From: Opitutus sp. GAS368
Lineage (GTDB): Bacteria > Verrucomicrobiota > Verrucomicrobiia > Opitutales > Opitutaceae
Length of the DNA stretch: 64,000 bases
Direction of reading: 5' to 3'
Assembly (NCBI RefSeq): GCF_900104925.1
Contig: NZ_LT629735.1
Location: 2,897,001-2,961,000 of the forward strand
Part shown: piece after piece, positions 1-64,000 of the stretch
How the letters are laid out: each line of letters begins with the position of its first letter
Position numbering within the stretch: the stretch's first letter is position 1
Translations under genes and position numbers: made by a program
The notes under the pieces: generated by a model
The model's database searches: none
What the model was told of the DNA's origin: nothing
Seen by the model: the letters and a program-made list of their open reading frames with translations, nothing else

Positions 1-9
1 GTTTCGAGG

Positions 10-201
10 CCTGGCACTACTCCGTCAGGTATATGATGCCTCGAGCGACACCCCCGCCCTGCCGGGCACCCCTCTCCAGAGGGGACCCAAACCAACGCCG
101 GCGATAATCCCCTCTGGCGAGGGGCCTGTCGGCCACAGGCCCGGCGACGGCTGATGGCGCGGAGCGACGGGTGTGTTGGAACCTAACGGAGTAGTGCCAG
201 G
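10..201. repeat. MITE-like palindromic repeat with 20-bp inverted ends
   Basis: The sequence at 10-29 (cctggcactactccgtcagg) recurs inverted at 182-201 with one mismatch. The interior carries nested palindromes built on ccctctccagaggggacc and ggcctgtcggcc. A related partial copy lies at 36048-36200. No coding capacity is seen. The family is not one I can name. Confidence 0.6.
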
Positions 202-451
202 GAGTGTTTTCTAAGCTCGGAAGGGGGACCACTAAAAGGATTCCGCCAGCGGCGGAATCTACTTTCACTGCTCCGGCTGATCGCCTCCGCCGACAGGTTC
301 AGGGGGCGGCTGATCGCCGCCCTCTCTGCCCGCGATTAGCGGGCCCCCGAAACCCACCGCGCAGGCGATCAGCCGGAGCGGTTTCCGTGGATTTCACCCT
401 TGGTGAAATCCCATTAGTGGTTCTTTTCGGAGGTTGGAAGACACACCCTGG
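197..451. repeat. 255-bp MITE-like element, copy 1
   Basis: The ends ccagggagtgttttc (197-211) and gaagacacaccctgg (437-451) are imperfect 15-bp inverted repeats. The interior contains gctccggctgatcgcct and its inverse. A near-identical copy in the opposite orientation lies at about 21400-21653. There is no ORF of its own, so it is probably a non-autonomous element. It overlaps the preceding repeat by 5 bp. Confidence 0.7.
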
Positions 452-510
452 CCCGCGGCTCTGCCGGAAGCCGCACTTGCTTTTTGAAGCAGGAAAACTA
501 TCCCAGATTC

Positions 511-720
511 ATGCCTTCCGCTGTCGCACCCAAGCCTGCTTCCACCCGTGGTCACCGGGCGGCGGGGCGCAAACTCGCGGGTGCGGAGATCCGGAGCCGG
601 CTGGAGCAGATTGAACTGGCGACGGTAAGCGCATTGCGGGCATTGCAGATGGATATCGATGGTGACGAGGGCACTCCCTCGGCCACCGTGATCAAGCGGG
701 CCCGGGCGGGTCTGCGGTGA
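511..720 (+). CDS. putative antitoxin of a ParE/RelE-type toxin-antitoxin pair
   Basis: This is a 69-residue protein with a basic N-terminus (PKPASTRGHRAAGRKL) followed by a helical segment (IRSRLEQIELATVSALRALQMD). The ATG at 511 is preferred over an upstream in-frame TTG at 484. Its TGA overlaps the GTG start of the next gene by 4 bp (GTGA), so the two are translationally coupled. The antitoxin role is inferred from size, charge and the toxin next door. I do not recognise the antitoxin family itself. Confidence 0.5.
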   Translation: MPSAVAPKPASTRGHRAAGRKLAGAEIRSRLEQIELATVSALRALQMDIDGDEGTPSATVIKRARAGLR

Positions 721-1004
721 AGGCGAGCTTCAACCGGCTGGCGGAGGCGGAGTTGATCGCGGCGGCGCGCTATCTGCAAACCGAAGCCGGATTAGGCCGG
801 GAGTTCTTGAATGAGTATCAGGCTTGGGAGGGGCGCACCCGCCGGTTTCCCGCGTCATGTCCGGAGATCGCGCCCGGCGTCCGTTGCGGTTTTCTGAAGC
901 GGTTCAAATATCATGTCACCTACACCATCCGGGGCGACACCCTGCGGATTCTGTATGTGCGTTCCGCCCGACAGGCTCCGTTAAGAAATCTGCTGCGCGG
1001 TTAG
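717..1004 (+). CDS. ParE/RelE superfamily toxin
   Basis: The 95-residue protein has the plan of ParE toxins: an N-terminal helical pair (LAEAELIAAARYLQTEAGLGREFLNEY), then beta strands ending in a basic hairpin (GFLKRFKYHVTYTIRGDTLRILYVRSARQAP). Family members inhibit gyrase (ParE) or cleave mRNA on ribosomes (RelE). Which applies here cannot be read from the sequence. The start codon is GTG, overlapping the upstream antitoxin stop. Similar toxins occur in this window at 21703 and 23273. Confidence 0.75.
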   Translation: MKASFNRLAEAELIAAARYLQTEAGLGREFLNEYQAWEGRTRRFPASCPEIAPGVRCGFLKRFKYHVTYTIRGDTLRILYVRSARQAPLRNLLRG

Positions 1005-1053
1005 CCGGCGGTTCATCAGATCAGGGCAACCTCACTCTTATTTAACAGGCTCT

Positions 1054-2100
1054 CTAGGGCGCACCGGGCGCGCCCTCGGGCAGCGTCGGCAACCGGAGCA
1101 GCCGGCGGGCGCCGTTGATAACCTTGTCCCACTGCAAGGCCGGGCCCGGGTCGGTCTTGTTGGTCTGGATGTGGTAATGGCCGAGCACCCCGTGGTATTT
1201 CGCGAGGTCGTCGTCCGCCAGCTTCTGCGGGATCAGCCGGCCCTTGGCGTCGCGGGGGTAGTCGCAGGTGATGTTCGGGAAGACCTTGCAGAGCGTGGCG
1301 GTGAGGCGGATCAACGCGGCGTATTGCTGCGGCGTGAAGTCGTATTGTTCGAGCGCCTCGCCTTGGATGACCCCGTGCACGGGGTCGGGCCGGGCGGGAT
1401 GGCCGGTGAAGCCCGGCGTGCGGAACATCGGGTCGCCGAGCTTCTCCGGCACCTTGATGTAGGGCTGCCCCTTGGCGTCGCGCGGATACCAGTCGTCGAG
1501 CGGCTGCCGCTCCTTGGCCGGGTAGGCGCCGATGTTCGCGATCTCGATGCCGATGGAGCGGTCGTTGCTGATCGTGGCATGCCGGGCGCGCTCCTTGAGG
1601 TCGAGCGTCTGGTAGATGGTGCCGTCGAGATCCAGCATGAAGTGGACGCTCAGGTCGCGGTGGTCCTGCAAGGTGTTGAAGCAATACCTGCTGATGCCCG
1701 CCACGTCGTAGTGCAGGACGAACTGGTCCACGACGCGCTGCAGCGCCGGCAGGTCCCAGCCGCCGCCACGGTGGAGTTCGATTTCCTCCGGGGTCAGCGA
1801 TTTCTGCCGCAGGCTGTAGCGGTTGGGCGACCCGAACTTGGGCAGCGCGGCGATCGTCTTGTCCCAGTCGCTCTCGGCGAAGGGCGCGAAGCGCCGCTCG
1901 ACGCGGTAGGCGTCGTAACCGCCCGGATCCATCCAGGTCACGACCTTCGTGCCGGTGTGGAAGAGCTGGCCGGCGACGACAATCTCGTCCCCCTTGCGCG
2001 TGAGCGGGCGGCCCGGCCGGTTGAAGAGCGCGCAGCCGGTCAGGGCGAGCAGGCTCAGGATCAGGGCGGCTTGGCTGATTGAACGGTAGCGGCGGTTCAT
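1054..2100 (-). CDS. N-acetylmuramoyl-L-alanine amidase, Amidase_2 lipoprotein
   Basis: A lipoprotein signal peptide ends in a lipobox (LLALTGC, Cys23). The catalytic Amidase_2 domain (AmpD/AmiD fold) spans roughly residues 120-330. Likely zinc ligands are the His in FVLHYD, the His in RARHATIS and the second His or Asp of GHYHIQTNKTDPGP. Enzymes of this family cut the MurNAc-L-Ala bond in murein or anhydro-muropeptides. Lipidation suggests outer-membrane anchoring, as in AmiD. NagZ and a dipeptide epimerase follow on the same strand, which supports a murein-recycling role. About 450 bp of repeats separates it from nagZ, so a shared transcript is uncertain. Confidence 0.88.
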   Translation of the reverse strand: MNRRYRSISQAALILSLLALTGCALFNRPGRPLTRKGDEIVVAGQLFHTGTKVVTWMDPGGYDAYRVERRFAPFAESDWDKTIAALPKFGSPNRYSLRQKSLTPEEIELHRGGGWDLPALQRVVDQFVLHYDVAGISRYCFNTLQDHRDLSVHFMLDLDGTIYQTLDLKERARHATISNDRSIGIEIANIGAYPAKERQPLDDWYPRDAKGQPYIKVPEKLGDPMFRTPGFTGHPARPDPVHGVIQGEALEQYDFTPQQYAALIRLTATLCKVFPNITCDYPRDAKGRLIPQKLADDDLAKYHGVLGHYHIQTNKTDPGPALQWDKVINGARRLLRLPTLPEGAPGAP

Positions 2101-2219
2101 AGGGGTGCCCGAGGAAAGCCGGGCAACCCGTCCGGCTCAATCGCGAATGTCCGGGATCGCGATGCGATGCGGAACCGGCAACCGAGGTGGAGCGCGCTGA
2201 CCCATTACCCAAGGCCGGG

Positions 2220-2294
2220 AAGCAGATCCTGCGATGGGAAATATCCCTGCGTTCTTAGCGGCCTTCGTGTAAAGGCTCTGGGTGTTTGGTATTA
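2220..2294 (-). repeat. dispersed palindromic repeat (family A), truncated copy
   Basis: Matches the distal half of the family A repeat in reverse orientation: agcagatcctgcgatggg followed by gccttcgtgtaaaggctctgggtgtttggtatta (read in two pieces). See the full copies at 2374 and 9297. Confidence 0.65.
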
Positions 2295-2373
2295 GGCCCC
2301 GATTCTGCCGGCGGGCATATCATTCCATCGGGGCGTAAAGCCCCTCCTACAGTTTGATGTAGGTCGGGCTTTA

Positions 2374-2499
2374 TACCAATCGCCTCAAGCTACTACACTC
2401 TACACCAAGGTCGCCAAGACCGCGAAGCAGATCCTGCGAGGGGAAACATCTCTGCCTTCTTTGCGGCCTTCGTGTAAAAGCTTTGGGTGTTTGGTATTA
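2374..2499 (-). repeat. dispersed palindromic repeat (family A), full copy
   Basis: A unit of about 126 bp, in reverse orientation to the copies at 9297 and 23583. Internal inverted arms are tacaccaaggtcgccaagac and gcggccttcgtgtaaaagc. There is no ORF. This is a REP/MITE-type intergenic element. Confidence 0.75.
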
Positions 2500-2556
2500 T
2501 CCCCGACACGTCGCGTGAATGTCGGGCATAAAGCCCGCCCTGCATCAAGCGGACCA

Positions 2557-3660
2557 CTACGCGAGGCCTGCCCGGCGCTTGAGGGCGAGCACGCGCTGGT
2601 AGGAGGCGTCAATGCGGGCCGCCGGGATCCGGCCGGACTCGACGGCGCGGGCGATGATCCCCGCCGCCTTCCCCGCGATGGCGGGATCGTAGCGCAGGTT
2701 GTTGCCGAAGCACAGGACGTCGATGCCCGCCTCGAGCGCGAGCAGCACGGATTGCTCCAGGCCGTAGTGGCTGGCGATGGCCTTCATCTCCATGTCGTCG
2801 CTCATGAGGACGCCCTGGAAACCGAGCTGGTCGCGCAACAGGCCGGTCTGCACGGCCCGGGACAGGGTGGCGGGGTGTTCCGGATCGAGCCGGCGGTTGA
2901 TGACGTGCGCGCTCATGACCACGTCGCACAGGCCGGCCGCGATCAGCCGGCGGAAGGGAATCAGCTCCCGCTCGTGCCAGGTGGCCGTGACATCGACGAG
3001 GCCGAGGTGGGTGTCGCCGGTCGCGCTGCCGTGGCCGGGAAAATGCTTGGCGCAGCACAGCACGCCGTGCGCCCGGTGCGCCTTGACGAATTCCGCGGCG
3101 TGGCGGGCGACCGCCTCCGGGTCGGGGGAAAAACTGCGGCCCTTGCCCTTGATGATCGGGTTTTCAGGGTGGGCGTCGAGGTCCACCACCGGCGCGAGGT
3201 TCAGGTTGATGCCGAGGTCCGCGAGGGTCGACGCCGTGAGCGCCGCCTGGCGGTAGGTCTCCGCCGGTTGGTCGAGCCGGCCGAGTTCCTCGTGGGAAAC
3301 GCTCGCGGGAAAGCCATAGGCGGGCTTCAGCCGGTTGACGCGACCGCCCTCCTGGTCGATCGACACGAGCAGCGGCACCGCCGCCTGGGCCTGCAGGTGG
3401 GCGAGCAGCGCACGGACCTGGTCGGGCGAGACAATGTTGCGGGAGCGCGGGCCGCCGCTATCGACTGTGTCGCCCTGGCCCCCGGAGCCTTGGCGAAGGG
3501 GGCCGGCCATGTCCTGGTCGAACAGGATGACGCTGCCGATGTGATGCTCGCGGATGTCGCGGACGATGACATCGCACTCGGCCGGGACCGCGCCGCGAAA
3601 ACCGACGAGGAGCAGCTGGCCGATCTTTTCGCGCAGGGTGGGGGCAGCAGCCATGTTCAT
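2557..3660 (-). CDS. nagZ: beta-N-acetylhexosaminidase NagZ, GH3
   Basis: This 367-residue GH3 single-domain enzyme removes GlcNAc from GlcNAc-anhydroMurNAc-peptides in murein recycling. Seen: SIDQEGGRVNRL near the start of the barrel, the NagZ signature AKHFPGHGSATGDTHLGL (dyad Asp/His loop), and the nucleophile region VLMSDDMEMKAI. The start at 3660 (MNMAAAP) overlaps the stop of the upstream epimerase by 4 bp (ATGA), indicating coupling. A stretch at about residues 55-75 (GPLRQGSGGQGDTVDSGGPRS) looks like an inserted low-complexity loop not expected in NagZ. No signal peptide is present, so it is cytoplasmic. Confidence 0.92.
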   Translation of the reverse strand: MNMAAAPTLREKIGQLLLVGFRGAVPAECDVIVRDIREHHIGSVILFDQDMAGPLRQGSGGQGDTVDSGGPRSRNIVSPDQVRALLAHLQAQAAVPLLVSIDQEGGRVNRLKPAYGFPASVSHEELGRLDQPAETYRQAALTASTLADLGINLNLAPVVDLDAHPENPIIKGKGRSFSPDPEAVARHAAEFVKAHRAHGVLCCAKHFPGHGSATGDTHLGLVDVTATWHERELIPFRRLIAAGLCDVVMSAHVINRRLDPEHPATLSRAVQTGLLRDQLGFQGVLMSDDMEMKAIASHYGLEQSVLLALEAGIDVLCFGNNLRYDPAIAGKAAGIIARAVESGRIPAARIDASYQRVLALKRRAGLA

Positions 3661-4676
3661 CCGGGGCGCTTCACGGCGCCGATGCCGGGCTGGTTGGACA
3701 GGGTGATCCTGCCGTCCACGATCGTCGCGCCGTCGAAACAGTCGTTCTTGATCAGCACCGCGCCGTCGAGATCCGCCCAGTCGACCAGGGGCGAGAGCTG
3801 CGCGGCTGCGGAAATGGCGCACGAGGTCTCGGTCATGCAGCCGAGCATCACCTTCAGGCCGAGGGCGCGGGCGAGCGTGATCATCCGGTGCGCCTCGCGC
3901 AGGCCGGTGCACTTCATGAGCTTGATGTTGATGCCGTCGAACACGCCCCGCAGCCGCGCCACGTCGGCGAGCCGCTGGCAGCTCTCGTCGGCGATCAGGG
4001 GCAGGGGGCTGCGTTCGCGCAGCCAGGCGGTGTCGTCCAGCTGCGCCTTCGGCATGGGTTGCTCGATGAAGAGCACGCCCTGGGTGGCGAGCCACTCGAT
4101 CTTCTTCAGCGCCTCGTTCCGGTCGGTCCAGCCCTGGTTGGCGTCGACGGTAATGGGCGTGGCGGTGACGGAGCGGATGGCCTCGATCATCATGCGGTCG
4201 GTGTCGCGGCCGAGCTTCACCTTGATGATCTTGTAGGGTGCGGCCTCGCGGGTCTTCTGGCGCACGACCTCGGCGGTATCGAGGCCGATGGTGAACGAGG
4301 TGACGGGGGTCTTCGCCGGGTCGAGGCCCCAGATCCGGTGCCAGGGAACGCCGAGTTTTTTCCCGATCCAGTCGTGCAGGGCGATGTCGAGGGCGGCCTT
4401 GGCGGCGGTGTTGCCCGGGGCGAGGGCGTCGATCCGCGGCAGGATTTCCTCCAGCTTGAAGGGGTCCGTGACCGCCGCGGCGTCGAACAAATTGAGGAAC
4501 CTGGCGGCGCTCTCCTGCGACTCGCCGAGATAGGGGGGCATGGCGGCCTCGCCGTAGCCGGTGATACCGTCGTGCTCCAGTTCGACCAGCACCGCCGGGG
4601 TGGTCGTGCGCGAACTCGTGGCGATGGTGAAGGCGTGGGCCAGCTCGAGCGTGTAGGGATAATGGCGCAGTCGCAT
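3657..4676 (-). CDS. L-Ala-D/L-Glu (dipeptide) epimerase, enolase superfamily
   Basis: This 339-residue member of the muconate-lactonizing/enolase superfamily matches AEE enzymes. It shows the KxK catalytic pair (IIKVKLGRD), metal ligands in TVDANQGW, FIEQPM and IADES, the second catalytic Lys (NIKLMKCTG), and the DxD substrate motif (WADLDGA) typical of L-Ala-D/L-Glu epimerases. The enzyme converts L-Ala-D-Glu from murein into L-Ala-L-Glu. The start at 4676 (MRLRHYPYT) aligns with family N-termini better than a longer possible start at 4799. It is translationally coupled to nagZ. Confidence 0.9.
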   Translation of the reverse strand: MRLRHYPYTLELAHAFTIATSSRTTTPAVLVELEHDGITGYGEAAMPPYLGESQESAARFLNLFDAAAVTDPFKLEEILPRIDALAPGNTAAKAALDIALHDWIGKKLGVPWHRIWGLDPAKTPVTSFTIGLDTAEVVRQKTREAAPYKIIKVKLGRDTDRMMIEAIRSVTATPITVDANQGWTDRNEALKKIEWLATQGVLFIEQPMPKAQLDDTAWLRERSPLPLIADESCQRLADVARLRGVFDGINIKLMKCTGLREAHRMITLARALGLKVMLGCMTETSCAISAAAQLSPLVDWADLDGAVLIKNDCFDGATIVDGRITLSNQPGIGAVKRPG

Positions 4677-4954
4677 GGCTATTACCGGAGGGTGCCGCGG
4701 GCGGGGAATCTTGCAAGTCCATCGCCGGCTCGACCCCAAGTGCCCAATGAAAATCCATACGGATGCTTCCCAGCTTGCCCTCGGCGAGGCGCTGGCCAAG
4801 CTGCCTTCAAGTGGTGTTCACGTGGGCCAACGTGCATGCAACGCCTGAAGTTGCCCTTTGCCCAAATAACTAATTAAGCCGAACGGCCTATTATTGATTA
4901 GGCCAACTCTCGTAGTTTTACATCAGTGAAACCGCACAATCAATTTAACTGCCG
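4677..4954. other. intergenic region upstream of the cassette array
   Basis: No gene is seen. From about 4860 the base composition becomes AT-richer. Short pieces such as gccgaac (4878-4884) and ggccaac (4901-4907) resemble integron inverse core sites, but no integrase gene or clear attI is visible. Confidence 0.4.
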
Positions 4955-5006
4955 GGCCTTGTCGATTTGGATAAGCCAACCCCGGTTGGTTTAATCAACG
5001 TTAGGC
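4955..5006 (+). other. attC- or attI-like core site at the head of the cassette array
   Basis: The right half atcaacgttaggc ends in the integron core GTTAGGC (5000-5006) and is preceded by a hairpin ccaaccccggttgg (4977-4990). The left half (gccttgtcgat) is a degenerate match to the inverse core. This is either a decayed attC or the site into which the first cassette was inserted. Confidence 0.5.
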
Positions 5007-5023
5007 ACGATCCCAATTATCCA

Positions 5024-5290
5024 ATGAATATCGTCGCTGGTTTGAAAGCCGCAGCCAAGTCGCTCGCCGTCGGTCCAAAGGCGCAGTCGTTTCGAGCGGC
5101 GGGCAAGGTTGTCAAATGTCTCCACTGTGAAAACGTTTTGTTTCGGAAGCGAAAAGCTTCACTGAATACCGCTGCGAGCTCGTTATCCGGCACGGAGTGG
5201 ACCGACCATGAAGCGTGTGTTTTGGTTTGTGCGAATTGCACTCGCATTGAGTGGTTTTTCGATGCCCTCGACCCTGAACCCGATGCCTAA
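5024..5290 (+). CDS. zinc-ribbon small protein (cassette 1)
   Basis: The protein is 88 residues from the ATG at 5024, 18 bp after the core site. A longer start at 4967 would place the site inside the gene. Two cysteine pairs, VKCLHCENVLF and LVCANCTRIEWFF, form a probable zinc ribbon separated by about 35 residues. The spacing and the closing aromatic motif resemble the Zn-ribbon family often labelled nucleic-acid binding, but no function is established. It ends directly at an attC site. Confidence 0.65.
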   Translation: MNIVAGLKAAAKSLAVGPKAQSFRAAGKVVKCLHCENVLFRKRKASLNTAASSLSGTEWTDHEACVLVCANCTRIEWFFDALDPEPDA

Positions 5291-5347
5291 CCAATCCTCG
5301 CATCCGCCGCTGGCCTTCGGCCGGCGCGGATGAAATCAACGTTGGGC
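5285..5347 (+). other. attC site 1
   Basis: The inverse core gcctaac (5285-5291) overlaps the stop of cassette 1. The core gttgggc (5341-5347) closes the site. In between, catccgccgctggcc and ggccggcgcggatg pair around a ttc loop. The 63-bp length is in the normal attC range. Confidence 0.8.
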
Positions 5348-5348
5348 A

Positions 5349-5786
5349 ATGAATCTCTGGGACACTGACTGGGGTATCACGATTCCCGCGCTAATCGGCG
5401 GTTTTGGCGTTGTCGTCGGTGTTGTCGGCGCATGTTGGTATGCACTTAAGAAGCGACGGCTTGCTCGGTGGACAAAGACAAAAGGAAGAGTCGAGTGTTA
5501 CGAAACGCTCCCGGCCGAAGGCGATGGATTCTACTATAACCCACGAATCGTGTTTTCTGACACGTTCGGTCGTGACGTTCGGTTTGGCGTGGAAGCCAGG
5601 TGGAATAATCAGGTGTTCGAGGTTGGTGGTGAAATTCCAGTGCGATTCGATCCAAGCAATCCATATAACGCCGTCATTGATCAATGGTCCGATTCATACG
5701 CTGAGGTCATCGTCCTATACATCTTTTCTGGTTTTCTGATCACCGGAGCGATAGGCATGGCCTGTTTCTTTCGCTCCACAAAATGA
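5349..5786 (+). CDS. DUF3592-like membrane protein (cassette 2)
   Basis: This 145-residue protein starts 1 bp after the attC core. It has a transmembrane helix near the N-terminus (IPALIGGFGVVVGVVGACW) and a second at the C-terminus (VIVLYIFSGFLITGAIGMA). The soluble domain between them (TKGRVECYET, then YNPRIVFSDTFGRDVRFG and IPVRFDPSNPYNAVID) matches the pattern of DUF3592 proteins. Function is unknown. It is AT-richer than the flanking housekeeping genes. Confidence 0.65.
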   Translation: MNLWDTDWGITIPALIGGFGVVVGVVGACWYALKKRRLARWTKTKGRVECYETLPAEGDGFYYNPRIVFSDTFGRDVRFGVEARWNNQVFEVGGEIPVRFDPSNPYNAVIDQWSDSYAEVIVLYIFSGFLITGAIGMACFFRSTK

Positions 5787-5790
5787 AGGT

Positions 5791-5850
5791 GCCCAACCAC
5801 TCGACGGAACCACGCTCGCCAAGCCGAGCTGGTTCACCGTAACGTTGATC
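5791..5850 (+). other. attC site 2
   Basis: The inverse core gcccaac (5791-5797) lies 4 bp after the stop of cassette 2. The core gttgatc (5844-5850) has one departure from GTTRRRY. The arms gaaccacgctcg and cgagctggttc pair around a short loop. Confidence 0.72.
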
Positions 5851-5862
5851 TAGCACAATAAG

Positions 5863-6165
5863 ATGAGCAAAGATTTACCACGCGGTGAAATTGGGGCGCT
5901 CCCGGTGGCTCATGCGAAGGAAGAAAGTCGCCCGCCCCGTCGTGGCATAGTCGGTTTTCGTGCGCTCTTCGGTCTTCTTGGTGTCTTGTTCGCGATTCCC
6001 GCGATTGGCGAGTTGTGGACCGGAAAGGCCTTCGGTAGACACGGAACACTCATTGCCACGCGGGAGAGCTCGCCGGTTGCCTTCTGGCTTTTGGCTATCC
6101 TGTCGGTTGGTGTCAGTGCTCTGATGCTGTTCCTCGCTACAAGACCAGTCGGGAGAACCAAATGA
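5863..6165 (+). CDS. two-helix membrane protein (cassette 3)
   Basis: This 100-residue protein of unknown function has a hydrophilic N-terminus (about 28 residues) and two predicted transmembrane helices (FRALFGLLGVLFAIPAIGEL and VAFWLLAILSVGVSALMLFL). The charged loop between them contains GKAFGRHGT. It starts 12 bp after attC 2 and ends 4 bp before attC 3. I recognise no family. Confidence 0.6.
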   Translation: MSKDLPRGEIGALPVAHAKEESRPPRRGIVGFRALFGLLGVLFAIPAIGELWTGKAFGRHGTLIATRESSPVAFWLLAILSVGVSALMLFLATRPVGRTK

Positions 6166-6169
6166 AGAT

Positions 6170-6235
6170 GCCGAACCATATGCCAGTGCCAATGTCAGGG
6201 CTGCACCCTGCCATGACACATCGTTAACGTTAGCC
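6170..6235 (+). other. attC site 3
   Basis: The inverse core gccgaac (6170-6176) and core gttagcc (6229-6235) each depart by one base from the consensus. The right side reads aacgttagcc. Internal arms tgtcaggg and ccctg...tgaca pair around ctgca. It is the weakest of the four sites but is in register with the array. Confidence 0.62.
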
Positions 6236-6242
6236 AATTTCC

Positions 6243-6830
6243 ATGAAACGCGCCATCCTGCTGTTCATTCTATTGACCGTTGCACTAATTGCTGAAGATC
6301 TGCCCAAAGCAGCACCCGGTTTTAAGTGGCAAGAATTCTCCAAAGCGTGTGTTGTGTTGCAGGTGCCCTACGGTTGGCAGTGGCGCGAAAAAAACAATCG
6401 GCCCGCGCAAACTGTCACGATCAGTCCAGAATTCAATGCGCGTGGCGGATACGACTCAGGATTCACCCTAAACGCCGTGGTATGCCACAGCGAAAAAGAG
6501 TGGAAGGATGCCTATTTCTCGTCGCTTCAGCTTTGGGCGGATACCGCGAAGGAAATCAAGGCACTGGGTAAACCTACCTTTGAGAAGGTGATTCAGAATA
6601 AAGATAAGACGATGCAGGTCTTCGTTATAGAAGGTGACATGTATCTGCCAAATGCTCCGCACCCGAAAGAAAAGTATCGAGTGCGCACCATCGTCCGAGC
6701 CATCCCACCTGCTGGATTAGTCTATGTTTACTCTATCGGAGCATTGGTGAAAGATTGGGATGAGATATGGAAGATTGGAGAGACTATGCTGGAACCAATC
6801 GTCTTCCATTTACCCGATGAGAAGGGCTAA
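6243..6830 (+). CDS. exported protein of unknown function (cassette 4)
   Basis: This 195-residue protein has a cleavable signal peptide (KRAILLFILLTVALIAED). The mature part has a mixed alpha/beta look with WREKNNRPAQTVTISPEF, LNAVVCHSEKEW and a C-terminal RTIVRAIPPAGLVYVYSIG segment. It may be a small periplasmic binding or inhibitor-like fold, but I cannot assign a family. It starts 7 bp after attC 3, and its TAA lies inside the inverse core of attC 4. Confidence 0.62.
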   Translation: MKRAILLFILLTVALIAEDLPKAAPGFKWQEFSKACVVLQVPYGWQWREKNNRPAQTVTISPEFNARGGYDSGFTLNAVVCHSEKEWKDAYFSSLQLWADTAKEIKALGKPTFEKVIQNKDKTMQVFVIEGDMYLPNAPHPKEKYRVRTIVRAIPPAGLVYVYSIGALVKDWDEIWKIGETMLEPIVFHLPDEKG

Positions 6831-6887
6831 CCAATCTCCGCAGACATTTCTGGCCTTCGGCCCGACTGGCTGACATCAACGTTAGGC
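6825..6887 (+). other. attC site 4
   Basis: The inverse core ggctaac (6825-6831) overlaps the stop of cassette 4. The core gttaggc (6881-6887) is preceded by catcaac, as in attC 1. The arms around ggccttcggcc form the apical hairpin. At 63 bp it is the same length as attC 1 and similar over its left end (aaccaatc). Confidence 0.8.
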
Positions 6888-7042
6888 TAACCTTGCACAC
6901 AGATCGCACACGGATTCAGTTCGTTTAAGGTCTCTCACTGACTTCTCGCGTCGCAAACAGTCGTTCTGGCCAAAACTCACAAGCCCTCTGATACGTCGTG
7001 AGTAGTCACAAAAAAACGCCCTAAGTCGCCTCAGTGCGTTTT

Positions 7043-7073
7043 CTTGAAAATGGTCGGGACGGAGAGATTCGAA
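7043..7073 (+). other. attachment site, partial tRNA-Pro duplication (att left)
   Basis: A 31-bp sequence beginning cttgaaaatggtcgggacgg is repeated exactly at 9075-9105. It includes the 3' 23 nt of tRNA-Pro. This is the truncated copy left at the far side of the integrated element. Confidence 0.88.
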
Positions 7074-7648
7074 TTTTCGACACCTCCTTCCAAGTGCCCG
7101 CGCTTCAGCCAGAAACGATTTTCGATTTTCCGAGTGTGTCCAGATTTGTGCCTTCGCGCGGTCTTTCGCCCGAGGCAGCGGGTCCTAGATCACGCCGCAC
7201 GGGGGTGACCGTCCCGGCCTGTTTTAGCTGCCTTGGCCGGGCCAATCCAAAATTGGAGGGAGTCCCCCCTTCGTGTGCGCTGTCGCGAATTGTCGCGGCC
7301 TACGGAGCCGCTGCCTTGGATACTATGGGACAATGCCTTCAAACAGCATATTGGCCCGCCGGAGGCGGGCAGGAGCGCGGAGCGCGAACGTTAACCTTGT
7401 ATACTATGGGACAATGCCTCCAAACTCGCCTTCATGAATTGATTTTAGCTTTTGGCTGTGACGGAACCGGTCGCGAATTGACACAGCGGCAGCAATGTGC
7501 AGTTTCGAACCGCGCTTCATATTCGAAGAGTTGCCATGTAAGAACGGCGGTGCCAAGCCGTCCGGAAGTGGTCGAGAACGGCGGAGCGCAGTCCTGTGGC
7601 CTGCTGGCATCCCGCTGTTGGCCCTTAATTCTCGACCAAGGTTCTGTC
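7074..7648 (+). other. long non-coding leader of the integrative element
   Basis: No convincing gene is seen, although one frame stays open through this stretch and into xis. It contains two copies of a 31-bp repeat (7314-7344 and 7395-7425) centred on tactatgggacaatgcc, and two of the three tcgcgaattg motifs. The second repeat includes tatact, a possible -10 element for xis-int transcription. Confidence 0.45.
7314..7425 (+). repeat. two 31-bp direct repeats spaced 81 bp apart
   Basis: 7314-7344 and 7395-7425 share tactatgggacaatgcc plus flanks, with two mismatches. They may be binding sites for Xis or Int, or an operator. There is no palindromic symmetry within the unit. Confidence 0.6.
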
Positions 7649-7858
7649 ATGGCTACTGAAAATTCTTCGGAGGTTCAACACCTCCTGACTCTCAACGAAG
7701 CCGCTCGTCGGCTCAACGTTTCACGTCGCACTCTCGAGCGATTGATTTCCCAGTGGAAATTTCCCCACCCGGTGAAAATCAACCACTCGTCCCGCGTTTT
7801 GCTCTCCGATTTGGAGGGCTATGTCGCTAAGCTTGTGGCGCAGAGACCCAGCCAATGA
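7649..7858 (+). CDS. excisionase/AlpA-like MerR-type HTH protein
   Basis: The 69-residue protein contains the winged-helix DNA-binding pattern LLTLNEAARRLNVSRRTLERLIS followed by a wing (FPHPVKINHSSRVLLSDLEGYV), as in phage excisionases and AlpA regulators. The ATG at 7649 is chosen because everything upstream in the open frame lacks family similarity. Its TGA overlaps the integrase ATG by 4 bp (ATGA), giving coupled translation. It likely bends DNA for excision and may control integrase expression. Confidence 0.82.
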   Translation: MATENSSEVQHLLTLNEAARRLNVSRRTLERLISQWKFPHPVKINHSSRVLLSDLEGYVAKLVAQRPSQ

Positions 7859-8982
7859 TTTGTCACGTCTACCGGCGCGGGCGTCTCTACTGGGGCAAAC
7901 TGCAACTCAGCCACGAGCTGCAATTGTCCCGGTTTCCCCTCGGCACGACTGACCGTCACGTTGCGCAAGGTAAGTTGCACTATATCGCGATTGAACGGGA
8001 GAAGGAGCACATGGGGCTCATTCCCCCCAGGACGGTGCGGGAGGCCCTGGCTAAGCCTCTGCTGGATCTACTGCAGTCGTTCCTTGACGACATGAAGGCC
8101 CGGGGTCGGGCGCCCAACACAGTCAAGAAATACGGGAAGGACATGCGCAGAGGTTTCACGCTCTGTGGCTGGAAGCTGCTCCCCGATGTAACTGCTCGAT
8201 CGTTCTCTGAGTGGCGCGTGCGGTGTTCGCTGCATCCCAAAACAGTCAACGACCTGCTCGGTGCGCTCAACTCCTTCTTCGGCTGGCTCGTCCGTCAGCG
8301 CCTCGCTCTGGAAAACCCGCTCTCTCACGTCGAGCGGGTAAACACGAAAGGCCTGTGCGGCCAGTTTCGACGGAGCTATAGCGCCGCCGAACTGGCCGCC
8401 CTGCTCAACGTGTCACCTCCCTCCCGTCGAGCCGTTTATTTCACGGCCGCTTACACCGGTCTGCGTCGCAATGAACTGCTCTGCCTGCAGTGGGGTGACA
8501 TTTATTTGGACGCCGCTGAGCCGTTCGTCCGTGCACGGGCTTCGACCACGAAAAACCGCAAGGAGGCCGTTCTGCCCCTGCACCCGGACCTTGCTGCGAT
8601 GCTTCGTTCTATGCGTCCTCCTGACGCCGCGCCGTTCACGCCGGTCTTTGCTCAAGTGCCCCGCGTCGATACGCTCCAGCGTGATTTGCAGGCTGCGGGC
8701 GTCCCTTTTCTCGACGGGCGCGGGCGGCGGCTCGATTTTCATTCGCTGCGGGTCACCTACGGCACGAACCTCACTCTGAGCGGTGCACTCCCTCGCGTGG
8801 TGATGGAACTCATGCGGCACAGCGAAATGAGTCTGACGATGAAGCTTTATACGGACGTGGCCCAACTGCCTCTTGCCTCCGCTGTCGCCAAGCTCGCGCC
8901 TGTCCCGGCAGCGTGTCCTGAAACGTGTCCAGATACGTGTCTAAACGGGGGTCGTGACGGGTCGCACGTTGTCGCCTCATGA
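7855..8982 (+). CDS. tyrosine recombinase (phage-type integrase)
   Basis: The 375-residue protein has an N-terminal arm-binding part, a core-binding SAM-like domain (about residues 70-160: LLDLLQSFLDDMKARGRAPNTVKKY) and a catalytic domain. Catalytic residues visible are Arg in TGLRRNELL, the beta-hairpin Lys in STTKNRKEA, His-x-x-Arg in DFHSLRVTY, and His and nucleophile Tyr in MRHSEMSLTMKLYTD. Position beside tRNA-Pro and the 31-bp att repeats identify it as the element's integrase. I see no extra helix of the integron-integrase type, so it is not taken as IntI of the cassette array. Confidence 0.92.
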   Translation: MICHVYRRGRLYWGKLQLSHELQLSRFPLGTTDRHVAQGKLHYIAIEREKEHMGLIPPRTVREALAKPLLDLLQSFLDDMKARGRAPNTVKKYGKDMRRGFTLCGWKLLPDVTARSFSEWRVRCSLHPKTVNDLLGALNSFFGWLVRQRLALENPLSHVERVNTKGLCGQFRRSYSAAELAALLNVSPPSRRAVYFTAAYTGLRRNELLCLQWGDIYLDAAEPFVRARASTTKNRKEAVLPLHPDLAAMLRSMRPPDAAPFTPVFAQVPRVDTLQRDLQAAGVPFLDGRGRRLDFHSLRVTYGTNLTLSGALPRVVMELMRHSEMSLTMKLYTDVAQLPLASAVAKLAPVPAACPETCPDTCLNGGRDGSHVVAS

Positions 8983-9082
8983 CGTGCAGAGGCAGAGCAC
9001 TTGAATCTTGCAATTATCTCTGCGTGTCGCGTTTAGTCGCGTCTAGGCCCTCTCTGTTCGCGAATTGTCGACCACTTGAAAA

Positions 9083-9159
9083 TGGTCGGGACGGAGAGAT
9101 TCGAACTCTCGACCTCTTGCTCCCGAAGCAAGCGCTCTACCAGGCTAAGCTACGTCCCG
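9083..9159 (-). tRNA. tRNA-Pro(CGG)
   Basis: Read on the minus strand, the 77-nt gene begins cgggacgtagcttagcctgg, has an anticodon loop ttcggga with anticodon CGG between cttgc and gcaag stems, a T-arm gagagttcgaatctctc, and ends cgtcccgacca with CCA encoded. The C1-G72 pair is typical of tRNA-Pro. Its 3' part serves as the attachment site of the element at 7043-9105. Confidence 0.95.
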
Positions 9160-9792
9160 ATTTCAGTTCCGGTCCGACCGGAAAAGAGCGGTCAAGAGAC
9201 CTCAAAGGCCGGGGGGATAGCAACCAAAATATTCCGCCGGCGTAAATTCCTCCCCGGGAGGCAAAACGCGGCCAAAACCGCCCGGGCCAGCGCCTAATAC
9301 CAAACACCCAAAGCTTTTACACGAAGGCCGCAAAGAACGCAGAGATATTGCCCATCGCAGGGTCTGCTTCGCGGTCTTGGCGACCTTGGTGTAGAGTGTA
9401 GTCGCTTGAGGCCATTGGTATCATGTATCATTGATCATTCCGGCCGCGCAGGGAACCGGGGTTTCGGCGCGTTTCCGGGGCCGATGCGAGGCCCGGCGCC
9501 ACCCGGAGAAAGCGTTGAGCTGGAAGCCGGCGCCCACCTGGTCGGGGTATAAAACCCCTCCCACAACTGCCCGCGGGCTTATGACAGGATTCGCCCGCCG
9601 CCCCTCGGGTGCACAGTTCCGCTCGCAGCGCCCGGATGCACCGCGTCACTGTGCCGGTTCGGTCCAAAAAACATGGTTGCAAGGAGCGCCCCGGCGGCCC
9701 GTTGATTGTGCTTCAATGCACGGCTGAAACCACGGGGTTCCGGCGCGACTGCATGGCACAGTTGAAGCTGTGTTCCGCCCGCCACCCTTTCC
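9160..9792. other. intergenic region between tRNA-Pro and gltB
   Basis: No gene is supported. It contains a family A repeat at 9297-9425 and short GC-rich hairpins (for example ggggtataaaacccctcc near 9544). No clear promoter for gltB is recognised. Confidence 0.5.
9297..9425 (+). repeat. dispersed palindromic repeat (family A), full copy
   Basis: Starts taataccaaacacccaaagc and ends gcttgaggccattggtat. The arms ttttacacgaaggccgcaaag and gcgacc...ttggtgtag are inverted. It matches 23583-23715 closely and 2374-2499 in reverse. Confidence 0.78.
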
Positions 9793-14412
<4,620 letters not shown>

Positions 14413-14605
14413 AGGGCTGAAGGACTGAAAAACTGAATGGCTGAACAAACCATGATTCTTCCAGATCTTTGTCATCACCCCATGCTTCACAATCCGGGCT
14501 CTAACCCTTCATCTCTTCAGGCTTTCAGTCTTCCAGCCGTTTCCGCACTTCCGCTCCCCATGTTTCAGCCATTCAGCCCTTCAGTCCTTCAGCCTTTTCC
14601 ATCCC
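14413..14605. repeat. inverted tracts of degenerate ctgaa octamers
   Basis: Just after gltB, a run of ggctgaa, ggactgaa, aaactgaa and tggctgaa (14415-14445) is mirrored by ttcagcca, ttcagccc, ttcagtcc and ttcagcc (14563-14595). Together they can form a long imperfect hairpin. No gene is seen. Confidence 0.6.
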
Positions 14606-14680
14606 ATGGGTAAACCAACCGGCTTCATCGAGTATCTCCGCGAACTGCCCGTCGACCTCTCCCGCGTCGGTAGCAACTAA
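14606..14680 (+). pseudogene. chimeric remnant: gltD start joined to gltB end
   Basis: This 25-codon ORF begins with the 17 N-terminal residues of GltD ([17 protein letters not shown]) and continues as LSRVGSN plus stop, which is the GltB C-terminus (LSRVGGN). Four of the 17 gltD codons and most gltB codons differ from the functional genes, and almost all changes are synonymous. It therefore looks like a piece of a second gltB-gltD junction, left by recombination or a tandem duplication, not a functional gene. Confidence 0.8.
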
Positions 14681-14689
14681 TCCCAAACA

Positions 14690-15125
14690 AATTCTTTTTC
14701 ACAGGAGCTAACAGAGAGAACAGAGATTTAATTCTTCCTCAGTTATCTCCTGTAAAATGCCTTCCTTGGCTAACTTTGCTTCCTTGGTGCAAACCCAACC
14801 CAACTGATTTTACAGAAGCTCGCAAAGATCGCTGAGATTTTCCGAAACCAAGCCTCTGCTAACTCTGCTACCTCCTGTGAAAATACCTTCCTTAGCTACC
14901 TTAGCTTCCTTGGTGTAAACCCAACCAATTCATCTTACAGAAGCTCGCAAAGAACGCAGAGAAAACCATCCCTTCGCCACCTTAGCTTCCTTAGTGTAGA
15001 ACCAAACCCAATTCATCTTACAGAAGTTCGCCAAGACCGCAGAGAAATTCTCCTCCCTCCGTTTCCTCAGTTATCTCCTGTAAAATGCCTTCCTTAGCTA
15101 ACTTTGCTTCCTTGGTGTAAAAACA
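14690..15125. repeat. array of four degenerate repeats in the gltB-gltD spacer
   Basis: The units contain ccttccttagctaac, ttccttggtgtaaa, cccaattcatcttacag and gctcgcaaagaacgcagag in variable order and length (about 90-130 bp). The pieces cgcaaagaacgcagag and cttggtgta are shared with the family A intergenic repeats. No gene is seen. Confidence 0.6.
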
Positions 15126-15135
15126 TCTTCTTCAA

Positions 15136-16632
15136 ATGGGAAAACCTACAGGCTTCATCGAGTACCTCCGCGAACTGCCCGTCGACCGCACGCCGGCCGA
15201 GCGCATCGGCGACTGGAAGGAATTCCACCACCACATGGACGAGAAGAAGCTTCGCACGCAGGGCGCGCGCTGCATGGACTGCGGCATTCCCTTCTGCCAC
15301 ACCGGCAAGCTCATCAGCGGCATGGCGTCCGGCTGCCCGGTCAACAACCTGATCCCGGAGTGGAACGACCTGGTCTACCGCGGCCTCTGGCACGAGGCGC
15401 TCGACCGCCTGCACAAGACCAACAACTTCCCGGAGTTCACCGGCCGCGTCTGCCCGGCGCCCTGCGAGGGCTCGTGTGTGCTGGGCATCAACGCCCCGCC
15501 GGTCACCATCAAGAACATCGAGGCCTCCATCATCGACAAGGGCTGGGAGGAAGGCTGGGTCGTCCCCGAGGCGCCCCAGGTCCGCACGGGCAAGAAGGTC
15601 GCCGTCATCGGCTCCGGCCCCGCCGGCCTGTCCGCCGCCGCGCAGCTCAACCGCGCCGGCCACACCGTCACCGTCTTCGAGCGCGCCGACCGCCCCGGCG
15701 GCCTGCTCATGTATGGCATTCCCAACATGAAGCTCGACAAGCAGGAGGTCGTCCTCCGCCGCATCAGGCTCATGGAGGCGGAGGGCATCCGGTTCATCTG
15801 CAACGCCAGCGTCGGCACGGGCGACAAGGACAACGTCGAGCCCCAGATCTTCCTGAAGGAATACGACGCCACCGTCATCTGCACCGGCGCCACGCAGCCG
15901 CGCGACCTGCCCATCGAGGGCCGCAGCCTGAAGGGCGTGCACTTCGCCATGGAGTTCCTCACCGCCAACACCAAGGCCGTGCTCAACGGCGGGGCGGAGC
16001 ACGCGCTCATCAGCGCGAAGGACAAGGACGTCGTCGTCATCGGCGGCGGCGACACCGGCACGGACTGCGTCGGCACGTCGATGCGGCACGGCTGCCGGAG
16101 CCTCCTGCAGATCGAGATTCTCCCCAAGCCGCCGCTGGACCGCGCGGGCGACAATCCCTGGCCCGAGTGGCCCAAGGTCTACAAGCTCGACTACGGCCAG
16201 GAGGAGGCCGCCGCGAAGTTCGGCGCCGACCCCCGCATCTACGTCACGACGGTGAAGAAGTTCATCGGCGACGAGCAGGGCAACGTGAAGGAGCTGGTGA
16301 CGGTCGAGATCAAGTGGGGCAAGAACGACAAGGGCCAGTTCGTGCCGCAGGAAGTCCCCGGCACCGAGAAGACCCGTCCCGCGCAACTCGTCCTCCTCGC
16401 CATGGGCTTCCTCGGACCCGAACAGCCCCTGCTCAAGGAACTCAACCTCGAGACCGACCCCCGCAGCAACATCAAGGCCGAGCACGAGAAGTATACCACT
16501 TCGTTGAAGGGTATATTTGCAGCGGGAGATTGTCGCAGAGGTCAGTCGTTGGTTGTATGGGCGATTAACGAAGGACGTGGGGCTGCTCGCGAATGCGACA
16601 GGTATTTGATGGGTTCTACGGATCTTCCGTAA
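15136..16632 (+). CDS. gltD: glutamate synthase small subunit
   Basis: The 498-residue NADPH-dependent beta subunit supplies electrons to GltB. N-terminal cysteines for the 4Fe-4S clusters appear as [16 protein letters not shown] and CPAPCEGSC. The FAD site is [15 protein letters not shown] (about residue 157) and the NADPH site [11 protein letters not shown] (about 298). The C-terminal FAD motif is [17 protein letters not shown]. From about 16492 to the stop, codon use shifts abruptly to A/T-ending codons while the protein stays intact, as if the last 47 codons came from another allele. Three further copies of the last codons follow. Confidence 0.97.
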
Positions 16633-16667
16633 CCCTCAGGTTTCAGGTCTCAGGTTTCTGCCTTGGC

Positions 16668-16709
16668 GAGTGTGACAGGTATCTAATGGGCAGCACCGAC
16701 CTGCCGTAA
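16668..16709 (+). pseudogene. gltD 3'-end copy 1
   Basis: Fourteen codons reading [13 protein letters not shown] and stop, identical in protein to the end of gltD but with synonymous differences in nine of 14 codons (for example GAG TGT, CTA, AGC ACC GAC CTG). Confidence 0.85.
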
Positions 16710-16754
16710 GTTACCTGACTTGCCTCGCCATAGCTCGCAGAGCGACGGCGGGTG

Positions 16755-16775
16755 GGCTCGACAGACCTGCCTTAA
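16755..16775 (+). pseudogene. gltD 3'-end copy 2, short
   Basis: Seven codons reading GSTDLP and stop (GGC TCG ACA GAC CTG CCT TAA). It is too short to be sure alone, but lies in register between two clear copies. Confidence 0.55.
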
Positions 16776-16812
16776 TCTGTCCTCGGTTCTCTGTTTTCCG
16801 TCCTCCGTAATC

Positions 16813-16866
16813 GGCGCCGCCCGCGAGTGTGATCGTTACTTAATGGGTAGCACCGACCTTCCGTAA
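16813..16866 (+). pseudogene. gltD 3'-end copy 3
   Basis: Eighteen codons reading [17 protein letters not shown] and stop, identical in protein to the functional C-terminus but with many synonymous changes (GCC GCC, GAG TGT GAT CGT TAC TTA). Confidence 0.85.
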
Positions 16867-16930
16867 CTCGCTTGCCGCGCCGTAGTGCTAGAACGTAGGC
16901 GGGTCAGGTTTCCGGCTGCGTTCACCCAAG

Positions 16931-19243
16931 TCAGCGGGCTTCTGTTGGGATCCTGTAGGGCAGGTGTAAGGATGCTGTATAGCACCTGTAAGGATCCAGT
17001 AAGGCAGAGGCGGGAGCTGCACTCCCGGCCTGAAGCAGGGTTATAATTCTTAACGCATCCTCCGGAGTAAGGCTGCCGTCTTTCTCCCCGTCGCTAATCT
17101 TGCCAAGTAAGTCCACTGACTTGTCTAGTAATTCAATTTTCCGTTCGATGCCCTGATCTTTAAAAAAGCGCACACGCTCCCAAATCGCTTCAAAACACTT
17201 GCGCATCGCATCAATCACTCGCCCATCACCTTTTATTGAAATCACAAGAGGTGAGCCGGAATCTACAAATGCTATTTTGACTAGGTTTTCGTCTAGTTTG
17301 TAGAGGCGTGCAATCTGCACGTAGAATTCTTTAATATCCGGAAGAACTGCGGAGATTTCCGCCTTGGTGAAGGTGACTGACGCTTCCGTCTCAAGTGAAG
17401 CAGACGGCTGCCAAATCGTGCGCAGTTCCAGGCTATCCGACTCAATCCGGTCCAAATTCGTCAACTGCCTCGTGAAAATATCCGGAGTAGCACTGACCGT
17501 GGCGAGCGCCGCGATCGGATTGAGCCGCGAGCTATGAGAAACCGTCGCACTGAATTGATATTTCTCCGCTACTTTATACTCCACGCCGGTCTGCCACACC
17601 GTCGCGGTTTCTGTCCTCAAAAGTGAGTTGGGATTGGTCACCGTCGCATGGTCAGCTTGCTGAAAGAAGCGCTCACCAAAAGTGGGTTCTCGAAAACCGT
17701 TTTGCACCTGCCCACGAAAAGTGAGACGGCTCGTTGGATTCCAAGAAGCCCCCAAAGTAGGGGTTAGCCGGTCAGAGCTGGGGGTAACTGATGGATTATG
17801 GCTGGAGCCCGGATGGCTCAGATGGTTGTCGTACTCCCAGGGAACGTCCAAACGGACGCCACCGAGCACGTGCAACGATTCGAAAATTTCAGAATCACTC
17901 AGCCCGAACAATCCCGCGCGCGCCCGTTTTCCCGTTCCGAAGGTGTGCTGGGCCAGCGGAAAATAGTTTTGCTCGCCGCTAAACTCGTTTGCGACCGCAT
18001 CCACCCCCACCACGACCCGGGAATTCCCGGCCGGCCGCCAAGCACCAATAAGGGCACCACCCACGGTGGTGGATTCGTCGTTCACGACCTGTAAAAGCGG
18101 GACTTCTGTGGTGCGCGAAGAATCGATCGCACTGATTTCATACCCACGACTGGTCCACTGCACGAAGCCCGAGGCCTGCCAGGAAAACTGTGGCACCTTC
18201 GCAGAACTGAGGACGACCGACAGGGTGTTGCGGTCAGTATTGCCGGACTGCAACGCAGTCCCCTCATTCCACTCTTCATGAAAGGAGCGCCAGGTGATAC
18301 TCAATTCACGATCTTGTCCCGCAGGCTGACGCCAACGGTTCTGGACCAGGTGGCCCTTCTGCCAGGCCTGCTGGTCGACCGGTCCACGTTGGGCAGACAC
18401 AAGTGAGGATGGCTCCTGTTCATCAAAGTAGTGGGCCAGGAGCTGCCAGTTGCCTGATGCCGTGGGTTCGTTGGCGAGAACTGTAGCGCTCATCGAACCA
18501 TAAGAAGCCAGATCGATTTGAACGGCACCATTTCGCTCGATCAGTTGCTTGGTAAGCTTGGGTTTGATTGGTCCTCCACCAATCGTCTCGGTCGGCACCG
18601 TCTTTGGCCTCCCGACCGCAGGTTCCGTGAAGAATTGCACTACTCCTCCTTCGGCCCAGTTGCCCCAGGCGCTCGCGCCCGACCCGGAGACTGTTTCCAC
18701 CCGTCCAATGCCCAGCGGCGGAATTTCCCTTGGGTTAATCGACCCGGTGAAGGGATCCCTCAGGGGAATCCCATCGAACAGCGCAAGATAGGGGGCAGTT
18801 GGCGCCGCAACCTGAATCGATGACCAAGGGTCGCGATTAAGCGCGGTAAGTTTAATGTCCCTGTCTTGTGCCGGGCTGCCCGGGAGCACTTCTGCCCTGG
18901 CGGGAATAAAGGCAATCCGCTGAGGCACCCGGATTGCTGATATGAGGAAGGGGCGGGAAGTATTGGGCCACCCGTAATCCATTCGCAGGTTAAAAAAAAG
19001 CCGGAAGCGCAGTTTCTCCAGATCACTGATCCGCGGTTCGGGCGGCCGATATCCCGTCACCACCATGGGTCGCATCAGCATCGGGTTCGAATCATCTGGG
19101 TTTTTTACCGCTGGAACTGAAGCCGGATCGCCGGCATACACGCTTGCGGTCAAAGCCAGGAATAAAATGCCGCGAGCTGATGAAAGAGACCTGGGAACTG
19201 CGCGTAAGGCACTCACTGGAGAATAGTGATATACTACGACCAA
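16931..19243 (-). CDS. truncated TonB-dependent receptor fused to an unrelated C-terminal domain
   Basis: The 770-residue ORF starts with a signal peptide (GILFLALTASVYAGD). It then has a plug-like domain (about 60-215; FDGIPLRDPFTGSINPRE, then IGRVETVSGSGASAWGNWAEGG) and many beta-barrel strands up to about residue 630. After TFTKAEISAVLPD the sequence changes to a soluble, charged helical domain (YVQIARLYKLDENLVKIAF, then RKCFEAIWERVRFFKDQG and SLTPEDALRIITLLQ), ending in repeat-derived sequence. Barrel closure and the usual C-terminal Phe are missing. This is probably a recombinant remnant at the left of the accessory island. I do not recognise the fused domain. Confidence 0.65.
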   Translation of the reverse strand: MVVVYHYSPVSALRAVPRSLSSARGILFLALTASVYAGDPASVPAVKNPDDSNPMLMRPMVVTGYRPPEPRISDLEKLRFRLFFNLRMDYGWPNTSRPFLISAIRVPQRIAFIPARAEVLPGSPAQDRDIKLTALNRDPWSSIQVAAPTAPYLALFDGIPLRDPFTGSINPREIPPLGIGRVETVSGSGASAWGNWAEGGVVQFFTEPAVGRPKTVPTETIGGGPIKPKLTKQLIERNGAVQIDLASYGSMSATVLANEPTASGNWQLLAHYFDEQEPSSLVSAQRGPVDQQAWQKGHLVQNRWRQPAGQDRELSITWRSFHEEWNEGTALQSGNTDRNTLSVVLSSAKVPQFSWQASGFVQWTSRGYEISAIDSSRTTEVPLLQVVNDESTTVGGALIGAWRPAGNSRVVVGVDAVANEFSGEQNYFPLAQHTFGTGKRARAGLFGLSDSEIFESLHVLGGVRLDVPWEYDNHLSHPGSSHNPSVTPSSDRLTPTLGASWNPTSRLTFRGQVQNGFREPTFGERFFQQADHATVTNPNSLLRTETATVWQTGVEYKVAEKYQFSATVSHSSRLNPIAALATVSATPDIFTRQLTNLDRIESDSLELRTIWQPSASLETEASVTFTKAEISAVLPDIKEFYVQIARLYKLDENLVKIAFVDSGSPLVISIKGDGRVIDAMRKCFEAIWERVRFFKDQGIERKIELLDKSVDLLGKISDGEKDGSLTPEDALRIITLLQAGSAAPASALLDPYRCYTASLHLPYRIPTEAR

Positions 19244-19471
19244 GTGAGTTATTTCTTAGGCTTGGAGAATAAGCGCAGTGGGTCGGTCACTTTGCATGGG
19301 TCGGAGCCAGGCGTAGATTTTGATGAGCAAGCTGGCGGTGTTGCAGATCACCAGCAGGGTCGCGCCGACGAGGATCCCGAGGAAGATGCGTCCACCGGAG
19401 CGGGGCGGGGTGATAGATGACTACCAGGGACGCAAGCTCAGCGCGTTCTTCGGGTCGGGTTCTGCGTTTGA
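19244..19471 (-). other. possible fragment of a one-helix membrane protein
   Basis: On the minus strand from about 19426 to 19261, an open frame without a start codon (a TAG precedes it) encodes SGGRIFLGILVGATLLVIC followed by LLIKIYAWLRPMQ. This is a transmembrane-like piece and may be a gene remnant. Confidence 0.3.
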
Positions 19472-19873
19472 CTAGCGATTGAAGAGGCCGGTCTTAACCG
19501 TCACAGGCGATTCGCTCATCGAGAATTTTTTAACGACCCCCTTATCATCAAAGAGAATGACAAGTTGCTTTTTCGTCCCACTAGCAGAGCCGCCAAAAAG
19601 ACCGACCAGAGGAACGTAGTTGATGGCATCGGCCGACATTTTGGCCAATTCATAATTCCATATCTCCAAGCCACCATCCGTGAACGACGTGGTAAATGGC
19701 GAGCCATACGCCAGTTTGACCTCAGCTTTGGTGGTCTTCCCTTCAACGATCTTTTGTTGGATGCTCGACTCGGATTCTTTGCGGAGACTTTCGTTGCCGC
19801 TGCTTGCGCATCCAGTGAGCAAGATCAGAAGCAAGGAGACAATTAGGCGCGACAATACAGTGGTTTTTTTCAT
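19472..19873 (-). CDS. lipoprotein with SmpA/OmlA (BamE)-like domain
   Basis: The 133-residue protein has a lipobox (LLLILLTGC, Cys22) and the SmpA/OmlA signature: a helix pair (SSIQQKIVEGKTTKAEVKLAYGSP) followed by strands (GLEIWNYEL, then KKQLVILFDDKGVVKKFSM). Stand-alone members of this family are common small outer-membrane lipoproteins. A BamE role is not implied. It lies in an AT-richer accessory stretch. Confidence 0.72.
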   Translation of the reverse strand: MKKTTVLSRLIVSLLLILLTGCASSGNESLRKESESSIQQKIVEGKTTKAEVKLAYGSPFTTSFTDGGLEIWNYELAKMSADAINYVPLVGLFGGSASGTKKQLVILFDDKGVVKKFSMSESPVTVKTGLFNR

Positions 19874-20110
19874 GATTATACAGGAGGTTATGCGGAGCCC
19901 TTTGCAGTGCTACGCATGCGTGGAGAGCAGTTCCTGTAACCTCAACGAGGCAAGGCGCGGCCAGACACAGCACGTTATAACAGCGATGCATTCTTCCCGT
20001 CTGGCCCGACGAGGATGCAAGCAATGACAGTTATTGCTGCGGCGGCAATCCCGGACTATATCGTGCCGACTGCGCCGTCGCTCAGTCCTCCCGAGGCGGT
20101 CACGATATCA
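19874..20110. other. intergenic region with the first 63-bp direct repeat
   Basis: Contains the repeat at 19987-20049. No gene is seen. Confidence 0.45.
19987..20049. repeat. 63-bp direct repeat, copy A
   Basis: Includes cccgtctggcccgacgagg and gcaagcaatgacagttattg. It recurs at 21194-21256 with about three mismatches, flanking a three-gene unit. Weaker relatives lie near 22774 and 49339. Confidence 0.75.
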
Positions 20111-20398
20111 TCATCGCTCCAAGACTTCGGGCGTGGGCTCTTTCGCCTTGATGACCGGGACTTCTTTCAAGACCACCGTGCCAGTCTTCTCAACACCTTG
20201 GACCGTGATCTTGATGGGTTTTCCCTCCAGGATATCTGCCTCCGTAAAGACATAAGCGGGCCGCTTGTTCCGGCCCTTCGACACCTGGCCAATTGTTTTG
20301 GCCAGCTCGCTTGAATACTGCGCCGCGTCATAGGATCCCGATGACGCGATCTGCTTCAGGAGCTGGTTCAAGCCTGGGGGATTGGTCATGTCACTCAT
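20111..20398 (-). CDS. hypothetical protein, third gene of a small operon
   Basis: A 95-residue soluble protein. The N-terminus is helical (NQLLKQIASSGSYDAAQYSSELAKTIGQ, read in parts), followed by a beta-rich half (YVFTEADILEGKPIKITVQG, then TGTVVLKEVPVIKAKEPTPE). Its start overlaps the end of the membrane protein gene upstream by 8 bp. No family is recognised. The tight operon of tiny genes suggests a phage or plasmid origin. Confidence 0.55.
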   Translation of the reverse strand: MSDMTNPPGLNQLLKQIASSGSYDAAQYSSELAKTIGQVSKGRNKRPAYVFTEADILEGKPIKITVQGVEKTGTVVLKEVPVIKAKEPTPEVLER

Positions 20399-20807
20399 GG
20401 GGCTCTCCGGTTTGATTGTCAGTGATTGCCTTGATTGTCTTGATCAGATTGTCGCGGGTTATCTTGTCGGCGTTCTTCTCCGCGATTGAAGCCAGAATCT
20501 GCCCGCCCGCAAGTCCGACCGTGATGGCGCCAACCAGCTCGCCGAGCTTGAACGAAAGCGGCCGGGTGGGATCGGGGTTCAGGATATCGTAGGAGGCGAG
20601 GGGGCCATACAGGCCCCAGGTGACGAGCGCGGCCACGCTGCCGACGATGATGTGGGCATACCAGCCGGGGCGCCAGACGGTGCCGTCGGGGTCGGTGCTC
20701 GGCTTCTTGAAACCGTCGGCCAGGAAGCATTTCACAAGCCCGCCCACGGCGCCGAAGAGTCCTACCAGGATGGCAATGGCCCAGATGATATCAGTTGAGG
20801 TTTTCAT
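20391..20807 (-). CDS. small membrane protein, second gene of a small operon
   Basis: The 138-residue protein has three hydrophobic segments (DIIWAIAILVGLFGAVGGLV, HIIVGSVAALVTWGLYG, ELVGAITVGLAGGQILASI) and a charged C-terminus. It could be holin-like, but nothing specific confirms this. It starts 6 bp after the stop of the 56-residue gene upstream and overlaps the next gene by 8 bp. Confidence 0.6.
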   Translation of the reverse strand: MKTSTDIIWAIAILVGLFGAVGGLVKCFLADGFKKPSTDPDGTVWRPGWYAHIIVGSVAALVTWGLYGPLASYDILNPDPTRPLSFKLGELVGAITVGLAGGQILASIAEKNADKITRDNLIKTIKAITDNQTGEPHE

Positions 20808-20813
20808 GGGTGG

Positions 20814-20984
20814 CTAGGCGTCTCTGATGATGGCGGCGATTTTCTCGGTGAAGCCCTTCAGCATGCCCTGGACGATGGGGTCGTTGAAGGTAGCGGGCGT
20901 GGCGGGGGCTTTGACGGCGGCGTAAATCGCGGCGTATTCATTGACCGCGGCGATGATGGCAGTGGATTTTTCGGCAGTAGTCAT
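20814..20984 (-). CDS. 56-residue hypothetical protein, first gene of a small operon
   Basis: An ATG at 20984 opens a short ORF beginning MTTAEKSTAIIAAVNEYAAI and ending EKIAAIIRDA. It is Ala-rich and probably helical. The spacing of 6 bp to the next gene and the shared direction argue that it is real. Function is unknown. Confidence 0.5.
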   Translation of the reverse strand: MTTAEKSTAIIAAVNEYAAIYAAVKAPATPATFNDPIVQGMLKGFTEKIAAIIRDA

Positions 20985-21399
20985 GGGCTGGATGGGTTAG
21001 TGAGGGAACGTGGGGCTGGCCTTAAATATTTCAGTCGGTCGACAGAGCTAAGTGCGGCAGGATTGCAGAAATCTGAAAGCTGAGCCCTGAAACCTGAGGG
21101 AATAGCGCCCAAGGCATTGGGACCAAAATAGGGCAGGTCGAAGCAGCAGAAGCCTCCACGAGGCCAAGCGTCGCCAGATTGAAAATGCGGGTGTGCATTC
21201 CTCCCGTCTGGCCCGACGAGGATGCAAGCAATGACAGTTATTGCTGCTGCGGCAATGCTACATTGCAGAGACCTGACGGAGCGCGGGAAGCGCGAAGATG
21301 GCGTCGTGAAGCGAAGCGCAACAGCCCGATAGGGTGGTTGCTGCCGGGAGCGCTTCGGGCGGCAGCAGCCACAAACCTGAAGTCGAACCCACTCCGGAT
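20985..21399. other. intergenic region with the second 63-bp direct repeat
   Basis: No gene is seen. Degenerate tracts such as gaaagctgagccctgaaacc (near 21070) precede the repeat at 21194-21256. Confidence 0.45.
21194..21256. repeat. 63-bp direct repeat, copy B
   Basis: Direct repeat of 19987-20049. With copy A it brackets the three small minus-strand genes at 20111-20984. Confidence 0.75.
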
Positions 21400-21653
21400 T
21401 AGGGTGTGTCTTCCAACCTCCGAAAAGGACCACTAATGGGATTTCACCAATGCTGAAATCCACCGAAACCGCTCCGGCTGATCGCCTGCGCGGTGGGTTT
21501 CGGGGGCCCGCTAATCGCGGGCAGAGAGGGCGGCGATCAGCCGCCCCCTGAACCTGTCGGCGGAGGCGATCAGCCGGAGCAGTGAAAGGAGATTACGCCG
21601 TTGGCGGAATCCTTTTAGTGGGCCCCTTTCCGGGCTTTGAAAACACTCCCTGG
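21400..21653. repeat. 255-bp MITE-like element, copy 2
   Basis: Reverse-orientation copy of 197-451 with the same ends (gggtgtgtcttcc at left, gaaaacactccctgg at right) and near-identical interior, including gctccggctgatcgcct twice. No ORF. Confidence 0.72.
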
Positions 21654-21702
21654 TGGTTAAGCTGATTGCGCTTCGCGCCTTTGCGGCTTGGCGTGAGAAA
21701 AA

Positions 21703-22005
21703 TCAGCTTTCGTGTCGGGATATCCAGTAGAGCGGATGTCGTTTGCTGTGGCTGATCGACAGAATCTCCAGCTCCTCGCGGGGAATCTTCTCCCAATAGT
21801 AGAAGGCGTAAGGGAAGCGGCGGAGCAGGCCGCGCCGCACGTTGGCTTGGATTACCCGCCATTGCGCGGGGAATTGAACAAGCGCTCCGAAAGCATTCTC
21901 CGCCTCGTTCAGGAACGCAGCACCGAGCCCGGGTCGGATCGACTCGTAATATTGCGCGGCGGCGATCAGTTCGATTTCAGCTTCCCGCCGCAGGATGATT
22001 CTCAT
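21703..22005 (-). CDS. ParE/RelE superfamily toxin
   Basis: The 100-residue protein has the ParE layout: N-terminal helices (LRREAEIELIAAAQYYESIRPGLGAAFLNE, read in parts) and a C-terminal strand pair (GLLRRFPYAFYYWEKIP, then EELEILSISHSKRHP). Its start lies inside the 3' end of the upstream antitoxin gene (29-bp overlap). It is probably a gyrase- or ribosome-directed toxin kept with its antitoxin on an accessory island. Confidence 0.78.
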   Translation of the reverse strand: MRIILRREAEIELIAAAQYYESIRPGLGAAFLNEAENAFGALVQFPAQWRVIQANVRRGLLRRFPYAFYYWEKIPREELEILSISHSKRHPLYWISRHES

Positions 22006-22213
22006 GGGCTTTGGCCAGCTTGGCCCGCCCTGAGGCTAACGCCTCCTGATACGGTCGGCTGGTTCCTTGGCCCGAAAGTGACTCCTGCTGGCGCTGGAGA
22101 GCGACCTGCAGCGCGGGATCTTCCCGCTCGATTTGCAGCATGAAGGCTGACACCTCGGCGTAGCCCTCCGGCGGCAGACCCTTGATCTCGGCGATGATCT
22201 CAGCGGCTTTCAT
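21977..22213 (-). CDS. putative antitoxin partner
   Basis: A 78-residue protein from the ATG at 22213 (MKAAEIIAEIKGLPPEGYAE), preferred to 22249 because antitoxins of this type start at this helix. The C-terminus is basic (SGRAKLAKAHENHPAAGS). It overlaps the toxin gene. The antitoxin role is inferred from pairing. Confidence 0.62.
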   Translation of the reverse strand: MKAAEIIAEIKGLPPEGYAEVSAFMLQIEREDPALQVALQRQQESLSGQGTSRPYQEALASGRAKLAKAHENHPAAGS

Positions 22214-22300
22214 CGAGGGCGAAGTTTGTCCATCTTGGCAGAAACGCAAACCCGTTGTCAGCGCGATCGGCTGCAGCAGGGTCTGGTTTGCGTGTGAAAT

Positions 22301-22606
22301 TCATCGGACGACAGCCGGGCCCTGCTTCATGAAGGCGGCCAGGGTCACCGCCGAGAGCGGGTGGCCTTTCTTCCGCGCGATGGCGGTGTAGCGCTTCTTC
22401 AGCGCGGGGTCGGCGAGCACCTTGCGGTGGAACGCCCCGGCCTGCCGGAAACGCTCCCGGTGCGCGCGCTGGGCCGGCGTGGGCTTGATCCGGTCCATCC
22501 GCGGGAACCGGGTGACCACGAGCCCGTAGGAATACTGCTTGAAGACGATCCCGTCCACGTTGCCGCGCAGGTGTTTCAGGGCGGAGTTGAGTTCGGCTTT
22601 GGCCAT
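22301..22606 (-). CDS. conserved hypothetical protein
   Basis: A 101-residue basic protein. The segment GIVFKQYSYGLVVTRFPRMD followed by IKPTPAQRAHRERFRQA and a helical ALKKRYTAIARKKG resembles small proteins seen in Bacteroidetes and Verrucomicrobia accessory regions. No function is known to me. No signal peptide or membrane segment is present. Confidence 0.5.
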   Translation of the reverse strand: MAKAELNSALKHLRGNVDGIVFKQYSYGLVVTRFPRMDRIKPTPAQRAHRERFRQAGAFHRKVLADPALKKRYTAIARKKGHPLSAVTLAAFMKQGPAVVR

Positions 22607-23060
22607 AGGTTGGTTCGGGGAAGGTTCGTGTTACCTTCGTGTTACCTTCTTACATCCTTACACCATCCCTACACCTTCCCCTCACCGTCCCGTCACCTGA
22701 TAACAGGCGGGATACAAGGAGGGTAATTGCGCGGTGCCGGGGGCGGCAGGGGGCCGGAGAATCAGGGTGCGGATGCATCTTTCCCGCCTGGCCCGACGAG
22801 ACCGCTGACAATGCGGATGATTGCCCGGAGGGCAACACCGTATTCTCAGAGGACACGCCGTTGTTCCCTGCTGGGAACCCGGTGCTTGTCCTGAAACCTG
22901 CGTCCACCGGCGCAGTTTCAGGCAAGGAGGACAGAGGACGGAGGACGGTCATAACCGCATTAGTGTCCATTAGTGTCGATTAGTGGTTAACCGTTTGAGT
23001 TCGATTTCATCGACCCAACTGCCAGCTTGCCGAAATCATCCTCCGGACTAGCCTGCCTTC
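22607..23060. other. intergenic region with short degenerate repeats
   Basis: No gene is seen. It contains pyrimidine-rich ttaccttcgtgttaccttc and tacaccatccctacacc tracts (22630-22690), a relative of the 63-bp repeat near 22774-22800, a gaggacagaggacgg tract (22929-22945) and attagtgtccattagtgtcg (22960-22979). Confidence 0.45.
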
Positions 23061-23276
23061 ATGAGCAAAGCGGAGATTCTCGCGCAGCTGCCCAAGTTGT
23101 CCCCGCAGGAGCGCGGGGAGATTCTCGCGCAGCTCTGGCGGATGGAAGAAGCTTCCGGTCCGACTCCGCGGGAGAAGGCCTTGCTCGACGAAGCCCAGGC
23201 CAGTTACGACGCCAATCCCGGGACGGTCACCCCTTGGTCGGAAGTCGAGGCCCGGTTGCGTCGTCCGCCGCCTTGA
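23061..23276 (+). CDS. addiction-module antitoxin component
   Basis: The 71-residue protein begins MSKAEILAQLPKLSPQERGE, a pattern typical of the addiction-module component found upstream of RelE/ParE toxins. The C-terminal part reads NPGTVTPWSEVEARLR. Its TGA overlaps a TTG start of the following toxin (TTGA). Confidence 0.75.
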   Translation: MSKAEILAQLPKLSPQERGEILAQLWRMEEASGPTPREKALLDEAQASYDANPGTVTPWSEVEARLRRPPP

Positions 23277-23572
23277 ACCGATTGGTGCTGGTCCGTCCGG
23301 CCGCCGAGGCGGATCTGGCGGCAGCCCGCGACTGGTATGAGCAACGACGGGCAGGGCTGGGGTTGGAGTTTTTGGACGAGACGGCTCGCGCGTTGCATGA
23401 ATTGAAGCAAGAACCGGAACGGCCACGCCTGTATTACCGCAATTTTCGTCGCGTCTTTCTCCGTCGGTTCCCCTACAAGATATTCTATCAGGTCATCGGT
23501 TTGCGCATCGTGGTCTTCCGCGTGCTGCATGCGAAACAAGACCACAACCAAGGCCTCGACCATCCGTGTTAA
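23273..23572 (+). CDS. ParE/RelE superfamily toxin
   Basis: The 99-residue protein starts at TTG (23273), overlapping the antitoxin stop by 4 bp. The upstream open frame has no similarity to the family. The pattern AAEADLAAARDWYEQRRAGLG, then NFRRVFLRRFPYKIFYQV and IVVFRVLHAKQDH is characteristic of ParE-like toxins. Confidence 0.8.
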   Translation: MNRLVLVRPAAEADLAAARDWYEQRRAGLGLEFLDETARALHELKQEPERPRLYYRNFRRVFLRRFPYKIFYQVIGLRIVVFRVLHAKQDHNQGLDHPC

Positions 23573-23937
23573 TCAGTGAAATCCGTGGTTATACCAAACA
23601 CCCAAAGCTTTTACACGAAGGCCGCAAAGAACGCAGAGATATTTCCCCTCGCAGGATCTGCTTCGCGGTCTTGGCGACCTTGGTGTAGAGTGTAGCAGCT
23701 TGAGGCGATTGGTGTTAATCAGTGAAATGTGGCCGTCATCGCCCGAGGGGCGCCCATTCCGCCCACCCCTGCGCTTATCGCTCCGGGGCCAGCACGTTCC
23801 GTGCAGACCATCTCGCGCTGCTCGCGCTTCGTCCGTGGTTAAGACGCCTTCTTCTCTGTGACCTCTGCGTCCTCGATGTGAGACCTCCTCGGACTGAATT
23901 TAACGCGCCGTTGCGGTGCGTGAGGCCCTGCATCAAC
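23573..23937. other. intergenic region with family A repeat
   Basis: Holds the repeat at 23583-23715 and ttaatcagtgaaatccgtgg-type tracts. From 23716 to 23937 no gene is recognised. Confidence 0.45.
23583..23715 (+). repeat. dispersed palindromic repeat (family A), full copy
   Basis: Begins taccaaacacccaaagc and ends gcttgaggcgattggtg. Nearly identical to 9297-9425. Confidence 0.78.
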
Positions 23938-24138
23938 TCAGGCGCCAAACGGCGTTGCCGTGCTTTTCTTTTTTTTCTGCCGTATCTCGGTCAATTGCGT
24001 CAAAAGCGTGTCCTTCACCTGCAATTCTTCCGTGGTTATCGACCCTTTCTTTTTCTTAAAAATCGCAAGCCACTCATTCAAGTGGGCGATGATCAGATCG
24101 TAGTCGGCTGGGGATAGTAGCTGGGCGGGGTGTTTCAT
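23938..24138 (-). CDS. 66-residue hypothetical protein, paralog 1
   Basis: A short helical, lysine-rich protein (LLSPADYDLIIAHLNEWLAI, then KGSITTEELQVKDTLLTQL and KKKKSTATPFGA). A clear paralog lies at 25570-25770, and about 100 bp on both sides of the ORF is also similar, so the whole segment is duplicated. Function is unknown. Confidence 0.6.
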   Translation of the reverse strand: MKHPAQLLSPADYDLIIAHLNEWLAIFKKKKGSITTEELQVKDTLLTQLTEIRQKKKKSTATPFGA

Positions 24139-24559
24139 CGGAGGAGGGTATCATTGGGGGATCGTTACCATACTGGTTACGTATGAAGGGAACATGGGGT
24201 TCATACCTACCCTGCAACAGACCCATTTGGGCTGGCGAGATGGGCGGCCCCGGTTCGCTGGCAACCAGGGGGGCAGGGCAGGTAGTGCGGCGGCGGCAAT
24301 GCGGCATGGCCGAAGCCCAATCCATTTAACACCGAGGTCACGAGGACACAGAGATTTAAACCCTGCCTGCTTTCCCATCCGTGTTATACCAAACACCCAG
24401 AGCTTTTACACGAAGGCCGCAAAGAACGCAGAGATATTTCCCATGGCAGGATCTGCTTCGCGGTCTTGGCGACCTTGGTGCAGCTACGACGTGTTCTGAC
24501 GTGGGGAACGCACCCGAATATAAAAAGACGAGGTCCGCTGCGATCAAGCCGCCCGGCGC
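24139..24559. other. intergenic region with a truncated family A repeat
   Basis: Upstream of paralog 1, the sequence gaacatggggttcatacctacc (24188 on) recurs near 25820 upstream of paralog 2. A family A copy follows at 24384-24482. No gene is seen. Confidence 0.45.
24384..24482 (+). repeat. dispersed palindromic repeat (family A), truncated copy
   Basis: Starts gttataccaaacacccagagc and stops after cttggtgcag, lacking the last 30 bp or so of the full unit. Confidence 0.72.
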
Positions 24560-24877
24560 TCACTTCCCCGCCGCAATCGCCTGACCGACTTCGCGCGGTT
24601 TGGCTCCGGTGGCCAGCATGGCACGGACCAGCAGGTCAAACGATACGTTGGATTCGCCCGCTTCGAGCTTGGCCACCCGCGACTGGCTGGAGCCCAGCCG
24701 GCGGGCCAGTTCGGATTGCGAGAATCCCAGGTGGGCCCGGCGGTCGCGCACGGCGCCGGCGAGGGCCAGCCGCATGTTGACCAGGGTCGCTTCTTCCGGA
24801 CTCAGCTTCAGGAGTTCCGCGGCGGAGCCGACGCGGAAGCCGGCTTTCTCCAGACGATGTTTCTTTTCGGCTTTCAT
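24560..24877 (-). CDS. XRE-family antitoxin (HigA-like)
   Basis: The 105-residue protein carries a helix-turn-helix (LGFSQSELARRLGSSQSRVAKLEAGE, read in parts) in its central part, typical of HigA-type antitoxins that repress their own operon. It follows the toxin gene by 11 bp, the toxin-first order characteristic of higBA. Confidence 0.82.
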   Translation of the reverse strand: MKAEKKHRLEKAGFRVGSAAELLKLSPEEATLVNMRLALAGAVRDRRAHLGFSQSELARRLGSSQSRVAKLEAGESNVSFDLLVRAMLATGAKPREVGQAIAAGK

Positions 24878-24888
24878 GAGGTGATCCT

Positions 24889-25224
24889 TCAGTTGATGGA
24901 CAGGTAAAGCTTGAGGCGTCGCTGACAGGCCCGGAGCACCGCAAGCGGGGTTTGTTGGGTTTGTTTTTCGTGGATTTCGAGGATTACCACCGCGTCGTCG
25001 GCGGTGTGATAGAAGATGCGCCAGTTTTTGGTTTTATCGGGGAGGCGAAGCTCATGACACCGGCGGCCAATGACGGGCATGGGCCGGGAGTGGGGGAGGC
25101 CGAGCGATTCGCCCCGCTGCAAGCGGCGGAGCAGCACGCCGGCCTCGACCCCGCGCCAGCTGGGTGAACGGCGGAGTCTTGATCTCGCCCTGCGACCAGC
25201 CAGCGGCTTGTCCACCTGCGTCAT
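24889..25224 (-). CDS. HigB-like (Gp49/RelE) toxin
   Basis: The 111-residue protein ends with the Gp49-like HigB pattern: CHELRLPDKTKNWRIFYHTA, then AVVILEIHEKQTQQTP and a terminal basic helix. These toxins cleave mRNA at the ribosome. The N-terminal 30 residues (RRARSRLRRSPSWRGVEAG) are Arg-rich, and a later start is possible. It is paired with the XRE antitoxin just downstream. Confidence 0.78.
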   Translation of the reverse strand: MTQVDKPLAGRRARSRLRRSPSWRGVEAGVLLRRLQRGESLGLPHSRPMPVIGRRCHELRLPDKTKNWRIFYHTADDAVVILEIHEKQTQQTPLAVLRACQRRLKLYLSIN

Positions 25225-25569
25225 GTCCCACGGGTATGCCCGGTATGATATATGTCAAATCTGATATGCCGCCTCGGTGCGATGTCGGGACCGGCCCCCG
25301 TTCGAACATCAAGGCCGACCTGTCCTCCGTGGCTTTACGCGAAGGAGGAGCCCGAGAAACATACGACTTCCATCAAGGGCGCCTTCGCCGCCGGCGACTG
25401 CCGCCGCGGGCCGTCACTCGTAGTGTGGGCTATGGCTGACGCGTCGTCGTCCCACAGGGTGCGATACCACATTTGCGTCTTTGCGTTGATCATTCCCCTG
25501 TCTGGAATGCGACAGGTATTGACCGGCTCGACTGACCTGCCGCGAGGCCGGCCTCGGCTACGAATCAAC
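25225..25569 (+). other. region holding a decayed gltD fragment
   Basis: No active gene. See the pseudogene at 25283-25545. Confidence 0.6.
25283..25545 (+). pseudogene. decayed gltD 3' fragment at the right edge of the island
   Basis: In shifting frames it reads NIKAD, then [20 protein letters not shown] and SLVVWA, then after about 70 unrelated bases ECDRY and (one base deleted) GSTDLP. The functional GltD has [30 protein letters not shown] and [13 protein letters not shown]. Codons are GC-rich like the body of host gltD, unlike the A/T-rich tail of the present gene. Frameshifts and an insertion show it is dead. Confidence 0.82.
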
Positions 25570-25770
25570 TCAGGCGCCAAACGGCACGGTCGTGTGGCTC
25601 TTTTTTTGCCGCCGTATCTCGCTCAATAGCGTCGAAAGGGTCTCCCTCAGCTGCAATTCTTCCGCGGTTATCGGCCCTTTGTTCTTCTGAAAAATGGCGA
25701 GGCATTTGTTCAAGCAATTGATCACCAGATCGTAATCGGCCGGGGACATTAACTGTGGGTGATGTTCCAT
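25570..25770 (-). CDS. 66-residue hypothetical protein, paralog 2
   Basis: Paralog of 23938-24138 (LMSPADYDLVINCLNKCLAI, then KGPITAEELQLRETLSTLL and a common end TPFGA/VPFGA). Length and reading frame are conserved despite many substitutions, which suggests selection on the protein. Function is unknown. Confidence 0.6.
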   Translation of the reverse strand: MEHHPQLMSPADYDLVINCLNKCLAIFQKNKGPITAEELQLRETLSTLLSEIRRQKKSHTTVPFGA

Positions 25771-26211
25771 CGGGTGGCTCGTGAAAGCAGCACCAACATA
25801 CTAATTTTTCACGAAGAGAATATGGGGCTCATACCTACCGTCCCATAGAGCAATATGGGCTGCCGAAAATGGACGGCCTCGGCCCGTCGGCCGTCAGGGA
25901 GCACAGCAGGCATTGCCGAAGCTCTATGCAATAAGCTGAAAGCTTCAGGTTTGGGTGTCCGGTTCCAGCTTATCGCTTATAATACCAATTACGATTTGCG
26001 ATGAGATGTTACACCAAGATCGCAAAGAACGCAGAGCGATTCATTCCCAAACGATTGGGTGCTTTGTGTCCTTGGCGATCTTCGTGTGAAAAAACCGATA
26101 CCGATTGGTAATTGGGACAAAAAGGCCGCCGGGATCTGCTCCTGGCGGCCCGGAAGTGTCGTTGGTAGGAGCTTATCGCTTAAAGCTTACCGCTTATCGC
26201 TATTTTCCCCC
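25771..26211. other. intergenic region with variant repeats
   Basis: No gene is seen. It contains the duplicated upstream segment of paralog 2, a variant family A palindrome (25981-26113) and cttatcgcttaaagcttacc tracts (26171-26205). Confidence 0.45.
25981..26113. repeat. variant of the family A palindrome
   Basis: Inverted ends taccaattacgatttgcg and gataccgattggtaattg. The interior has ttacaccaagatcgcaaag and gcgatcttcgtgtga arms. It is a diverged relative of family A. Confidence 0.6.
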
Positions 26212-26586
26212 TTACTTCTTTTCGTCCTTCTCGTCCTCGGCCTTTTCCTTGGCCTCGTCCCTCGCGGACTCGACCTTGACCGAGATGACGGTGCCGGTCT
26301 TCGCATTCACGGCCACCTCCGTGATGTCCTTGGTGTCGGGGGTGGCGAGGTCGAGCGACCAGATCACGCGGCCGTGCTCTTTCTCGAGCTCGGCCGACAC
26401 AACCTTGCCGCCCGGCACCTTGACCAGGGCGATGGTCCTGGCCTCGGCCTCGGTGATCTTGGCCTGCGCCAGCAGTTCGGGCGGGGGAGTGGAGTTTTTC
26501 TTGTTGTCGGGCTGTTCCGCGAACGCGTGGTTCACGAAAAGGGCGCTGCACAGCAGCAGGGCGGGGAGGAGGAGTTTTCGTTTCAT
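26212..26586 (-). CDS. PepSY-domain exported protein
   Basis: A 124-residue protein from the ATG at 26586 (MKRKLLLPALLLCSALFVNH), which gives a clean signal peptide ending AFAEQ. The PepSY domain covers about residues 35-105 (AKITEAEARTIALVKVPGGK, then VIWSLDLATPDTKDITEVAV). The C-terminus is a charged Lys/Glu/Asp tail. PepSY proteins are thought to bind or inhibit periplasmic peptidases. No partner is adjacent. Confidence 0.78.
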   Translation of the reverse strand: MKRKLLLPALLLCSALFVNHAFAEQPDNKKNSTPPPELLAQAKITEAEARTIALVKVPGGKVVSAELEKEHGRVIWSLDLATPDTKDITEVAVNAKTGTVISVKVESARDEAKEKAEDEKDEKK

Positions 26587-26920
26587 GGGATTTGAGCGTT
26601 TGGGTTGTTCGCCGGGGCGGGCCCGGGCGGTCTGGATCCGCGCCGTCATTATAGCAGATGAACATTACCGGAACCTTACCGGCAGCCGGTGACCCAAGGA
26701 TAGGGTGAATACCGGCATTCAATGCAGAAATTTAACCACGGATTACACGGATATACACGGATTGAGACTGGTTTAGCCGCAAGAATGCGCAAATGGCGCC
26801 AAAAGGAATTTGGCTCTTGGTGCCTTCTGCGATTTTTCGCGGCCAATAGTTCACCCTCCATCCGTTTTAATCCGTGTCATCCGTGGTCAAAAAACTTCTC
26901 CTGCGCGTGAGGCCCTCGCG
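26587..26920. other. intergenic region with a long palindrome
   Basis: Upstream of the PepSY gene. The main feature is the palindrome at 26731-26890. No gene is seen. Confidence 0.45.
26731..26890. repeat. palindromic ccacggattacacgg repeat
   Basis: tttaaccacggattacacgg at the left is mirrored by ccgtgtcatccgtggtcaaa at the right, with an inner hairpin around ttggctcttggtgccttctg. It may act as a bidirectional terminator after the TonB receptor gene. Confidence 0.6.
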
Positions 26921-29095
26921 CTAGAACGTGTAGCCCACGGAGCCGAAGATGCCGCGGCGCATGCCGTATTGAGGAGCGTTGACCCCGACGCCGGAGCCAT
27001 TGCGCAAGGCATACGACTTGTCCGTGAGGTTCACGACATCGAGCCGGACCTTCCAGTATTCGCTTTTGCCCACCTTGAAGCTCCGTTCCACCCCGGCGCT
27101 GATCTGGTAATAGGAGGGCACCGTGCCGCCGTTGGGAATGACCGAGCCGTCGGGCGCCGTGATGGAGGTTCTCAAGCCGCTGCCATAGGTGGAGTCCACG
27201 TAAACCAGGGTGCCATTATGATGCTCGCCCCATTGGTAGGAGGCGCCGAAGGAGCCGCTCAGGGTCTGGTCATGATCGAGATGGATCCAATGGTTCTGCA
27301 CATAGGCCAGATCGTCGGGATTGAACAGGAACTGTGACGAGATCCAGTTTTTGCCCTTGGCCACCGAGTGGGCGAGGTTCAGGTAGGTGGAGAAACCGCC
27401 GTTGGTGTAGGAACCGGTGAATTCCAGCCCATACACCTCACCCTTCTCATAATTGAAGGCGGAGAGAATCAGGGTCTGGCCGAACAGGCCGTCGTCGAGC
27501 TGGTTCTTGGCCTGCTTGTAGTAGCCGTCGAGCCCCACCTGGAACCCCTTCCCGAGCTTCTGGCTGATACCGACGTCGAAATAGTCCGCCCGCTCGGCCT
27601 TGACCGGGTCGGCCTGGTCGGAAGCCGCCGCGTTCGAGGTGTTGTCGAACGCGATCACCGTGCTGGCCGGCACGTATTCCGCCGGGGGCGGCGTGAAATA
27701 GCGCGCGTAACCGGCGTGCAGGGTCGTCGAGTCCGACGCCTTGTAGAGGAGATTGAGGCGCGGACTGAGCTGGTTTTCCTTGTCAAAGGAAGAGTTGAAG
27801 ACGTCGAAGCGCGCCCCGCCGTTCAGCGTCAGCCCGGGGGCCAGCGTCCATTCATCCTGCAGATACACGCCGGCAAACAGGGCGTGGAGCCTCTGGTTTT
27901 GCACGATCGGGAAGGCCGGGCCGGTGGCATCGCCGTTGCCGTCCACCGGGAAGACGGTCGCGGTCGCGTTGCTGGTGGCGGATTCTTCCAGCAGCATTGC
28001 GCCCGCCCGGAGGGTGTGCGAGTCGTTCAGCGCGTAGCTGGCGTCGAACTGCAGGCCGGCGGACTGGAGCTTGCGCGCCACGTCGGTGGACACCCCGTTG
28101 AAATAAAGGTCGCCGACCGGGTCCGGCGTGAAGTGCACCCGGCTGTCGCGGCCCAGGGCGGAAAGCTGGTAGTTCAGGCTGCCGGTCGATTTCTGATAGG
28201 TGACGATGCCGAAGTAATTCTGCTCATGCTGGTTCTCGTCCAGGCGGGCGGAGTCGAAGATTCCCGGCACCCACTGGGTGCCGTCCGGGGACGTGCCGGC
28301 CGCCAGTCCCGGGGTGTTGGGCACCTGGAACTTGCTGTCGGAGGCGCTCAACATGAACGTGAGGCGGCTCTGGTCGTCGAGCAGGTAGGAGAGAAAGGAA
28401 AACAGTTTGAGCTGCTTCGTCGTGTCGTGGATCGCGCTGGCGCCGGGCGTCGGATTCTCGATGCCGAGGTCGTTGCGATCATAGCTGCCGTTGACGAAGT
28501 AGCTCAGCTTCCCCTCCGAGCCGCTGGAGGAAAAGTTCGGGCGGATGGTGCCGAAACTGCCGCCGTAAAGGGAGGCGCTGCCGCCTTGGCCGACCGTGCC
28601 GCTGTTCGTATGGATGTCCACGACGCCCGCCGTGCGGAAGCCGTATTGCGCCGGCAGCGAGCCGGTGACGAACTGCAGGCTGTTCACGAAGCGCGGGTCG
28701 AGTTCCAGGCCGAAACCCGATATGCCCTCGGGGAGCAGCACGTCGTTGATGCGATATTGCAGGTTGGCGTGCTCACCCCGGACGTGGAGACCGGCGTTGC
28801 CCGACGAGTCCTGGGCCACGCCCGGCACGCGGAGCAGCACCTGGCTGAAAGGCGCGTCCGCGCCCTGCGGCATGACCTGGATCTGCTGCATGTCGATGTG
28901 GAAGGACGAGGCGCCCAGCTCGGGCACGATGCTCTCCCGGGCCTGGTCGAGCTTGCCGTTCACGATGAGCGGATCGAGCGTGAGCGTGGCACTGGCGGCC
29001 GGGTCGGGCGTGGCGGGCACGGTTTGGGCACTGGCGGCGGTTGCCGCGAGCGCCAGCAAAAAGGAAAGGGAAAGTAAGCGACTGGAAGATGACAT
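26921..29095 (-). CDS. TonB-dependent receptor of the metal-handling cluster
   Basis: The 724-residue outer-membrane receptor has a signal peptide (MSSSSRLLSLSFLLALAATA) and a plug domain at about residues 55-170 (FSQVLLRVPGVAQDSSGNAG, then LHVRGEHANLQYRINDVLLP). A 22-strand barrel follows, ending in the canonical Phe (GIFGSVGYTF). The start at 29095 gives a proper signal peptide. It is the last gene of a minus-strand cluster with a NicO-like permease, DUF3299 proteins and an ABC transporter. Zinc or another metal chelate is therefore the likely substrate, by inference from context. Confidence 0.88.
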   Translation of the reverse strand: MSSSSRLLSLSFLLALAATAASAQTVPATPDPAASATLTLDPLIVNGKLDQARESIVPELGASSFHIDMQQIQVMPQGADAPFSQVLLRVPGVAQDSSGNAGLHVRGEHANLQYRINDVLLPEGISGFGLELDPRFVNSLQFVTGSLPAQYGFRTAGVVDIHTNSGTVGQGGSASLYGGSFGTIRPNFSSSGSEGKLSYFVNGSYDRNDLGIENPTPGASAIHDTTKQLKLFSFLSYLLDDQSRLTFMLSASDSKFQVPNTPGLAAGTSPDGTQWVPGIFDSARLDENQHEQNYFGIVTYQKSTGSLNYQLSALGRDSRVHFTPDPVGDLYFNGVSTDVARKLQSAGLQFDASYALNDSHTLRAGAMLLEESATSNATATVFPVDGNGDATGPAFPIVQNQRLHALFAGVYLQDEWTLAPGLTLNGGARFDVFNSSFDKENQLSPRLNLLYKASDSTTLHAGYARYFTPPPAEYVPASTVIAFDNTSNAAASDQADPVKAERADYFDVGISQKLGKGFQVGLDGYYKQAKNQLDDGLFGQTLILSAFNYEKGEVYGLEFTGSYTNGGFSTYLNLAHSVAKGKNWISSQFLFNPDDLAYVQNHWIHLDHDQTLSGSFGASYQWGEHHNGTLVYVDSTYGSGLRTSITAPDGSVIPNGGTVPSYYQISAGVERSFKVGKSEYWKVRLDVVNLTDKSYALRNGSGVGVNAPQYGMRRGIFGSVGYTF

Positions 29096-29207
29096 GATTG
29101 AGTTAGGTTGAAATAAGGTCTGATTGCCCAGGCGCGCGGCGCCCAGGCGGGGGATCGAAAAACGCGCCCCACGGAAGGCGTGGTTCGCGGAACACGAAGG
29201 TTTCGGT

Positions 29208-29561
29208 TCAGAGCAACGGGGGCGCATGCGCCGGCGCGTGCCAGTAACGACGGCGCGTAGCCGGCAGCCAGTCGCCGGCGTGCCATAAGGTGCCGCGGTC
29301 CGGGGACCGCAGGAGCAACCGCAGGCAAAAAACCAGCAGCGCAGTTGCCCCATGGGAGAAGAGGGTTACCGCGCACTCATGATCTGCGTTCCCGACCGGT
29401 TCGTGCCCACGCCGCGTATGCTCCGACCCTTGATTCCGGCCGTGCAGCCGGGCATGCAACTCCGGGCTGGCCGCCAGCACGTTGAGCAGCACCACCAAAA
29501 GCACGGCCAAGAGCGCCATAAGGCGGCTGGGCCACAAAGGCGGGAGGTTGCGGTTGAACAT
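29208..29561 (-). CDS. small membrane protein, paralog of the protein at 35247
   Basis: The 117-residue protein has one N-terminal transmembrane helix (LMALLAVLLVVLLNVLAASP), a His-rich periplasmic loop (ELHARLHGRNQGSEHTRRGH, then ADHECAVTLFSHGA) and a second hydrophobic segment. The AASP-LHA-H...C-V-F-G pattern matches the protein at 35247-35621, so the two bracket the cluster. His and Cys residues suggest metal binding. Function is unknown. Confidence 0.65.
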   Translation of the reverse strand: MFNRNLPPLWPSRLMALLAVLLVVLLNVLAASPELHARLHGRNQGSEHTRRGHEPVGNADHECAVTLFSHGATALLVFCLRLLLRSPDRGTLWHAGDWLPATRRRYWHAPAHAPPLL

Positions 29562-29575
29562 GGCTGATGCAGCAG

Positions 29576-30553
29576 TCAGTGCGAAAAGGCGACGGTGACA
29601 ACACCAAGGAGGCAGAGCAGGCCACCGATCACCCGCTCATCCAGTCTCTCCAGCCAACGCAGGCGTTGCACGGCATGAAGGGTCAGCCAGGTAAGCGTGA
29701 GCATCCCACCCAGAGTCGCGAAGCCGAGCACCGCGCTGAGCCAGACAATGCCCGGCCAGCCGTAGGGTGCCGCCGTCAAATAGACCGGAAGAAACAGTTC
29801 ACAGGGCGACAAGGTGAGGGTCAGAAACAATCCCCAAAGCGCTGCGCGGTCCGTGGAGCCGGGCGACAGTTTTTCCGGGTGTCCCTGGCAATGATTGCAG
29901 GCGTGGCCGTGGGGGGCTCGAAACGCCAGCCAGACGCCAAGTCCGACGAGGATCAGCCCGGCGACCCAGTGAAACACCTGATCGAAGCGTTCGTTGAGCT
30001 CGAAACCAAACCACGCCAGGCCGACCCCGAGCGCAGTGGTGGCAATGACGTGTCCTCCGCCGGCCAAAGCCACGGCGGCGAGAATCCGGCGGTGCGACCA
30101 GCCGCGTGCGCGGCCGACGACCACAAAGGGCAGCCAGTGTGTCGGGATCGCGGCGTGGAGGAACGCGACGCCGAATCCGGTCACGGTAAGAGCATAGAGA
30201 AAGGTTTGGTTCATAAAATTGATCGTCGGCAGCCTGGGGAAACAGAGAACGATCACGCTCGCGGCCAGCAGGGTGATCGTCCCCAGCGCGAGGCTCCGCC
30301 TAAAGGCCCGCCTGCGTTCGTTCGCCTGCAGGGTGATGCCCGCCCGAAGCTCGTCCCGCATTTCAGGCGGGGGCCGCACCTCCTGCAGCCGCCGGGCAAT
30401 CACTTCGTCGAACTTCCGCTGCGTGGCGAACCAGGTCGCCAACTCCGGGTCGCGTTGCGCGAGGCGCACCGCCTCGGCCAGGTCCGCATCCGGCGCATCC
30501 GCCCCGTTGGGGCGGTAGGCGCAGAGCAGGAACTTGGCCTCTTGCGGGTTCAT
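29576..30553 (-). CDS. anti-sigma-like N-terminal domain fused to a NicO/UreH-like permease
   Basis: A 325-residue protein from the ATG at 30553 (MNPQEAKFLLCAYRPNG). Residues 1-80 look like the cytoplasmic domain of Verrucomicrobial anti-sigma-type proteins (ARRLQEVRPPPEMRDELRAG), followed by a membrane helix. From about residue 114 (MNQTFLYALTVTGFGVAFLH) it is a six-helix NicO/UreH-like transporter with AAIPTHWLPFVVVGRA, a His-rich loop (HGHACNHCQGHPE) and LSPCELFLPVY. The family exports or imports nickel, cobalt or related ions. There is no ribosome-binding site before the inner ATG, which supports a real fusion. Confidence 0.7.
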   Translation of the reverse strand: MNPQEAKFLLCAYRPNGADAPDADLAEAVRLAQRDPELATWFATQRKFDEVIARRLQEVRPPPEMRDELRAGITLQANERRRAFRRSLALGTITLLAASVIVLCFPRLPTINFMNQTFLYALTVTGFGVAFLHAAIPTHWLPFVVVGRARGWSHRRILAAVALAGGGHVIATTALGVGLAWFGFELNERFDQVFHWVAGLILVGLGVWLAFRAPHGHACNHCQGHPEKLSPGSTDRAALWGLFLTLTLSPCELFLPVYLTAAPYGWPGIVWLSAVLGFATLGGMLTLTWLTLHAVQRLRWLERLDERVIGGLLCLLGVVTVAFSH

Positions 30554-30622
30554 GAAAAGATAAGCGGTCGGAACCACGGGATGGGAGTTGAAGGCGGGTT
30601 GGATTATTTCAGGCCGGGGCCG

Positions 30623-31201
30623 TCAGGGCGTCACCGTGGTGCAGTTCATGGAGTAGACGGCCGCCCAAACACCGTTCTCGAAAACGTCCCCAACCCGCAG
30701 CTTCCCCTCGAAGCGCAGGGGCTGGTCCATCAGATCGGGCACGCCGGGGCCGTCGATGCGCGCGGCGATAAACTGGCAAAAGCGTGGCTCCTGGCCGAAG
30801 CAGCAAGTCATCTGGTTGGCCAGCACCAGGCATTCCTTGACCAGCCCGTGCTCGAGTTTGGTCGGCAGCATGTAGCCTTGGATGCGAACCTCCCGGCCGT
30901 CATAGCTCTTGATGCCGGTGGGAAGATAGGCCCCGTAGCCTTTCCCGTCCCAAACGGAATGTTGGATTCCCGGGGGCAGATAAAAACTGAGTTTTTCGAA
31001 ATTGAGATTTATCCGGCCGGTCGGCGGCGCCGCTTTGGCTTGCGCGAGCAAACGGCGTTCCTGTTGGACGTGCTCAGCCTGGAGCCGGGCAAGTTCGCTC
31101 TGCTGCTGCGCAGGCGGCTCCGGATTGAACCAAGCGACCGCAACCAGGGCCAGGAGCAGGGCCCCGACCACTGCGAGGGTAACGGGGGTCAAACGCGCCA
31201 T
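30623..31201 (-). CDS. DUF3299 protein 3 of 3, membrane-anchored
   Basis: A 192-residue protein from the ATG at 31201. An N-terminal membrane anchor (VTLAVVGALLLALVAVAWF) and a coiled segment (SELARLQAEHVQQERRLLAQ) precede a DUF3299 domain (VRIQGYMLPTKLEHGLVKEC, then NQMTCCFGQEPRFCQF and LRVGDVFENGVWAAVY). The Cys pair in TCCFG is shared by all three copies here. The gene starts 35 bp after the preceding copy. In Gammaproteobacteria the family sits beside MacB-like ABC genes and zinc-regulated zrg genes. Confidence 0.82.
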   Translation of the reverse strand: MARLTPVTLAVVGALLLALVAVAWFNPEPPAQQQSELARLQAEHVQQERRLLAQAKAAPPTGRINLNFEKLSFYLPPGIQHSVWDGKGYGAYLPTGIKSYDGREVRIQGYMLPTKLEHGLVKECLVLANQMTCCFGQEPRFCQFIAARIDGPGVPDLMDQPLRFEGKLRVGDVFENGVWAAVYSMNCTTVTP

Positions 31202-31235
31202 CCAGGTGGCGACGGTCAGCACCGCCCTTTGCCGG

Positions 31236-31898
31236 TTAGTTGGTCGAGATTTTTTCACCGTCGAGTTGGTAGAGGCCCTCGAAAACATGGTTTTCGAACA
31301 TTTCGCCGACATGCAGGGTGCCGTAAAGCGACAGCGGTGTGTCCATCTTGCCGGGGACGCCCGGGCCGGCCATTTTCACGACAACCCATTCATTGGGCTC
31401 CGGCTGCCGGCCGTAGCAGCACATCATCTGGTTGCGCAGGAGGAGGAAATCCTTGACGAGTCCGTTCTCCATCCGGATCGGCAGCATGTAGCCGGCAATG
31501 CACACCCGCTTGCCGTCGAGTGCCCGGACGTTGTCCGGGATGGATCCGCTGGTGCCCGGTTCGGTTGGAAGCACCACCGCCTCGCTTTCGTCGGGCACCA
31601 GCAGGGCGATTCTGCTCCGCGAGGAAATCCCGGGCAAGTCGTCGAAAAACTTGTGCTGGCCAAAAGAGAACGAGGCCAGATGTTGGAAGGTCACCTGCCA
31701 GTAGCCGGCCGCATCCTGCTTCAAGGCGGGGAAGTTTTCCGGGGCCGGCGCCGGCGCGACGGTGGCCTTGGGCGGCCGCTCGTAGAGCGTGACGTTCGGA
31801 TCCTTCGGGTTGGGCAGAGCCTGCGCCGAAAGCCCCAGTCCGGCCGCCACCACGAGGGTGACGGTCCGGCGAATGGAATCCCGTATAAACACTCCCAT
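31236..31898 (-). CDS. DUF3299 protein 2 of 3, exported
   Basis: The 220-residue protein has a signal peptide (RRTVTLVVAAGLGLSAQALP). The DUF3299 domain is at about 115-215 (VCIAGYMLPIRMENGLVKDF, then NQMMCCYGRQPEPNEWVVV and TLHVGEMFENHVFEGLYQLD). The central insert between signal and domain differs from the neighbours. It is periplasmic, with a possible metal-binding or redox role through the CC pair. Only 9 bp separates it from copy 1. Confidence 0.82.
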   Translation of the reverse strand: MGVFIRDSIRRTVTLVVAAGLGLSAQALPNPKDPNVTLYERPPKATVAPAPAPENFPALKQDAAGYWQVTFQHLASFSFGQHKFFDDLPGISSRSRIALLVPDESEAVVLPTEPGTSGSIPDNVRALDGKRVCIAGYMLPIRMENGLVKDFLLLRNQMMCCYGRQPEPNEWVVVKMAGPGVPGKMDTPLSLYGTLHVGEMFENHVFEGLYQLDGEKISTN

Positions 31899-31907
31899 GG
31901 AAGCGCC

Positions 31908-32675
31908 TCAGTTGATCGATACCTTGTCGGCATCGAGACGGTAGACGCCGACGAAGAAGTCGTTCTCGTAGATTTCGCCCACGTGCAGGGTGCCGCTGAA
32001 CTGCAGCGGAGTGTCCATCTGCATCGGCACCCCCTTGCCCGGGGCCTTGACGCACACCCACTCGTTGGGTGCCGGCATCATGCCGTAACAGCAAACCAGG
32101 GGGTTGCGGACGATGAGGAATTCCGTTGCCAGTCCGCCCTCGACTTTCATCGGCAGCATGAACCCGCTCACGCGCACTTTCTGGCCGTCGAGCTTGCGCA
32201 AGGGTTCGGGAATGCGTTCGACCGAACCGGGCCTGGCGACGGTGCCGGCCGGCGGCGCCTCGAGTTTATAGGAGGCAAGTTGGCCAAAGTTGACGTTCCA
32301 AGAACCGTCCGGCTCGCGCTTCAGCGGCTGGTCCGGCGTGGCGGCGGCGATCTGCGCGGCCATGGCCATCGCCTGCTCCTTGGTCAGGCCTGGCTTGGCT
32401 CGCGGAGTCGTGACGGCCGCGACGGCCGCCGGGGGCGTCGGCACCGCGGCCGCGGGAGTCGCCGGCGCGGATTCCGCCTTGGCGGGCTCGGGTGGCGGGG
32501 GATTATCGGGCGGCAGGTCGTAATTTTGCTGGCCGCCGGGGTTGCAGAAGGGACAGCCGCCTCCCTGCTGAAACCGCTGGTAGTAGGATGACTGGGCCGA
32601 CGCCACCGCGGCAAAGGCGGCGGTGCCGGCGAGCAGCAGCCCGCGGCGGATTTTGTGAACGAGGGGTGTTTTCAT
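31908..32675 (-). CDS. DUF3299 protein 1 of 3, exported, Pro/Ala-rich
   Basis: The 255-residue protein has a signal peptide (GLLLAGTAAFAAVASAQ), a CPFC motif near residue 41 (GGCPFCNPGGQQ), a Pro/Ala-rich linker and a C-terminal DUF3299 domain (VRVSGFMLPMKVEGGLATEF, then NPLVCCYGMMPAPNEWVCV and TLHVGEIYENDFFVGVYRLD). The extra CPFC could be redox-active or bind metal. The start lies directly after the His-rich lipoprotein gene (1-bp gap). Confidence 0.82.
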   Translation of the reverse strand: MKTPLVHKIRRGLLLAGTAAFAAVASAQSSYYQRFQQGGGCPFCNPGGQQNYDLPPDNPPPPEPAKAESAPATPAAAVPTPPAAVAAVTTPRAKPGLTKEQAMAMAAQIAAATPDQPLKREPDGSWNVNFGQLASYKLEAPPAGTVARPGSVERIPEPLRKLDGQKVRVSGFMLPMKVEGGLATEFLIVRNPLVCCYGMMPAPNEWVCVKAPGKGVPMQMDTPLQFSGTLHVGEIYENDFFVGVYRLDADKVSIN

Positions 32676-32676
32676 A

Positions 32677-33165
32677 TCAGTCCTTGTCGTTGCCTTTGGG
32701 GAAGTTGAATTTCACGTCCGCGAACGTCGTGCCGCGGACGGTGATGGTCTTCAGGGTCGCATCGAATTCCCTGGTGGTCTTGAGCCAGTCTGCCTGGCCC
32801 TCGAAGAGCGACGTGTCGCCGACCGTTTCGCCGGTCGCAGGATTGGCGACCGCCGAGAGCACCACCGTTTTCGCCTGACCGTTCACCACCGCGTCGATCT
32901 GAATGGTCGGGACGGCCGAACGGATAAAGTTTTCCAATTCGCCGTCGAACACGAAGGCCTGCAGCCGGCCGGCGGCGGCATCGAGGACGAGTTCGACATG
33001 GTAAACCTCGTCGCCCAGCACGACAGGGGTGCCGCCGTGCGGCGGCTTGTGCTCGTGTTTCGGCGGCTTGGCCGCGGCAGCAGAGACGGGGGCCGGCTTG
33101 CTGCAGCCGGCGGCAAAGGCCGTCGCCGCGAGGAGAAGAACGGCCGTGAGTCTGATGAATTTCAT
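32677..33165 (-). CDS. His-rich metal-binding lipoprotein
   Basis: The 162-residue lipoprotein (lipobox FAAGC, Cys21) has a His-rich mature N-terminus (KHEHKPPHGGTPVVLGDEVY). A beta-sandwich-like domain follows (HVELVLDAAAGRLQAFVFDG), resembling the metal-binding domain attached to heavy-metal efflux adaptors. It is placed between the ABC transporter and the DUF3299 genes, where ZrgA-like proteins sit in zinc-uptake loci. It may deliver or sense zinc; this is inferred. Confidence 0.72.
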   Translation of the reverse strand: MKFIRLTAVLLLAATAFAAGCSKPAPVSAAAAKPPKHEHKPPHGGTPVVLGDEVYHVELVLDAAAGRLQAFVFDGELENFIRSAVPTIQIDAVVNGQAKTVVLSAVANPATGETVGDTSLFEGQADWLKTTREFDATLKTITVRGTTFADVKFNFPKGNDKD

Positions 33166-33189
33166 GGTGAAGAGGGGTTGAGGATCGAC

Positions 33190-34392
33190 TCAGGAGATGG
33201 GCGCGAGGTTTCCGGCCACGTCGGTGCGATAAGCCTTCCAGGCCGGCAGCAATCCGCAGACGCCGCACAGCAGCACCATGCCCGCCGGTGCCCAGAGCAT
33301 GACCGGATTATAGGCCCAGGTTTCGAGCAGGATGCCCGTCTGGGCCCGGATGACGGCGGCCACGCCGGCGACCGTGAGGCCATAGACCGCAAACGCCGCC
33401 GCCATGCCGAGGGCCCCGATCACCGTGGCCTCCAGCACCACGGCGCTGAAAAGCATCAGCCGGCCCGCGCCGAGCGCGCGCAGGATCGCGATGTCGCGGC
33501 GGCGCGCGGCCATCGAATTGTAGATCGCAACCAGCACGCCGATCGCCGACACGAATGCCACCAGGTAGGCGACCAGGGTCAGCACCTGGTCGAACCAGCT
33601 GATCTTGCTGAACAGATCCGCCATGATGGCGCCCACGGGGTAGGCGAAAGTGAGCCGGTTGCCCTGTTTGTTATACATCATGTCGAGCATGAAGCCCGCC
33701 GTGGGCGAGCGGAGTTGGATCAGCACCGCGCTCACGTCGGTCGCCGCCCGCGGGTCATGCCCGCTCATGGTCTGCAACCCGTGGAGCGGGATCCAAATGA
33801 CCTTGTCCACCGGAGTGTTGGAGGAAGCGAGAATGCCGGTGACCGTGTAGGTTTCCGCGTGCTGGTTCTTCTCGTCGTAGACCAGCCCGTGAAACGGGTG
33901 AAAAATGTCGCCGACCTTGAGCCCGAGTTTCTCGGCCGAAAAACTGCCGAGCACGGCCTCCTTCGCGTCGGGATTGAACACCTGGCCCGCGCGGAGAGCA
34001 AAGGTCTTGCCCGGGGCATACTCCACGTCGCGGAAGAATTCCGGGATCGTTCCGACGATGCGGTAACCGCGCAGGTTGTCGCCGACCGCGATGGGCACGG
34101 CAAGTTTGACCGCCGGATGCCGCTTGATGAATTCGTAGTCCGCGAACGCCACGTTGCCGGGCGAGGCTTCCAGGTGGAAAATGGCGTTGAGGACGAGCTG
34201 GAGCTTCGAGCCGCGGGCGCCCAGCACGGCGTCGAAACCGGCGTTCACCTGGGTGAAGGTCGCCTGCGACTGGACCTTCACCACCCAGACGGACATCAGG
34301 AGGCCGCCGGCGAGCGCGATGGAGAACGCCGTGATGAGCGTGGAGAAAAGGTGCTGGCGCAGGCTGCGCAGAACGATGAGGGCGAGGGTCAT
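33190..34392 (-). CDS. ABC transporter permease, FtsX/MacB type
   Basis: The 400-residue protein has an N-terminal transmembrane helix (STLITAFSIALAGGLLMSVW), a large periplasmic MacB-PCD-like domain (about 45-270) and three C-terminal helices (VLTLVAYLVAFVSAIGVLVA, then VVLEATVIGALGMAAAFAVY and PVMLWAPAGMVLLCGVCGLL). The ARRRDIAILRALGA motif is typical of FtsX permeases. Such transporters move lipoproteins or drive periplasmic mechanics and usually do not import ions directly. It is coupled to its ATPase by a 4-bp overlap. Confidence 0.9.
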   Translation of the reverse strand: MTLALIVLRSLRQHLFSTLITAFSIALAGGLLMSVWVVKVQSQATFTQVNAGFDAVLGARGSKLQLVLNAIFHLEASPGNVAFADYEFIKRHPAVKLAVPIAVGDNLRGYRIVGTIPEFFRDVEYAPGKTFALRAGQVFNPDAKEAVLGSFSAEKLGLKVGDIFHPFHGLVYDEKNQHAETYTVTGILASSNTPVDKVIWIPLHGLQTMSGHDPRAATDVSAVLIQLRSPTAGFMLDMMYNKQGNRLTFAYPVGAIMADLFSKISWFDQVLTLVAYLVAFVSAIGVLVAIYNSMAARRRDIAILRALGAGRLMLFSAVVLEATVIGALGMAAAFAVYGLTVAGVAAVIRAQTGILLETWAYNPVMLWAPAGMVLLCGVCGLLPAWKAYRTDVAGNLAPIS

Positions 34393-35081
34393 GACCCGGC
34401 CTCCTGCAACACCTGGTTTAATCCGGCAAAATCCCGCACGTCCTCGAACGTGCCGAGCACCGCGGGATCGTGGCTGACGAGGAGCAGCGCCGCGCCGTTT
34501 TCCCGGCAGGTCTCACGGATGAGGGCCAGCGATTCCCGGGCATTCTTGTGATCGAGATTGCCCGTCGGTTCGTCGGCCAGCACGAGCTTCGGGTGGTTGG
34601 CCAGCGCCCGCGCCACGGCGACCCGTTGTTGCTGGCCGGTGGAGAGCTGGCGGGGGTAGTGACCCAGGCGGTGACCCAGGCCGACGCGCTCCAGCATCGC
34701 CCTGCTGTGGGCCCGGTCCATGCCCGCCCCAAAGGCCATGCCGAGCAGCACGTTTTCCAAACAGGAGTAACCCTGCAGGAGATTGAAGGTCTGGAAAATG
34801 TATCCGATGTTTCCGGCCCGCAACCGGTCCCGGGCATGCTCGCCCAAGGTGGCCATGTCGCGTCCGGCCAGCTGGATGGTGCCCGCATCGGCCGCGAGAA
34901 TGCCCGCGATAAGATGGAGAAAGGTGGTCTTGCCGGAGCCGCTTTCGCCGCGCAGCGCCAGCTGTTGGCCGGCCGCGAGTGAAAACGCGGGCACGTCCAC
35001 GATGACCTTGCGCTCGCCCTCGGGCGTGACGAAGGACCGGCGCAGGCCCGTGACCTGCAGGAGGGGTGAGGAAGGGTTCAT
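34389..35081 (-). CDS. ABC transporter ATPase, MacB/LolD type
   Basis: A 230-residue ATPase from the ATG at 35081 ([17 protein letters not shown]). Walker A is GESGSGKTT, the Q-loop region YIFQTFNLL, the signature [15 protein letters not shown], Walker [13 protein letters not shown] and the H-loop SHD. The LolD/MacB-type N-L-L segment after the Q-loop matches the FtsX-type permease encoded next. First of the two coupled ABC genes. Confidence 0.93.
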
Positions 35082-35246
35082 GCGCGCGGCCAGGCGCGGC
35101 TGGCACAAGCGGACGAACGGAAATTGAAAAGGGAAGAATCCATGGCTGAGCAGAGCGGTTAAACGTGCGCGACGCAGGAGCGGAGCTCCGATCGCTAACC
35201 TGCAGTCAAGGTCCGGGCCGAACCGGCCCGGACCGACGATCATGGC

Positions 35247-35621
35247 TCAGCCCAATGGCGGCCCGCACAACGGCGGCAGCCAATAGCGCGGGGTCTGGCG
35301 GCAGGCCGCCGTCTCCACCCGCGGAAGCAAATTGATGAACTGCCACAGGGCAGTAATCGCCATCAGGGCCAAAGCGGCGCAGACCACGCCGTTGGCGAAC
35401 ATCACCACCACGCAGCCGGTGTCATCCTGACCGGACGGCTGATCCTCGTGGCCGGCGGGCGCCGCACTTCCCTTGACCGGGACCAGCCCATGGTCGTGAA
35501 CCCAGGCGTGCAATTGCGGGCTCGCCGCGAGAACCGCCAGAGCCAGAACCAACGCGGCCGCAAAGCCGGCGGTCAGCTGTTGGCGCCATGATGGCAAAGG
35601 GTTGCGGGAATTGGATCTCAC
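35247..35621 (-). CDS. small membrane protein, first gene of the metal cluster
   Basis: The 124-residue paralog of 29208-29561 has a transmembrane helix (AGFAAALVLALAVLAASPQL), a His-containing loop (HAWVHDHGLVPVKGSAAPAG), a conserved Cys (DTGCVVVMFANGVVC) and a second helix. It is upstream of the ABC genes and may be the first gene of the transcript. Function is unknown; a metal-related role is inferred from location. Confidence 0.62.
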   Translation of the reverse strand: MRSNSRNPLPSWRQQLTAGFAAALVLALAVLAASPQLHAWVHDHGLVPVKGSAAPAGHEDQPSGQDDTGCVVVMFANGVVCAALALMAITALWQFINLLPRVETAACRQTPRYWLPPLCGPPLG

Positions 35622-35778
35622 GTGGTCCTGATGGCATCGGGCTCAGCCCAATGCGGCGGACAATGCTTCGCGTGCCTCTTTTTTCAAGGGGAGAATTGTC
35701 CAAGGGTGAAAGAAGGATCCACCAGTGTCCCGTCAGATAAGTTCGCTGCATAATCTCAAGAGACCAATTTCCGAATGG

Positions 35779-35851
35779 AGGAGCCTGCTTGCAGGCGATT
35801 CAGGCGTGGGGATTGGCTCCGCGGGTCGAAATCGCCTGCAAGCAGGCTCCT
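35779..35851. repeat. palindrome, aggagcctgcttgcaggcga arms
   Basis: ggagcctgcttgcaggcgat at the left is exactly inverted at the right (atcgcctgcaagcaggctcc). It could form a 20-bp stem. An intergenic REP-like unit. Confidence 0.75.
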
Positions 35852-35912
35852 ACAATCTGAACCGAACTTGTCTGACGGGACACTCGGGCGTGTTGGCAAA
35901 ATCCTCTGATTG

Positions 35913-35985
35913 TCATCCTGAGCCGGGCGAAGGATCCAGAGGCACGCGCGAATCCTGCTGGATCCTTCGCCCCGGCTCAGGATGA
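35913..35985. repeat. palindrome, tcatcctgagccgggcgaag arms
   Basis: tcatcctgagccgggcgaag with gatcca at the left is mirrored by tggatccttcgccccggctc with aggatga at the right, one bulge. This type of sequence is a widespread bacterial intergenic palindrome. Confidence 0.75.
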
Positions 35986-36047
35986 CCGGCAGCGAAAGTG
36001 ACGGATTGAGCGCCGGATTGGGCGGTTAAGGTATTTTGCAAACACAC

Positions 36048-36200
36048 CCTGGCACTACACCGTCAGGTATGTGATGCCCGGGTGACACACCCCGGCGCTA
36101 CGCGCCATCAGCCGTCGCCGGGCCTATGGCCGACAGGCCCCTCTCCAGTGGGGACCCGAACCTACGCTGGCGACAATCCCCTCTGGAGAGGGGTGGCAGG
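36048..36200. repeat. partial copy of the 10-201 MITE-like repeat
   Basis: cctggcactacaccgtcagg (36048-36067) matches the end at 10-29. The ccctctccagtggggacc and caatcccctctggagagggg segments match the interior. The right inverted end is absent. Confidence 0.6.
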
Positions 36201-36313
36201 AAGCCAGCAACGGCGAGGTCTCCGCCTCGGCGAGGCGTGTGAATATCTTGTCACGCAACGGTCACGTGCATCGGCGCAACCCGGGAGTATAGTGCCTGTC
36301 CCTCCCGACCCGC

Positions 36314-36520
36314 ATGCCTCTCCTCGAAGCCCCCGCCGCCGTTCCCGCGATTCAGCGAAATGATCTGGCGCACCTGCAGCTGGAGATCGCCCGGCGGGCG
36401 GACCAGCTGGCCCGTCTGGTTATCAGCGACCCGGTCACCGATATCGACCTCTGGTCCCAGGCGGAGCAGGAGGTCTTCGCCCGGCTCCGGCGCGCCGGGG
36501 CGAATGTAACAGACCTGTGA
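36314..36520 (+). CDS. 68-residue hypothetical protein
   Basis: A helical soluble protein (DLAHLQLEIARRADQLARLV, then ISDPVTDIDLWSQAEQEVFA) preceded by a hydrophobic MPLLEAPAAVPAI. It is followed by a strong hairpin at 36623. The size and the DLW-QAE-EV pattern recall small DUF2934-like or uncharacterised Verrucomicrobial proteins. No function assigned. Confidence 0.45.
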   Translation: MPLLEAPAAVPAIQRNDLAHLQLEIARRADQLARLVISDPVTDIDLWSQAEQEVFARLRRAGANVTDL

Positions 36521-37260
36521 ACTCGGCCGGCCGGCCGGGAATTCTTCGAACGAAAACCCGGACGCTACGTCTGTCTCCTCGTTCAGAGGTTCTTTAGTGT
36601 GTTAAAAGGTGTTAGGTCAGAAAAGGCCGGCCCAGGGGTGGGCCGGCCTTACTGTTTTCATTGATAGCGGGCGTTCCGACCGGGGCGAATCCCTCAGGTT
36701 TGTGCCTGCTGCCACCCTTTGGGCACCCGCATCAGTCACCCTCCGCTCCGCTACGGGCTGTTGCATCAAGCTGCACGACGCCATCTCCGTGACTACGGTT
36801 TCAGGTCTTAAGTTCCAGGTTTCCCCTCCGAAGGATCCCTGAATGCATCCTCAGGATAGCGCAAGGATGGGCGAGGGATCTACGAAGGAAGTCCGAAGCC
36901 TTCAGCCGGGGATCAGACTGATCCCGTTTTCCGTAAACGCGCCCGGCATCCCGGAATGGGCGGATGGATAAAATCATGTCGGACCCCTTTCGCTGCTCCA
37001 TCGATGGAGACAATGCCAACTTGAGACAGATCAGGTCGGTCTGCAGGGTGTTAACGCGTGGAACGTGGCCGGGAAGCTGCACAGAAAATTCATTTCAGGA
37101 CGGCAGGGATTCTCCAGGCGGATCCGTGGGTTACTGGACCGTCCATCCACAAAGCGTTGGATTCACCCATGGCCGGGGCCTAAGGTTTTCAGGCACGAGA
37201 TACACGCCCCGCCATTCGCTTTCGTGGCGCGGCTGGAGTTCGTTTTTACCCCCAAAGCAT
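36521..37260. other. intergenic region before the carbohydrate locus
   Basis: Apart from the hairpin at 36623-36650 nothing is recognised. An open frame runs from 36964 into the next gene but lacks protein-like character before 37261. Confidence 0.4.
36623..36650 (+). terminator. probable rho-independent terminator
   Basis: A perfect 12-bp stem aaggccggccca / tgggccggcctt around a gggg loop, with gaaaa before it and actgtttt after it. It may work in both directions. Confidence 0.65.
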
Positions 37261-39039
37261 ATGAAGAATATTATTTCGCCGCTTCGGCCTTTTGTCGTGG
37301 TGCTGCTGGCATTCGGCAGCCTGTCTGCCGGCGCCACCAGCTATTACGTAAACAGCAGCTCGGGATTGAACTCCAACAACGGAACCAGCCCCGGCACGCC
37401 TTGGTTTGATTTCACCAACGTCAACTCGCACACGTTCGCTGCGGGGGACAGTATCTTTCTCGCCTGTGGCAGCACGTGGAATCAGGAGATGGACATTCAC
37501 GGCGGGGGCTCCTCCTGGACCTCGCCGCTCACGATCACCAGCTACGGCAGCGGCGCGCGCCCAAAGATCCAGCGCAACTCAGGCGCGAATGACCGCACCA
37601 TCAAGCTCATCAATCCAGACTACATCCTGATCAGCGGTCTCGAAATCTGCAACGCCGGCGACGGCATTCAGGCCCGCTGGACCAGCCTGGGGCACCAAGG
37701 CCTGCATTTCGCAAATCTCTACATTCATAACATCAATCAGGTCTATAATCATACACCCGCGACCACCGATAACATCGAATACTCCTTTGGCATCGACCTG
37801 CAGAACGATCCGTCCTTCACCACGCTGCCGAACTCAAGCCAATGGCTGTGCAAGGATATCCAGATTACGAAATGCCAGTTTTCCAACGTGATGGCGTGCT
37901 GGGGAACCTTCGATCGGTATAATATCTCGGGGGTCTACGACACGACCTATTCGTTCCAGGATGTCATTGTGTCCGGGTGTTGGGCGCATGACTGTCAGGC
38001 CGATATTGCGGTCGTCGATTCCACCAATGTCCTGATCGCGGGGAACTATTTCAACAACCTCGCGACGATGGCGCTGCCCCAGGGGACCACCGCCATATTT
38101 CAATGGCGCACGGAAAGCGTGACCTACCTCAACAATGTGATGGATACCGTGCCGTCGACCGGCTCACCCGACCAATGCTTCATCGATATCGAAGCGTATG
38201 CCAACAATTCCTATATCGTCGCAAATTATGTGAACAACACCGCCGGGCCCGGGTTCGAGTTCCTGCAACTGCCGGCGGGATCCAATCCACCACGCGATCC
38301 GGCGACCGACCACAACACCAACAATATTGTTTGGTCCAACGCTTTCCTGAACAACGGGAATTACTCGCTTCGGTCAGTTTCTGCCAATGGCAACACCATC
38401 ACGGGCTCTATTTGGGACAACATCTACTACGAGCCATCCACGGGCTTCACGACCGGGGACTTCTCGGGATTTTCCATTCCGGCCAATCAGATTGCCGCCG
38501 CCTCCGCCGGTTCCATCTACTGTGTCGGCTATCAATTCAGCCCCACAACCCAGGGGTCGAATCAATGGCGCTACCAATATTGGAATGGCAGCGCCTGGAA
38601 TGACTGCCCGACTTTCATCGGCACTCCCGGGGTGTGGGATGGCGGGTCAGCCTATGCCTGGGCGGACAACAATAACGGGCAGGTGGGGCAATTTACCCTG
38701 CTGCCGGACTCCAATGGCGCCTACTGGGTGGCGCACTCCTGGGTGGCGCCGTCCACCGGGACGATCAGCATTCGGGGCCGGGTTTATCTTACGGATTCCG
38801 CTGGCGGCAGTGGGGTGGGTGCCTTGGTCTACCAGAATGGAGCAACAAACCGCCAGCTTTGGCCTGCAACCTCGGGCGGGCAATCGCTGGCCGGCACCTA
38901 CGGCAGCAGAGGCTTCGACACCATAGTTGACAGCATTTCAGTCACAGCCGGGGATGTCATCCATTTCTGCGTCGGGACTTCCAGTGGAACGAATGCGCAT
39001 GATACGGTGGGTTGGATGCCCATTATCACCTATCGATAG
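37261..39039 (+). CDS. secreted right-handed beta-helix protein (polysaccharide lyase-like)
   Basis: A 592-residue protein from the ATG at 37261. The signal peptide ends SLSAGATS. The next ~370 residues have the features of a parallel beta-helix (YYVNSSSGLNSNNGTSPGTP, then YILISGLEICNAGDGIQARW and VLIAGNYFNNLATMALPQGT). This is the layout of pectate lyase-like or glycan-degrading enzymes. The C-terminal ~200 residues are beta-rich and may bind carbohydrate (YQYWNGSAWNDCPTFIG). Catalytic residues are not identifiable. It opens a locus with a LacI regulator and sugar genes. Confidence 0.7.
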   Translation: MKNIISPLRPFVVVLLAFGSLSAGATSYYVNSSSGLNSNNGTSPGTPWFDFTNVNSHTFAAGDSIFLACGSTWNQEMDIHGGGSSWTSPLTITSYGSGARPKIQRNSGANDRTIKLINPDYILISGLEICNAGDGIQARWTSLGHQGLHFANLYIHNINQVYNHTPATTDNIEYSFGIDLQNDPSFTTLPNSSQWLCKDIQITKCQFSNVMACWGTFDRYNISGVYDTTYSFQDVIVSGCWAHDCQADIAVVDSTNVLIAGNYFNNLATMALPQGTTAIFQWRTESVTYLNNVMDTVPSTGSPDQCFIDIEAYANNSYIVANYVNNTAGPGFEFLQLPAGSNPPRDPATDHNTNNIVWSNAFLNNGNYSLRSVSANGNTITGSIWDNIYYEPSTGFTTGDFSGFSIPANQIAAASAGSIYCVGYQFSPTTQGSNQWRYQYWNGSAWNDCPTFIGTPGVWDGGSAYAWADNNNGQVGQFTLLPDSNGAYWVAHSWVAPSTGTISIRGRVYLTDSAGGSGVGALVYQNGATNRQLWPATSGGQSLAGTYGSRGFDTIVDSISVTAGDVIHFCVGTSSGTNAHDTVGWMPIITYR

Positions 39040-39127
39040 CCGGCGGTGGACGGCTTCCTTGCCGGGCGGGAACCGCCCGGCAAACTTTGCGTTGCGCGCA
39101 GGCTGACAGGCGAGCAGCTACCTAGCC

Positions 39128-40192
39128 ATGAACATTCGTGATATTGCGCGCCACGCCGGTCTCTCGAAATCCGCCGTGTCGCTGGCGTTGCGCGATCATC
39201 CGAGCATTCCGGGTAAGACCCGGGCAAAAATCAAGGCACTCGCCAAGAAGCTCGGATATCAGCCGGACCCGACTGTGGCCAAAGTGATGGGGGCGATTGC
39301 ACGCCACGACACCTCCGATGTCACTGCGCCGATTGTTGTGCTTTCGGACTGGCCGACGCCCAAGCACTGGCTGAATGCCGGTCATGGGTTGCGGCGATTT
39401 TATCGTGGATTGAACGACCGGGCAAAAGAACTGGGTTACCGGCTGGAAGAGATCTGGCTCCGGGCACCCGGGATGACGCCGCGGCGCGTCGAGCAAATAT
39501 TGGCCGCCCGGGGGACGGAGGGTATTGTCGTTTTGAATTATCCTGAAGCGCCCGCTCGCTTGCAGCTGGATTTGTCCCCCTACGCTTGTGTCGTCATCGG
39601 TCGAGCTTTGGTGCAGCCCCGGCTTTATGCCGTGGATCACGATCACCACCAGGGGTTGTTTGAATGTCTCACCCAGGTGAGGCAACGCGGCTACAAGCGA
39701 CCGGGCTTGGTCCTGACCAATGACGCCAATGAGCGGACAATGCATTGCTGGGCGGCCGCTTATCACTTCTTCCTCAGTGAGATTCCGAAGAAAGATCGCA
39801 TTCCCTTTCTGTTGCTACCCGGATCGACCTCCCAGTCCCTGAAGCGCTGGATCAAGGCCTATCGTCCTGATGTGATTCTGTCGGCGGATTTCACCATCCT
39901 GAAGGCGCTGGAGGGCGTTGGCCTGCAGGTGCCAAAGGATGTCGGCCTCGCGGTGCTCTTTTGGCGCGAGGAGAATCACTTTGTGGCGGGCATTGATACC
40001 CAGGACGAGGCTCAATCCGGCCGAGCCATTGACCTGTTGATTGAGCAGATGCGGCGCAACCAACACGGGATACTTCATAGGCCGGAAACAATACTCTTCG
40101 ACGGGACCTGGAAGGACGGCGCCAGTTTGCCGTTGGCCCCGGCCTCGGCGCGCGGACAACCGGTGACGGGCAGTCTGGCGCGAGGTGCATGA
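39128..40192 (+). CDS. LacI-family transcriptional regulator
   Basis: The 354-residue protein begins with a LacI helix-turn-helix (MNIRDIARHAGLSKSAVSLA, then LRDHPSIPGKTRAKIKALAK and LGYQPDP hinge). A periplasmic-binding-protein-like sensor domain follows (about 65-335; VVLNYPEAPARLQLDL, then YKRPGLVLTNDANERTMHCW). It probably controls the adjacent receptor, transporter and isomerase genes in response to a sugar. The ligand is unknown. Confidence 0.92.
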   Translation: MNIRDIARHAGLSKSAVSLALRDHPSIPGKTRAKIKALAKKLGYQPDPTVAKVMGAIARHDTSDVTAPIVVLSDWPTPKHWLNAGHGLRRFYRGLNDRAKELGYRLEEIWLRAPGMTPRRVEQILAARGTEGIVVLNYPEAPARLQLDLSPYACVVIGRALVQPRLYAVDHDHHQGLFECLTQVRQRGYKRPGLVLTNDANERTMHCWAAAYHFFLSEIPKKDRIPFLLLPGSTSQSLKRWIKAYRPDVILSADFTILKALEGVGLQVPKDVGLAVLFWREENHFVAGIDTQDEAQSGRAIDLLIEQMRRNQHGILHRPETILFDGTWKDGASLPLAPASARGQPVTGSLARGA

Positions 40193-40401
40193 GCGGGCAA
40201 GGCGTGGTAGGACCTGGAACCAGCATGGACCACCCGATCAATGGACAGTCCAGTGGCGAAGACGTTGTGCCGGGCGGGCCGGGGAATATCGCTGACAGCC
40301 GCACCCCAAAGCACACCCCAGTCTCGAGGAATATGCCGGCCCCGGCCGGTTTTTCATCCAGACAAGATGTGCCGCGGTGTGCCTCTGAAACCCCGTCACC
40401 C

Positions 40402-42657
40402 ATGAATTCCACCCCCAAGCATTACCTTCCCCTGTCGCGGCTGCTTATTATTTTGACCGCAGTCGCTCTTGCCCCCCTGGCCCGCGCACAAACGGACACC
40501 ACTTCCACCCCGTCGAAGAAAGCGACGCAGGATGACATCATCACGCTCACGCCCTTCACGGTTCGCGGTGATTCCGCGGCCGACGGCTACCGGGTGGATT
40601 CGACGACGACCGGCGCGAAGATCAACACGCCGCTGAACGAGCTGCCGATCACCATCAACGTGCTGAACCGGGAGTTCCTGACCGACATGAATGTCTACAA
40701 GGTGCAGGACGCCACGGCGTATGTGGCGGGCGTGACCAATGCGAACCGCAATGAGAACGACACGGAGACCTACACGATCCGCGGCTTCCAGAGTTCGTCC
40801 CCGCTCCGCAACGGCATCGCCTTCAATTCGATCACCGATATCTCGAACATCGAGCGGGTCGAGGTCGCCAAAGGCCCGGCCGCGATTCTCTACGGCGTGG
40901 TCGAGCCGGGTGGCGTGGTAAATTACACCACCAAGCGCCCGCTGGCGAACTATGCGGCCACCATCGAGGAGACAGTCGGAAGCTATTCGCTCTACCGCAC
41001 TGATTTCGATTTCAACGTGCCGCTGAACGACAGCAAGACGCTCCTCTTCCGGGTGCCAGGCGCCTACTCTGACAAGGATACCTCGCAGAAATACGAGAAG
41101 TCGAAGACGTTTTTCATCAATCCGGTCCTGACGTGGAAGCTCACCCCCAAGACCCTGGTGACCTTCGACTACTCCTACAAAAAGGAGACGGGCAACTTCG
41201 CCCGCGGCGGCATCATCGGCGCGCTGCAGCCCAATGCGAATTTCCCCCAGGCGGTGAGCATTTTCAATGTGCCGGGTTTCGGCGAGGAATACGGCACCTC
41301 CTTCCCGGGCGGGCACCTGTATAACCAGCATAGCTACGGTGAAATCCGGGTGGAGCAGATCATCGACAGCCACATCACCCTGCAGGGCATCTTCAGCCAG
41401 GACCAGTTTCACTTCGACGACGTCTCGGCCTTCCTCAACACCTTCCGGACGCCGGCGGCGGCGAATGTCTCCCTGCCCACCTCGGCGACGCAGCTCACGT
41501 CGCAATTCTTCCCATTTGACGAACGGTATCGCACGAAGTCCCGCTATTACGAGATCAACGCGCTCCTGCGTTACGACCTGGGCAAGGTTCACACCACCAC
41601 CCTGCTGGGCGTTTCGGGCACCCGCATGGTCGAGTCCGAGGGCGCCTTCTACATCACACCCGGGCCGTTCCCCTTCACGGTGGATCCGAGCCAGCCGGAC
41701 GCGGTGCGTTTCGCCGCGATGCCCGCCGACACGAGCAACTTCGTCAAATGGTTCGATTATTCGCTCGGCGCCACGACCCCGGGTTTTGGCCGCGCCAACC
41801 TGTTTGTCACCGAGCAAATCGGCGCCCTGGACAACAAGCTGCACCTGATGGGCGGCATCCGCCGCCAGAGTTATGCCGACGTGAATGTCACCAAGACGCT
41901 GCCGCAAATCGGCGGGATCTACGAGGTGACCCATGGGCTCTCGTTCTACGCGACCTATTCCGGCACGGACAAATCCAACGGCCTGCGCGCCAGCGACCAG
42001 GCGGTCCGCCCACTCGAGACCAGCAAGGGTTATGACTTCGGCTTCAAGCTGGACCTGCTCGACTCGAAACTGACGGGCTCGATCGCCTACTTCGACATCA
42101 AGAAGACGAACGTGAAGATCACCAACCCCGGCGGCTTCATCGACCAGACGACCGGCCAGATTCTTCCCGGCGCGGACAACGTGCTCATCGCCGGCGAGGC
42201 GGAGGCGAAGGGGGTTGAAGTGGATCTGCAGGCGAGGCCGGTCAAGGGACTCCAGCTCGGCCTGGGTTACGCCCACACCGACGCGAAGGACACCAAGGAC
42301 ACCGATCCAGCCCTGCAGGGCTCAACTTTCCCCGGCGTGGTGAAGGACGCGCTCGTATTCTTTGGCAAATTCCGGGTCGAGGGGGGCGTGCTGGCCAACC
42401 TGGATGTCGGCGCGGGCATGCAATACAACTTTGGGACGGTCCATTATGACGCGATCACGAACCCATTTTACGGCATCGCGACCCACGGGAACACAAAGAA
42501 CATCCATGTCTTCGCGCACTACCCGATCGTATGGGATAAGCACCGGGTCACCTTGGGTCTCGCGGTGAACAACCTGACCGACGACCGCTATTTCGTCCGG
42601 TCCCTGGAGCTTTCCGACGCGCGGCAGGTTCTCTTCTCTGCCGAAGTAAAGTTCTGA
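40402..42657 (+). CDS. TonB-dependent receptor of the carbohydrate locus
   Basis: A 751-residue protein from the ATG at 40402, chosen for the signal peptide (SRLLIILTAVALAPLARAQ). TonB-box-like LTPFTVRGDSAADGY is followed by a plug (about 70-190; ETYTIRGFQSSSPLRNGIAF, then IERVEVAKGPAAILYGVVEP) and a barrel ending RQVLFSAEVKF. The form resembles siderophore-type receptors that are expanded in Opitutaceae. The neighbours suggest an oligosaccharide substrate. Confidence 0.92.
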   Translation: MNSTPKHYLPLSRLLIILTAVALAPLARAQTDTTSTPSKKATQDDIITLTPFTVRGDSAADGYRVDSTTTGAKINTPLNELPITINVLNREFLTDMNVYKVQDATAYVAGVTNANRNENDTETYTIRGFQSSSPLRNGIAFNSITDISNIERVEVAKGPAAILYGVVEPGGVVNYTTKRPLANYAATIEETVGSYSLYRTDFDFNVPLNDSKTLLFRVPGAYSDKDTSQKYEKSKTFFINPVLTWKLTPKTLVTFDYSYKKETGNFARGGIIGALQPNANFPQAVSIFNVPGFGEEYGTSFPGGHLYNQHSYGEIRVEQIIDSHITLQGIFSQDQFHFDDVSAFLNTFRTPAAANVSLPTSATQLTSQFFPFDERYRTKSRYYEINALLRYDLGKVHTTTLLGVSGTRMVESEGAFYITPGPFPFTVDPSQPDAVRFAAMPADTSNFVKWFDYSLGATTPGFGRANLFVTEQIGALDNKLHLMGGIRRQSYADVNVTKTLPQIGGIYEVTHGLSFYATYSGTDKSNGLRASDQAVRPLETSKGYDFGFKLDLLDSKLTGSIAYFDIKKTNVKITNPGGFIDQTTGQILPGADNVLIAGEAEAKGVEVDLQARPVKGLQLGLGYAHTDAKDTKDTDPALQGSTFPGVVKDALVFFGKFRVEGGVLANLDVGAGMQYNFGTVHYDAITNPFYGIATHGNTKNIHVFAHYPIVWDKHRVTLGLAVNNLTDDRYFVRSLELSDARQVLFSAEVKF

Positions 42658-42758
42658 TCTGAACCGGCGTCATCCGCACATCACCCGCAGAGGAACCCCT
42701 CTGCGGGAATCTTTTCTAGACGGCACGGCAAGCAGCCACGCTGACAGACACCTGTTCC

Positions 42759-43898
42759 ATGAGTCAAAAATACGAGATCGGAGTCTACTACTTTCCCGGT
42801 TATCACGCCGATCAACGGGTGTCCGACTGGCACGGGCCCGGCTGGACGGAGTGGAAATTGCTTCGGGCCGCCAAACCGCGCTTCAAGGGACATCAGCAGC
42901 CGAAGGTCCCGCTGTGGGGTTATGAAAATGAGTCATTGCCGGCGGCGATGAAGAAGAAGGCGGACATGGCTTCACGCCATGGCATCAATCATTTCATCTT
43001 CGATTGGTATCACTACGGCGGGCGCCCCTTTCTGAATGGCGCGCTGGATGATGGTTTTCTCGGGATCAAGGGCGGACCCGCGATCAAGTTCGCGCTGATG
43101 TGGGCCAACCATGACTGGCTCAACATCCAGCCCGCGTCACTGAACGGAGAAAACCCATTGCTGCTGTCCGGGTTGGTCGGCCGCAAAGATTTCGATCGAA
43201 TCGCGGCCCATGTGATCGAGAAATATTTCAGCTCGCCGCACTATTGGACAATTGCGGGGTGCCCCTATTTCTCAATTTACGACCTGCCAAACCTGATCAA
43301 GGGGCTGGGCGGAGTCGCCCGCCTGAAGGAAGCGCTGCGTTCCTTTCGCCGGCGGGTCGAGCGGGCGGGGTTCCCCGGGCTGCATCTCAATCTGGTCCAT
43401 TGGCAGAATACGATTGTCGGCAGCCGGAACGGCCTGGCGAGACCGGAGGAGACAATTCACCGCCTCGAATTCGACAGTGTCTCATCCTATGTGTGGATCC
43501 ATCACTACCCCGAACGACGCTATGTGTTTCCGCAGACCAGCTACCTGAATGTATTGAAATACAACGTAGGCTATTGGCGCAAGACCAGCACGGAATTCAA
43601 CATCCCGTATTTCCCCAATGTGACGATGGGCTGGGATGCGTCGCCGCGGTGCGCGCAAACCGATGCATTCGAGCGCCGCACCTATCCCTTCATGGCCACC
43701 TTGCAGGGCAACACCCCGGCAAGTTTCCGGCGGGCGTTGCGCCTGGCGAAAAACCATGTCGATGCACAACGGCTGCCCGCCCGGCATTTCAGCATCAATG
43801 CCTGGAATGAGTGGACCGAGGGCAGCTACCTGGAACCGGACCGGCGGAACGGCTTTGCCTATCTGGAGGCGATCAGGGAAGTTTTCGGCGCAACCTAG
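42759..43898 (+). CDS. GH99-like (WbsX-type) glycoside-active protein
   Basis: The 379-residue protein lacks a signal peptide. It matches the WbsX/GH99-like family: IGVYYFPGYHADQRVSDWHG, GWTEWKLLRAAKPRFKGHQQ, HGINHFIFDWYHYGGRPFLN and the C-terminal SINAWNEWTEGSYLEPD motif. Members act on polysaccharides, and GH99 enzymes cut inside mannans. Substrate here is unknown. The next gene starts 3 bp after its stop, so it is in an operon with the symporter. Confidence 0.85.
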   Translation: MSQKYEIGVYYFPGYHADQRVSDWHGPGWTEWKLLRAAKPRFKGHQQPKVPLWGYENESLPAAMKKKADMASRHGINHFIFDWYHYGGRPFLNGALDDGFLGIKGGPAIKFALMWANHDWLNIQPASLNGENPLLLSGLVGRKDFDRIAAHVIEKYFSSPHYWTIAGCPYFSIYDLPNLIKGLGGVARLKEALRSFRRRVERAGFPGLHLNLVHWQNTIVGSRNGLARPEETIHRLEFDSVSSYVWIHHYPERRYVFPQTSYLNVLKYNVGYWRKTSTEFNIPYFPNVTMGWDASPRCAQTDAFERRTYPFMATLQGNTPASFRRALRLAKNHVDAQRLPARHFSINAWNEWTEGSYLEPDRRNGFAYLEAIREVFGAT

Positions 43899-43901
43899 AC
43901 C

Positions 43902-45362
43902 ATGGCCGTTACACCCACCAGCACGGCGACCCGCACGGAGACGCTTCCGTTTGGGCAAAGACTGGCCTACGCTTCCGGTAATTTCGCCAGCCTGACCACG
44001 GGCTATGGTATCAGCAGCCTGGCCAATTATGTCTTCAATATCGCGCTCGGGGTGAATCCCGCACTGGTAGGCTTGGCGCTGGCCTTGCCGCGACTGTTGG
44101 ATCTTTTCACCGACCCACTGGCCGGCTACCTGTCTGACACCTACAGACAGCAACACGATCGACGGTCATTCATCGCGCTTGGCGCCGTGGTGTCGTCAGG
44201 TTTCTTCGCGCTGGTCTGGCTTTTCCCAGACGGAATGTCGGAGCGAGGCTATTTCCTGTGGTTGTTGCTCTTCTCCTGCGCGACCTACACCGGGTGGTCA
44301 TTTCTTTCGATTCCCTGGCAGGCGCTGGGTTTTGAGCTGACAGAAAGCTATCACGAGCGGACACGCCTGATGGCGGCATCCACCTTTTTGGGCGGAGCAG
44401 CCGGGGTGTTTTATGGCTGGTCATATGCCGCCACCCAATTGAAATGCTTCACGGGCACAATCAATGGGGCGAGATGGGTGGGCGGGGTGATGGCATTCTC
44501 GATCCTGGTTTCGGGCCTGTGCACGGTCTTTTTCTGCAAAGAAAAGCCGCTGGTGGCCATCCGGGGCGGCGCGCCCACAAAATCGAAGGCGAACCTGGGC
44601 GAATTCTTCAAATCACTCCGACGGGTGTTTGGCAGCCGCCCGTTCCGGCTGCTAGCGGGGGCCGTGGTCTTCATGTGTCTCGGTGTCTTCAGCGTGTCCG
44701 GCATCGGTCCGTATATCGCCATCTATTTCATCCACGGCGGGGACCAGGCGCATGGTTCGCTCCTGATCGGGGCTGCTTCGACCGCCTGGCAGGGCACCAG
44801 CATGATTCTCGCAGGCCCCCTGGTGCTGCTGGCCAAACGATACGGGAAGAAGCAGGCCTTGTTGCTTTTCCTGGGACTGGCTTTGGCGGGAAACCTGCTG
44901 AAATGGGTCTGCTACACCCCGGCATTGCCGTGGCTCTTTGTGGTGCCTTCGATGTTCTTTGCAGCCGGATTTACGGGACTCTGGACGCTGACACCCTCGA
45001 TGGTCGCCGATGTCTGCGACTTTGAGGCCGAAGCGAACAACTGGCGTGACTCGGGGATGTTCGCCGCTTTCTACACTTGGATGATCAAGCTCGGCTCAAC
45101 GGTGGCCTTCGCCTTGGGTGGCATCCTGATCAACCTGACAGGGTTCGATGTGACGAAAGGCTCGATCCAGGATGCGCCAACAATCTTTTGGATGCGGGTC
45201 GTGGATTTTTCCCTGCCGGCGGTCACCATTGTGGTGGCGATGCTGCTGGTGAGCAGATTTCCGATCACTGAGGGGATCATGGCTTCGGTGCGGCAGCGAC
45301 TGGATGCTCGCGCAGGTGAAGACGGGTCTTCCATGCCGGTGCCAGTTGCCGCGCCCAGGTGA
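43902..45362 (+). CDS. GPH-family sugar:cation symporter (MFS)
   Basis: The 486-residue protein has 12 predicted transmembrane helices. The N-terminal pattern ALALPRLLDLFTDPLAGYLSD matches the MelB/GPH signature (D-P-G-x-x-x-D), followed by the basic loop TYRQQHDRRSF. It imports a glycoside or monosaccharide with H+ or Na+. It sits 4 bp upstream of rhaM. Confidence 0.9.
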   Translation: MAVTPTSTATRTETLPFGQRLAYASGNFASLTTGYGISSLANYVFNIALGVNPALVGLALALPRLLDLFTDPLAGYLSDTYRQQHDRRSFIALGAVVSSGFFALVWLFPDGMSERGYFLWLLLFSCATYTGWSFLSIPWQALGFELTESYHERTRLMAASTFLGGAAGVFYGWSYAATQLKCFTGTINGARWVGGVMAFSILVSGLCTVFFCKEKPLVAIRGGAPTKSKANLGEFFKSLRRVFGSRPFRLLAGAVVFMCLGVFSVSGIGPYIAIYFIHGGDQAHGSLLIGAASTAWQGTSMILAGPLVLLAKRYGKKQALLLFLGLALAGNLLKWVCYTPALPWLFVVPSMFFAAGFTGLWTLTPSMVADVCDFEAEANNWRDSGMFAAFYTWMIKLGSTVAFALGGILINLTGFDVTKGSIQDAPTIFWMRVVDFSLPAVTIVVAMLLVSRFPITEGIMASVRQRLDARAGEDGSSMPVPVAAPR

Positions 45363-45366
45363 AGTC

Positions 45367-45714
45367 ATGACGGCGACGCATCCAGGCAGCAATGCACCGC
45401 TTATGCGCAAAGCATTCATCATGGCCGTGAATCTCGGACGGGCGGAGGAATACATCCACCGGCACAATCCGATCTGGCCGGAGCTGGCGCAGACGCTCAA
45501 AGCCCATGGTGTTCGCAACTACTCGATCTTCTACCATCCGGCGAGCCGACAGCTCTTCGGCTATGTGGAAATCCAAAGCGAGCTGCGGTGGGCGGCAATT
45601 GCCCAAACCGAGATTTGCCAGCGGTGGTGGCGGCATATGAGTGAGCTGATGCCGACGAATGATGACGGCAGCCCGGCCACGGCCGCACTCCAAGAGGTTT
45701 TTCACTTGAAATAA
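45367..45714 (+). CDS. rhaM: L-rhamnose mutarotase family protein
   Basis: The 115-residue protein closely follows RhaM: RKAFIMAVNLGRAEEYIHRH, NPIWPELAQTLKAHGVRNYS, CQRWWRHMSELMP and LQEVF. RhaM interconverts alpha and beta anomers of L-rhamnose; related enzymes act on L-fucose. The start at 45367 has an aggtga ribosome-binding site. A shorter start at 45403 would match E. coli RhaM length. The next gene follows after 9 bp. Confidence 0.88.
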   Translation: MTATHPGSNAPLMRKAFIMAVNLGRAEEYIHRHNPIWPELAQTLKAHGVRNYSIFYHPASRQLFGYVEIQSELRWAAIAQTEICQRWWRHMSELMPTNDDGSPATAALQEVFHLK

Positions 45715-45723
45715 TCCCATTCC

Positions 45724-47151
45724 ATGTCGGCCCACCCTCTGCGTATCGGGCTGTTTGGCATCGGACTCGATGCCTACTGGCCTCAATTTGCCGGACTCAA
45801 GGAACGCTTGGAGGGATATTTGGCCCGTGTGGCCGTCAAACTCGCCCGCCCGGGTGCGGAAATTGTCAATGTGGGTCTGGTGGACACCCCTGATCGGGCT
45901 TACGCCGCCGGGCGCGAACTGCGGCGGGCCGACGTGGACATCATTTTCCTGCATGTAACGACTTACGCGCTATCCTCGACGGTCCTGCCGGTCGTCCAGC
46001 GGGCCAAAGTTCCGGTCATCGTGCTCAATCTCGCCCCTGCACCGGCCATCGATTATGCGACGTTCAATGCGCTGGCGGATCGAATCGCCATGACCAGCGA
46101 CTGGCTGGCGCATTGTTCGGCTTGTCCGGTGCCCGAGATAGCCAACGTCTTCAAGCGTGCCGGGGTGAAATTTCACCAGGTCACGGGCGTGCTCGACAAC
46201 GATCCGGCTTGCTGGCGAGAGGTTGACGCCTGGGTCGAAGCCGCACGCGTGGCGGCAGGCATGTTTGGCAACCGGCTGGGCCTCATGGGCCATTACTATG
46301 GCGGCATGCTGGACATCCAGTCCGATGTGACCCTGCAGTGCGCCACCTTCGGCACGCATATTGAGCACTTGGAGGTTGATGAACTGGCCTCGCTTCGCCG
46401 CTCGGTAACCTCGGCAGAGATGCAGGCGCGTTTGCATGAATTTCAAACCACCTTTGACGTTCAGTCGGATTGCGCCGCCGAAGATCTGGCCGCAGCGGCC
46501 CGCACATCAGTAGCCCTGGACCGCCTGGTCGCTGAACATCGGTTGGGATCCTTGGCTTACTTCTACAAGGGCACCGGAGTTTCTGAAAATGAGGACGCCA
46601 TCGCCTCGATCATTTTGGGCACATCGCTGCTCACGGGACGTAGCATCCCGGTGGCCGGTGAATATGAGATCAAGAATGCGCAGGCGATGAAGATCATGGA
46701 CCTGCTCGGCGTCGGTGGCTCATTCACCGAGTATTATGCGATGGATTTTAGCGACGATATCGTGCTCATGGGTCATGATGGTCCCGGTCATATCGCCATC
46801 GCGCAGGGCAAGATCAAGGTTCGCCCGCTCAAGGTCTATCATGGCAAGGTGGGCCGGGGCATTTCGGTTGAGATGACCGTCAGGCACGGCCCGGTGACGC
46901 TCCTTTCGGTGATCGAAGCGGGTGGCAGGCTCGCTCTGCTTTGTGCCGAGGCCGAGTCCGTGCTTGGACCGATTTTGGAAATTGGCAACACGAACAGCCG
47001 GTATCGTTTTGCTTGCGGAGCCCGGGAGTTCGTCAACCGCTGGAACTCACATGGACCGGCCCATCATTGCGCCGTGGGAGTCGGACACGTTGCGGATAAA
47101 ATTACCAAGCTAGGCTCGTTGCTCGGTATGGATGCCATACGGGTTTGTTGA
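45724..47151 (+). CDS. L-fucose/L-arabinose isomerase family protein
   Basis: This 475-residue protein has the three-part architecture of AraA/FucI-fold isomerases (IFLHVTTYALSSTVLPVVQR, then GLMGHYYGGMLDIQSDVTLQ and the C-terminal barrel). Likely Mn2+ ligands sit near GTGVSENEDAIASI and in the His pair of HGPAHHCAVGVGH. With RhaM next door it probably isomerises an aldose such as L-rhamnose or L-fucose to the ketose. Sequence differs enough from canonical AraA, FucI and RhaA that the substrate is open. Confidence 0.78.
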   Translation: MSAHPLRIGLFGIGLDAYWPQFAGLKERLEGYLARVAVKLARPGAEIVNVGLVDTPDRAYAAGRELRRADVDIIFLHVTTYALSSTVLPVVQRAKVPVIVLNLAPAPAIDYATFNALADRIAMTSDWLAHCSACPVPEIANVFKRAGVKFHQVTGVLDNDPACWREVDAWVEAARVAAGMFGNRLGLMGHYYGGMLDIQSDVTLQCATFGTHIEHLEVDELASLRRSVTSAEMQARLHEFQTTFDVQSDCAAEDLAAAARTSVALDRLVAEHRLGSLAYFYKGTGVSENEDAIASIILGTSLLTGRSIPVAGEYEIKNAQAMKIMDLLGVGGSFTEYYAMDFSDDIVLMGHDGPGHIAIAQGKIKVRPLKVYHGKVGRGISVEMTVRHGPVTLLSVIEAGGRLALLCAEAESVLGPILEIGNTNSRYRFACGAREFVNRWNSHGPAHHCAVGVGHVADKITKLGSLLGMDAIRVC

Positions 47152-47328
47152 ACCTTTCAGCATACTGGCTCGATATCGCACTGCTGAGGCCTGAAGCCTG
47201 GCAGAAATCCTTTCCGCTATAGCCAGTCCTCGGCGGCGACAATCGGCCGGACGGCATTAGCCTCGCCTGACCTTGGCCGGACGGGCATGAATTGTGGAAA
47301 CCAAACTCAACCCCATCGGGCATCGTCC

Positions 47329-47799
47329 ATGAAAAAAATCCTGATCGCCTTCGTCGCAACCATTCTCACCGCCGCGCAGATCCCGGCGGCCGAGCCGGCC
47401 GTCTCGCCGGAAGCCGCGGTGCTCAAGCCCGTGGACCAGTTCCTGGACGGCTTCAACAAGGGCGACACCAAGATGATGCTGGCCGCGGGGGCGGAGCAGA
47501 TGTCCATCCTCGATGAATTCCCGCCACACGAATGGCACGGGGCGGGGGCCTTCGCCCAGTGGATGAGCGACTTCGACGCCGATGCCGCCAAGCACGGCAT
47601 CACCAACGGGTCCGTCTCCGCCGGCAAACCTTCGCATATCGATATCACCGGCGCCGACGCCTATGTGGTCATCAAGGCCAACTATTCCTTCAAGCGCCGG
47701 GGCAAGTTCGAGGAGGAGATCGGCTCGACCATCACGGTCACGCTGCACCAGGGGGCGGACGGCTGGCGGATCACCGGCTGGGCCTGGGCCAAGCGGTAG
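47329..47799 (+). CDS. exported SnoaL/NTF2-like protein
   Basis: A 156-residue protein from the ATG at 47329, with signal peptide (KKILIAFVATILTAAQIPA) ending PAAEP. An NTF2-like cone domain follows (VLKPVDQFLDGFNKGDTKMM, then HIDITGADAYVVIKANYSFK and ITVTLHQGADGWRITGWAWA). Such proteins bind small hydrophobic ligands or act as isomerases. No specific role is evident. Confidence 0.8.
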   Translation: MKKILIAFVATILTAAQIPAAEPAVSPEAAVLKPVDQFLDGFNKGDTKMMLAAGAEQMSILDEFPPHEWHGAGAFAQWMSDFDADAAKHGITNGSVSAGKPSHIDITGADAYVVIKANYSFKRRGKFEEEIGSTITVTLHQGADGWRITGWAWAKR

Positions 47800-47943
47800 G
47801 GGGGATATGTGAGAAACCTGAAACCTGAGACCTGAAAATTAAGTGCAGGCGGACGCATCAGTGGCTTGAGCCCACCCTCAGGTCTCAGGTTTCAAGTTTG
47901 CTTTGCCATCTTCGCGCAGCGCTCCGTCAGGTCTCTCTTCCGC

Positions 47944-49341
47944 CTACGGCTTCCCGCCGCCCATCCGCTTCGCAAACTCCAGCGCCTCGCCGGTGGACCC
48001 GGCCGAGAGCTTCACGACCTTCTGCGGCCCCGTGCGCACGAAGTAGACCGTGCCGAGCGCGCTCTTCACCTCGAGGTCCACGTGGGGCAGCGTGATGGTC
48101 GGCGGGATCTTGAAGATCTCCGACAGCAGCGCGGAGGCCGCGAGGTCGCGGATCTTGGGGTCGGCGTTCTCGTAGATGTAGTCGTAGATGTTGATGATGT
48201 ATTCGCCGAACATGGTCTCCAGGTCCTTGGCGCTGGTGTCCAGCTCCACGATCTGCTTCGCGCCCTCCTCGGACGCGGCCAGCACCTTCCGGGTGCCGGC
48301 GTTGGTCTCGACCGAGTAAAGGTTCTGCTTGCCCACGGGCTTGAGCAGGGTGATGGCCCCGGCGGTGATCTTCGCCGCCTGCTCCGGCGGCGCGCCCTTG
48401 GGCGAAAGGCTCTGCTCCATGACGATGTTGCGCGCGTCGCGCGCCTCGACCGGGACGTCGAACTCGGCCAGCACGCGCCAGGAGTTCACGACGTGGAAGG
48501 TGGCCTTCTTCGTAGTGGCGTTCCAGGTGAAGCCGTTGATGACGACCTGGTGCCCGATCTTGCCGCTGCCGTCGAAGGGGTGGGTGGCGAGGAAGTCCGC
48601 CGGGAGCGACAGCCAGATGTTCTCGGGCAGGGCGGCGAGGATGGGGCGGCCCTTGCGCAGTTCCTGGCGCGCCCATTCGAAGGGCGTGATCGTGCCGTCG
48701 GGGAAATGCACCGTCGGGCTGGGCTTCTGCCGGAGGAACAGCATCATCATCCCGACGTAGTAATGGTAGTCGCGGTAGGGCTGCTGGGACGGGACGGTGT
48801 TGATGACCTTGTAGATCTCGCCGTCCTCGATCGGGTAGCCGGCGATGTCGAGGTAGTGCACGCGGGCGTAGAACATGCAGGTGCCGCCGATCTGGTCGCG
48901 GAACTTGGCCGGCGGGACCAGCTGGACGGTCTCCGTGCCGTCCACCATCGTCTGCTTCTCGATGGTCTTCTTGGCCTCGACCTTGGCCACGACGACGCTC
49001 GACTTGCCCTTGGCCAGCGGATTGGCGGTGGCGAATTGCTTCATCTCCTCGACCTCGGCGTCCGTGAGATCCACGACGGGGAAGAGGCCCTTGCGGCCGT
49101 TCTTGAACAGGACCGTCACGTAGCCGCCGTCGATGCGGGCCGATGCGATGTCCTCGAGCTTCGGGTGCGGCTTGGGGCCGCCCTTGGCCTTGGCGGGCTC
49201 GGGGGCGGGCTCCGGGGCCGGGGCGACCGGCGCCGGTTTGGGCGCGGCCTTGGCGTCAGCCTGGGTGGAAGGCTTGCAGCCGGCGAGAATCAGGGCAGCG
49301 GTAAACGCCGCGCCCCACACGGGTATACGAAGGAGTTGCAT
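47944..49341 (-). CDS. lipoprotein with papain-like cysteine peptidase fold
   Basis: A 465-residue protein from the ATG at 49341, with lipobox LILAGC and a Pro/Ala-rich linker. A first small domain (about 45-90) precedes a papain/C39-like core. The putative oxyanion Gln and catalytic Cys lie in RDQIGGTCMFYARVHYLD, His in IGHQVVINGFTWN and Asn in FHVVNSWR. The C-terminal part (about 330-465) has no recognised domain. Enzymatic activity is inferred from the C-H-N order and spacing. Confidence 0.65.
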   Translation of the reverse strand: MQLLRIPVWGAAFTAALILAGCKPSTQADAKAAPKPAPVAPAPEPAPEPAKAKGGPKPHPKLEDIASARIDGGYVTVLFKNGRKGLFPVVDLTDAEVEEMKQFATANPLAKGKSSVVVAKVEAKKTIEKQTMVDGTETVQLVPPAKFRDQIGGTCMFYARVHYLDIAGYPIEDGEIYKVINTVPSQQPYRDYHYYVGMMMLFLRQKPSPTVHFPDGTITPFEWARQELRKGRPILAALPENIWLSLPADFLATHPFDGSGKIGHQVVINGFTWNATTKKATFHVVNSWRVLAEFDVPVEARDARNIVMEQSLSPKGAPPEQAAKITAGAITLLKPVGKQNLYSVETNAGTRKVLAASEEGAKQIVELDTSAKDLETMFGEYIINIYDYIYENADPKIRDLAASALLSEIFKIPPTITLPHVDLEVKSALGTVYFVRTGPQKVVKLSAGSTGEALEFAKRMGGGKP

Positions 49342-49590
49342 GCATCCCGTCCGGCCCGACGGAGCCGACAGAAAGCAGGGATTTCCGCGTGGCGGCAATA
49401 CCAGACAACAGAGGACGGAGGACTGAAGACAGAGGACGGGTTGTTCCTTGGAGGGCTCGCGTCCCTGCGAGCCGGGGACGTGGCCCGCAGGGAGGCGGGC
49501 CCTCCACGGCCAATCAAATCGAACTTGACGGCAACCTTGGCTTCGAACACTACCTTGGCTAGTAAAGGTAGCTTCGCCCGATCACCCATC
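49342..49590. other. intergenic region with palindromic repeat
   Basis: Contains an acagaggacggaggactg tract and the palindrome at 49450-49505. It separates divergent genes, so promoters for both should lie here, but none is clear. Confidence 0.4.
49450..49505. repeat. palindromic repeat (family B), intact copy
   Basis: ggagggctcgcgtccctgcg at the left mirrors cgcagggaggcgggccctcc at the right. A second copy starts at 51175 and is interrupted by the insertion sequence. Confidence 0.7.
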
Positions 49591-49917
49591 ATGGATTTCA
49601 ACGAAAAATTTGCGCCGATCACGAAAGGACTCCTCGAGTTCCTCGTGCTGAAGATCATCGCGGCCGACAAGGTCTACGTGCCCGACATCCTGCAGCAGCT
49701 GAGCGCGACGGAGTTCGCGACGCAGGAGGGCACGCTCTACCCGCTGTTGAGCAAGATGCGCCGCGAGGAGCTCGTGGACTACGAGTGGAAGGAGTCCGAG
49801 TCCGGCCCGCCGCGCAAATACTACGAGCTGACGGCCAAGGGCCGGGCGCAGCTCCGCGAGACAATGGAATTCTGGCAGCAGATCAACGAAACCGTGAAGA
49901 GCCTCGGCAAGAAATAG
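49591..49917 (+). CDS. PadR-family transcriptional regulator
   Basis: A 108-residue winged-helix protein: FAPITKGLLEFLVLKIIAAD, then VYVPDILQQLSATEFATQEG, TLYPLLSKMRREELVDYEW and SGPPRKYYELTAKGRAQL, the PadR signature. The ATG at 49591 is chosen because family members start at this helix. Only 26 bp separates it from the PspC-domain gene, so it probably controls that operon. Confidence 0.92.
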   Translation: MDFNEKFAPITKGLLEFLVLKIIAADKVYVPDILQQLSATEFATQEGTLYPLLSKMRREELVDYEWKESESGPPRKYYELTAKGRAQLRETMEFWQQINETVKSLGKK

Positions 49918-49943
49918 GGGCGTCCCCCGCAACCGACCATCCC

Positions 49944-51104
49944 ATGAACAGAGTCATCACCATCAACCTGAACGGCGTCGCCTACCAGCTCGAGGAATCC
50001 GGCTACGAGCAGCTGCGCGTCTACCTCGACCACGCCGCCCGCTCGCTCGAGGGCAACCCGGACAAGGACGAGATCCTCGCCGACATCGAGCAGGCCATTG
50101 CGGACAAGTTCCGGGCGCTGCTCGGCAGCTACAAGACCGTGGTCGTCACGGGCGAGGTCGCGGACGTCATCACGCAGATGGGTCCGGTGCAGGCGACGGA
50201 CGCCGCGGGCGCTGTGGCCGGCGCCAAGCCCGCCGGAAGCGCGCAGGCGGCCAGCGACGCCGGCACGCCCCGGATGCCTCGGCGGCTTTATAAGATCAAC
50301 GATGGCGCCATGCTCGCCGGCGTGTGCAACGGCCTGTCGGCTTACCTCAACATCGACGTGTCGTTGGTCCGCGTGGGCTTTGTGCTGCTGGGCATCTTCT
50401 GGGGCATGGGCCTGCTGGTGTATGTGCTCCTCGCGTTCATCCTGCCGGAGGCGCGCACGACGGAGGAGAAGGCCGCCGCCACCGGGGCGGCCGCCACCGC
50501 GGAGGAATTCATTCGCCGGGCCAAGGCGGGCTACTACGAGGGCATGAAGCATTTCAACGACCGGGACGCGCGCCGCGAGTGGAAGCGGAAGTTCCGGCAG
50601 GAGATGCGCGGCTGGAAACACAGCTTCCGGCGGCAGATGCACGAGAATGCGGCGCAGTGGCAGCAGAACTGGGCCCAGGCCGGCGGCCCGCCGGCGGACC
50701 GCTGGGCCAGCCTGGGGCTGACCATGATGATCCTGACGTGGACCCGGCTGCTGTGCTTCGCGCTGGCGTTCTATGCCGTCTACGCGCTGGTGACGCATGG
50801 CGCGGTCTTCGGCCTGGCGTGGCCGGCTGACATCCCCGTGTGGCTGGGGATCGTCGGGGTGTGCTTTGCCTACCAGTTCCTGACGTGGCCGCTCAAGGTG
50901 ATGCGCCGGTCGATCTTTCATGCGCACTGGGGCTGGCGCGGCCTGTCCGGGCCGCTGGACGGGATCGTGGGGCTCGGCTTCCTGCTCGTGATGGTCTGGG
51001 TCGCCGATCATTATTCGCCGGCGTTCCACGCCTGGCTGATGGATCTGCCGCCGTCCATCCACCGCGCGGCCGGCGAGGTGAAGGAATGGTGGGCCCGGCA
51101 GTGA
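49944..51104 (+). CDS. PspC-domain membrane protein
   Basis: The 386-residue protein has an N-terminal HAAS-like cytoplasmic domain (LEESGYEQLRVYLDHAARSL, then GNPDKDEILADIEQAIADKF), often found with PadR regulators. A PspC domain covers residues 112-180 (RLYKINDGAMLAGVCNGLSA, then FWGMGLLVYVLLAFILPEAR), followed by a charged helix and three more membrane segments. It likely takes part in an envelope-stress response. Confidence 0.88.
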   Translation: MNRVITINLNGVAYQLEESGYEQLRVYLDHAARSLEGNPDKDEILADIEQAIADKFRALLGSYKTVVVTGEVADVITQMGPVQATDAAGAVAGAKPAGSAQAASDAGTPRMPRRLYKINDGAMLAGVCNGLSAYLNIDVSLVRVGFVLLGIFWGMGLLVYVLLAFILPEARTTEEKAAATGAAATAEEFIRRAKAGYYEGMKHFNDRDARREWKRKFRQEMRGWKHSFRRQMHENAAQWQQNWAQAGGPPADRWASLGLTMMILTWTRLLCFALAFYAVYALVTHGAVFGLAWPADIPVWLGIVGVCFAYQFLTWPLKVMRRSIFHAHWGWRGLSGPLDGIVGLGFLLVMVWVADHYSPAFHAWLMDLPPSIHRAAGEVKEWWARQ

Positions 51105-51229
51105 GCGGAGGACGGAGGACTGAGGACGGAAGACGGAGGGCGGAGGACAGAGGACGGAGGACGGATTGTTACTTGGAGGGCTCGCGTCCCTGCGAGCCGA
51201 GGGGGATTGTGGCCCGCAGGGAGGCTCGG
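51105..51229. repeat. ggacgga-type tract and left half of family B palindrome
   Basis: After the PspC gene, about nine degenerate copies of ggacgga/ggactga run from 51105 to 51165. The family B palindrome follows from 51175 and is broken at 51230 by the insertion sequence. Its right arm (gcgggccctcc) resumes at 52593. Confidence 0.6.
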
Positions 51230-52581
51230 TGACAGACATCGAGGACACTTTGAAGGACAGACATCGGTGACACTCTCGGGGCACTATGCCCTGGAAGACA
51301 TCGGTCACGGAACAAGCACGGCGTCGGTTTATCGATGAGTGGATCAAGCGGCCGGGTTCCGGCCGCAGTATCACATCATTGTGTCGGTTGCATGGTATCA
51401 GCCGGAGTTGCGGATACCGTTGGTGGGAACGGTTTCGGGCCGGGGGAGGCCGGGCGCTCACCGAGCGCGCCCGGACGCCCCAGGCGGCCGTCCGGCTGCG
51501 CGAGCGCTGGGAGGCACGTTTGCGCGTGGCCCGCCTGCAGGAGCGGAGCTTCGGGCCGAAGAAGCTGTGGTGGAAGCTGCACCGCGAGTATCCCCGCTCG
51601 CAGTTGCCGTGCGTGCGCACGCTGTCGCGTTGGCTGCAGACGCACGGCCTGGTGCGCCGGCAAACCCGGCGCGCCAGACCGGGACCGATCCTGCGCCTGC
51701 GCGGACGCCTGGCGGGGCGTTGTGCGAACGATGTCTGGTCGCTCGACTTCAAGGGCCAGTTCCGCACCGCCGACGGCCGGAAGGTTCATGCCCTCACCGT
51801 GCGCGATGTGGCGAGTCGCTATGTGCTGTGTGTGCAGCATGTGTCCAAGCCCGGCGAAGCGGAGGTCGCTCGGGTGATGCGCAGGTTGTTCCGCCGTTAC
51901 GGCCTGCCCAAGGCCCTCCGCACGGACAATGGGGCCCCGTTTGGCGCCGGGGGCCCGCGCGGCTGGACCCGCCTGAGCGCGGGTTGGGTCAAACTGGGCA
52001 TCCGGATGGAGTATGGCCGTCCCCGCTGCCCGCAGGATAACGCGGCGCACGAGCAGATGCATGGCGTGCTGAAGCGGTTCGCCGCCACCCCGGTTTCAGC
52101 CCACCCGCCGGCCCAGCAGCGCCGCTTCGGGCGCTGGCGCCACCATTACAACCAGCTCCGCCCCCATGAGGCACGCGGACTGCGCACGCCGGCGGAACTC
52201 TACCGCGCCAGCCGGCGCGTTCTGCCGGCCACTGTCCCTCGCTGGACCTATCCGAAAACCTGGCTGCGCGTGCGCCTCGACGCCAAGGGGCGCTACCGCT
52301 GGCGCAAACGCCAGCGGCTCATCGGCAAGGCCTTCATCGCGGAGGAACTCGGCGCCCGCCTGGTCCGCCCTGATGTCCTCGCCGTCTATTTCGGACCCCA
52401 TCTGCTCGGCCACCTCCACGCCCACGATCCGGCCGGACTCCGGCACGCCCGTTGGCGTCAACCCCTGCAATCCAAAGCGGGAGGGGCGCAGCCCCTCCCG
52501 CGCCCACCCCGATCGATCAAGATCTGATCCGATCTAACTGTCTCCGATGTCTGTCACCTCAACTGTCCTCGATGTCTGTCA
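51230..52581 (+). mobile_element. IS481-like insertion sequence
   Basis: Perfect 18-bp terminal inverted repeats TGACAGACATCGAGGACA (51230-51247) and its inverse (52564-52581) enclose one DDE transposase gene. A second, subterminal inverted pair (gacagacatcggtgacac at 51258, gtctccgatgtctgtcacc at 52540) lies inside each end. The 1352-bp length is normal for the family. A clean target duplication is not evident. Confidence 0.9.
51286..52527 (+). CDS. IS481-family DDE transposase
   Basis: The 413-residue protein has an N-terminal helix-turn-helix (SITSLCRLHGISRSCGYRWW) and an rve integrase core with the DDE triad in VWSLDFKGQF, LRTDNGAPF and NAAHEQMHGVLK. A C-terminal region follows the core. 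The frame is intact, so the element may be active. The start at 51286 (MPWKTSVTEQ) matches the usual MPWK-type start of the family. Confidence 0.92.
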   Translation: MPWKTSVTEQARRRFIDEWIKRPGSGRSITSLCRLHGISRSCGYRWWERFRAGGGRALTERARTPQAAVRLRERWEARLRVARLQERSFGPKKLWWKLHREYPRSQLPCVRTLSRWLQTHGLVRRQTRRARPGPILRLRGRLAGRCANDVWSLDFKGQFRTADGRKVHALTVRDVASRYVLCVQHVSKPGEAEVARVMRRLFRRYGLPKALRTDNGAPFGAGGPRGWTRLSAGWVKLGIRMEYGRPRCPQDNAAHEQMHGVLKRFAATPVSAHPPAQQRRFGRWRHHYNQLRPHEARGLRTPAELYRASRRVLPATVPRWTYPKTWLRVRLDAKGRYRWRKRQRLIGKAFIAEELGARLVRPDVLAVYFGPHLLGHLHAHDPAGLRHARWRQPLQSKAGGAQPLPRPPRSIKI

Positions 52582-52676
52582 CTCCGCCGGACGCGGGCCC
52601 TCCACCTGAATACCTTCGCCAAGATATGCAGAGCGTATCCATTCGCTAACCGGCCCGAGGTGCGTATCCTCGGGGG

Positions 52677-52859
52677 ATGAGTTCCAAATCAGACCGTGAC
52701 GCCATCTTTGCCCAACGCGCCGGTGCCGCCGCGGCGACCAACAAGAACCACACGCACCTCGCCGCCGCCCACGACATCCGCCAGAACGGCAGCAACCACT
52801 CCAAGGTGACCCGCCAGGGCAATCCCGGCCGGACCAACCGCACGGCGAAGGCAAAATAG
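52677..52859 (+). CDS. 60-residue hypothetical protein
   Basis: A small basic, Asn/Thr/His-rich protein (SDRDAIFAQRAGAAAATNKN, then HTHLAAAHDIRQNGSNHSKV). It has an ATG at 52677 following tcctcggggg. It may be a small DNA- or RNA-binding protein. No family is recognised. Confidence 0.45.
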   Translation: MSSKSDRDAIFAQRAGAAAATNKNHTHLAAAHDIRQNGSNHSKVTRQGNPGRTNRTAKAK

Positions 52860-52960
52860 CTCTAAGCGGTAAGCTTTAGGCTGTAAGCGTTGACCCGACA
52901 GGCGAAAGACAAAAGGCTGGAGCGATCCGGCCTCGGGTTTGAATGTCTGGCTTAAAGCTT

Positions 52961-53963
52961 AAGAACTGACCGACTTTGCTGTGCATAGAAAGGTCGGCTG
53001 CCCTCTGGGCACGGCCTAAGACCTTGCCGCGCGGGATGGTTTCGGGAACGTTTCAGTGAACCGCGCCATCCGTCGGTTCCGGTGAGTGGTTCGGCAACTC
53101 TTGCATAGCTTGTTCATTTTTTCTGCGCGCCACTAATTACGCCACCACTTGCGGTGAAAGTAAAAGTGACATCGAAATGAGTCTCGGTCTTATCAGTGCG
53201 GACCACACGGTTAGTAATTTTTCGCGGTGTCCAGACGGACTCTACTTGGTCAATCTCAGCGGGCTTGAATCTCCAGTGACGTAGAGCTTTTTCTACCGCC
53301 GCGTAAAAATCATCTGCAAACGGACCTGGAGTAGAAAAGCCCACTATACTTGACGCAATGTCTGAGACCTGACCCCGCTCATCTACAGTAATCCGCACGC
53401 TTACGACCGCCTGACCAGCTTTGGCGGCCAAGGCCCGTGCGGGATATACGGGAGTTGCCAGCGGGTTAATCGGCTCAACGTCCCGGAAATCTTCAAAATG
53501 CTTTGTCCCGCTGGGGTTCGCCTTCCCGCTTGTTTCCTCGGGCGGAGTAGCGGATGATGGTTCCGCCAAAAACGCGAATGAACTTGCACCCGCATTCGGC
53601 GGTGCGACCCGCTCGTGGTGACAGCCGGTAGCGACTACTATTCCGCACATGAAGATGCTATTGAGCAAATTTATTGACCATGGGTTTGATCGGAATGGCC
53701 TTCCTGAACTCTGTCCGCCGCGTAATTGTCGTGTCAACCGCATGAGGGTATTCGGGATTGCAGTGAGTGCTTCTGCCGAACTATGAATATGCTAACCCAG
53801 CTATGTCCACAGAGGCCCACAATGAATTGTCGCCAGGTTGGTTAGGATTTTTCATATAGTGTGGGTTTTGAGGGTTGACTCAATGATTATTGAGCCGTTC
53901 GGCATATCATAGCAGGGAGATTCACCCGGAACCAGTGAAGCACACTAAAGTCGGTCAGTTCTT
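52961..53963 (-). mobile_element. transposon-like unit with 24-bp inverted ends and TonB-domain cargo
   Basis: The left end aagaactgaccgacttt (first 17 of 24 bp from 52961) is mirrored at 53940-53963 with two mismatches over 24 bp. Both ends are flanked by aaagctt (52954-52960 and 53964-53970), a likely 7-bp target duplication inside a host aagctt-type repeat. The interior is AT-richer than the surroundings and carries one ORF but no transposase, so it would need a helper. Confidence 0.7.
53114..53743 (-). CDS. TonB C-terminal-domain lipoprotein-like protein
   Basis: The 209-residue ORF (start uncertain; an inner ATG lies at 53650) has a hydrophobic stretch ending in a lipobox-like VVATGC. 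A TonB-C fold follows at about 95-175 (PLATPVYPARALAAKAGQAV, then VSVRITVDERGQVSDIASSI and AVEKALRHWRFKPAEI). TonB-C domains bind outer-membrane receptor TonB boxes, but stand-alone versions like this usually serve in other envelope roles. It is the only gene of the inverted-repeat-bounded unit. Confidence 0.7.
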   Translation of the reverse strand: MRLTRQLRGGQSSGRPFRSNPWSINLLNSIFMCGIVVATGCHHERVAPPNAGASSFAFLAEPSSATPPEETSGKANPSGTKHFEDFRDVEPINPLATPVYPARALAAKAGQAVVSVRITVDERGQVSDIASSIVGFSTPGPFADDFYAAVEKALRHWRFKPAEIDQVESVWTPRKITNRVVRTDKTETHFDVTFTFTASGGVISGAQKK

Positions 53964-54004
53964 AAAGCTTACCGCTTATCGCCTACCGCCATCTCACAGC
54001 CCCG

Positions 54005-55147
54005 TCAGCTGCATCGCGGCGATGACGCAAAGCGCGGTGAGAACCATGCTCGTCCAGCCTTGGCCGCGGGGCGGGGCGGGGCGGGGCGCGGGTAGTCCGG
54101 CGTCAGGCCGACCGCGAGCATCCGGTCGTAAAGGTCCGGGTGCGTCCGCCCGGCGCCCTTCTTCAGCGCCGCGGGGGAGCAGTTGACGCGGTAAAGGCGT
54201 TCCAGCGCGCGGGCGTAGACCGTCGTGCCGGCGACGCTTTCCTGGGCGATCCGGTCGGCGCGTTTCTCCATGGCCCGCGACAGGCGCGGCCGGGCAAACA
54301 GGACGACCAGCACGACGAGGACGAGGCCCGCGACGCCGAACAATCCCCACTGGTGGTAGACCGGGTTGAGGAAAATCAACGGCGCGAAGATCAGCGAGCC
54401 GAGGAGGCGTGCCGTGAGCGACAGGCGGCCCTCGGTCAGGTGACCCACTTCGTGTGCGCAGATGGCCTTGAGCTCGTCATCGGGACAATACACGAGCAAC
54501 CCGTCGGTGAAGGCGAGTTCGCCGGTCAGGACAAAGGCGATGGCGTTGGCGTCGCAGCGGGCCAGCTCCCACGTGGCGCGGACCTTCACGCCGAGCGTGG
54601 CGGCGGTTTCGTCCACCAGCTGTTGCAGCCGCGGCGACGCGGGCCGGAGGAGGCGCAGCGCCCGCATCAGGCGGACCGCGAGGCCGAACTGCAGCGCGAG
54701 GAGCAGGCCGAGGAAAACCACCGTGATCACCGGCACCCGCCAGTCCCACCGGGCGGGCATGAGGGCGGAGGCCGCGAGGTAGGCGCCGAGGGTGGAGAAC
54801 TGCATGAGCAGACCGGCCACGACCTCGTGCGCCCACGGCCGGAAGGCCAGGTCATAGTGGGTGTCGCGGTCCATCGGGTAGTTGCCCAGCAGCGTGCCCA
54901 GAAACCCGCAGAGGAACACGAGGCCCGAGGGGCTGGCCGGGTTGAAATTGCGGTGCAGCAGCGCGGCGCAGGCCGGGATCACCCAGACGTTGATCTGCCG
55001 CGAGACCCGTGCGGGAAAGAGCCGCCGCGCGCGCTCCGTCCAGTGCATCGCCTGGGAGCGCCGCCAGCCGATCAGCTCCAGCTCGTTCAAGGCCCACGCC
55101 ACGAAGGCGCAGGTCACGAAGACTTCCGGGAAGATCAAGGCGGACAC
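54005..55147 (-). CDS. M48-family membrane metallopeptidase, 3' end shifted by a pentamer repeat
   Basis: The 380-residue protein has about five membrane segments and the zinc motif in AICAHEVGHLTEG, with the third ligand expected in the downstream KRADRIAQES region. M48 enzymes (HtpX/BlaR-like) degrade membrane or envelope proteins. Near the stop, four gcggg units (about 54066-54086) set the frame. With one unit fewer, the tail would read GQGWTSMVLTALCVIAAMQL and stop at 53994, a membrane-helix end that looks more natural than the present Pro/Ala/Arg-rich tail. Confidence 0.82.
   Translation of the reverse strand: MSALIFPEVFVTCAFVAWALNELELIGWRRSQAMHWTERARRLFPARVSRQINVWVIPACAALLHRNFNPASPSGLVFLCGFLGTLLGNYPMDRDTHYDLAFRPWAHEVVAGLLMQFSTLGAYLAASALMPARWDWRVPVITVVFLGLLLALQFGLAVRLMRALRLLRPASPRLQQLVDETAATLGVKVRATWELARCDANAIAFVLTGELAFTDGLLVYCPDDELKAICAHEVGHLTEGRLSLTARLLGSLIFAPLIFLNPVYHQWGLFGVAGLVLVVLVVLFARPRLSRAMEKRADRIAQESVAGTTVYARALERLYRVNCSPAALKKGAGRTHPDLYDRMLAVGLTPDYPRPAPPRPAAKAGRAWFSPRFASSPRCS
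54066..54086. repeat. pentanucleotide tandem repeat gcggg x4
   Basis: Four perfect gcggg units within the 3' end of the M48 gene. Gain or loss of one unit changes the reading frame of the last ~25 codons. Confidence 0.8.
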
Positions 55148-55245
55148 GAGGAAGTCCCGGCCGCTCGGCCGGGGCCCCGATGAGAAAGCAGACGGAGCGC
55201 CGGAGGGCTACATCGCAGCGGCTCAGTGGTGTTCTGATTTGAAAT

Positions 55246-55324
55246 GTAGGGCGGGATCACCGTATCCCGCCTCCGCTCGGAAATGATATCATGTTCGAGG
55301 CGGGATACGGTGATCCCGCCCTAC
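55246..55324. repeat. palindrome, gtagggcgggatcaccgtat arms
   Basis: The left arm gtagggcgggatcaccgtat with cccgcctc is exactly mirrored at the right (ending gatcccgccctac). It lies between two minus-strand genes and may act as a terminator for the M49-like gene side or as a REP element. Confidence 0.75.
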
Positions 55325-55381
55325 AATCAAAAGGGCGGCCGGATGGCCACCCCGTTGTGTCGTCACGTCGTTGTGGTTAAA

Positions 55382-57037
55382 TCACAGCTCCGTCGCGAAG
55401 TGCGGCTCGATGTCCACCGGCACGTCGTTGAGGCGGCCGAGCAGCGTCTTCACCTCGGGGCGGATGACGACCATCCTGTCGAGCAGGGCCTTGCAGCGCG
55501 GGTAGTCGCCCGTGGCCTGGATCGTCATGATCTCGGTGACGAGGCTCGCGACGCCCGGCTTGACCTTGGCGAAGTCGACGCCGAAGCGGCCGTCCTTGTC
55601 CACCGTGAAGGCACCCTGGTCGAGCAGCCAGTTCATCTGCAGCGCCATGCTCTTGGCGTGCGCCTCGGTCAGGCCGAAGCGCAGCGTGCGGAAAGAGGAG
55701 GCGAGGAAGGTGACATACATCGAGCGCTCCTGTGTTTTGTCGAGGACGCCCTTGTCCATGAGCTGCTGCAGCGCCCAGAGGCCGGAGATGTCGGCCTTGG
55801 CCTCCTCGAGCGTGCTGTTGAGCTCCTTGAGCTCGAGCCGGACGGTCGTCCGGCGGCCGCCGACGGTGATCTCCTGCGGCCCGAGGCCGTGCATGAGCTC
55901 GTGCATCAGGATGTGGGTGAAGAACGGGTCGAAGGCGACCAGCGGCTGGTCAGCGGCGACGAGGGCGTGCTTCGAGATCGGCACGAGGACGTGGGCGAAC
56001 TTCGCCTCCTGGAAGTTTTTCAACATGACGCGCTTCGAGCCCTTGGCGGCGACGACGCGCTCGTCGTTCGGCAGGTTGAAGGCGGCGGTCTGGACGCCGC
56101 GGTTGCCGTCGCCGGCGCAGAAGACGACGTTGACGACGCGGATGGGCGAAAGGCCGCCGAGCTTCGGGCGGCGGAACTTCGGGTCGATGGGGAGATGGTC
56201 CTCGAGGCCCTGCAGCTCGGCGCCGAAGCGGGCGAGCTTGGCCGTCTCGGCCGCGTCGGTGAGCGTGATGAAGGCCTCGAAGGCGGCCTTGTAGTTGAAC
56301 CACTCGTCCTCGTAGGTCTCGTAGGGCCCGATGGTCGGCTCGATGGTGGCGTCGAGCTCCATCCACGCCATGTCGCTGTCGTAATAGTCGTTGGTCAGGA
56401 AGGCGCGGGCGCGCTTCTCGAGGAAGTTTTTCAGGGTCGGCTGGTTCGTCGCGGCGGCGGCCTCGTTGAGGAGGCGGGCGGCCTCGGTCAGCTCGGCCTG
56501 GTATTCGATACTATACGGCACGAGTATGAACTCGCCGGACGGGCTGCGGCGGATGGTGGTGAAGAAGCCGGTGGCGGCGGCCTTCTCGGCCGGCAGCAGG
56601 GAGTTGATCCACTGCTCCACGGCTTCGCGGCTGGCGGCGGTCGGGTAGAAATTGCCGCTCGGCGGCTTATGGCCGACACCCGGCAGGAAGACGCGGTTGA
56701 GATCGAGGCGCGACCACGGGCCCTTGTTGAGGGCGAAATAGTGGAGGCGGGCGCGGCCGAGGGCGGAGTCGTCCGTCGCGAGCTGCGCGAGCCAGGTCTC
56801 GTTGAGCGGGGCGGACTGACGGTAGAAGAGGGCGTCGCAGATCCGCGCCGCCTCGACCATCCTGGCCAAGGCGAGCTTTTCGTTGGCGGGCAGGGCGGAG
56901 GTGTCGACCTTGATCTCAACCGGGGCGAAACGCGCGGTCATGGCGCGCAGTTCGGCCTCGGCGGGCAGGGGGGCTTCCTTGGCCGGGGCGAGGGAAGCGA
57001 GGAGGAGGACGGAGACGAGCGGGAGGGTAATTCGCAT
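55382..57037 (-). CDS. M49-like (dipeptidyl-peptidase III-related) metallopeptidase, exported
   Basis: The 551-residue protein has a signal peptide (LPLVSVLLLASLAPAKEA). The zinc site is THILMHELMHGLGPQE with a downstream Glu ligand in NSTLEEAKADISGLW, the arrangement of MutT-linked bacterial M49-type peptidases. DPP III proper has HExxGH; here it is HELMH, as in the bacterial branch. It probably cleaves dipeptides from short peptides in the periplasm. Confidence 0.8.
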   Translation of the reverse strand: MRITLPLVSVLLLASLAPAKEAPLPAEAELRAMTARFAPVEIKVDTSALPANEKLALARMVEAARICDALFYRQSAPLNETWLAQLATDDSALGRARLHYFALNKGPWSRLDLNRVFLPGVGHKPPSGNFYPTAASREAVEQWINSLLPAEKAAATGFFTTIRRSPSGEFILVPYSIEYQAELTEAARLLNEAAAATNQPTLKNFLEKRARAFLTNDYYDSDMAWMELDATIEPTIGPYETYEDEWFNYKAAFEAFITLTDAAETAKLARFGAELQGLEDHLPIDPKFRRPKLGGLSPIRVVNVVFCAGDGNRGVQTAAFNLPNDERVVAAKGSKRVMLKNFQEAKFAHVLVPISKHALVAADQPLVAFDPFFTHILMHELMHGLGPQEITVGGRRTTVRLELKELNSTLEEAKADISGLWALQQLMDKGVLDKTQERSMYVTFLASSFRTLRFGLTEAHAKSMALQMNWLLDQGAFTVDKDGRFGVDFAKVKPGVASLVTEIMTIQATGDYPRCKALLDRMVVIRPEVKTLLGRLNDVPVDIEPHFATEL

Positions 57038-57090
57038 GGCGGCAGAATCGCGACAGCCACGGTGGCGGTAAAGGCGAAATCCCGCAAGGT

Positions 57091-57153
57091 AGGGTCGCCG
57101 TTGGTCGGCGGACCTTCAGCGGTCGACGCGGTCCGCCGACTGGCGGCGACCCT
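57091..57153. repeat. palindrome, agggtcgccgttggtcggcg arms
   Basis: agggtcgccgttggtcggcg with gacc at the left is mirrored by gtccgccgactggcggcgac with cct at the right. Intergenic REP-like unit between the M49 gene start and proA end. Confidence 0.7.
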
Positions 57154-57173
57154 GCATTATCTAACTGGCTTGA

Positions 57174-57242
57174 GGTGGAGCGCGTTGACCTCAACGCGCT
57201 TCGGGCGTTCGAACAACGCGTTGGGGTCAATGCGTTCCACCC
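57174..57242. repeat. palindrome after proA, ggtggagcgcgttgacctca arms
   Basis: Mirrored by cgcgttggggtcaatgcgtt with ccacc. It lies 3 bp beyond the proA stop and may end the proBA transcript. A relative with the same ggtggagcg / ttccacc ends follows thrA at 63460. Confidence 0.65.
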
Positions 57243-57245
57243 GCT

Positions 57246-58529
57246 TCAGCTTCTGATCTGTCCGGCGCCGCGGACGACATACTTGTAGGACGTCAGCTCC
57301 TCGAGGCCCATCGGGCCGCGGGCGTGAAGCTTGTCCGTGCTGATGCCGATCTCCGCACCGAAGCCGAACTCGTGGCCGTCGTTGAAGCGCGTCGAGGCGT
57401 TCCAGAGCACGACGGCGCTGTCCACGCCGGCGAGGAACTGCTCCGCCGTGGCGGCGTCGGCCGTAACGATCGTGTCCGTGTGGTGCGAGCCGTTGGTCTC
57501 GATGTGCTCGATGGCGACGGCGACGTCGTCCACGATCTTCACCGCGAGGATCAGGTCGAGGAACTCGGTGCGATAGTCGTCCCGGTTCGCGACCGTGATG
57601 AGTGACGGGTGATGAGTGACGAGATCGCCGAGCGCAGTGCGGGAGGCTTGGTCGACGCGCAGGCGAACTCCGGCCTCGAGCAGGGCGGCGCCGGCCTTGG
57701 GCAGGAAGGTGGCGGCGACGTCGCGGTGCACGAGGAGCGTCTCGGCGGCGTTGCACACGCCGGGGCGGGAGACCTTGGCGTTGACGATGAGCTTCTCCGC
57801 CATGACCAGGTCGGCGGCCCGGTCCACGTAGACCGCACAGATGCCGTCATAATGCTTAATGACCGGGATGCGCGCGAACTTCACGACGGTTTCGATCAGG
57901 CCCTTGCCGCCGCGGGGAATGAGGAGGTCGATGGCGCCGACCGATTCGCCGAACAGGCGGACGACGTCGCGGTCGGCGACCGGCACGAGCTGCACCGCGT
58001 GGGCGGGCAGGCCGGCCTGGGCCAGGCCGCGGGAGAGGGCGGCGGCGATGATCGTGTTGGAACGCAGCGCCTCGGAGCCGCCGCGGAGGATGACGGCGTT
58101 GCCGCTCTTCAGGCAGAGGCCGGCGGCGTCGACCGTGACGTTGGGGCGGGACTCGTAGATGAAGCCGATGACGCCGAGCGGCACGCGGACCTTGGCGAAC
58201 TTCAGGCCGTTGGGCTGCGTCCACTCGCGGAGCACCTCGCCGAGCGGGTGGGGGAGGGCCGCGACCAAGCGCAGGCCCTCGGCGCACTTGGCGATGCGCT
58301 CGGGTGTGAGCGTGAGGCGGTCGATGAGCGCGGCGGTCTGGTTGTTGGCCCGGGCCGCGGCGACATCGGCCGCGTTGGCATTGAGCAAATCCATCTGCGC
58401 GGCGACGAGCGCGTCGGCCATCGCAAGGAGCGCGGCGTCGATCTGCTTCGCGGGCGTGCGCGCGAGCTGGCGCGCGGCGACGCGGGCCTGTTGCCCGAGC
58501 TGGGCGATGAGTTGTGCCAGGTCAGCCAT
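57246..58529 (-). CDS. proA: gamma-glutamyl phosphate reductase
   Basis: The 427-residue ProA reduces glutamyl-5-phosphate to glutamate semialdehyde in proline synthesis. It shows IGFIYESRPNVTVDAAGLCL, KSGNAVILRGGSEALRSN, the catalytic Cys in RPGVCNAAETLLVH and the end GPMGLEELTSYKYVVRGAGQ. The start at 58529 (MADLAQLIAQ) is preferred to an upstream in-frame Met. It follows proB by about 107 bp. Confidence 0.97.
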   Translation of the reverse strand: MADLAQLIAQLGQQARVAARQLARTPAKQIDAALLAMADALVAAQMDLLNANAADVAAARANNQTAALIDRLTLTPERIAKCAEGLRLVAALPHPLGEVLREWTQPNGLKFAKVRVPLGVIGFIYESRPNVTVDAAGLCLKSGNAVILRGGSEALRSNTIIAAALSRGLAQAGLPAHAVQLVPVADRDVVRLFGESVGAIDLLIPRGGKGLIETVVKFARIPVIKHYDGICAVYVDRAADLVMAEKLIVNAKVSRPGVCNAAETLLVHRDVAATFLPKAGAALLEAGVRLRVDQASRTALGDLVTHHPSLITVANRDDYRTEFLDLILAVKIVDDVAVAIEHIETNGSHHTDTIVTADAATAEQFLAGVDSAVVLWNASTRFNDGHEFGFGAEIGISTDKLHARGPMGLEELTSYKYVVRGAGQIRS

Positions 58530-58636
58530 GGCGGGAGAAATCCCAAAGGCCAAAAGCCAAATCCCAAACAAATCCGAAGACCTGAAAATTGAAAATTGTT
58601 TGGCGTTTGGCCATTGGCGTTTGGAATTTTGCCAGG

Positions 58637-59401
58637 TTAATTGGCCGGGAAATGGGTTCCCACGCGTTGCCCGGTCACGATGGCATAAACCAGGCCCGCT
58701 TTTCTCCCGCTGGCGATGTTGACCGGGATGCCGGCCTTCACGGCGAGCTGCGCGGCCTGGAGCTTGGTGACCATGCCGCCGGTGGACGTGTGGCCCTTGT
58801 CGGCGCGGACGAGGCCCGCGACCTCGCTGAAATCCTTCACGACCGGCACGACCTGGCCGGCGGCGTCCTGCAGGCCGTCCACGCTCGTCAGGATGATGAG
58901 CAGGTCGGCGTCGATCAGGATGGCGACCTCGGCGGAGAGCCGGTCATTGTCGCCGAAGTTGATTTCCTCGACCGCGACGGAGTCGTTCTCGTTGATGATG
59001 GGGACGACGTTGCCGCGCGACAGGAGGTGGGTGAGGGTGTTGCGGGCGTTGTGGTGGCGCGTGCGGCTGTCGAGGTCGTTGTGGGTGAGCAGCAGCTGGG
59101 CGACGTTGAGGCCCTGCTGGGCGAAGGCGCTGGCGTAGGCGTGCATCAGCTGGGACTGGCCGACGGCGGCGCAGGCCTGCTTGCCGGCGAGTTCCTTGGG
59201 CTTGGCGTCGAGGCCCAGGGTGGCGAGCCCGGCGGCGATGGCGCCGCTGGACACGATGACACACTGGTGGCCGGCCCGGACCAGCGCGCCGACCTCGCGG
59301 GCCAGGCGCGCGATCTGCCGGCGGCTCAAGCCGATGCCCTTTTCGGTCGACAGGATGCCGGAACCGAACTTGAGCACGATGCGCTGGGAACGTTTGGCCA
59401 T
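58637..59401 (-). CDS. proB: glutamate 5-kinase without PUA domain
   Basis: The 254-residue amino-acid kinase phosphorylates glutamate in the first step of proline synthesis. Seen: QRIVLKFGSGILS, CVIVSSGAIAAG, NVVPIINENDSVAV, FGDNDRLSAEVA and TSTGGMVTKLQAAQ. It is about 110 residues shorter than E. coli ProB because the RNA-binding PUA domain is absent, as in several other bacteria. Start at 59401 (MAKRSQRIVLK). Confidence 0.95.
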   Translation of the reverse strand: MAKRSQRIVLKFGSGILSTEKGIGLSRRQIARLAREVGALVRAGHQCVIVSSGAIAAGLATLGLDAKPKELAGKQACAAVGQSQLMHAYASAFAQQGLNVAQLLLTHNDLDSRTRHHNARNTLTHLLSRGNVVPIINENDSVAVEEINFGDNDRLSAEVAILIDADLLIILTSVDGLQDAAGQVVPVVKDFSEVAGLVRADKGHTSTGGMVTKLQAAQLAVKAGIPVNIASGRKAGLVYAIVTGQRVGTHFPAN

Positions 59402-59595
59402 GAAATTTGCAGCGTAGCCAGCCGGGTTCGCGCAACAAGCAGGAATCCTCGCTATGCCTTGAATTGCCCAGTCGCCTGAAGGAGGATTTTTCGCCACGAA
59501 AAGTCACAAAGATCATCATTTCTGCGTCGAACATCCCGCGCGCGCCTATAGGCGCCTTGGTAGCACCGTTTGCCGCCGGATTTTTGAGACTTTTT

Positions 59596-59673
59596 ATGGC
59601 TATCAATGCCTTGGCCTTGATCGTGCTACTGCCCGGCTATGACACGTATGGGGCGAATGGCCCACAGGTATGA
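59596..59673 (+). CDS. possible leader peptide upstream of metX-thrA
   Basis: A 25-residue ORF with a Leu/Ile/Val/Ala-rich run (ALALIVLL), followed by a GC-rich hairpin (gccccgggccgggc) and ctttta near 59690-59715. The arrangement recalls an attenuator, but the peptide is not rich in Thr or Met. Start codon context (ttttt before ATG) is poor. Confidence 0.35.
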   Translation: MAINALALIVLLPGYDTYGANGPQV

Positions 59674-59745
59674 CACGTCCCTCCCTTGTCTCGCCCCGGG
59701 CCGGGCCGTCTTTTAGAACCAACACAAAATCAACACAATCCCCCC

Positions 59746-59871
59746 ATGAACACGAATTCCGCCAACCCTTCCGATCCCAAACGCTGCACCACCAACGGTG
59801 GTGACTACGTGACGGAAGGCATGGCGGTTCAGCAACAATCGGTCGCCGGCGCGTTGACGCCGGTTCTGTGA
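59746..59871 (+). CDS. 41-residue ORF just upstream of metX
   Basis: Begins MNTNSANPSDPKRCTTNGGD and ends VAGALTPVL, 12 bp before metX. Its sequence contains two hairpins (caccaccaacggtggtg and ccggcgcgttgacgccgg). It could be a small leader ORF or simply the scaffold of an RNA regulator. Not recognised. Confidence 0.35.
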   Translation: MNTNSANPSDPKRCTTNGGDYVTEGMAVQQQSVAGALTPVL

Positions 59872-59883
59872 GATGGAAGCATC

Positions 59884-60963
59884 ATGCCCCCCATCGTCAT
59901 GCCGACTGTTGCCGCGACTCCGCGTATCTTTGAATTGGGCTTGCCCGACCTCGCGCTCGCGCGAGGAGGCGTAGTCCGGTCCCACCGCGTCCGCGGCTGG
60001 TGGTGGAGTCGCGAGGGCGACACGCCTGAGAATCCCGCCAAGGACGTCCCGACCGTGCTGCTGGTGCACGCCCTTACGGGCAGCGCCGTGGCCGGCGGCA
60101 AGGACGGCTGGTGGGACCCGCTCATCGGCCCGGGCAAGGCGCTCGATCCCGCGCACCACCGGCTGGTGTGTTTCAACAACCTCGGCTCCTGCTACGGCAG
60201 CAGCGGGCCCGGCGTGGAAGGCTTCCCGGCGATGAAGACGGTCGACCTCACGAGCCTCGACATCTCCCGCGCCATCCTGCTCGCGCTGGACAAGCTTGGC
60301 GTCGGCCGCGTGCATCTCACGACCGGCGGTTCGCTGGGCGGCATGGTGACGCTGACGCTGGCCGCGCTCGCGCCCGAGCGCTTCGAGCGCATCCTGCCGT
60401 TCGCGACCAGCGTGTCGGCCAGCGCCTGGGTGGTCGGCTGGAACCACGTGGCGCGCCAGATCCTGCGGCTCGACCCGGGTTACCCGGAGAACGTCGGCCG
60501 CGGCCTCGAGATCGCGCGCCAGCTCGCCATCCTCACTTACCGCGCCGAGCCGGGCCTCGACGCCCGCCAGCCGCGCCCGGCCCCCGGCACCGACGCCGGT
60601 TATCCGGTGCAGAGCTATCTCGAGCACCAGGGCAAGAAGCTGCGCAACCGTTTCGCGGCGCAGGCCTACGAGCTGCAGCTCGCGGCGATGGACCACCACG
60701 ACCTGACCCAGCCGCTGCCGGGAGACACGAAACCCGCGATCAGCCGGGTCCGCGCGGCGACGCTGGTCGTCGATGTGGACACCGACCAGCTTTTCACCCC
60801 GGCCCAGGCCGCGGCCCTGGCCGCGCAATTGCGCGCCGCCGGCGCCAAGGTCGAGCGGGAGACCGTGGCGAGCATCCACGGCCACGACGCTTTCCTCATC
60901 GAATGGAAGACACTCGGACCTCTCTTGACAAAGGCGCTGCATCTGCAGGCTCCCGGCCCATGA
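59884..60963 (+). CDS. metX: homoserine O-acetyltransferase
   Basis: The 359-residue alpha/beta hydrolase-fold acyltransferase makes O-acetylhomoserine (possibly O-succinyl) in methionine synthesis. The oxyanion region is LLVHALTGSAVAGGK, the nucleophile Ser is in TTGGSLGGMVTL, Asp in VVDVDTDQLF and His in SIHGHDAFL. Substrate motif SCYGSSGP is also present. Its stop overlaps the thrA start by 4 bp (ATGA), linking methionine and threonine branches in one operon. Confidence 0.94.
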   Translation: MPPIVMPTVAATPRIFELGLPDLALARGGVVRSHRVRGWWWSREGDTPENPAKDVPTVLLVHALTGSAVAGGKDGWWDPLIGPGKALDPAHHRLVCFNNLGSCYGSSGPGVEGFPAMKTVDLTSLDISRAILLALDKLGVGRVHLTTGGSLGGMVTLTLAALAPERFERILPFATSVSASAWVVGWNHVARQILRLDPGYPENVGRGLEIARQLAILTYRAEPGLDARQPRPAPGTDAGYPVQSYLEHQGKKLRNRFAAQAYELQLAAMDHHDLTQPLPGDTKPAISRVRAATLVVDVDTDQLFTPAQAAALAAQLRAAGAKVERETVASIHGHDAFLIEWKTLGPLLTKALHLQAPGP

Positions 60964-63449
60964 GCGCGCGCTGGCAGGTCTACAAATTCGGGGGCTCCTC
61001 CCTCGGCACTTCGGGGCGTCTGCCCAAGGTGCTGGAGCTGGTGGTCGCCGCGCCGCGCCCGCTGGCGCTGGTCGTCTCCGCCCTCGGCGACAGCACCGAC
61101 TGGCTCATCCTGTCCGCGAAGTCGGCCGCCGACGGCAACATCAGCCAGGCCCGCCGCGAACTGGCCCAGGTGCGCGAGCTCGCCACCGCCACCGGCCGCA
61201 GCGTGCTCAACAGCCAGGGGCAGAAGGGCCTCAAGCACGACCTCGACGACATCCTTACCCCCGTGGAGCGCCTGCTCTCCGGCATCGAGCTGACCCGCGA
61301 GTGCTCGGCCCGCACCCTCGACTCCATCATCAGCGTCGGCGAGCGCATCTCCGTGGCGCTGCTGGCCCGGGCGCTGACCGAGCGCGATGTGCCGGCCATC
61401 CCGGTGGACGCCCGCGATTTTGTCGTGACCGACGCCACCTTCGGCGCGGCCACGGTGGACAAGGCCGCGACCGCGGAGAAATTCGCCGCCGGGGCGGCCA
61501 GGTGGACCGGCTCGGTGCCGATCGTCACGGGCTTCATCGGCCGCACCAAGGACGGCCAGACGACCACGCTCGGCCGCAACGGCTCCGATTACACCGCCAC
61601 GCTCGTGGCCGGTTTGCTCAAGGCCAGCGCCGTCACCGTCTGGACGGACGTGCTCGGCGTGATGACCGCCGACCCGGCGCTCGTGCGCGAGGCCACGCCG
61701 GTGGACCGGTTGTCCTACGACGAGGCGCTCGAGCTCGCTTATTTCGGCACGCGGATGTTCCATCCGCGCACCATCATCCCGCTCCGCGAATGCGGCGCGG
61801 CGCTCGTCATCCGCAGCACCACGCAGCCCGACGCTCCCGGCACGCGGATTGACGCGAAGGGCAATCCCGACCCGAACCGCCCGACCTGCGTCACCAGCCT
61901 CGAGCGCCTCGGCCTGATCGGCGTGCAGTCGCGCCGCACCGGACTGGGCAAGCCGCTCGGCGGCCGCATCCTCGCCGCCCTCGGCGAGGCCGGCGTGCGC
62001 GTGTGGATGACCACCGAGTCCACCCTCGGCCAGTCGTTCTCCGTCGTGATCCCCGAAGTCGACGAGGCCCGCGCCAAGCAAAGCATCAGCGAGGCGCTCG
62101 CGCCGGAAATCCAGTCGGGCGACCTGCGGATCGAGCCGGTGCTCTCGCCGGTGACGCTCGTCACGCTGGTCGGCGAGAACATGGGCGCCCAGCCGAACGT
62201 GGCGGGCAAGTTCCTCAATTCGATCGGCGCGGCGGGCATCCCGGTGCGCGCCGTGGCACAGGGTGCGTCGGCCCGCAGCATCTCGTGCGTGGTGGACGCC
62301 GACCAGACGGCGACCGCAGTGCGCACGGTGCACGGCGCCTTCAACCTCGCGCACACCCAGCTCAGCGTGCTCCTGCTCGGCAAGGGCGTGGTGGGTGGCA
62401 GCCTCCTCAAGCAGATCGACCGGCAGAACCAGGCGCTCGGCCGCGAGCACGACGTGCAGGTGCGGCTGGTCGGCATCGGCTCGAGCAAGGGGGCGCTTTA
62501 CGACGCCGAGGGCCTGCCGCCGCTCGAGGCCATCGCCGCGCTCGAGAAGGCGCTCGCCACGGGGAAGGCCGTCAAGGACGCCAGCTCCCTGCTCAAGAAA
62601 CTCTCGCAACTGCCCAATCCCGTGCTCGTGGACTGCTCGGCCGCGGCCGGCATGGAAAAGATCTACCGGGCGGCCTTCGAGCACGGCATCAACGTCGTGT
62701 CGGCCAACAAGCAGCCGCTCGCGCTGCCGCAGCCGGAGCGCGTGGCGCTGCTGGCCGCGGCGCGGAAGAATTTCCGCGCCTACCACTACGAGACAACCGT
62801 CGGGGCGGCGCTGCCGGTCATCGAGACGTTGAAGAACCTCGTCCGCACCGGCGACCACGTCATCACCATCGAGGGCGCGTTCTCCGGCACGCTGGGCTTC
62901 CTGTGCGAACGGCTGGTGCAGGGCGACGCCCTGTCGGCCGCGGTGCGCCAGGCCAAGGAGCTCGGCTACACCGAGCCGCACCCGCGCGACGACCTCTCGG
63001 GCCTCGATGTGGCGCGCAAGGCCGTCATCCTCGCCCGTGAGCTTGGCCTGCTGGTCGAGCTGGGCGACGTGGCCCTCGAGCCGTTCGTGCCGGCGGAGAA
63101 CCTGCGCGAAGACGACCCGGAGAAATTCCTGCAGTCGCTGGCGAAGCTTGATGCCAAGGTCGCGGCGCGCGTCGCGGCGAGCATGAAGCAGGGCAAGCAG
63201 CCGCGCTACCTGGCGCGCATCACGCCCGGCGCCGAGGGGCCGAAGGTGACCGTCGGCCCGATTGACGTCGATGCCTCCCATCCGGCGGCGTCGTTGCGCG
63301 GGTCGGAGGCCTTCGTGGCGTTTCATACCGAGCGCTACCGCCAATATCCGATGGTTGTGCGCGGGGCAGGCGCGGGAGGGGAAGTGACCGCGGCCGGCGT
63401 GCTGGCGGATATCCTCCGTCTCGCCCAGAACATGCGCGGCCGGCGGTGA
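60960..63449 (+). CDS. thrA: bifunctional aspartokinase/homoserine dehydrogenase
   Basis: The 829-residue protein has an aspartokinase domain (YKFGGSSLGTSGRLPK, then FIGRTKDGQTTTLGRNGSDY), tandem ACT regulatory domains (about 300-450; GLIGVQSRRTGL, then TLVGENMGAQPNVAGKFLNS) and a homoserine dehydrogenase domain from about residue 455 (LSVLLLGKGVVGGSLLKQI, then SANKQPLALPQPERV). It catalyses steps one and three of the aspartate pathway. The start at 60960 matches normal ThrA N-termini; the frame is open upstream but overlaps metX. Feedback control through ACT domains is expected. Confidence 0.96.
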   Translation: MSARWQVYKFGGSSLGTSGRLPKVLELVVAAPRPLALVVSALGDSTDWLILSAKSAADGNISQARRELAQVRELATATGRSVLNSQGQKGLKHDLDDILTPVERLLSGIELTRECSARTLDSIISVGERISVALLARALTERDVPAIPVDARDFVVTDATFGAATVDKAATAEKFAAGAARWTGSVPIVTGFIGRTKDGQTTTLGRNGSDYTATLVAGLLKASAVTVWTDVLGVMTADPALVREATPVDRLSYDEALELAYFGTRMFHPRTIIPLRECGAALVIRSTTQPDAPGTRIDAKGNPDPNRPTCVTSLERLGLIGVQSRRTGLGKPLGGRILAALGEAGVRVWMTTESTLGQSFSVVIPEVDEARAKQSISEALAPEIQSGDLRIEPVLSPVTLVTLVGENMGAQPNVAGKFLNSIGAAGIPVRAVAQGASARSISCVVDADQTATAVRTVHGAFNLAHTQLSVLLLGKGVVGGSLLKQIDRQNQALGREHDVQVRLVGIGSSKGALYDAEGLPPLEAIAALEKALATGKAVKDASSLLKKLSQLPNPVLVDCSAAAGMEKIYRAAFEHGINVVSANKQPLALPQPERVALLAAARKNFRAYHYETTVGAALPVIETLKNLVRTGDHVITIEGAFSGTLGFLCERLVQGDALSAAVRQAKELGYTEPHPRDDLSGLDVARKAVILARELGLLVELGDVALEPFVPAENLREDDPEKFLQSLAKLDAKVAARVAASMKQGKQPRYLARITPGAEGPKVTVGPIDVDASHPAASLRGSEAFVAFHTERYRQYPMVVRGAGAGGEVTAAGVLADILRLAQNMRGRR

Positions 63450-63459
63450 GATTTCCTTC

Positions 63460-63535
63460 AGGTGGAGCGCGGCCTCCGGACGCGCTTCAGGAGCCGAGCA
63501 TACAAACCAACCCGTCCGGAGGCCGGGTTCCACCT
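63460..63535. repeat. palindrome after thrA
   Basis: aggtggagcgcggcctccgg at the left is mirrored by ccggaggccgggttccacct at the right. It probably terminates metX-thrA or is a REP unit, related to the one after proA. Confidence 0.7.
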
Positions 63536-63624
63536 CTGAAGACCCCTTTCATGTATCAATCTTGATTCGTTTGGCCCCTTGCGCCTCTTTGTCCCGGATA
63601 ATTTGAGGAATTGTGAAACGAGGG

Positions 63625-63653
63625 TTGACAGCGCTGGGGCCGGTTAACAACTT
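63625..63653 (+). promoter_or_regulatory. possible promoter of the ilvD attenuator transcript
   Basis: A consensus -35 TTGACA (63625-63630) is followed at 17 bp by a weak -10 (caactt). It would start transcription just before the leader peptide. No other candidate is seen. Confidence 0.35.
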
Positions 63654-63666
63654 CTGGCCCGTTCCC

Positions 63667-63765
63667 ATGTTCAACGTCGCCCTTATTGTGCTTATTACCG
63701 TCGTCCTGGCTCTGGCCACGGACCCGAATACACATGGGCGGCTCGCAACAGCCAAAAGCTCCTAA
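63667..63765 (+). CDS. branched-chain amino-acid leader peptide of ilvD
   Basis: A 32-residue ORF whose first half is a run of branched-chain residues (VALIVLITVVLAL: 4 Val, 4 Leu, 2 Ile in 13), then a hydrophilic tail (TDPNTHGRLATAKSS). A rho-independent terminator follows 23 bp after the stop and ilvD starts about 145 bp downstream. This is the layout of IlvL-type attenuation, in which ribosome stalling at Val, Leu or Ile codons prevents the terminator from forming. No Shine-Dalgarno is visible. Confidence 0.7.
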   Translation: MFNVALIVLITVVLALATDPNTHGRLATAKSS

Positions 63766-63788
63766 GAGACAAAAAACTCGAAACAGGA

Positions 63789-63816
63789 AGCCGCCCACCA
63801 AGGGGCGGCTTTTTTA
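63789..63816 (+). terminator. rho-independent terminator (attenuator) before ilvD
   Basis: A perfect 8-bp stem agccgccc / gggcggct around accaag, followed by ttttttatttt. It sits between the leader peptide and ilvD, which fits conditional termination. Confidence 0.85.
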
Positions 63817-63909
63817 TTTTCCACCCATCTTCCGTTATGACGCAGACCTGCCCAACCCATTACTCGCCCTGCCGATCTCATTTCGGTAGCATGGCCTGAT
63901 CTTTACCCC

Positions 63910-64000
63910 ATGAATTCCGGCAAACGCCACAGCCACCTTGTCACCGACGGCCCGAGCCGGGCGCCCGCCCGCGCCATGATGAAGGCCATCGGGTTTACCG
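63910..64000 (+). CDS. ilvD: dihydroxy-acid dehydratase (IlvD/Edd family), 5' part only
   Basis: The first 30 codons are present (MNSGKRHSHLVTDGPSRAPA, then RAMMKAIGFT); the gene continues beyond the window. The SRAPARAM-KAIGF pattern is typical of the IlvD N-terminus. The leader peptide and attenuator upstream support a branched-chain biosynthetic role (isoleucine, valine, leucine) over Edd. Confidence 0.75.
   Translation, partial: MNSGKRHSHLVTDGPSRAPARAMMKAIGFT

What the first reader, a model, noticed from the sequence alone, without database searches (positions are those of the whole stretch)
16492..16866. gltD 3' end replaced and stacked in four versions
The last ~47 codons of gltD switch to A/T-ending codons while the protein remains normal. 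Just downstream are up to three more tails encoding the same [13 protein letters not shown] end with different synonymous codons. Mobile elements that integrate into the 3' end of a gene and supply a replacement end leave such tails (as known for icd and tRNA targets). This suggests repeated integration at gltD, a target I do not know as an established one.
Basis: partly seen in the sequence, partly recalled or inferred. Interest (0 to 1): 0.82.

Follow-up and report, generated by a model that had tools for sequence, protein, structure and literature searches.

The report
gltD gene end replaced repeatedly
In one bacterium the last tenth of a nitrogen-assimilation gene has been swapped for a differently spelled copy that makes the same protein, with remnants of four other copies lying downstream; such gene-end swaps occur elsewhere too, and what makes them pile up here is not known.

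Summary
gltD (15136-16632) has third-position GC 0.95 in its body and 0.49 in its last 49 codons, with a normal protein. The ends differ by 7 to 17 nucleotides and no amino acid (0 of 20000 simulations per pair), so they come from separate working gltD alleles, not local duplication. Further ends occur downstream in 5 of 178 gltD loci. gltD also borders a variable island region in its genus. The integrase reading is only partly supported: no recombinase was found beside gltD, displaced ends start at different codons, and one occurs without a large island. Best explanation: repeated one-sided homologous replacement of the gene end by relatives' DNA. A gltD-specific nuclease remains possible but none was found. 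Closest precedent: gene ends replaced by endonuclease elements in fungal mitochondria.

The parts
15136..16632 (+). gltD, glutamate synthase small subunit, 498 aa, open
   Evidence: best relative 90% at protein level
16492..16632 (+). current recoded 3' end of gltD (46 codons and stop)
   Evidence: GC3 0.95 to 0.49; codons -47 to -18 reach at most 72% nucleotide identity among about 150 gltD genes, the 49 codons before them 90%
16633..16667 (+). spacer 1, member of a dispersed CAGGTTTCAGG repeat family
   Evidence: 137 matches in the genome with up to 2 mismatches, overlapping ones in tandem runs counted; 0 for the reversed pattern
16668..16709 (+). displaced gltD end 2 (13 codons and stop)
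   Evidence: 93% over 43 bp to the gltD end of G037
16752..16775 (+). displaced gltD end, partial (7 codons, first one GTG for ATG, and stop)
   Evidence: shares TCGACAGACCTGCCTTAA with the gltD end of G147
16776..16812 (+). spacer 3, related to other TCTGTCCTC/TCCTCCG stretches
   Evidence: 11 matches (itself included, 8 of them in one stretch, L259) in 464 kb with up to 8 mismatches, 0 for the reversed pattern
16813..16866 (+). displaced gltD end 3 (17 codons and stop)
   Evidence: best 86% to a gltD end; the spacer behind it is also found behind gltD of G335
25298..25612 (+). decayed old gltD end (GC-rich codons, interrupted by about 70 bp) and terminator-like stretch
   Evidence: 86% over 92 bp to gltD of G037
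16867..55380 (.). variable region between gltD and the sequence that follows gltD after 280 bp in G037

Best explanation
The 3' end of gltD was replaced several times by DNA of related bacteria carrying a working gltD end and some sequence behind it. On the left the incoming DNA joined by homology inside gltD, so the protein stayed and the codons changed; on the right it joined inside the old end, the rest of which stayed behind as a displaced tail. Shown: the replaced end, the displaced ends, their coding origin in separate alleles, and that single genes between two copies of a gene end occur at other genes too. Inferred: how the two joints formed, and that no dedicated enzyme is needed. Why gltD is hit so often is open: its extremely conserved end is a good anchor, or something breaks it.
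For: Ends differ only synonymously. End 2 is nearest to sister G037, the partial end matches G147, end 3 is nearest to other Opitutaceae. Five of 178 gltD loci have a further end downstream. Displaced ends start at eight positions, seven of them different. Non-gltD cases of the same form: in L028 a tRNA_Me_trans gene has a second copy of its last 21 codons (6 of 63 nucleotides, 1 amino acid different) 611 bp downstream, behind a glutathione peroxidase gene; in L054 a SNF2 helicase has its last 61 residues again behind XisH and XisI (21 of 183 nucleotides, 5 amino acids different). Recoded patches with native sequence behind them in G330, and mosaics in G331 and G334, show that such ends recombine on.
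Against: gltD is over-represented: 3 of 71 gltD ORFs against 2 of 906 other ORFs in one survey (Fisher P 0.003, loci not independent), and of 368 genes in 464 kb of this genome only gltD and one paralogous pair gave a match. No gltD with the codon usage of end 1 was found as donor. Three of the five gltD genes with GC3 z below -4 have no further end downstream. In L118 the end on gltD is the native one and the downstream one is nearer to other lineages.
Confidence: 0.45

Rival explanations
1. A homing-type element: an undescribed nuclease cuts the conserved [18 protein letters not shown] coding sequence of gltD, and its carriers bring a recoded, cut-proof end.
For: Over-representation of gltD; codons AGA or AGG, TCN and TTA or TTG together at RRGQSL in 4 of 169 gltD ends, all in this genus; same signature published for mitochondrial endonuclease elements (PMC3630166, passages); XisH/XisI between two gene ends in L054.
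Against: No nuclease recognised: 53 of 70 downstream ORFs, from 18 of 20 selected loci, gave no such Pfam family; the L118 ORF that looks GIY-YIG-like by eye has no Pfam or NCBIfam match, only a PDB hit at E 0.26, and no relative in 150 family genomes or viral contigs. Its genome has one PF01541 match whose place the capped list does not show. Other genes show the pattern as well.
Confidence: 0.2
2. Integrase-carrying islands integrated several times into the gltD end; integrases and most of each island were lost later.
For: Replaced and displaced ends; variable region at gltD; L028 has an insert of about 1.8 kb with 25 identical bp at the start of both gltD ends.
Against: No recombinase beside gltD; no constant core; spacers of 35, 42 and 37 bp here, 43 in G147 and 42 in L128.
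Confidence: 0.2
3. Local tandem duplication of one gltD end followed by drift.
For: The copies are close together.
Against: All differences are synonymous, including TCT against AGC serine codons; 0 of 20000 simulations per pair.
Confidence: 0.02

Closest known systems
Mobile endonuclease ORFs that replace the C-terminal end of mitochondrial genes (atp6, atp9, cox2, nad3 in Glomus; atp6 in Allomyces), PMC3630166, passages read
   Same: The gene has a foreign end of 94 to 100% protein but 64 to 81% DNA identity to the relative; the native end is displaced downstream
   Different: There an endonuclease ORF sits between the ends; here none was recognised, the host is a bacterial chromosome, and up to five ends follow one another
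Phage and island integration into protein gene ends such as icd (recalled)
   Same: Replacement end supplied, old end displaced
   Different: No integrase and no constant core found at gltD
Homology-facilitated illegitimate recombination in natural transformation (recalled)
   Same: One joint by homology, one without
   Different: Not known to me to pile up at one gene end
Tn7-like insertion behind conserved genes (recalled)
   Same: A conserved gene end marks an insertion site
   Different: Leaves the coding end unchanged

Membership tests
Integrase-type element integrating into a gene 3' end | Replacement end with intact protein | tested here: met
Integrase-type element integrating into a gene 3' end | Tyrosine or serine recombinase within the element | tested here: not met
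   downstream loci searched with profiles from six own-genome integrases only, serine recombinases by PF00239 in 21 genomes of the genus only
Integrase-type element integrating into a gene 3' end | Constant core repeated at both ends | tested here: not met
   eight displaced ends start at codons -52 to -7; L028 alone shows 25 identical bp
Endonuclease element replacing a gene end (mORF type) | Recoded end on the gene, native end displaced | tested here: inconclusive
   fits the window (end 2 nearest to sister G037), reversed in L118
Endonuclease element replacing a gene end (mORF type) | Endonuclease ORF between the ends | tested here: inconclusive
   window: no room in the 35 to 42 bp spacers and no such family in 10 ORFs of 16.9-26.6 kb; L118 ORF unrecognised; not all ORFs of the other loci were scanned
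Endonuclease element replacing a gene end (mORF type) | Cuts the native gene and spares the recoded one | not testable with these tools
   needs biochemistry
One-sided homologous replacement without dedicated enzyme | Occurs at unrelated genes as well | tested here: met
   tRNA_Me_trans gene in L028 and SNF2 helicase in L054

The most novel reading that the evidence does not exclude
A bacterial homing system aimed at gltD exists in Opitutaceae: an undescribed nuclease cuts the conserved coding sequence, and its carriers bring a recoded, cut-proof gltD end that rescues the gene, a natural counterpart of recoded-rescue gene drives, with successive rounds leaving stacked old ends.
Probability: 0.15. 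Interest if true: 0.85.

Novelty: new variant of a known kind. Interest (0 to 1): 0.5.

Why it matters
A protein gene whose end was swapped several times while its protein stayed the same records repeated horizontal replacement at one site. Two searches of the held paper library for gltD as an integration or attachment site gave 0 papers each. If a dedicated driver exists, the recoded alleles of sister genomes show how a host gene escapes it; if none does, gene-end replacement by relatives' DNA is a wider and little noticed route by which single genes arrive behind conserved genes.

Tried and rejected
Tandem duplication: rejected. Of those rows L066 (two rows) and the window pair at 31.3-32.7 kb are whole-gene paralogues, L021 looks low in complexity; the L124 row is an upstream match at the threshold and was not followed. 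Contig-edge gltD copies of G117, G313, G323, G371, G390 (an inverted contig end by eye) and L121 (N runs) were judged assembly matters by eye and dropped. GIY-YIG is common in the family (244 of 252 genomes, places listed only in part); the listed one about 300 bp behind gltD of G110 lies on the other strand near a tRNA-like stretch (by eye), with no second gltD end. Serine recombinases lie 16 to 31 kb upstream of gltD in G335, G037 and G334; in G335 it is near the stretch homologous to the tRNA-Pro site of the window; the other two were not resolved. Phage and plasmid records with a gltD-like end (10 and 42) were not opened; viral contigs gave none. Three other genes of this genome with z from -4.1 to -5.1 look ordinary on reading.

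Full report
What is there. The window lies in a one-contig genome of 4.15 Mb; its nearest gltD relatives are titled Opitutaceae or Opitutus. gltD runs 15136-16632. From the Tyr codon at 16492 to the stop the codons change: GC3 falls from 0.95 to 0.49, and codons -47 to -18 reach at most 72% identity to about 150 gltD genes while the 49 codons before reach 90%. Against five genus members with ordinary ends the last 55 codons hold one amino-acid change, Val to Ile. After 35 bp comes a second end, after 42 bp a partial one, after 37 bp another, and 8.4 kb further a decayed GC-rich one.

Origin of the ends. The three complete ends differ by 11, 15 and 7 nucleotides and the two in G147 by 17 of 63, with no amino-acid change; no run of 20000 kept the protein. 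They diverged while each was the working end of a gltD gene. End 2 is 93% identical over 43 bp to the gltD end of G037, and the partial end shares 18 bp with that of G147. End 3 is best 86 to 87% to gltD of other Opitutaceae loci; only the spacer behind it is shared with G335, whose coding end is no nearer. End 1 shares with G147 the spacer behind it, while their coding ends differ by 15 of 54. Spacer 1 belongs to a dispersed repeat (137 matches), spacer 3 to a less widely spread one; the spacer behind end 2 had one other match and the one behind end 3 none in 464 kb.

How special is gltD. Of 178 distinct gltD loci with at least 150 bp downstream (150 of 183 with 3 kb or more), from several phyla, 5 have a further end on the same strand: the window, G147, G112 (L118), G031 (L128, same sequence as L012) and the Limisphaerales contig L028. 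In the window plus 400 kb of this genome, 368 genes, only gltD and one paralogous pair matched within 3 kb. In 977 ORFs of the window and 100 comparison loci (71 with the gltD motif) the rows were gltD in the window (two), G147 and G112, and seven others. Followed up: L066 and the window pair are paralogues, L021 looks low in complexity, but L028 (tRNA_Me_trans gene) and L054 (SNF2 helicase) are real second ends with one glutathione peroxidase gene, and with XisH and XisI, between the copies. So 3 of 71 against 2 of 906, Fisher P 0.003, loci not independent. This contradicts exclusive gltD targeting.

Recoding in relatives. GC3 of the last 50 codons is below z = -4 in 5 of 149 gltD genes against 1 of 1187 internal stretches. 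AGA or AGG, TCN and TTA or TTG occur together at RRGQSL in 4 of 169 gltD ends, all of this genus; 1 has two, 38 one, 126 none. In G330 the recoded patch is followed by mostly ordinary codons and a downstream region like that of G324; on the one matching contig of G325 (genome 82% complete) only a broken recoded end is left behind gltB.

Variable region. Homologues of the window from 57.2 kb on follow gltD after 2.0, 3.8, 14.4 and 40.6 kb in G037, G130, G093 and the window. The proteins scanned there include TonB receptors, toxin-antitoxin-like, sugar and transposase-like genes; PF00589 has no match there.

Mechanism. Joints at seven different positions, no recombinase found, and the same form at two other genes favour repeated one-sided replacement by relatives' DNA. 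The excess at gltD leaves room for a driver. L118 holds an ORF of 162 codons with one stop between gltD and the second end, but searches found nothing for it, and there the end on gltD is native (97% to L016) and the downstream one is nearer to other lineages. Published mitochondrial cases have the same signature with an endonuclease (PMC3630166; passages).

Literature. gltD, integration site, genomic island: 0 papers; glutamate synthase, gltD, attachment site, integrase: 0 papers. Two further searches were seen as listings only.

Noticed in passing
L028 18903-20052 of the reverse strand; L054 1-2940: Second copies of a gene end behind one inserted gene (glutathione peroxidase) and behind XisH/XisI: single-gene inserts flanked by gene ends outside gltD.
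   Followed up: partly
window 7855-9159: A tyrosine recombinase gene next to tRNA-Pro upstream of gltB; in G335 a large serine recombinase lies near the homologous stretch.
   Followed up: partly
window 21401-21660: A repeat of about 250 bp, partly palindromic, with 12 other listed copies of 89 to 96% in this genome, MITE-like.
   Followed up: no
window 23589-23717: A repeat of about 125 bp, two other listed copies here, many in G332, here twice beside the 250 bp repeat.
   Followed up: no
window 23384-25224: Toxin-antitoxin-like genes (ParE family; Gp49 family with a helix-turn-helix partner) in the variable region; a weak MazE-like antitoxin also behind the second gltD end of L118.
   Followed up: partly
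window 14800-15130 and elsewhere: Short degenerate repeats (CAGGTTTCAGG, TCTGTCCTC, CCTTAGCTTCC) fill intergenic DNA.
   Followed up: partly
L212 14755-14981: In G325 gltB is followed by a broken recoded gltD end; the rest of gltD is not on that contig.
   Followed up: partly
window 16931-19243: TonB receptor ORF whose C-terminal part falls outside the matched family and may be another protein joined on.
   Followed up: no
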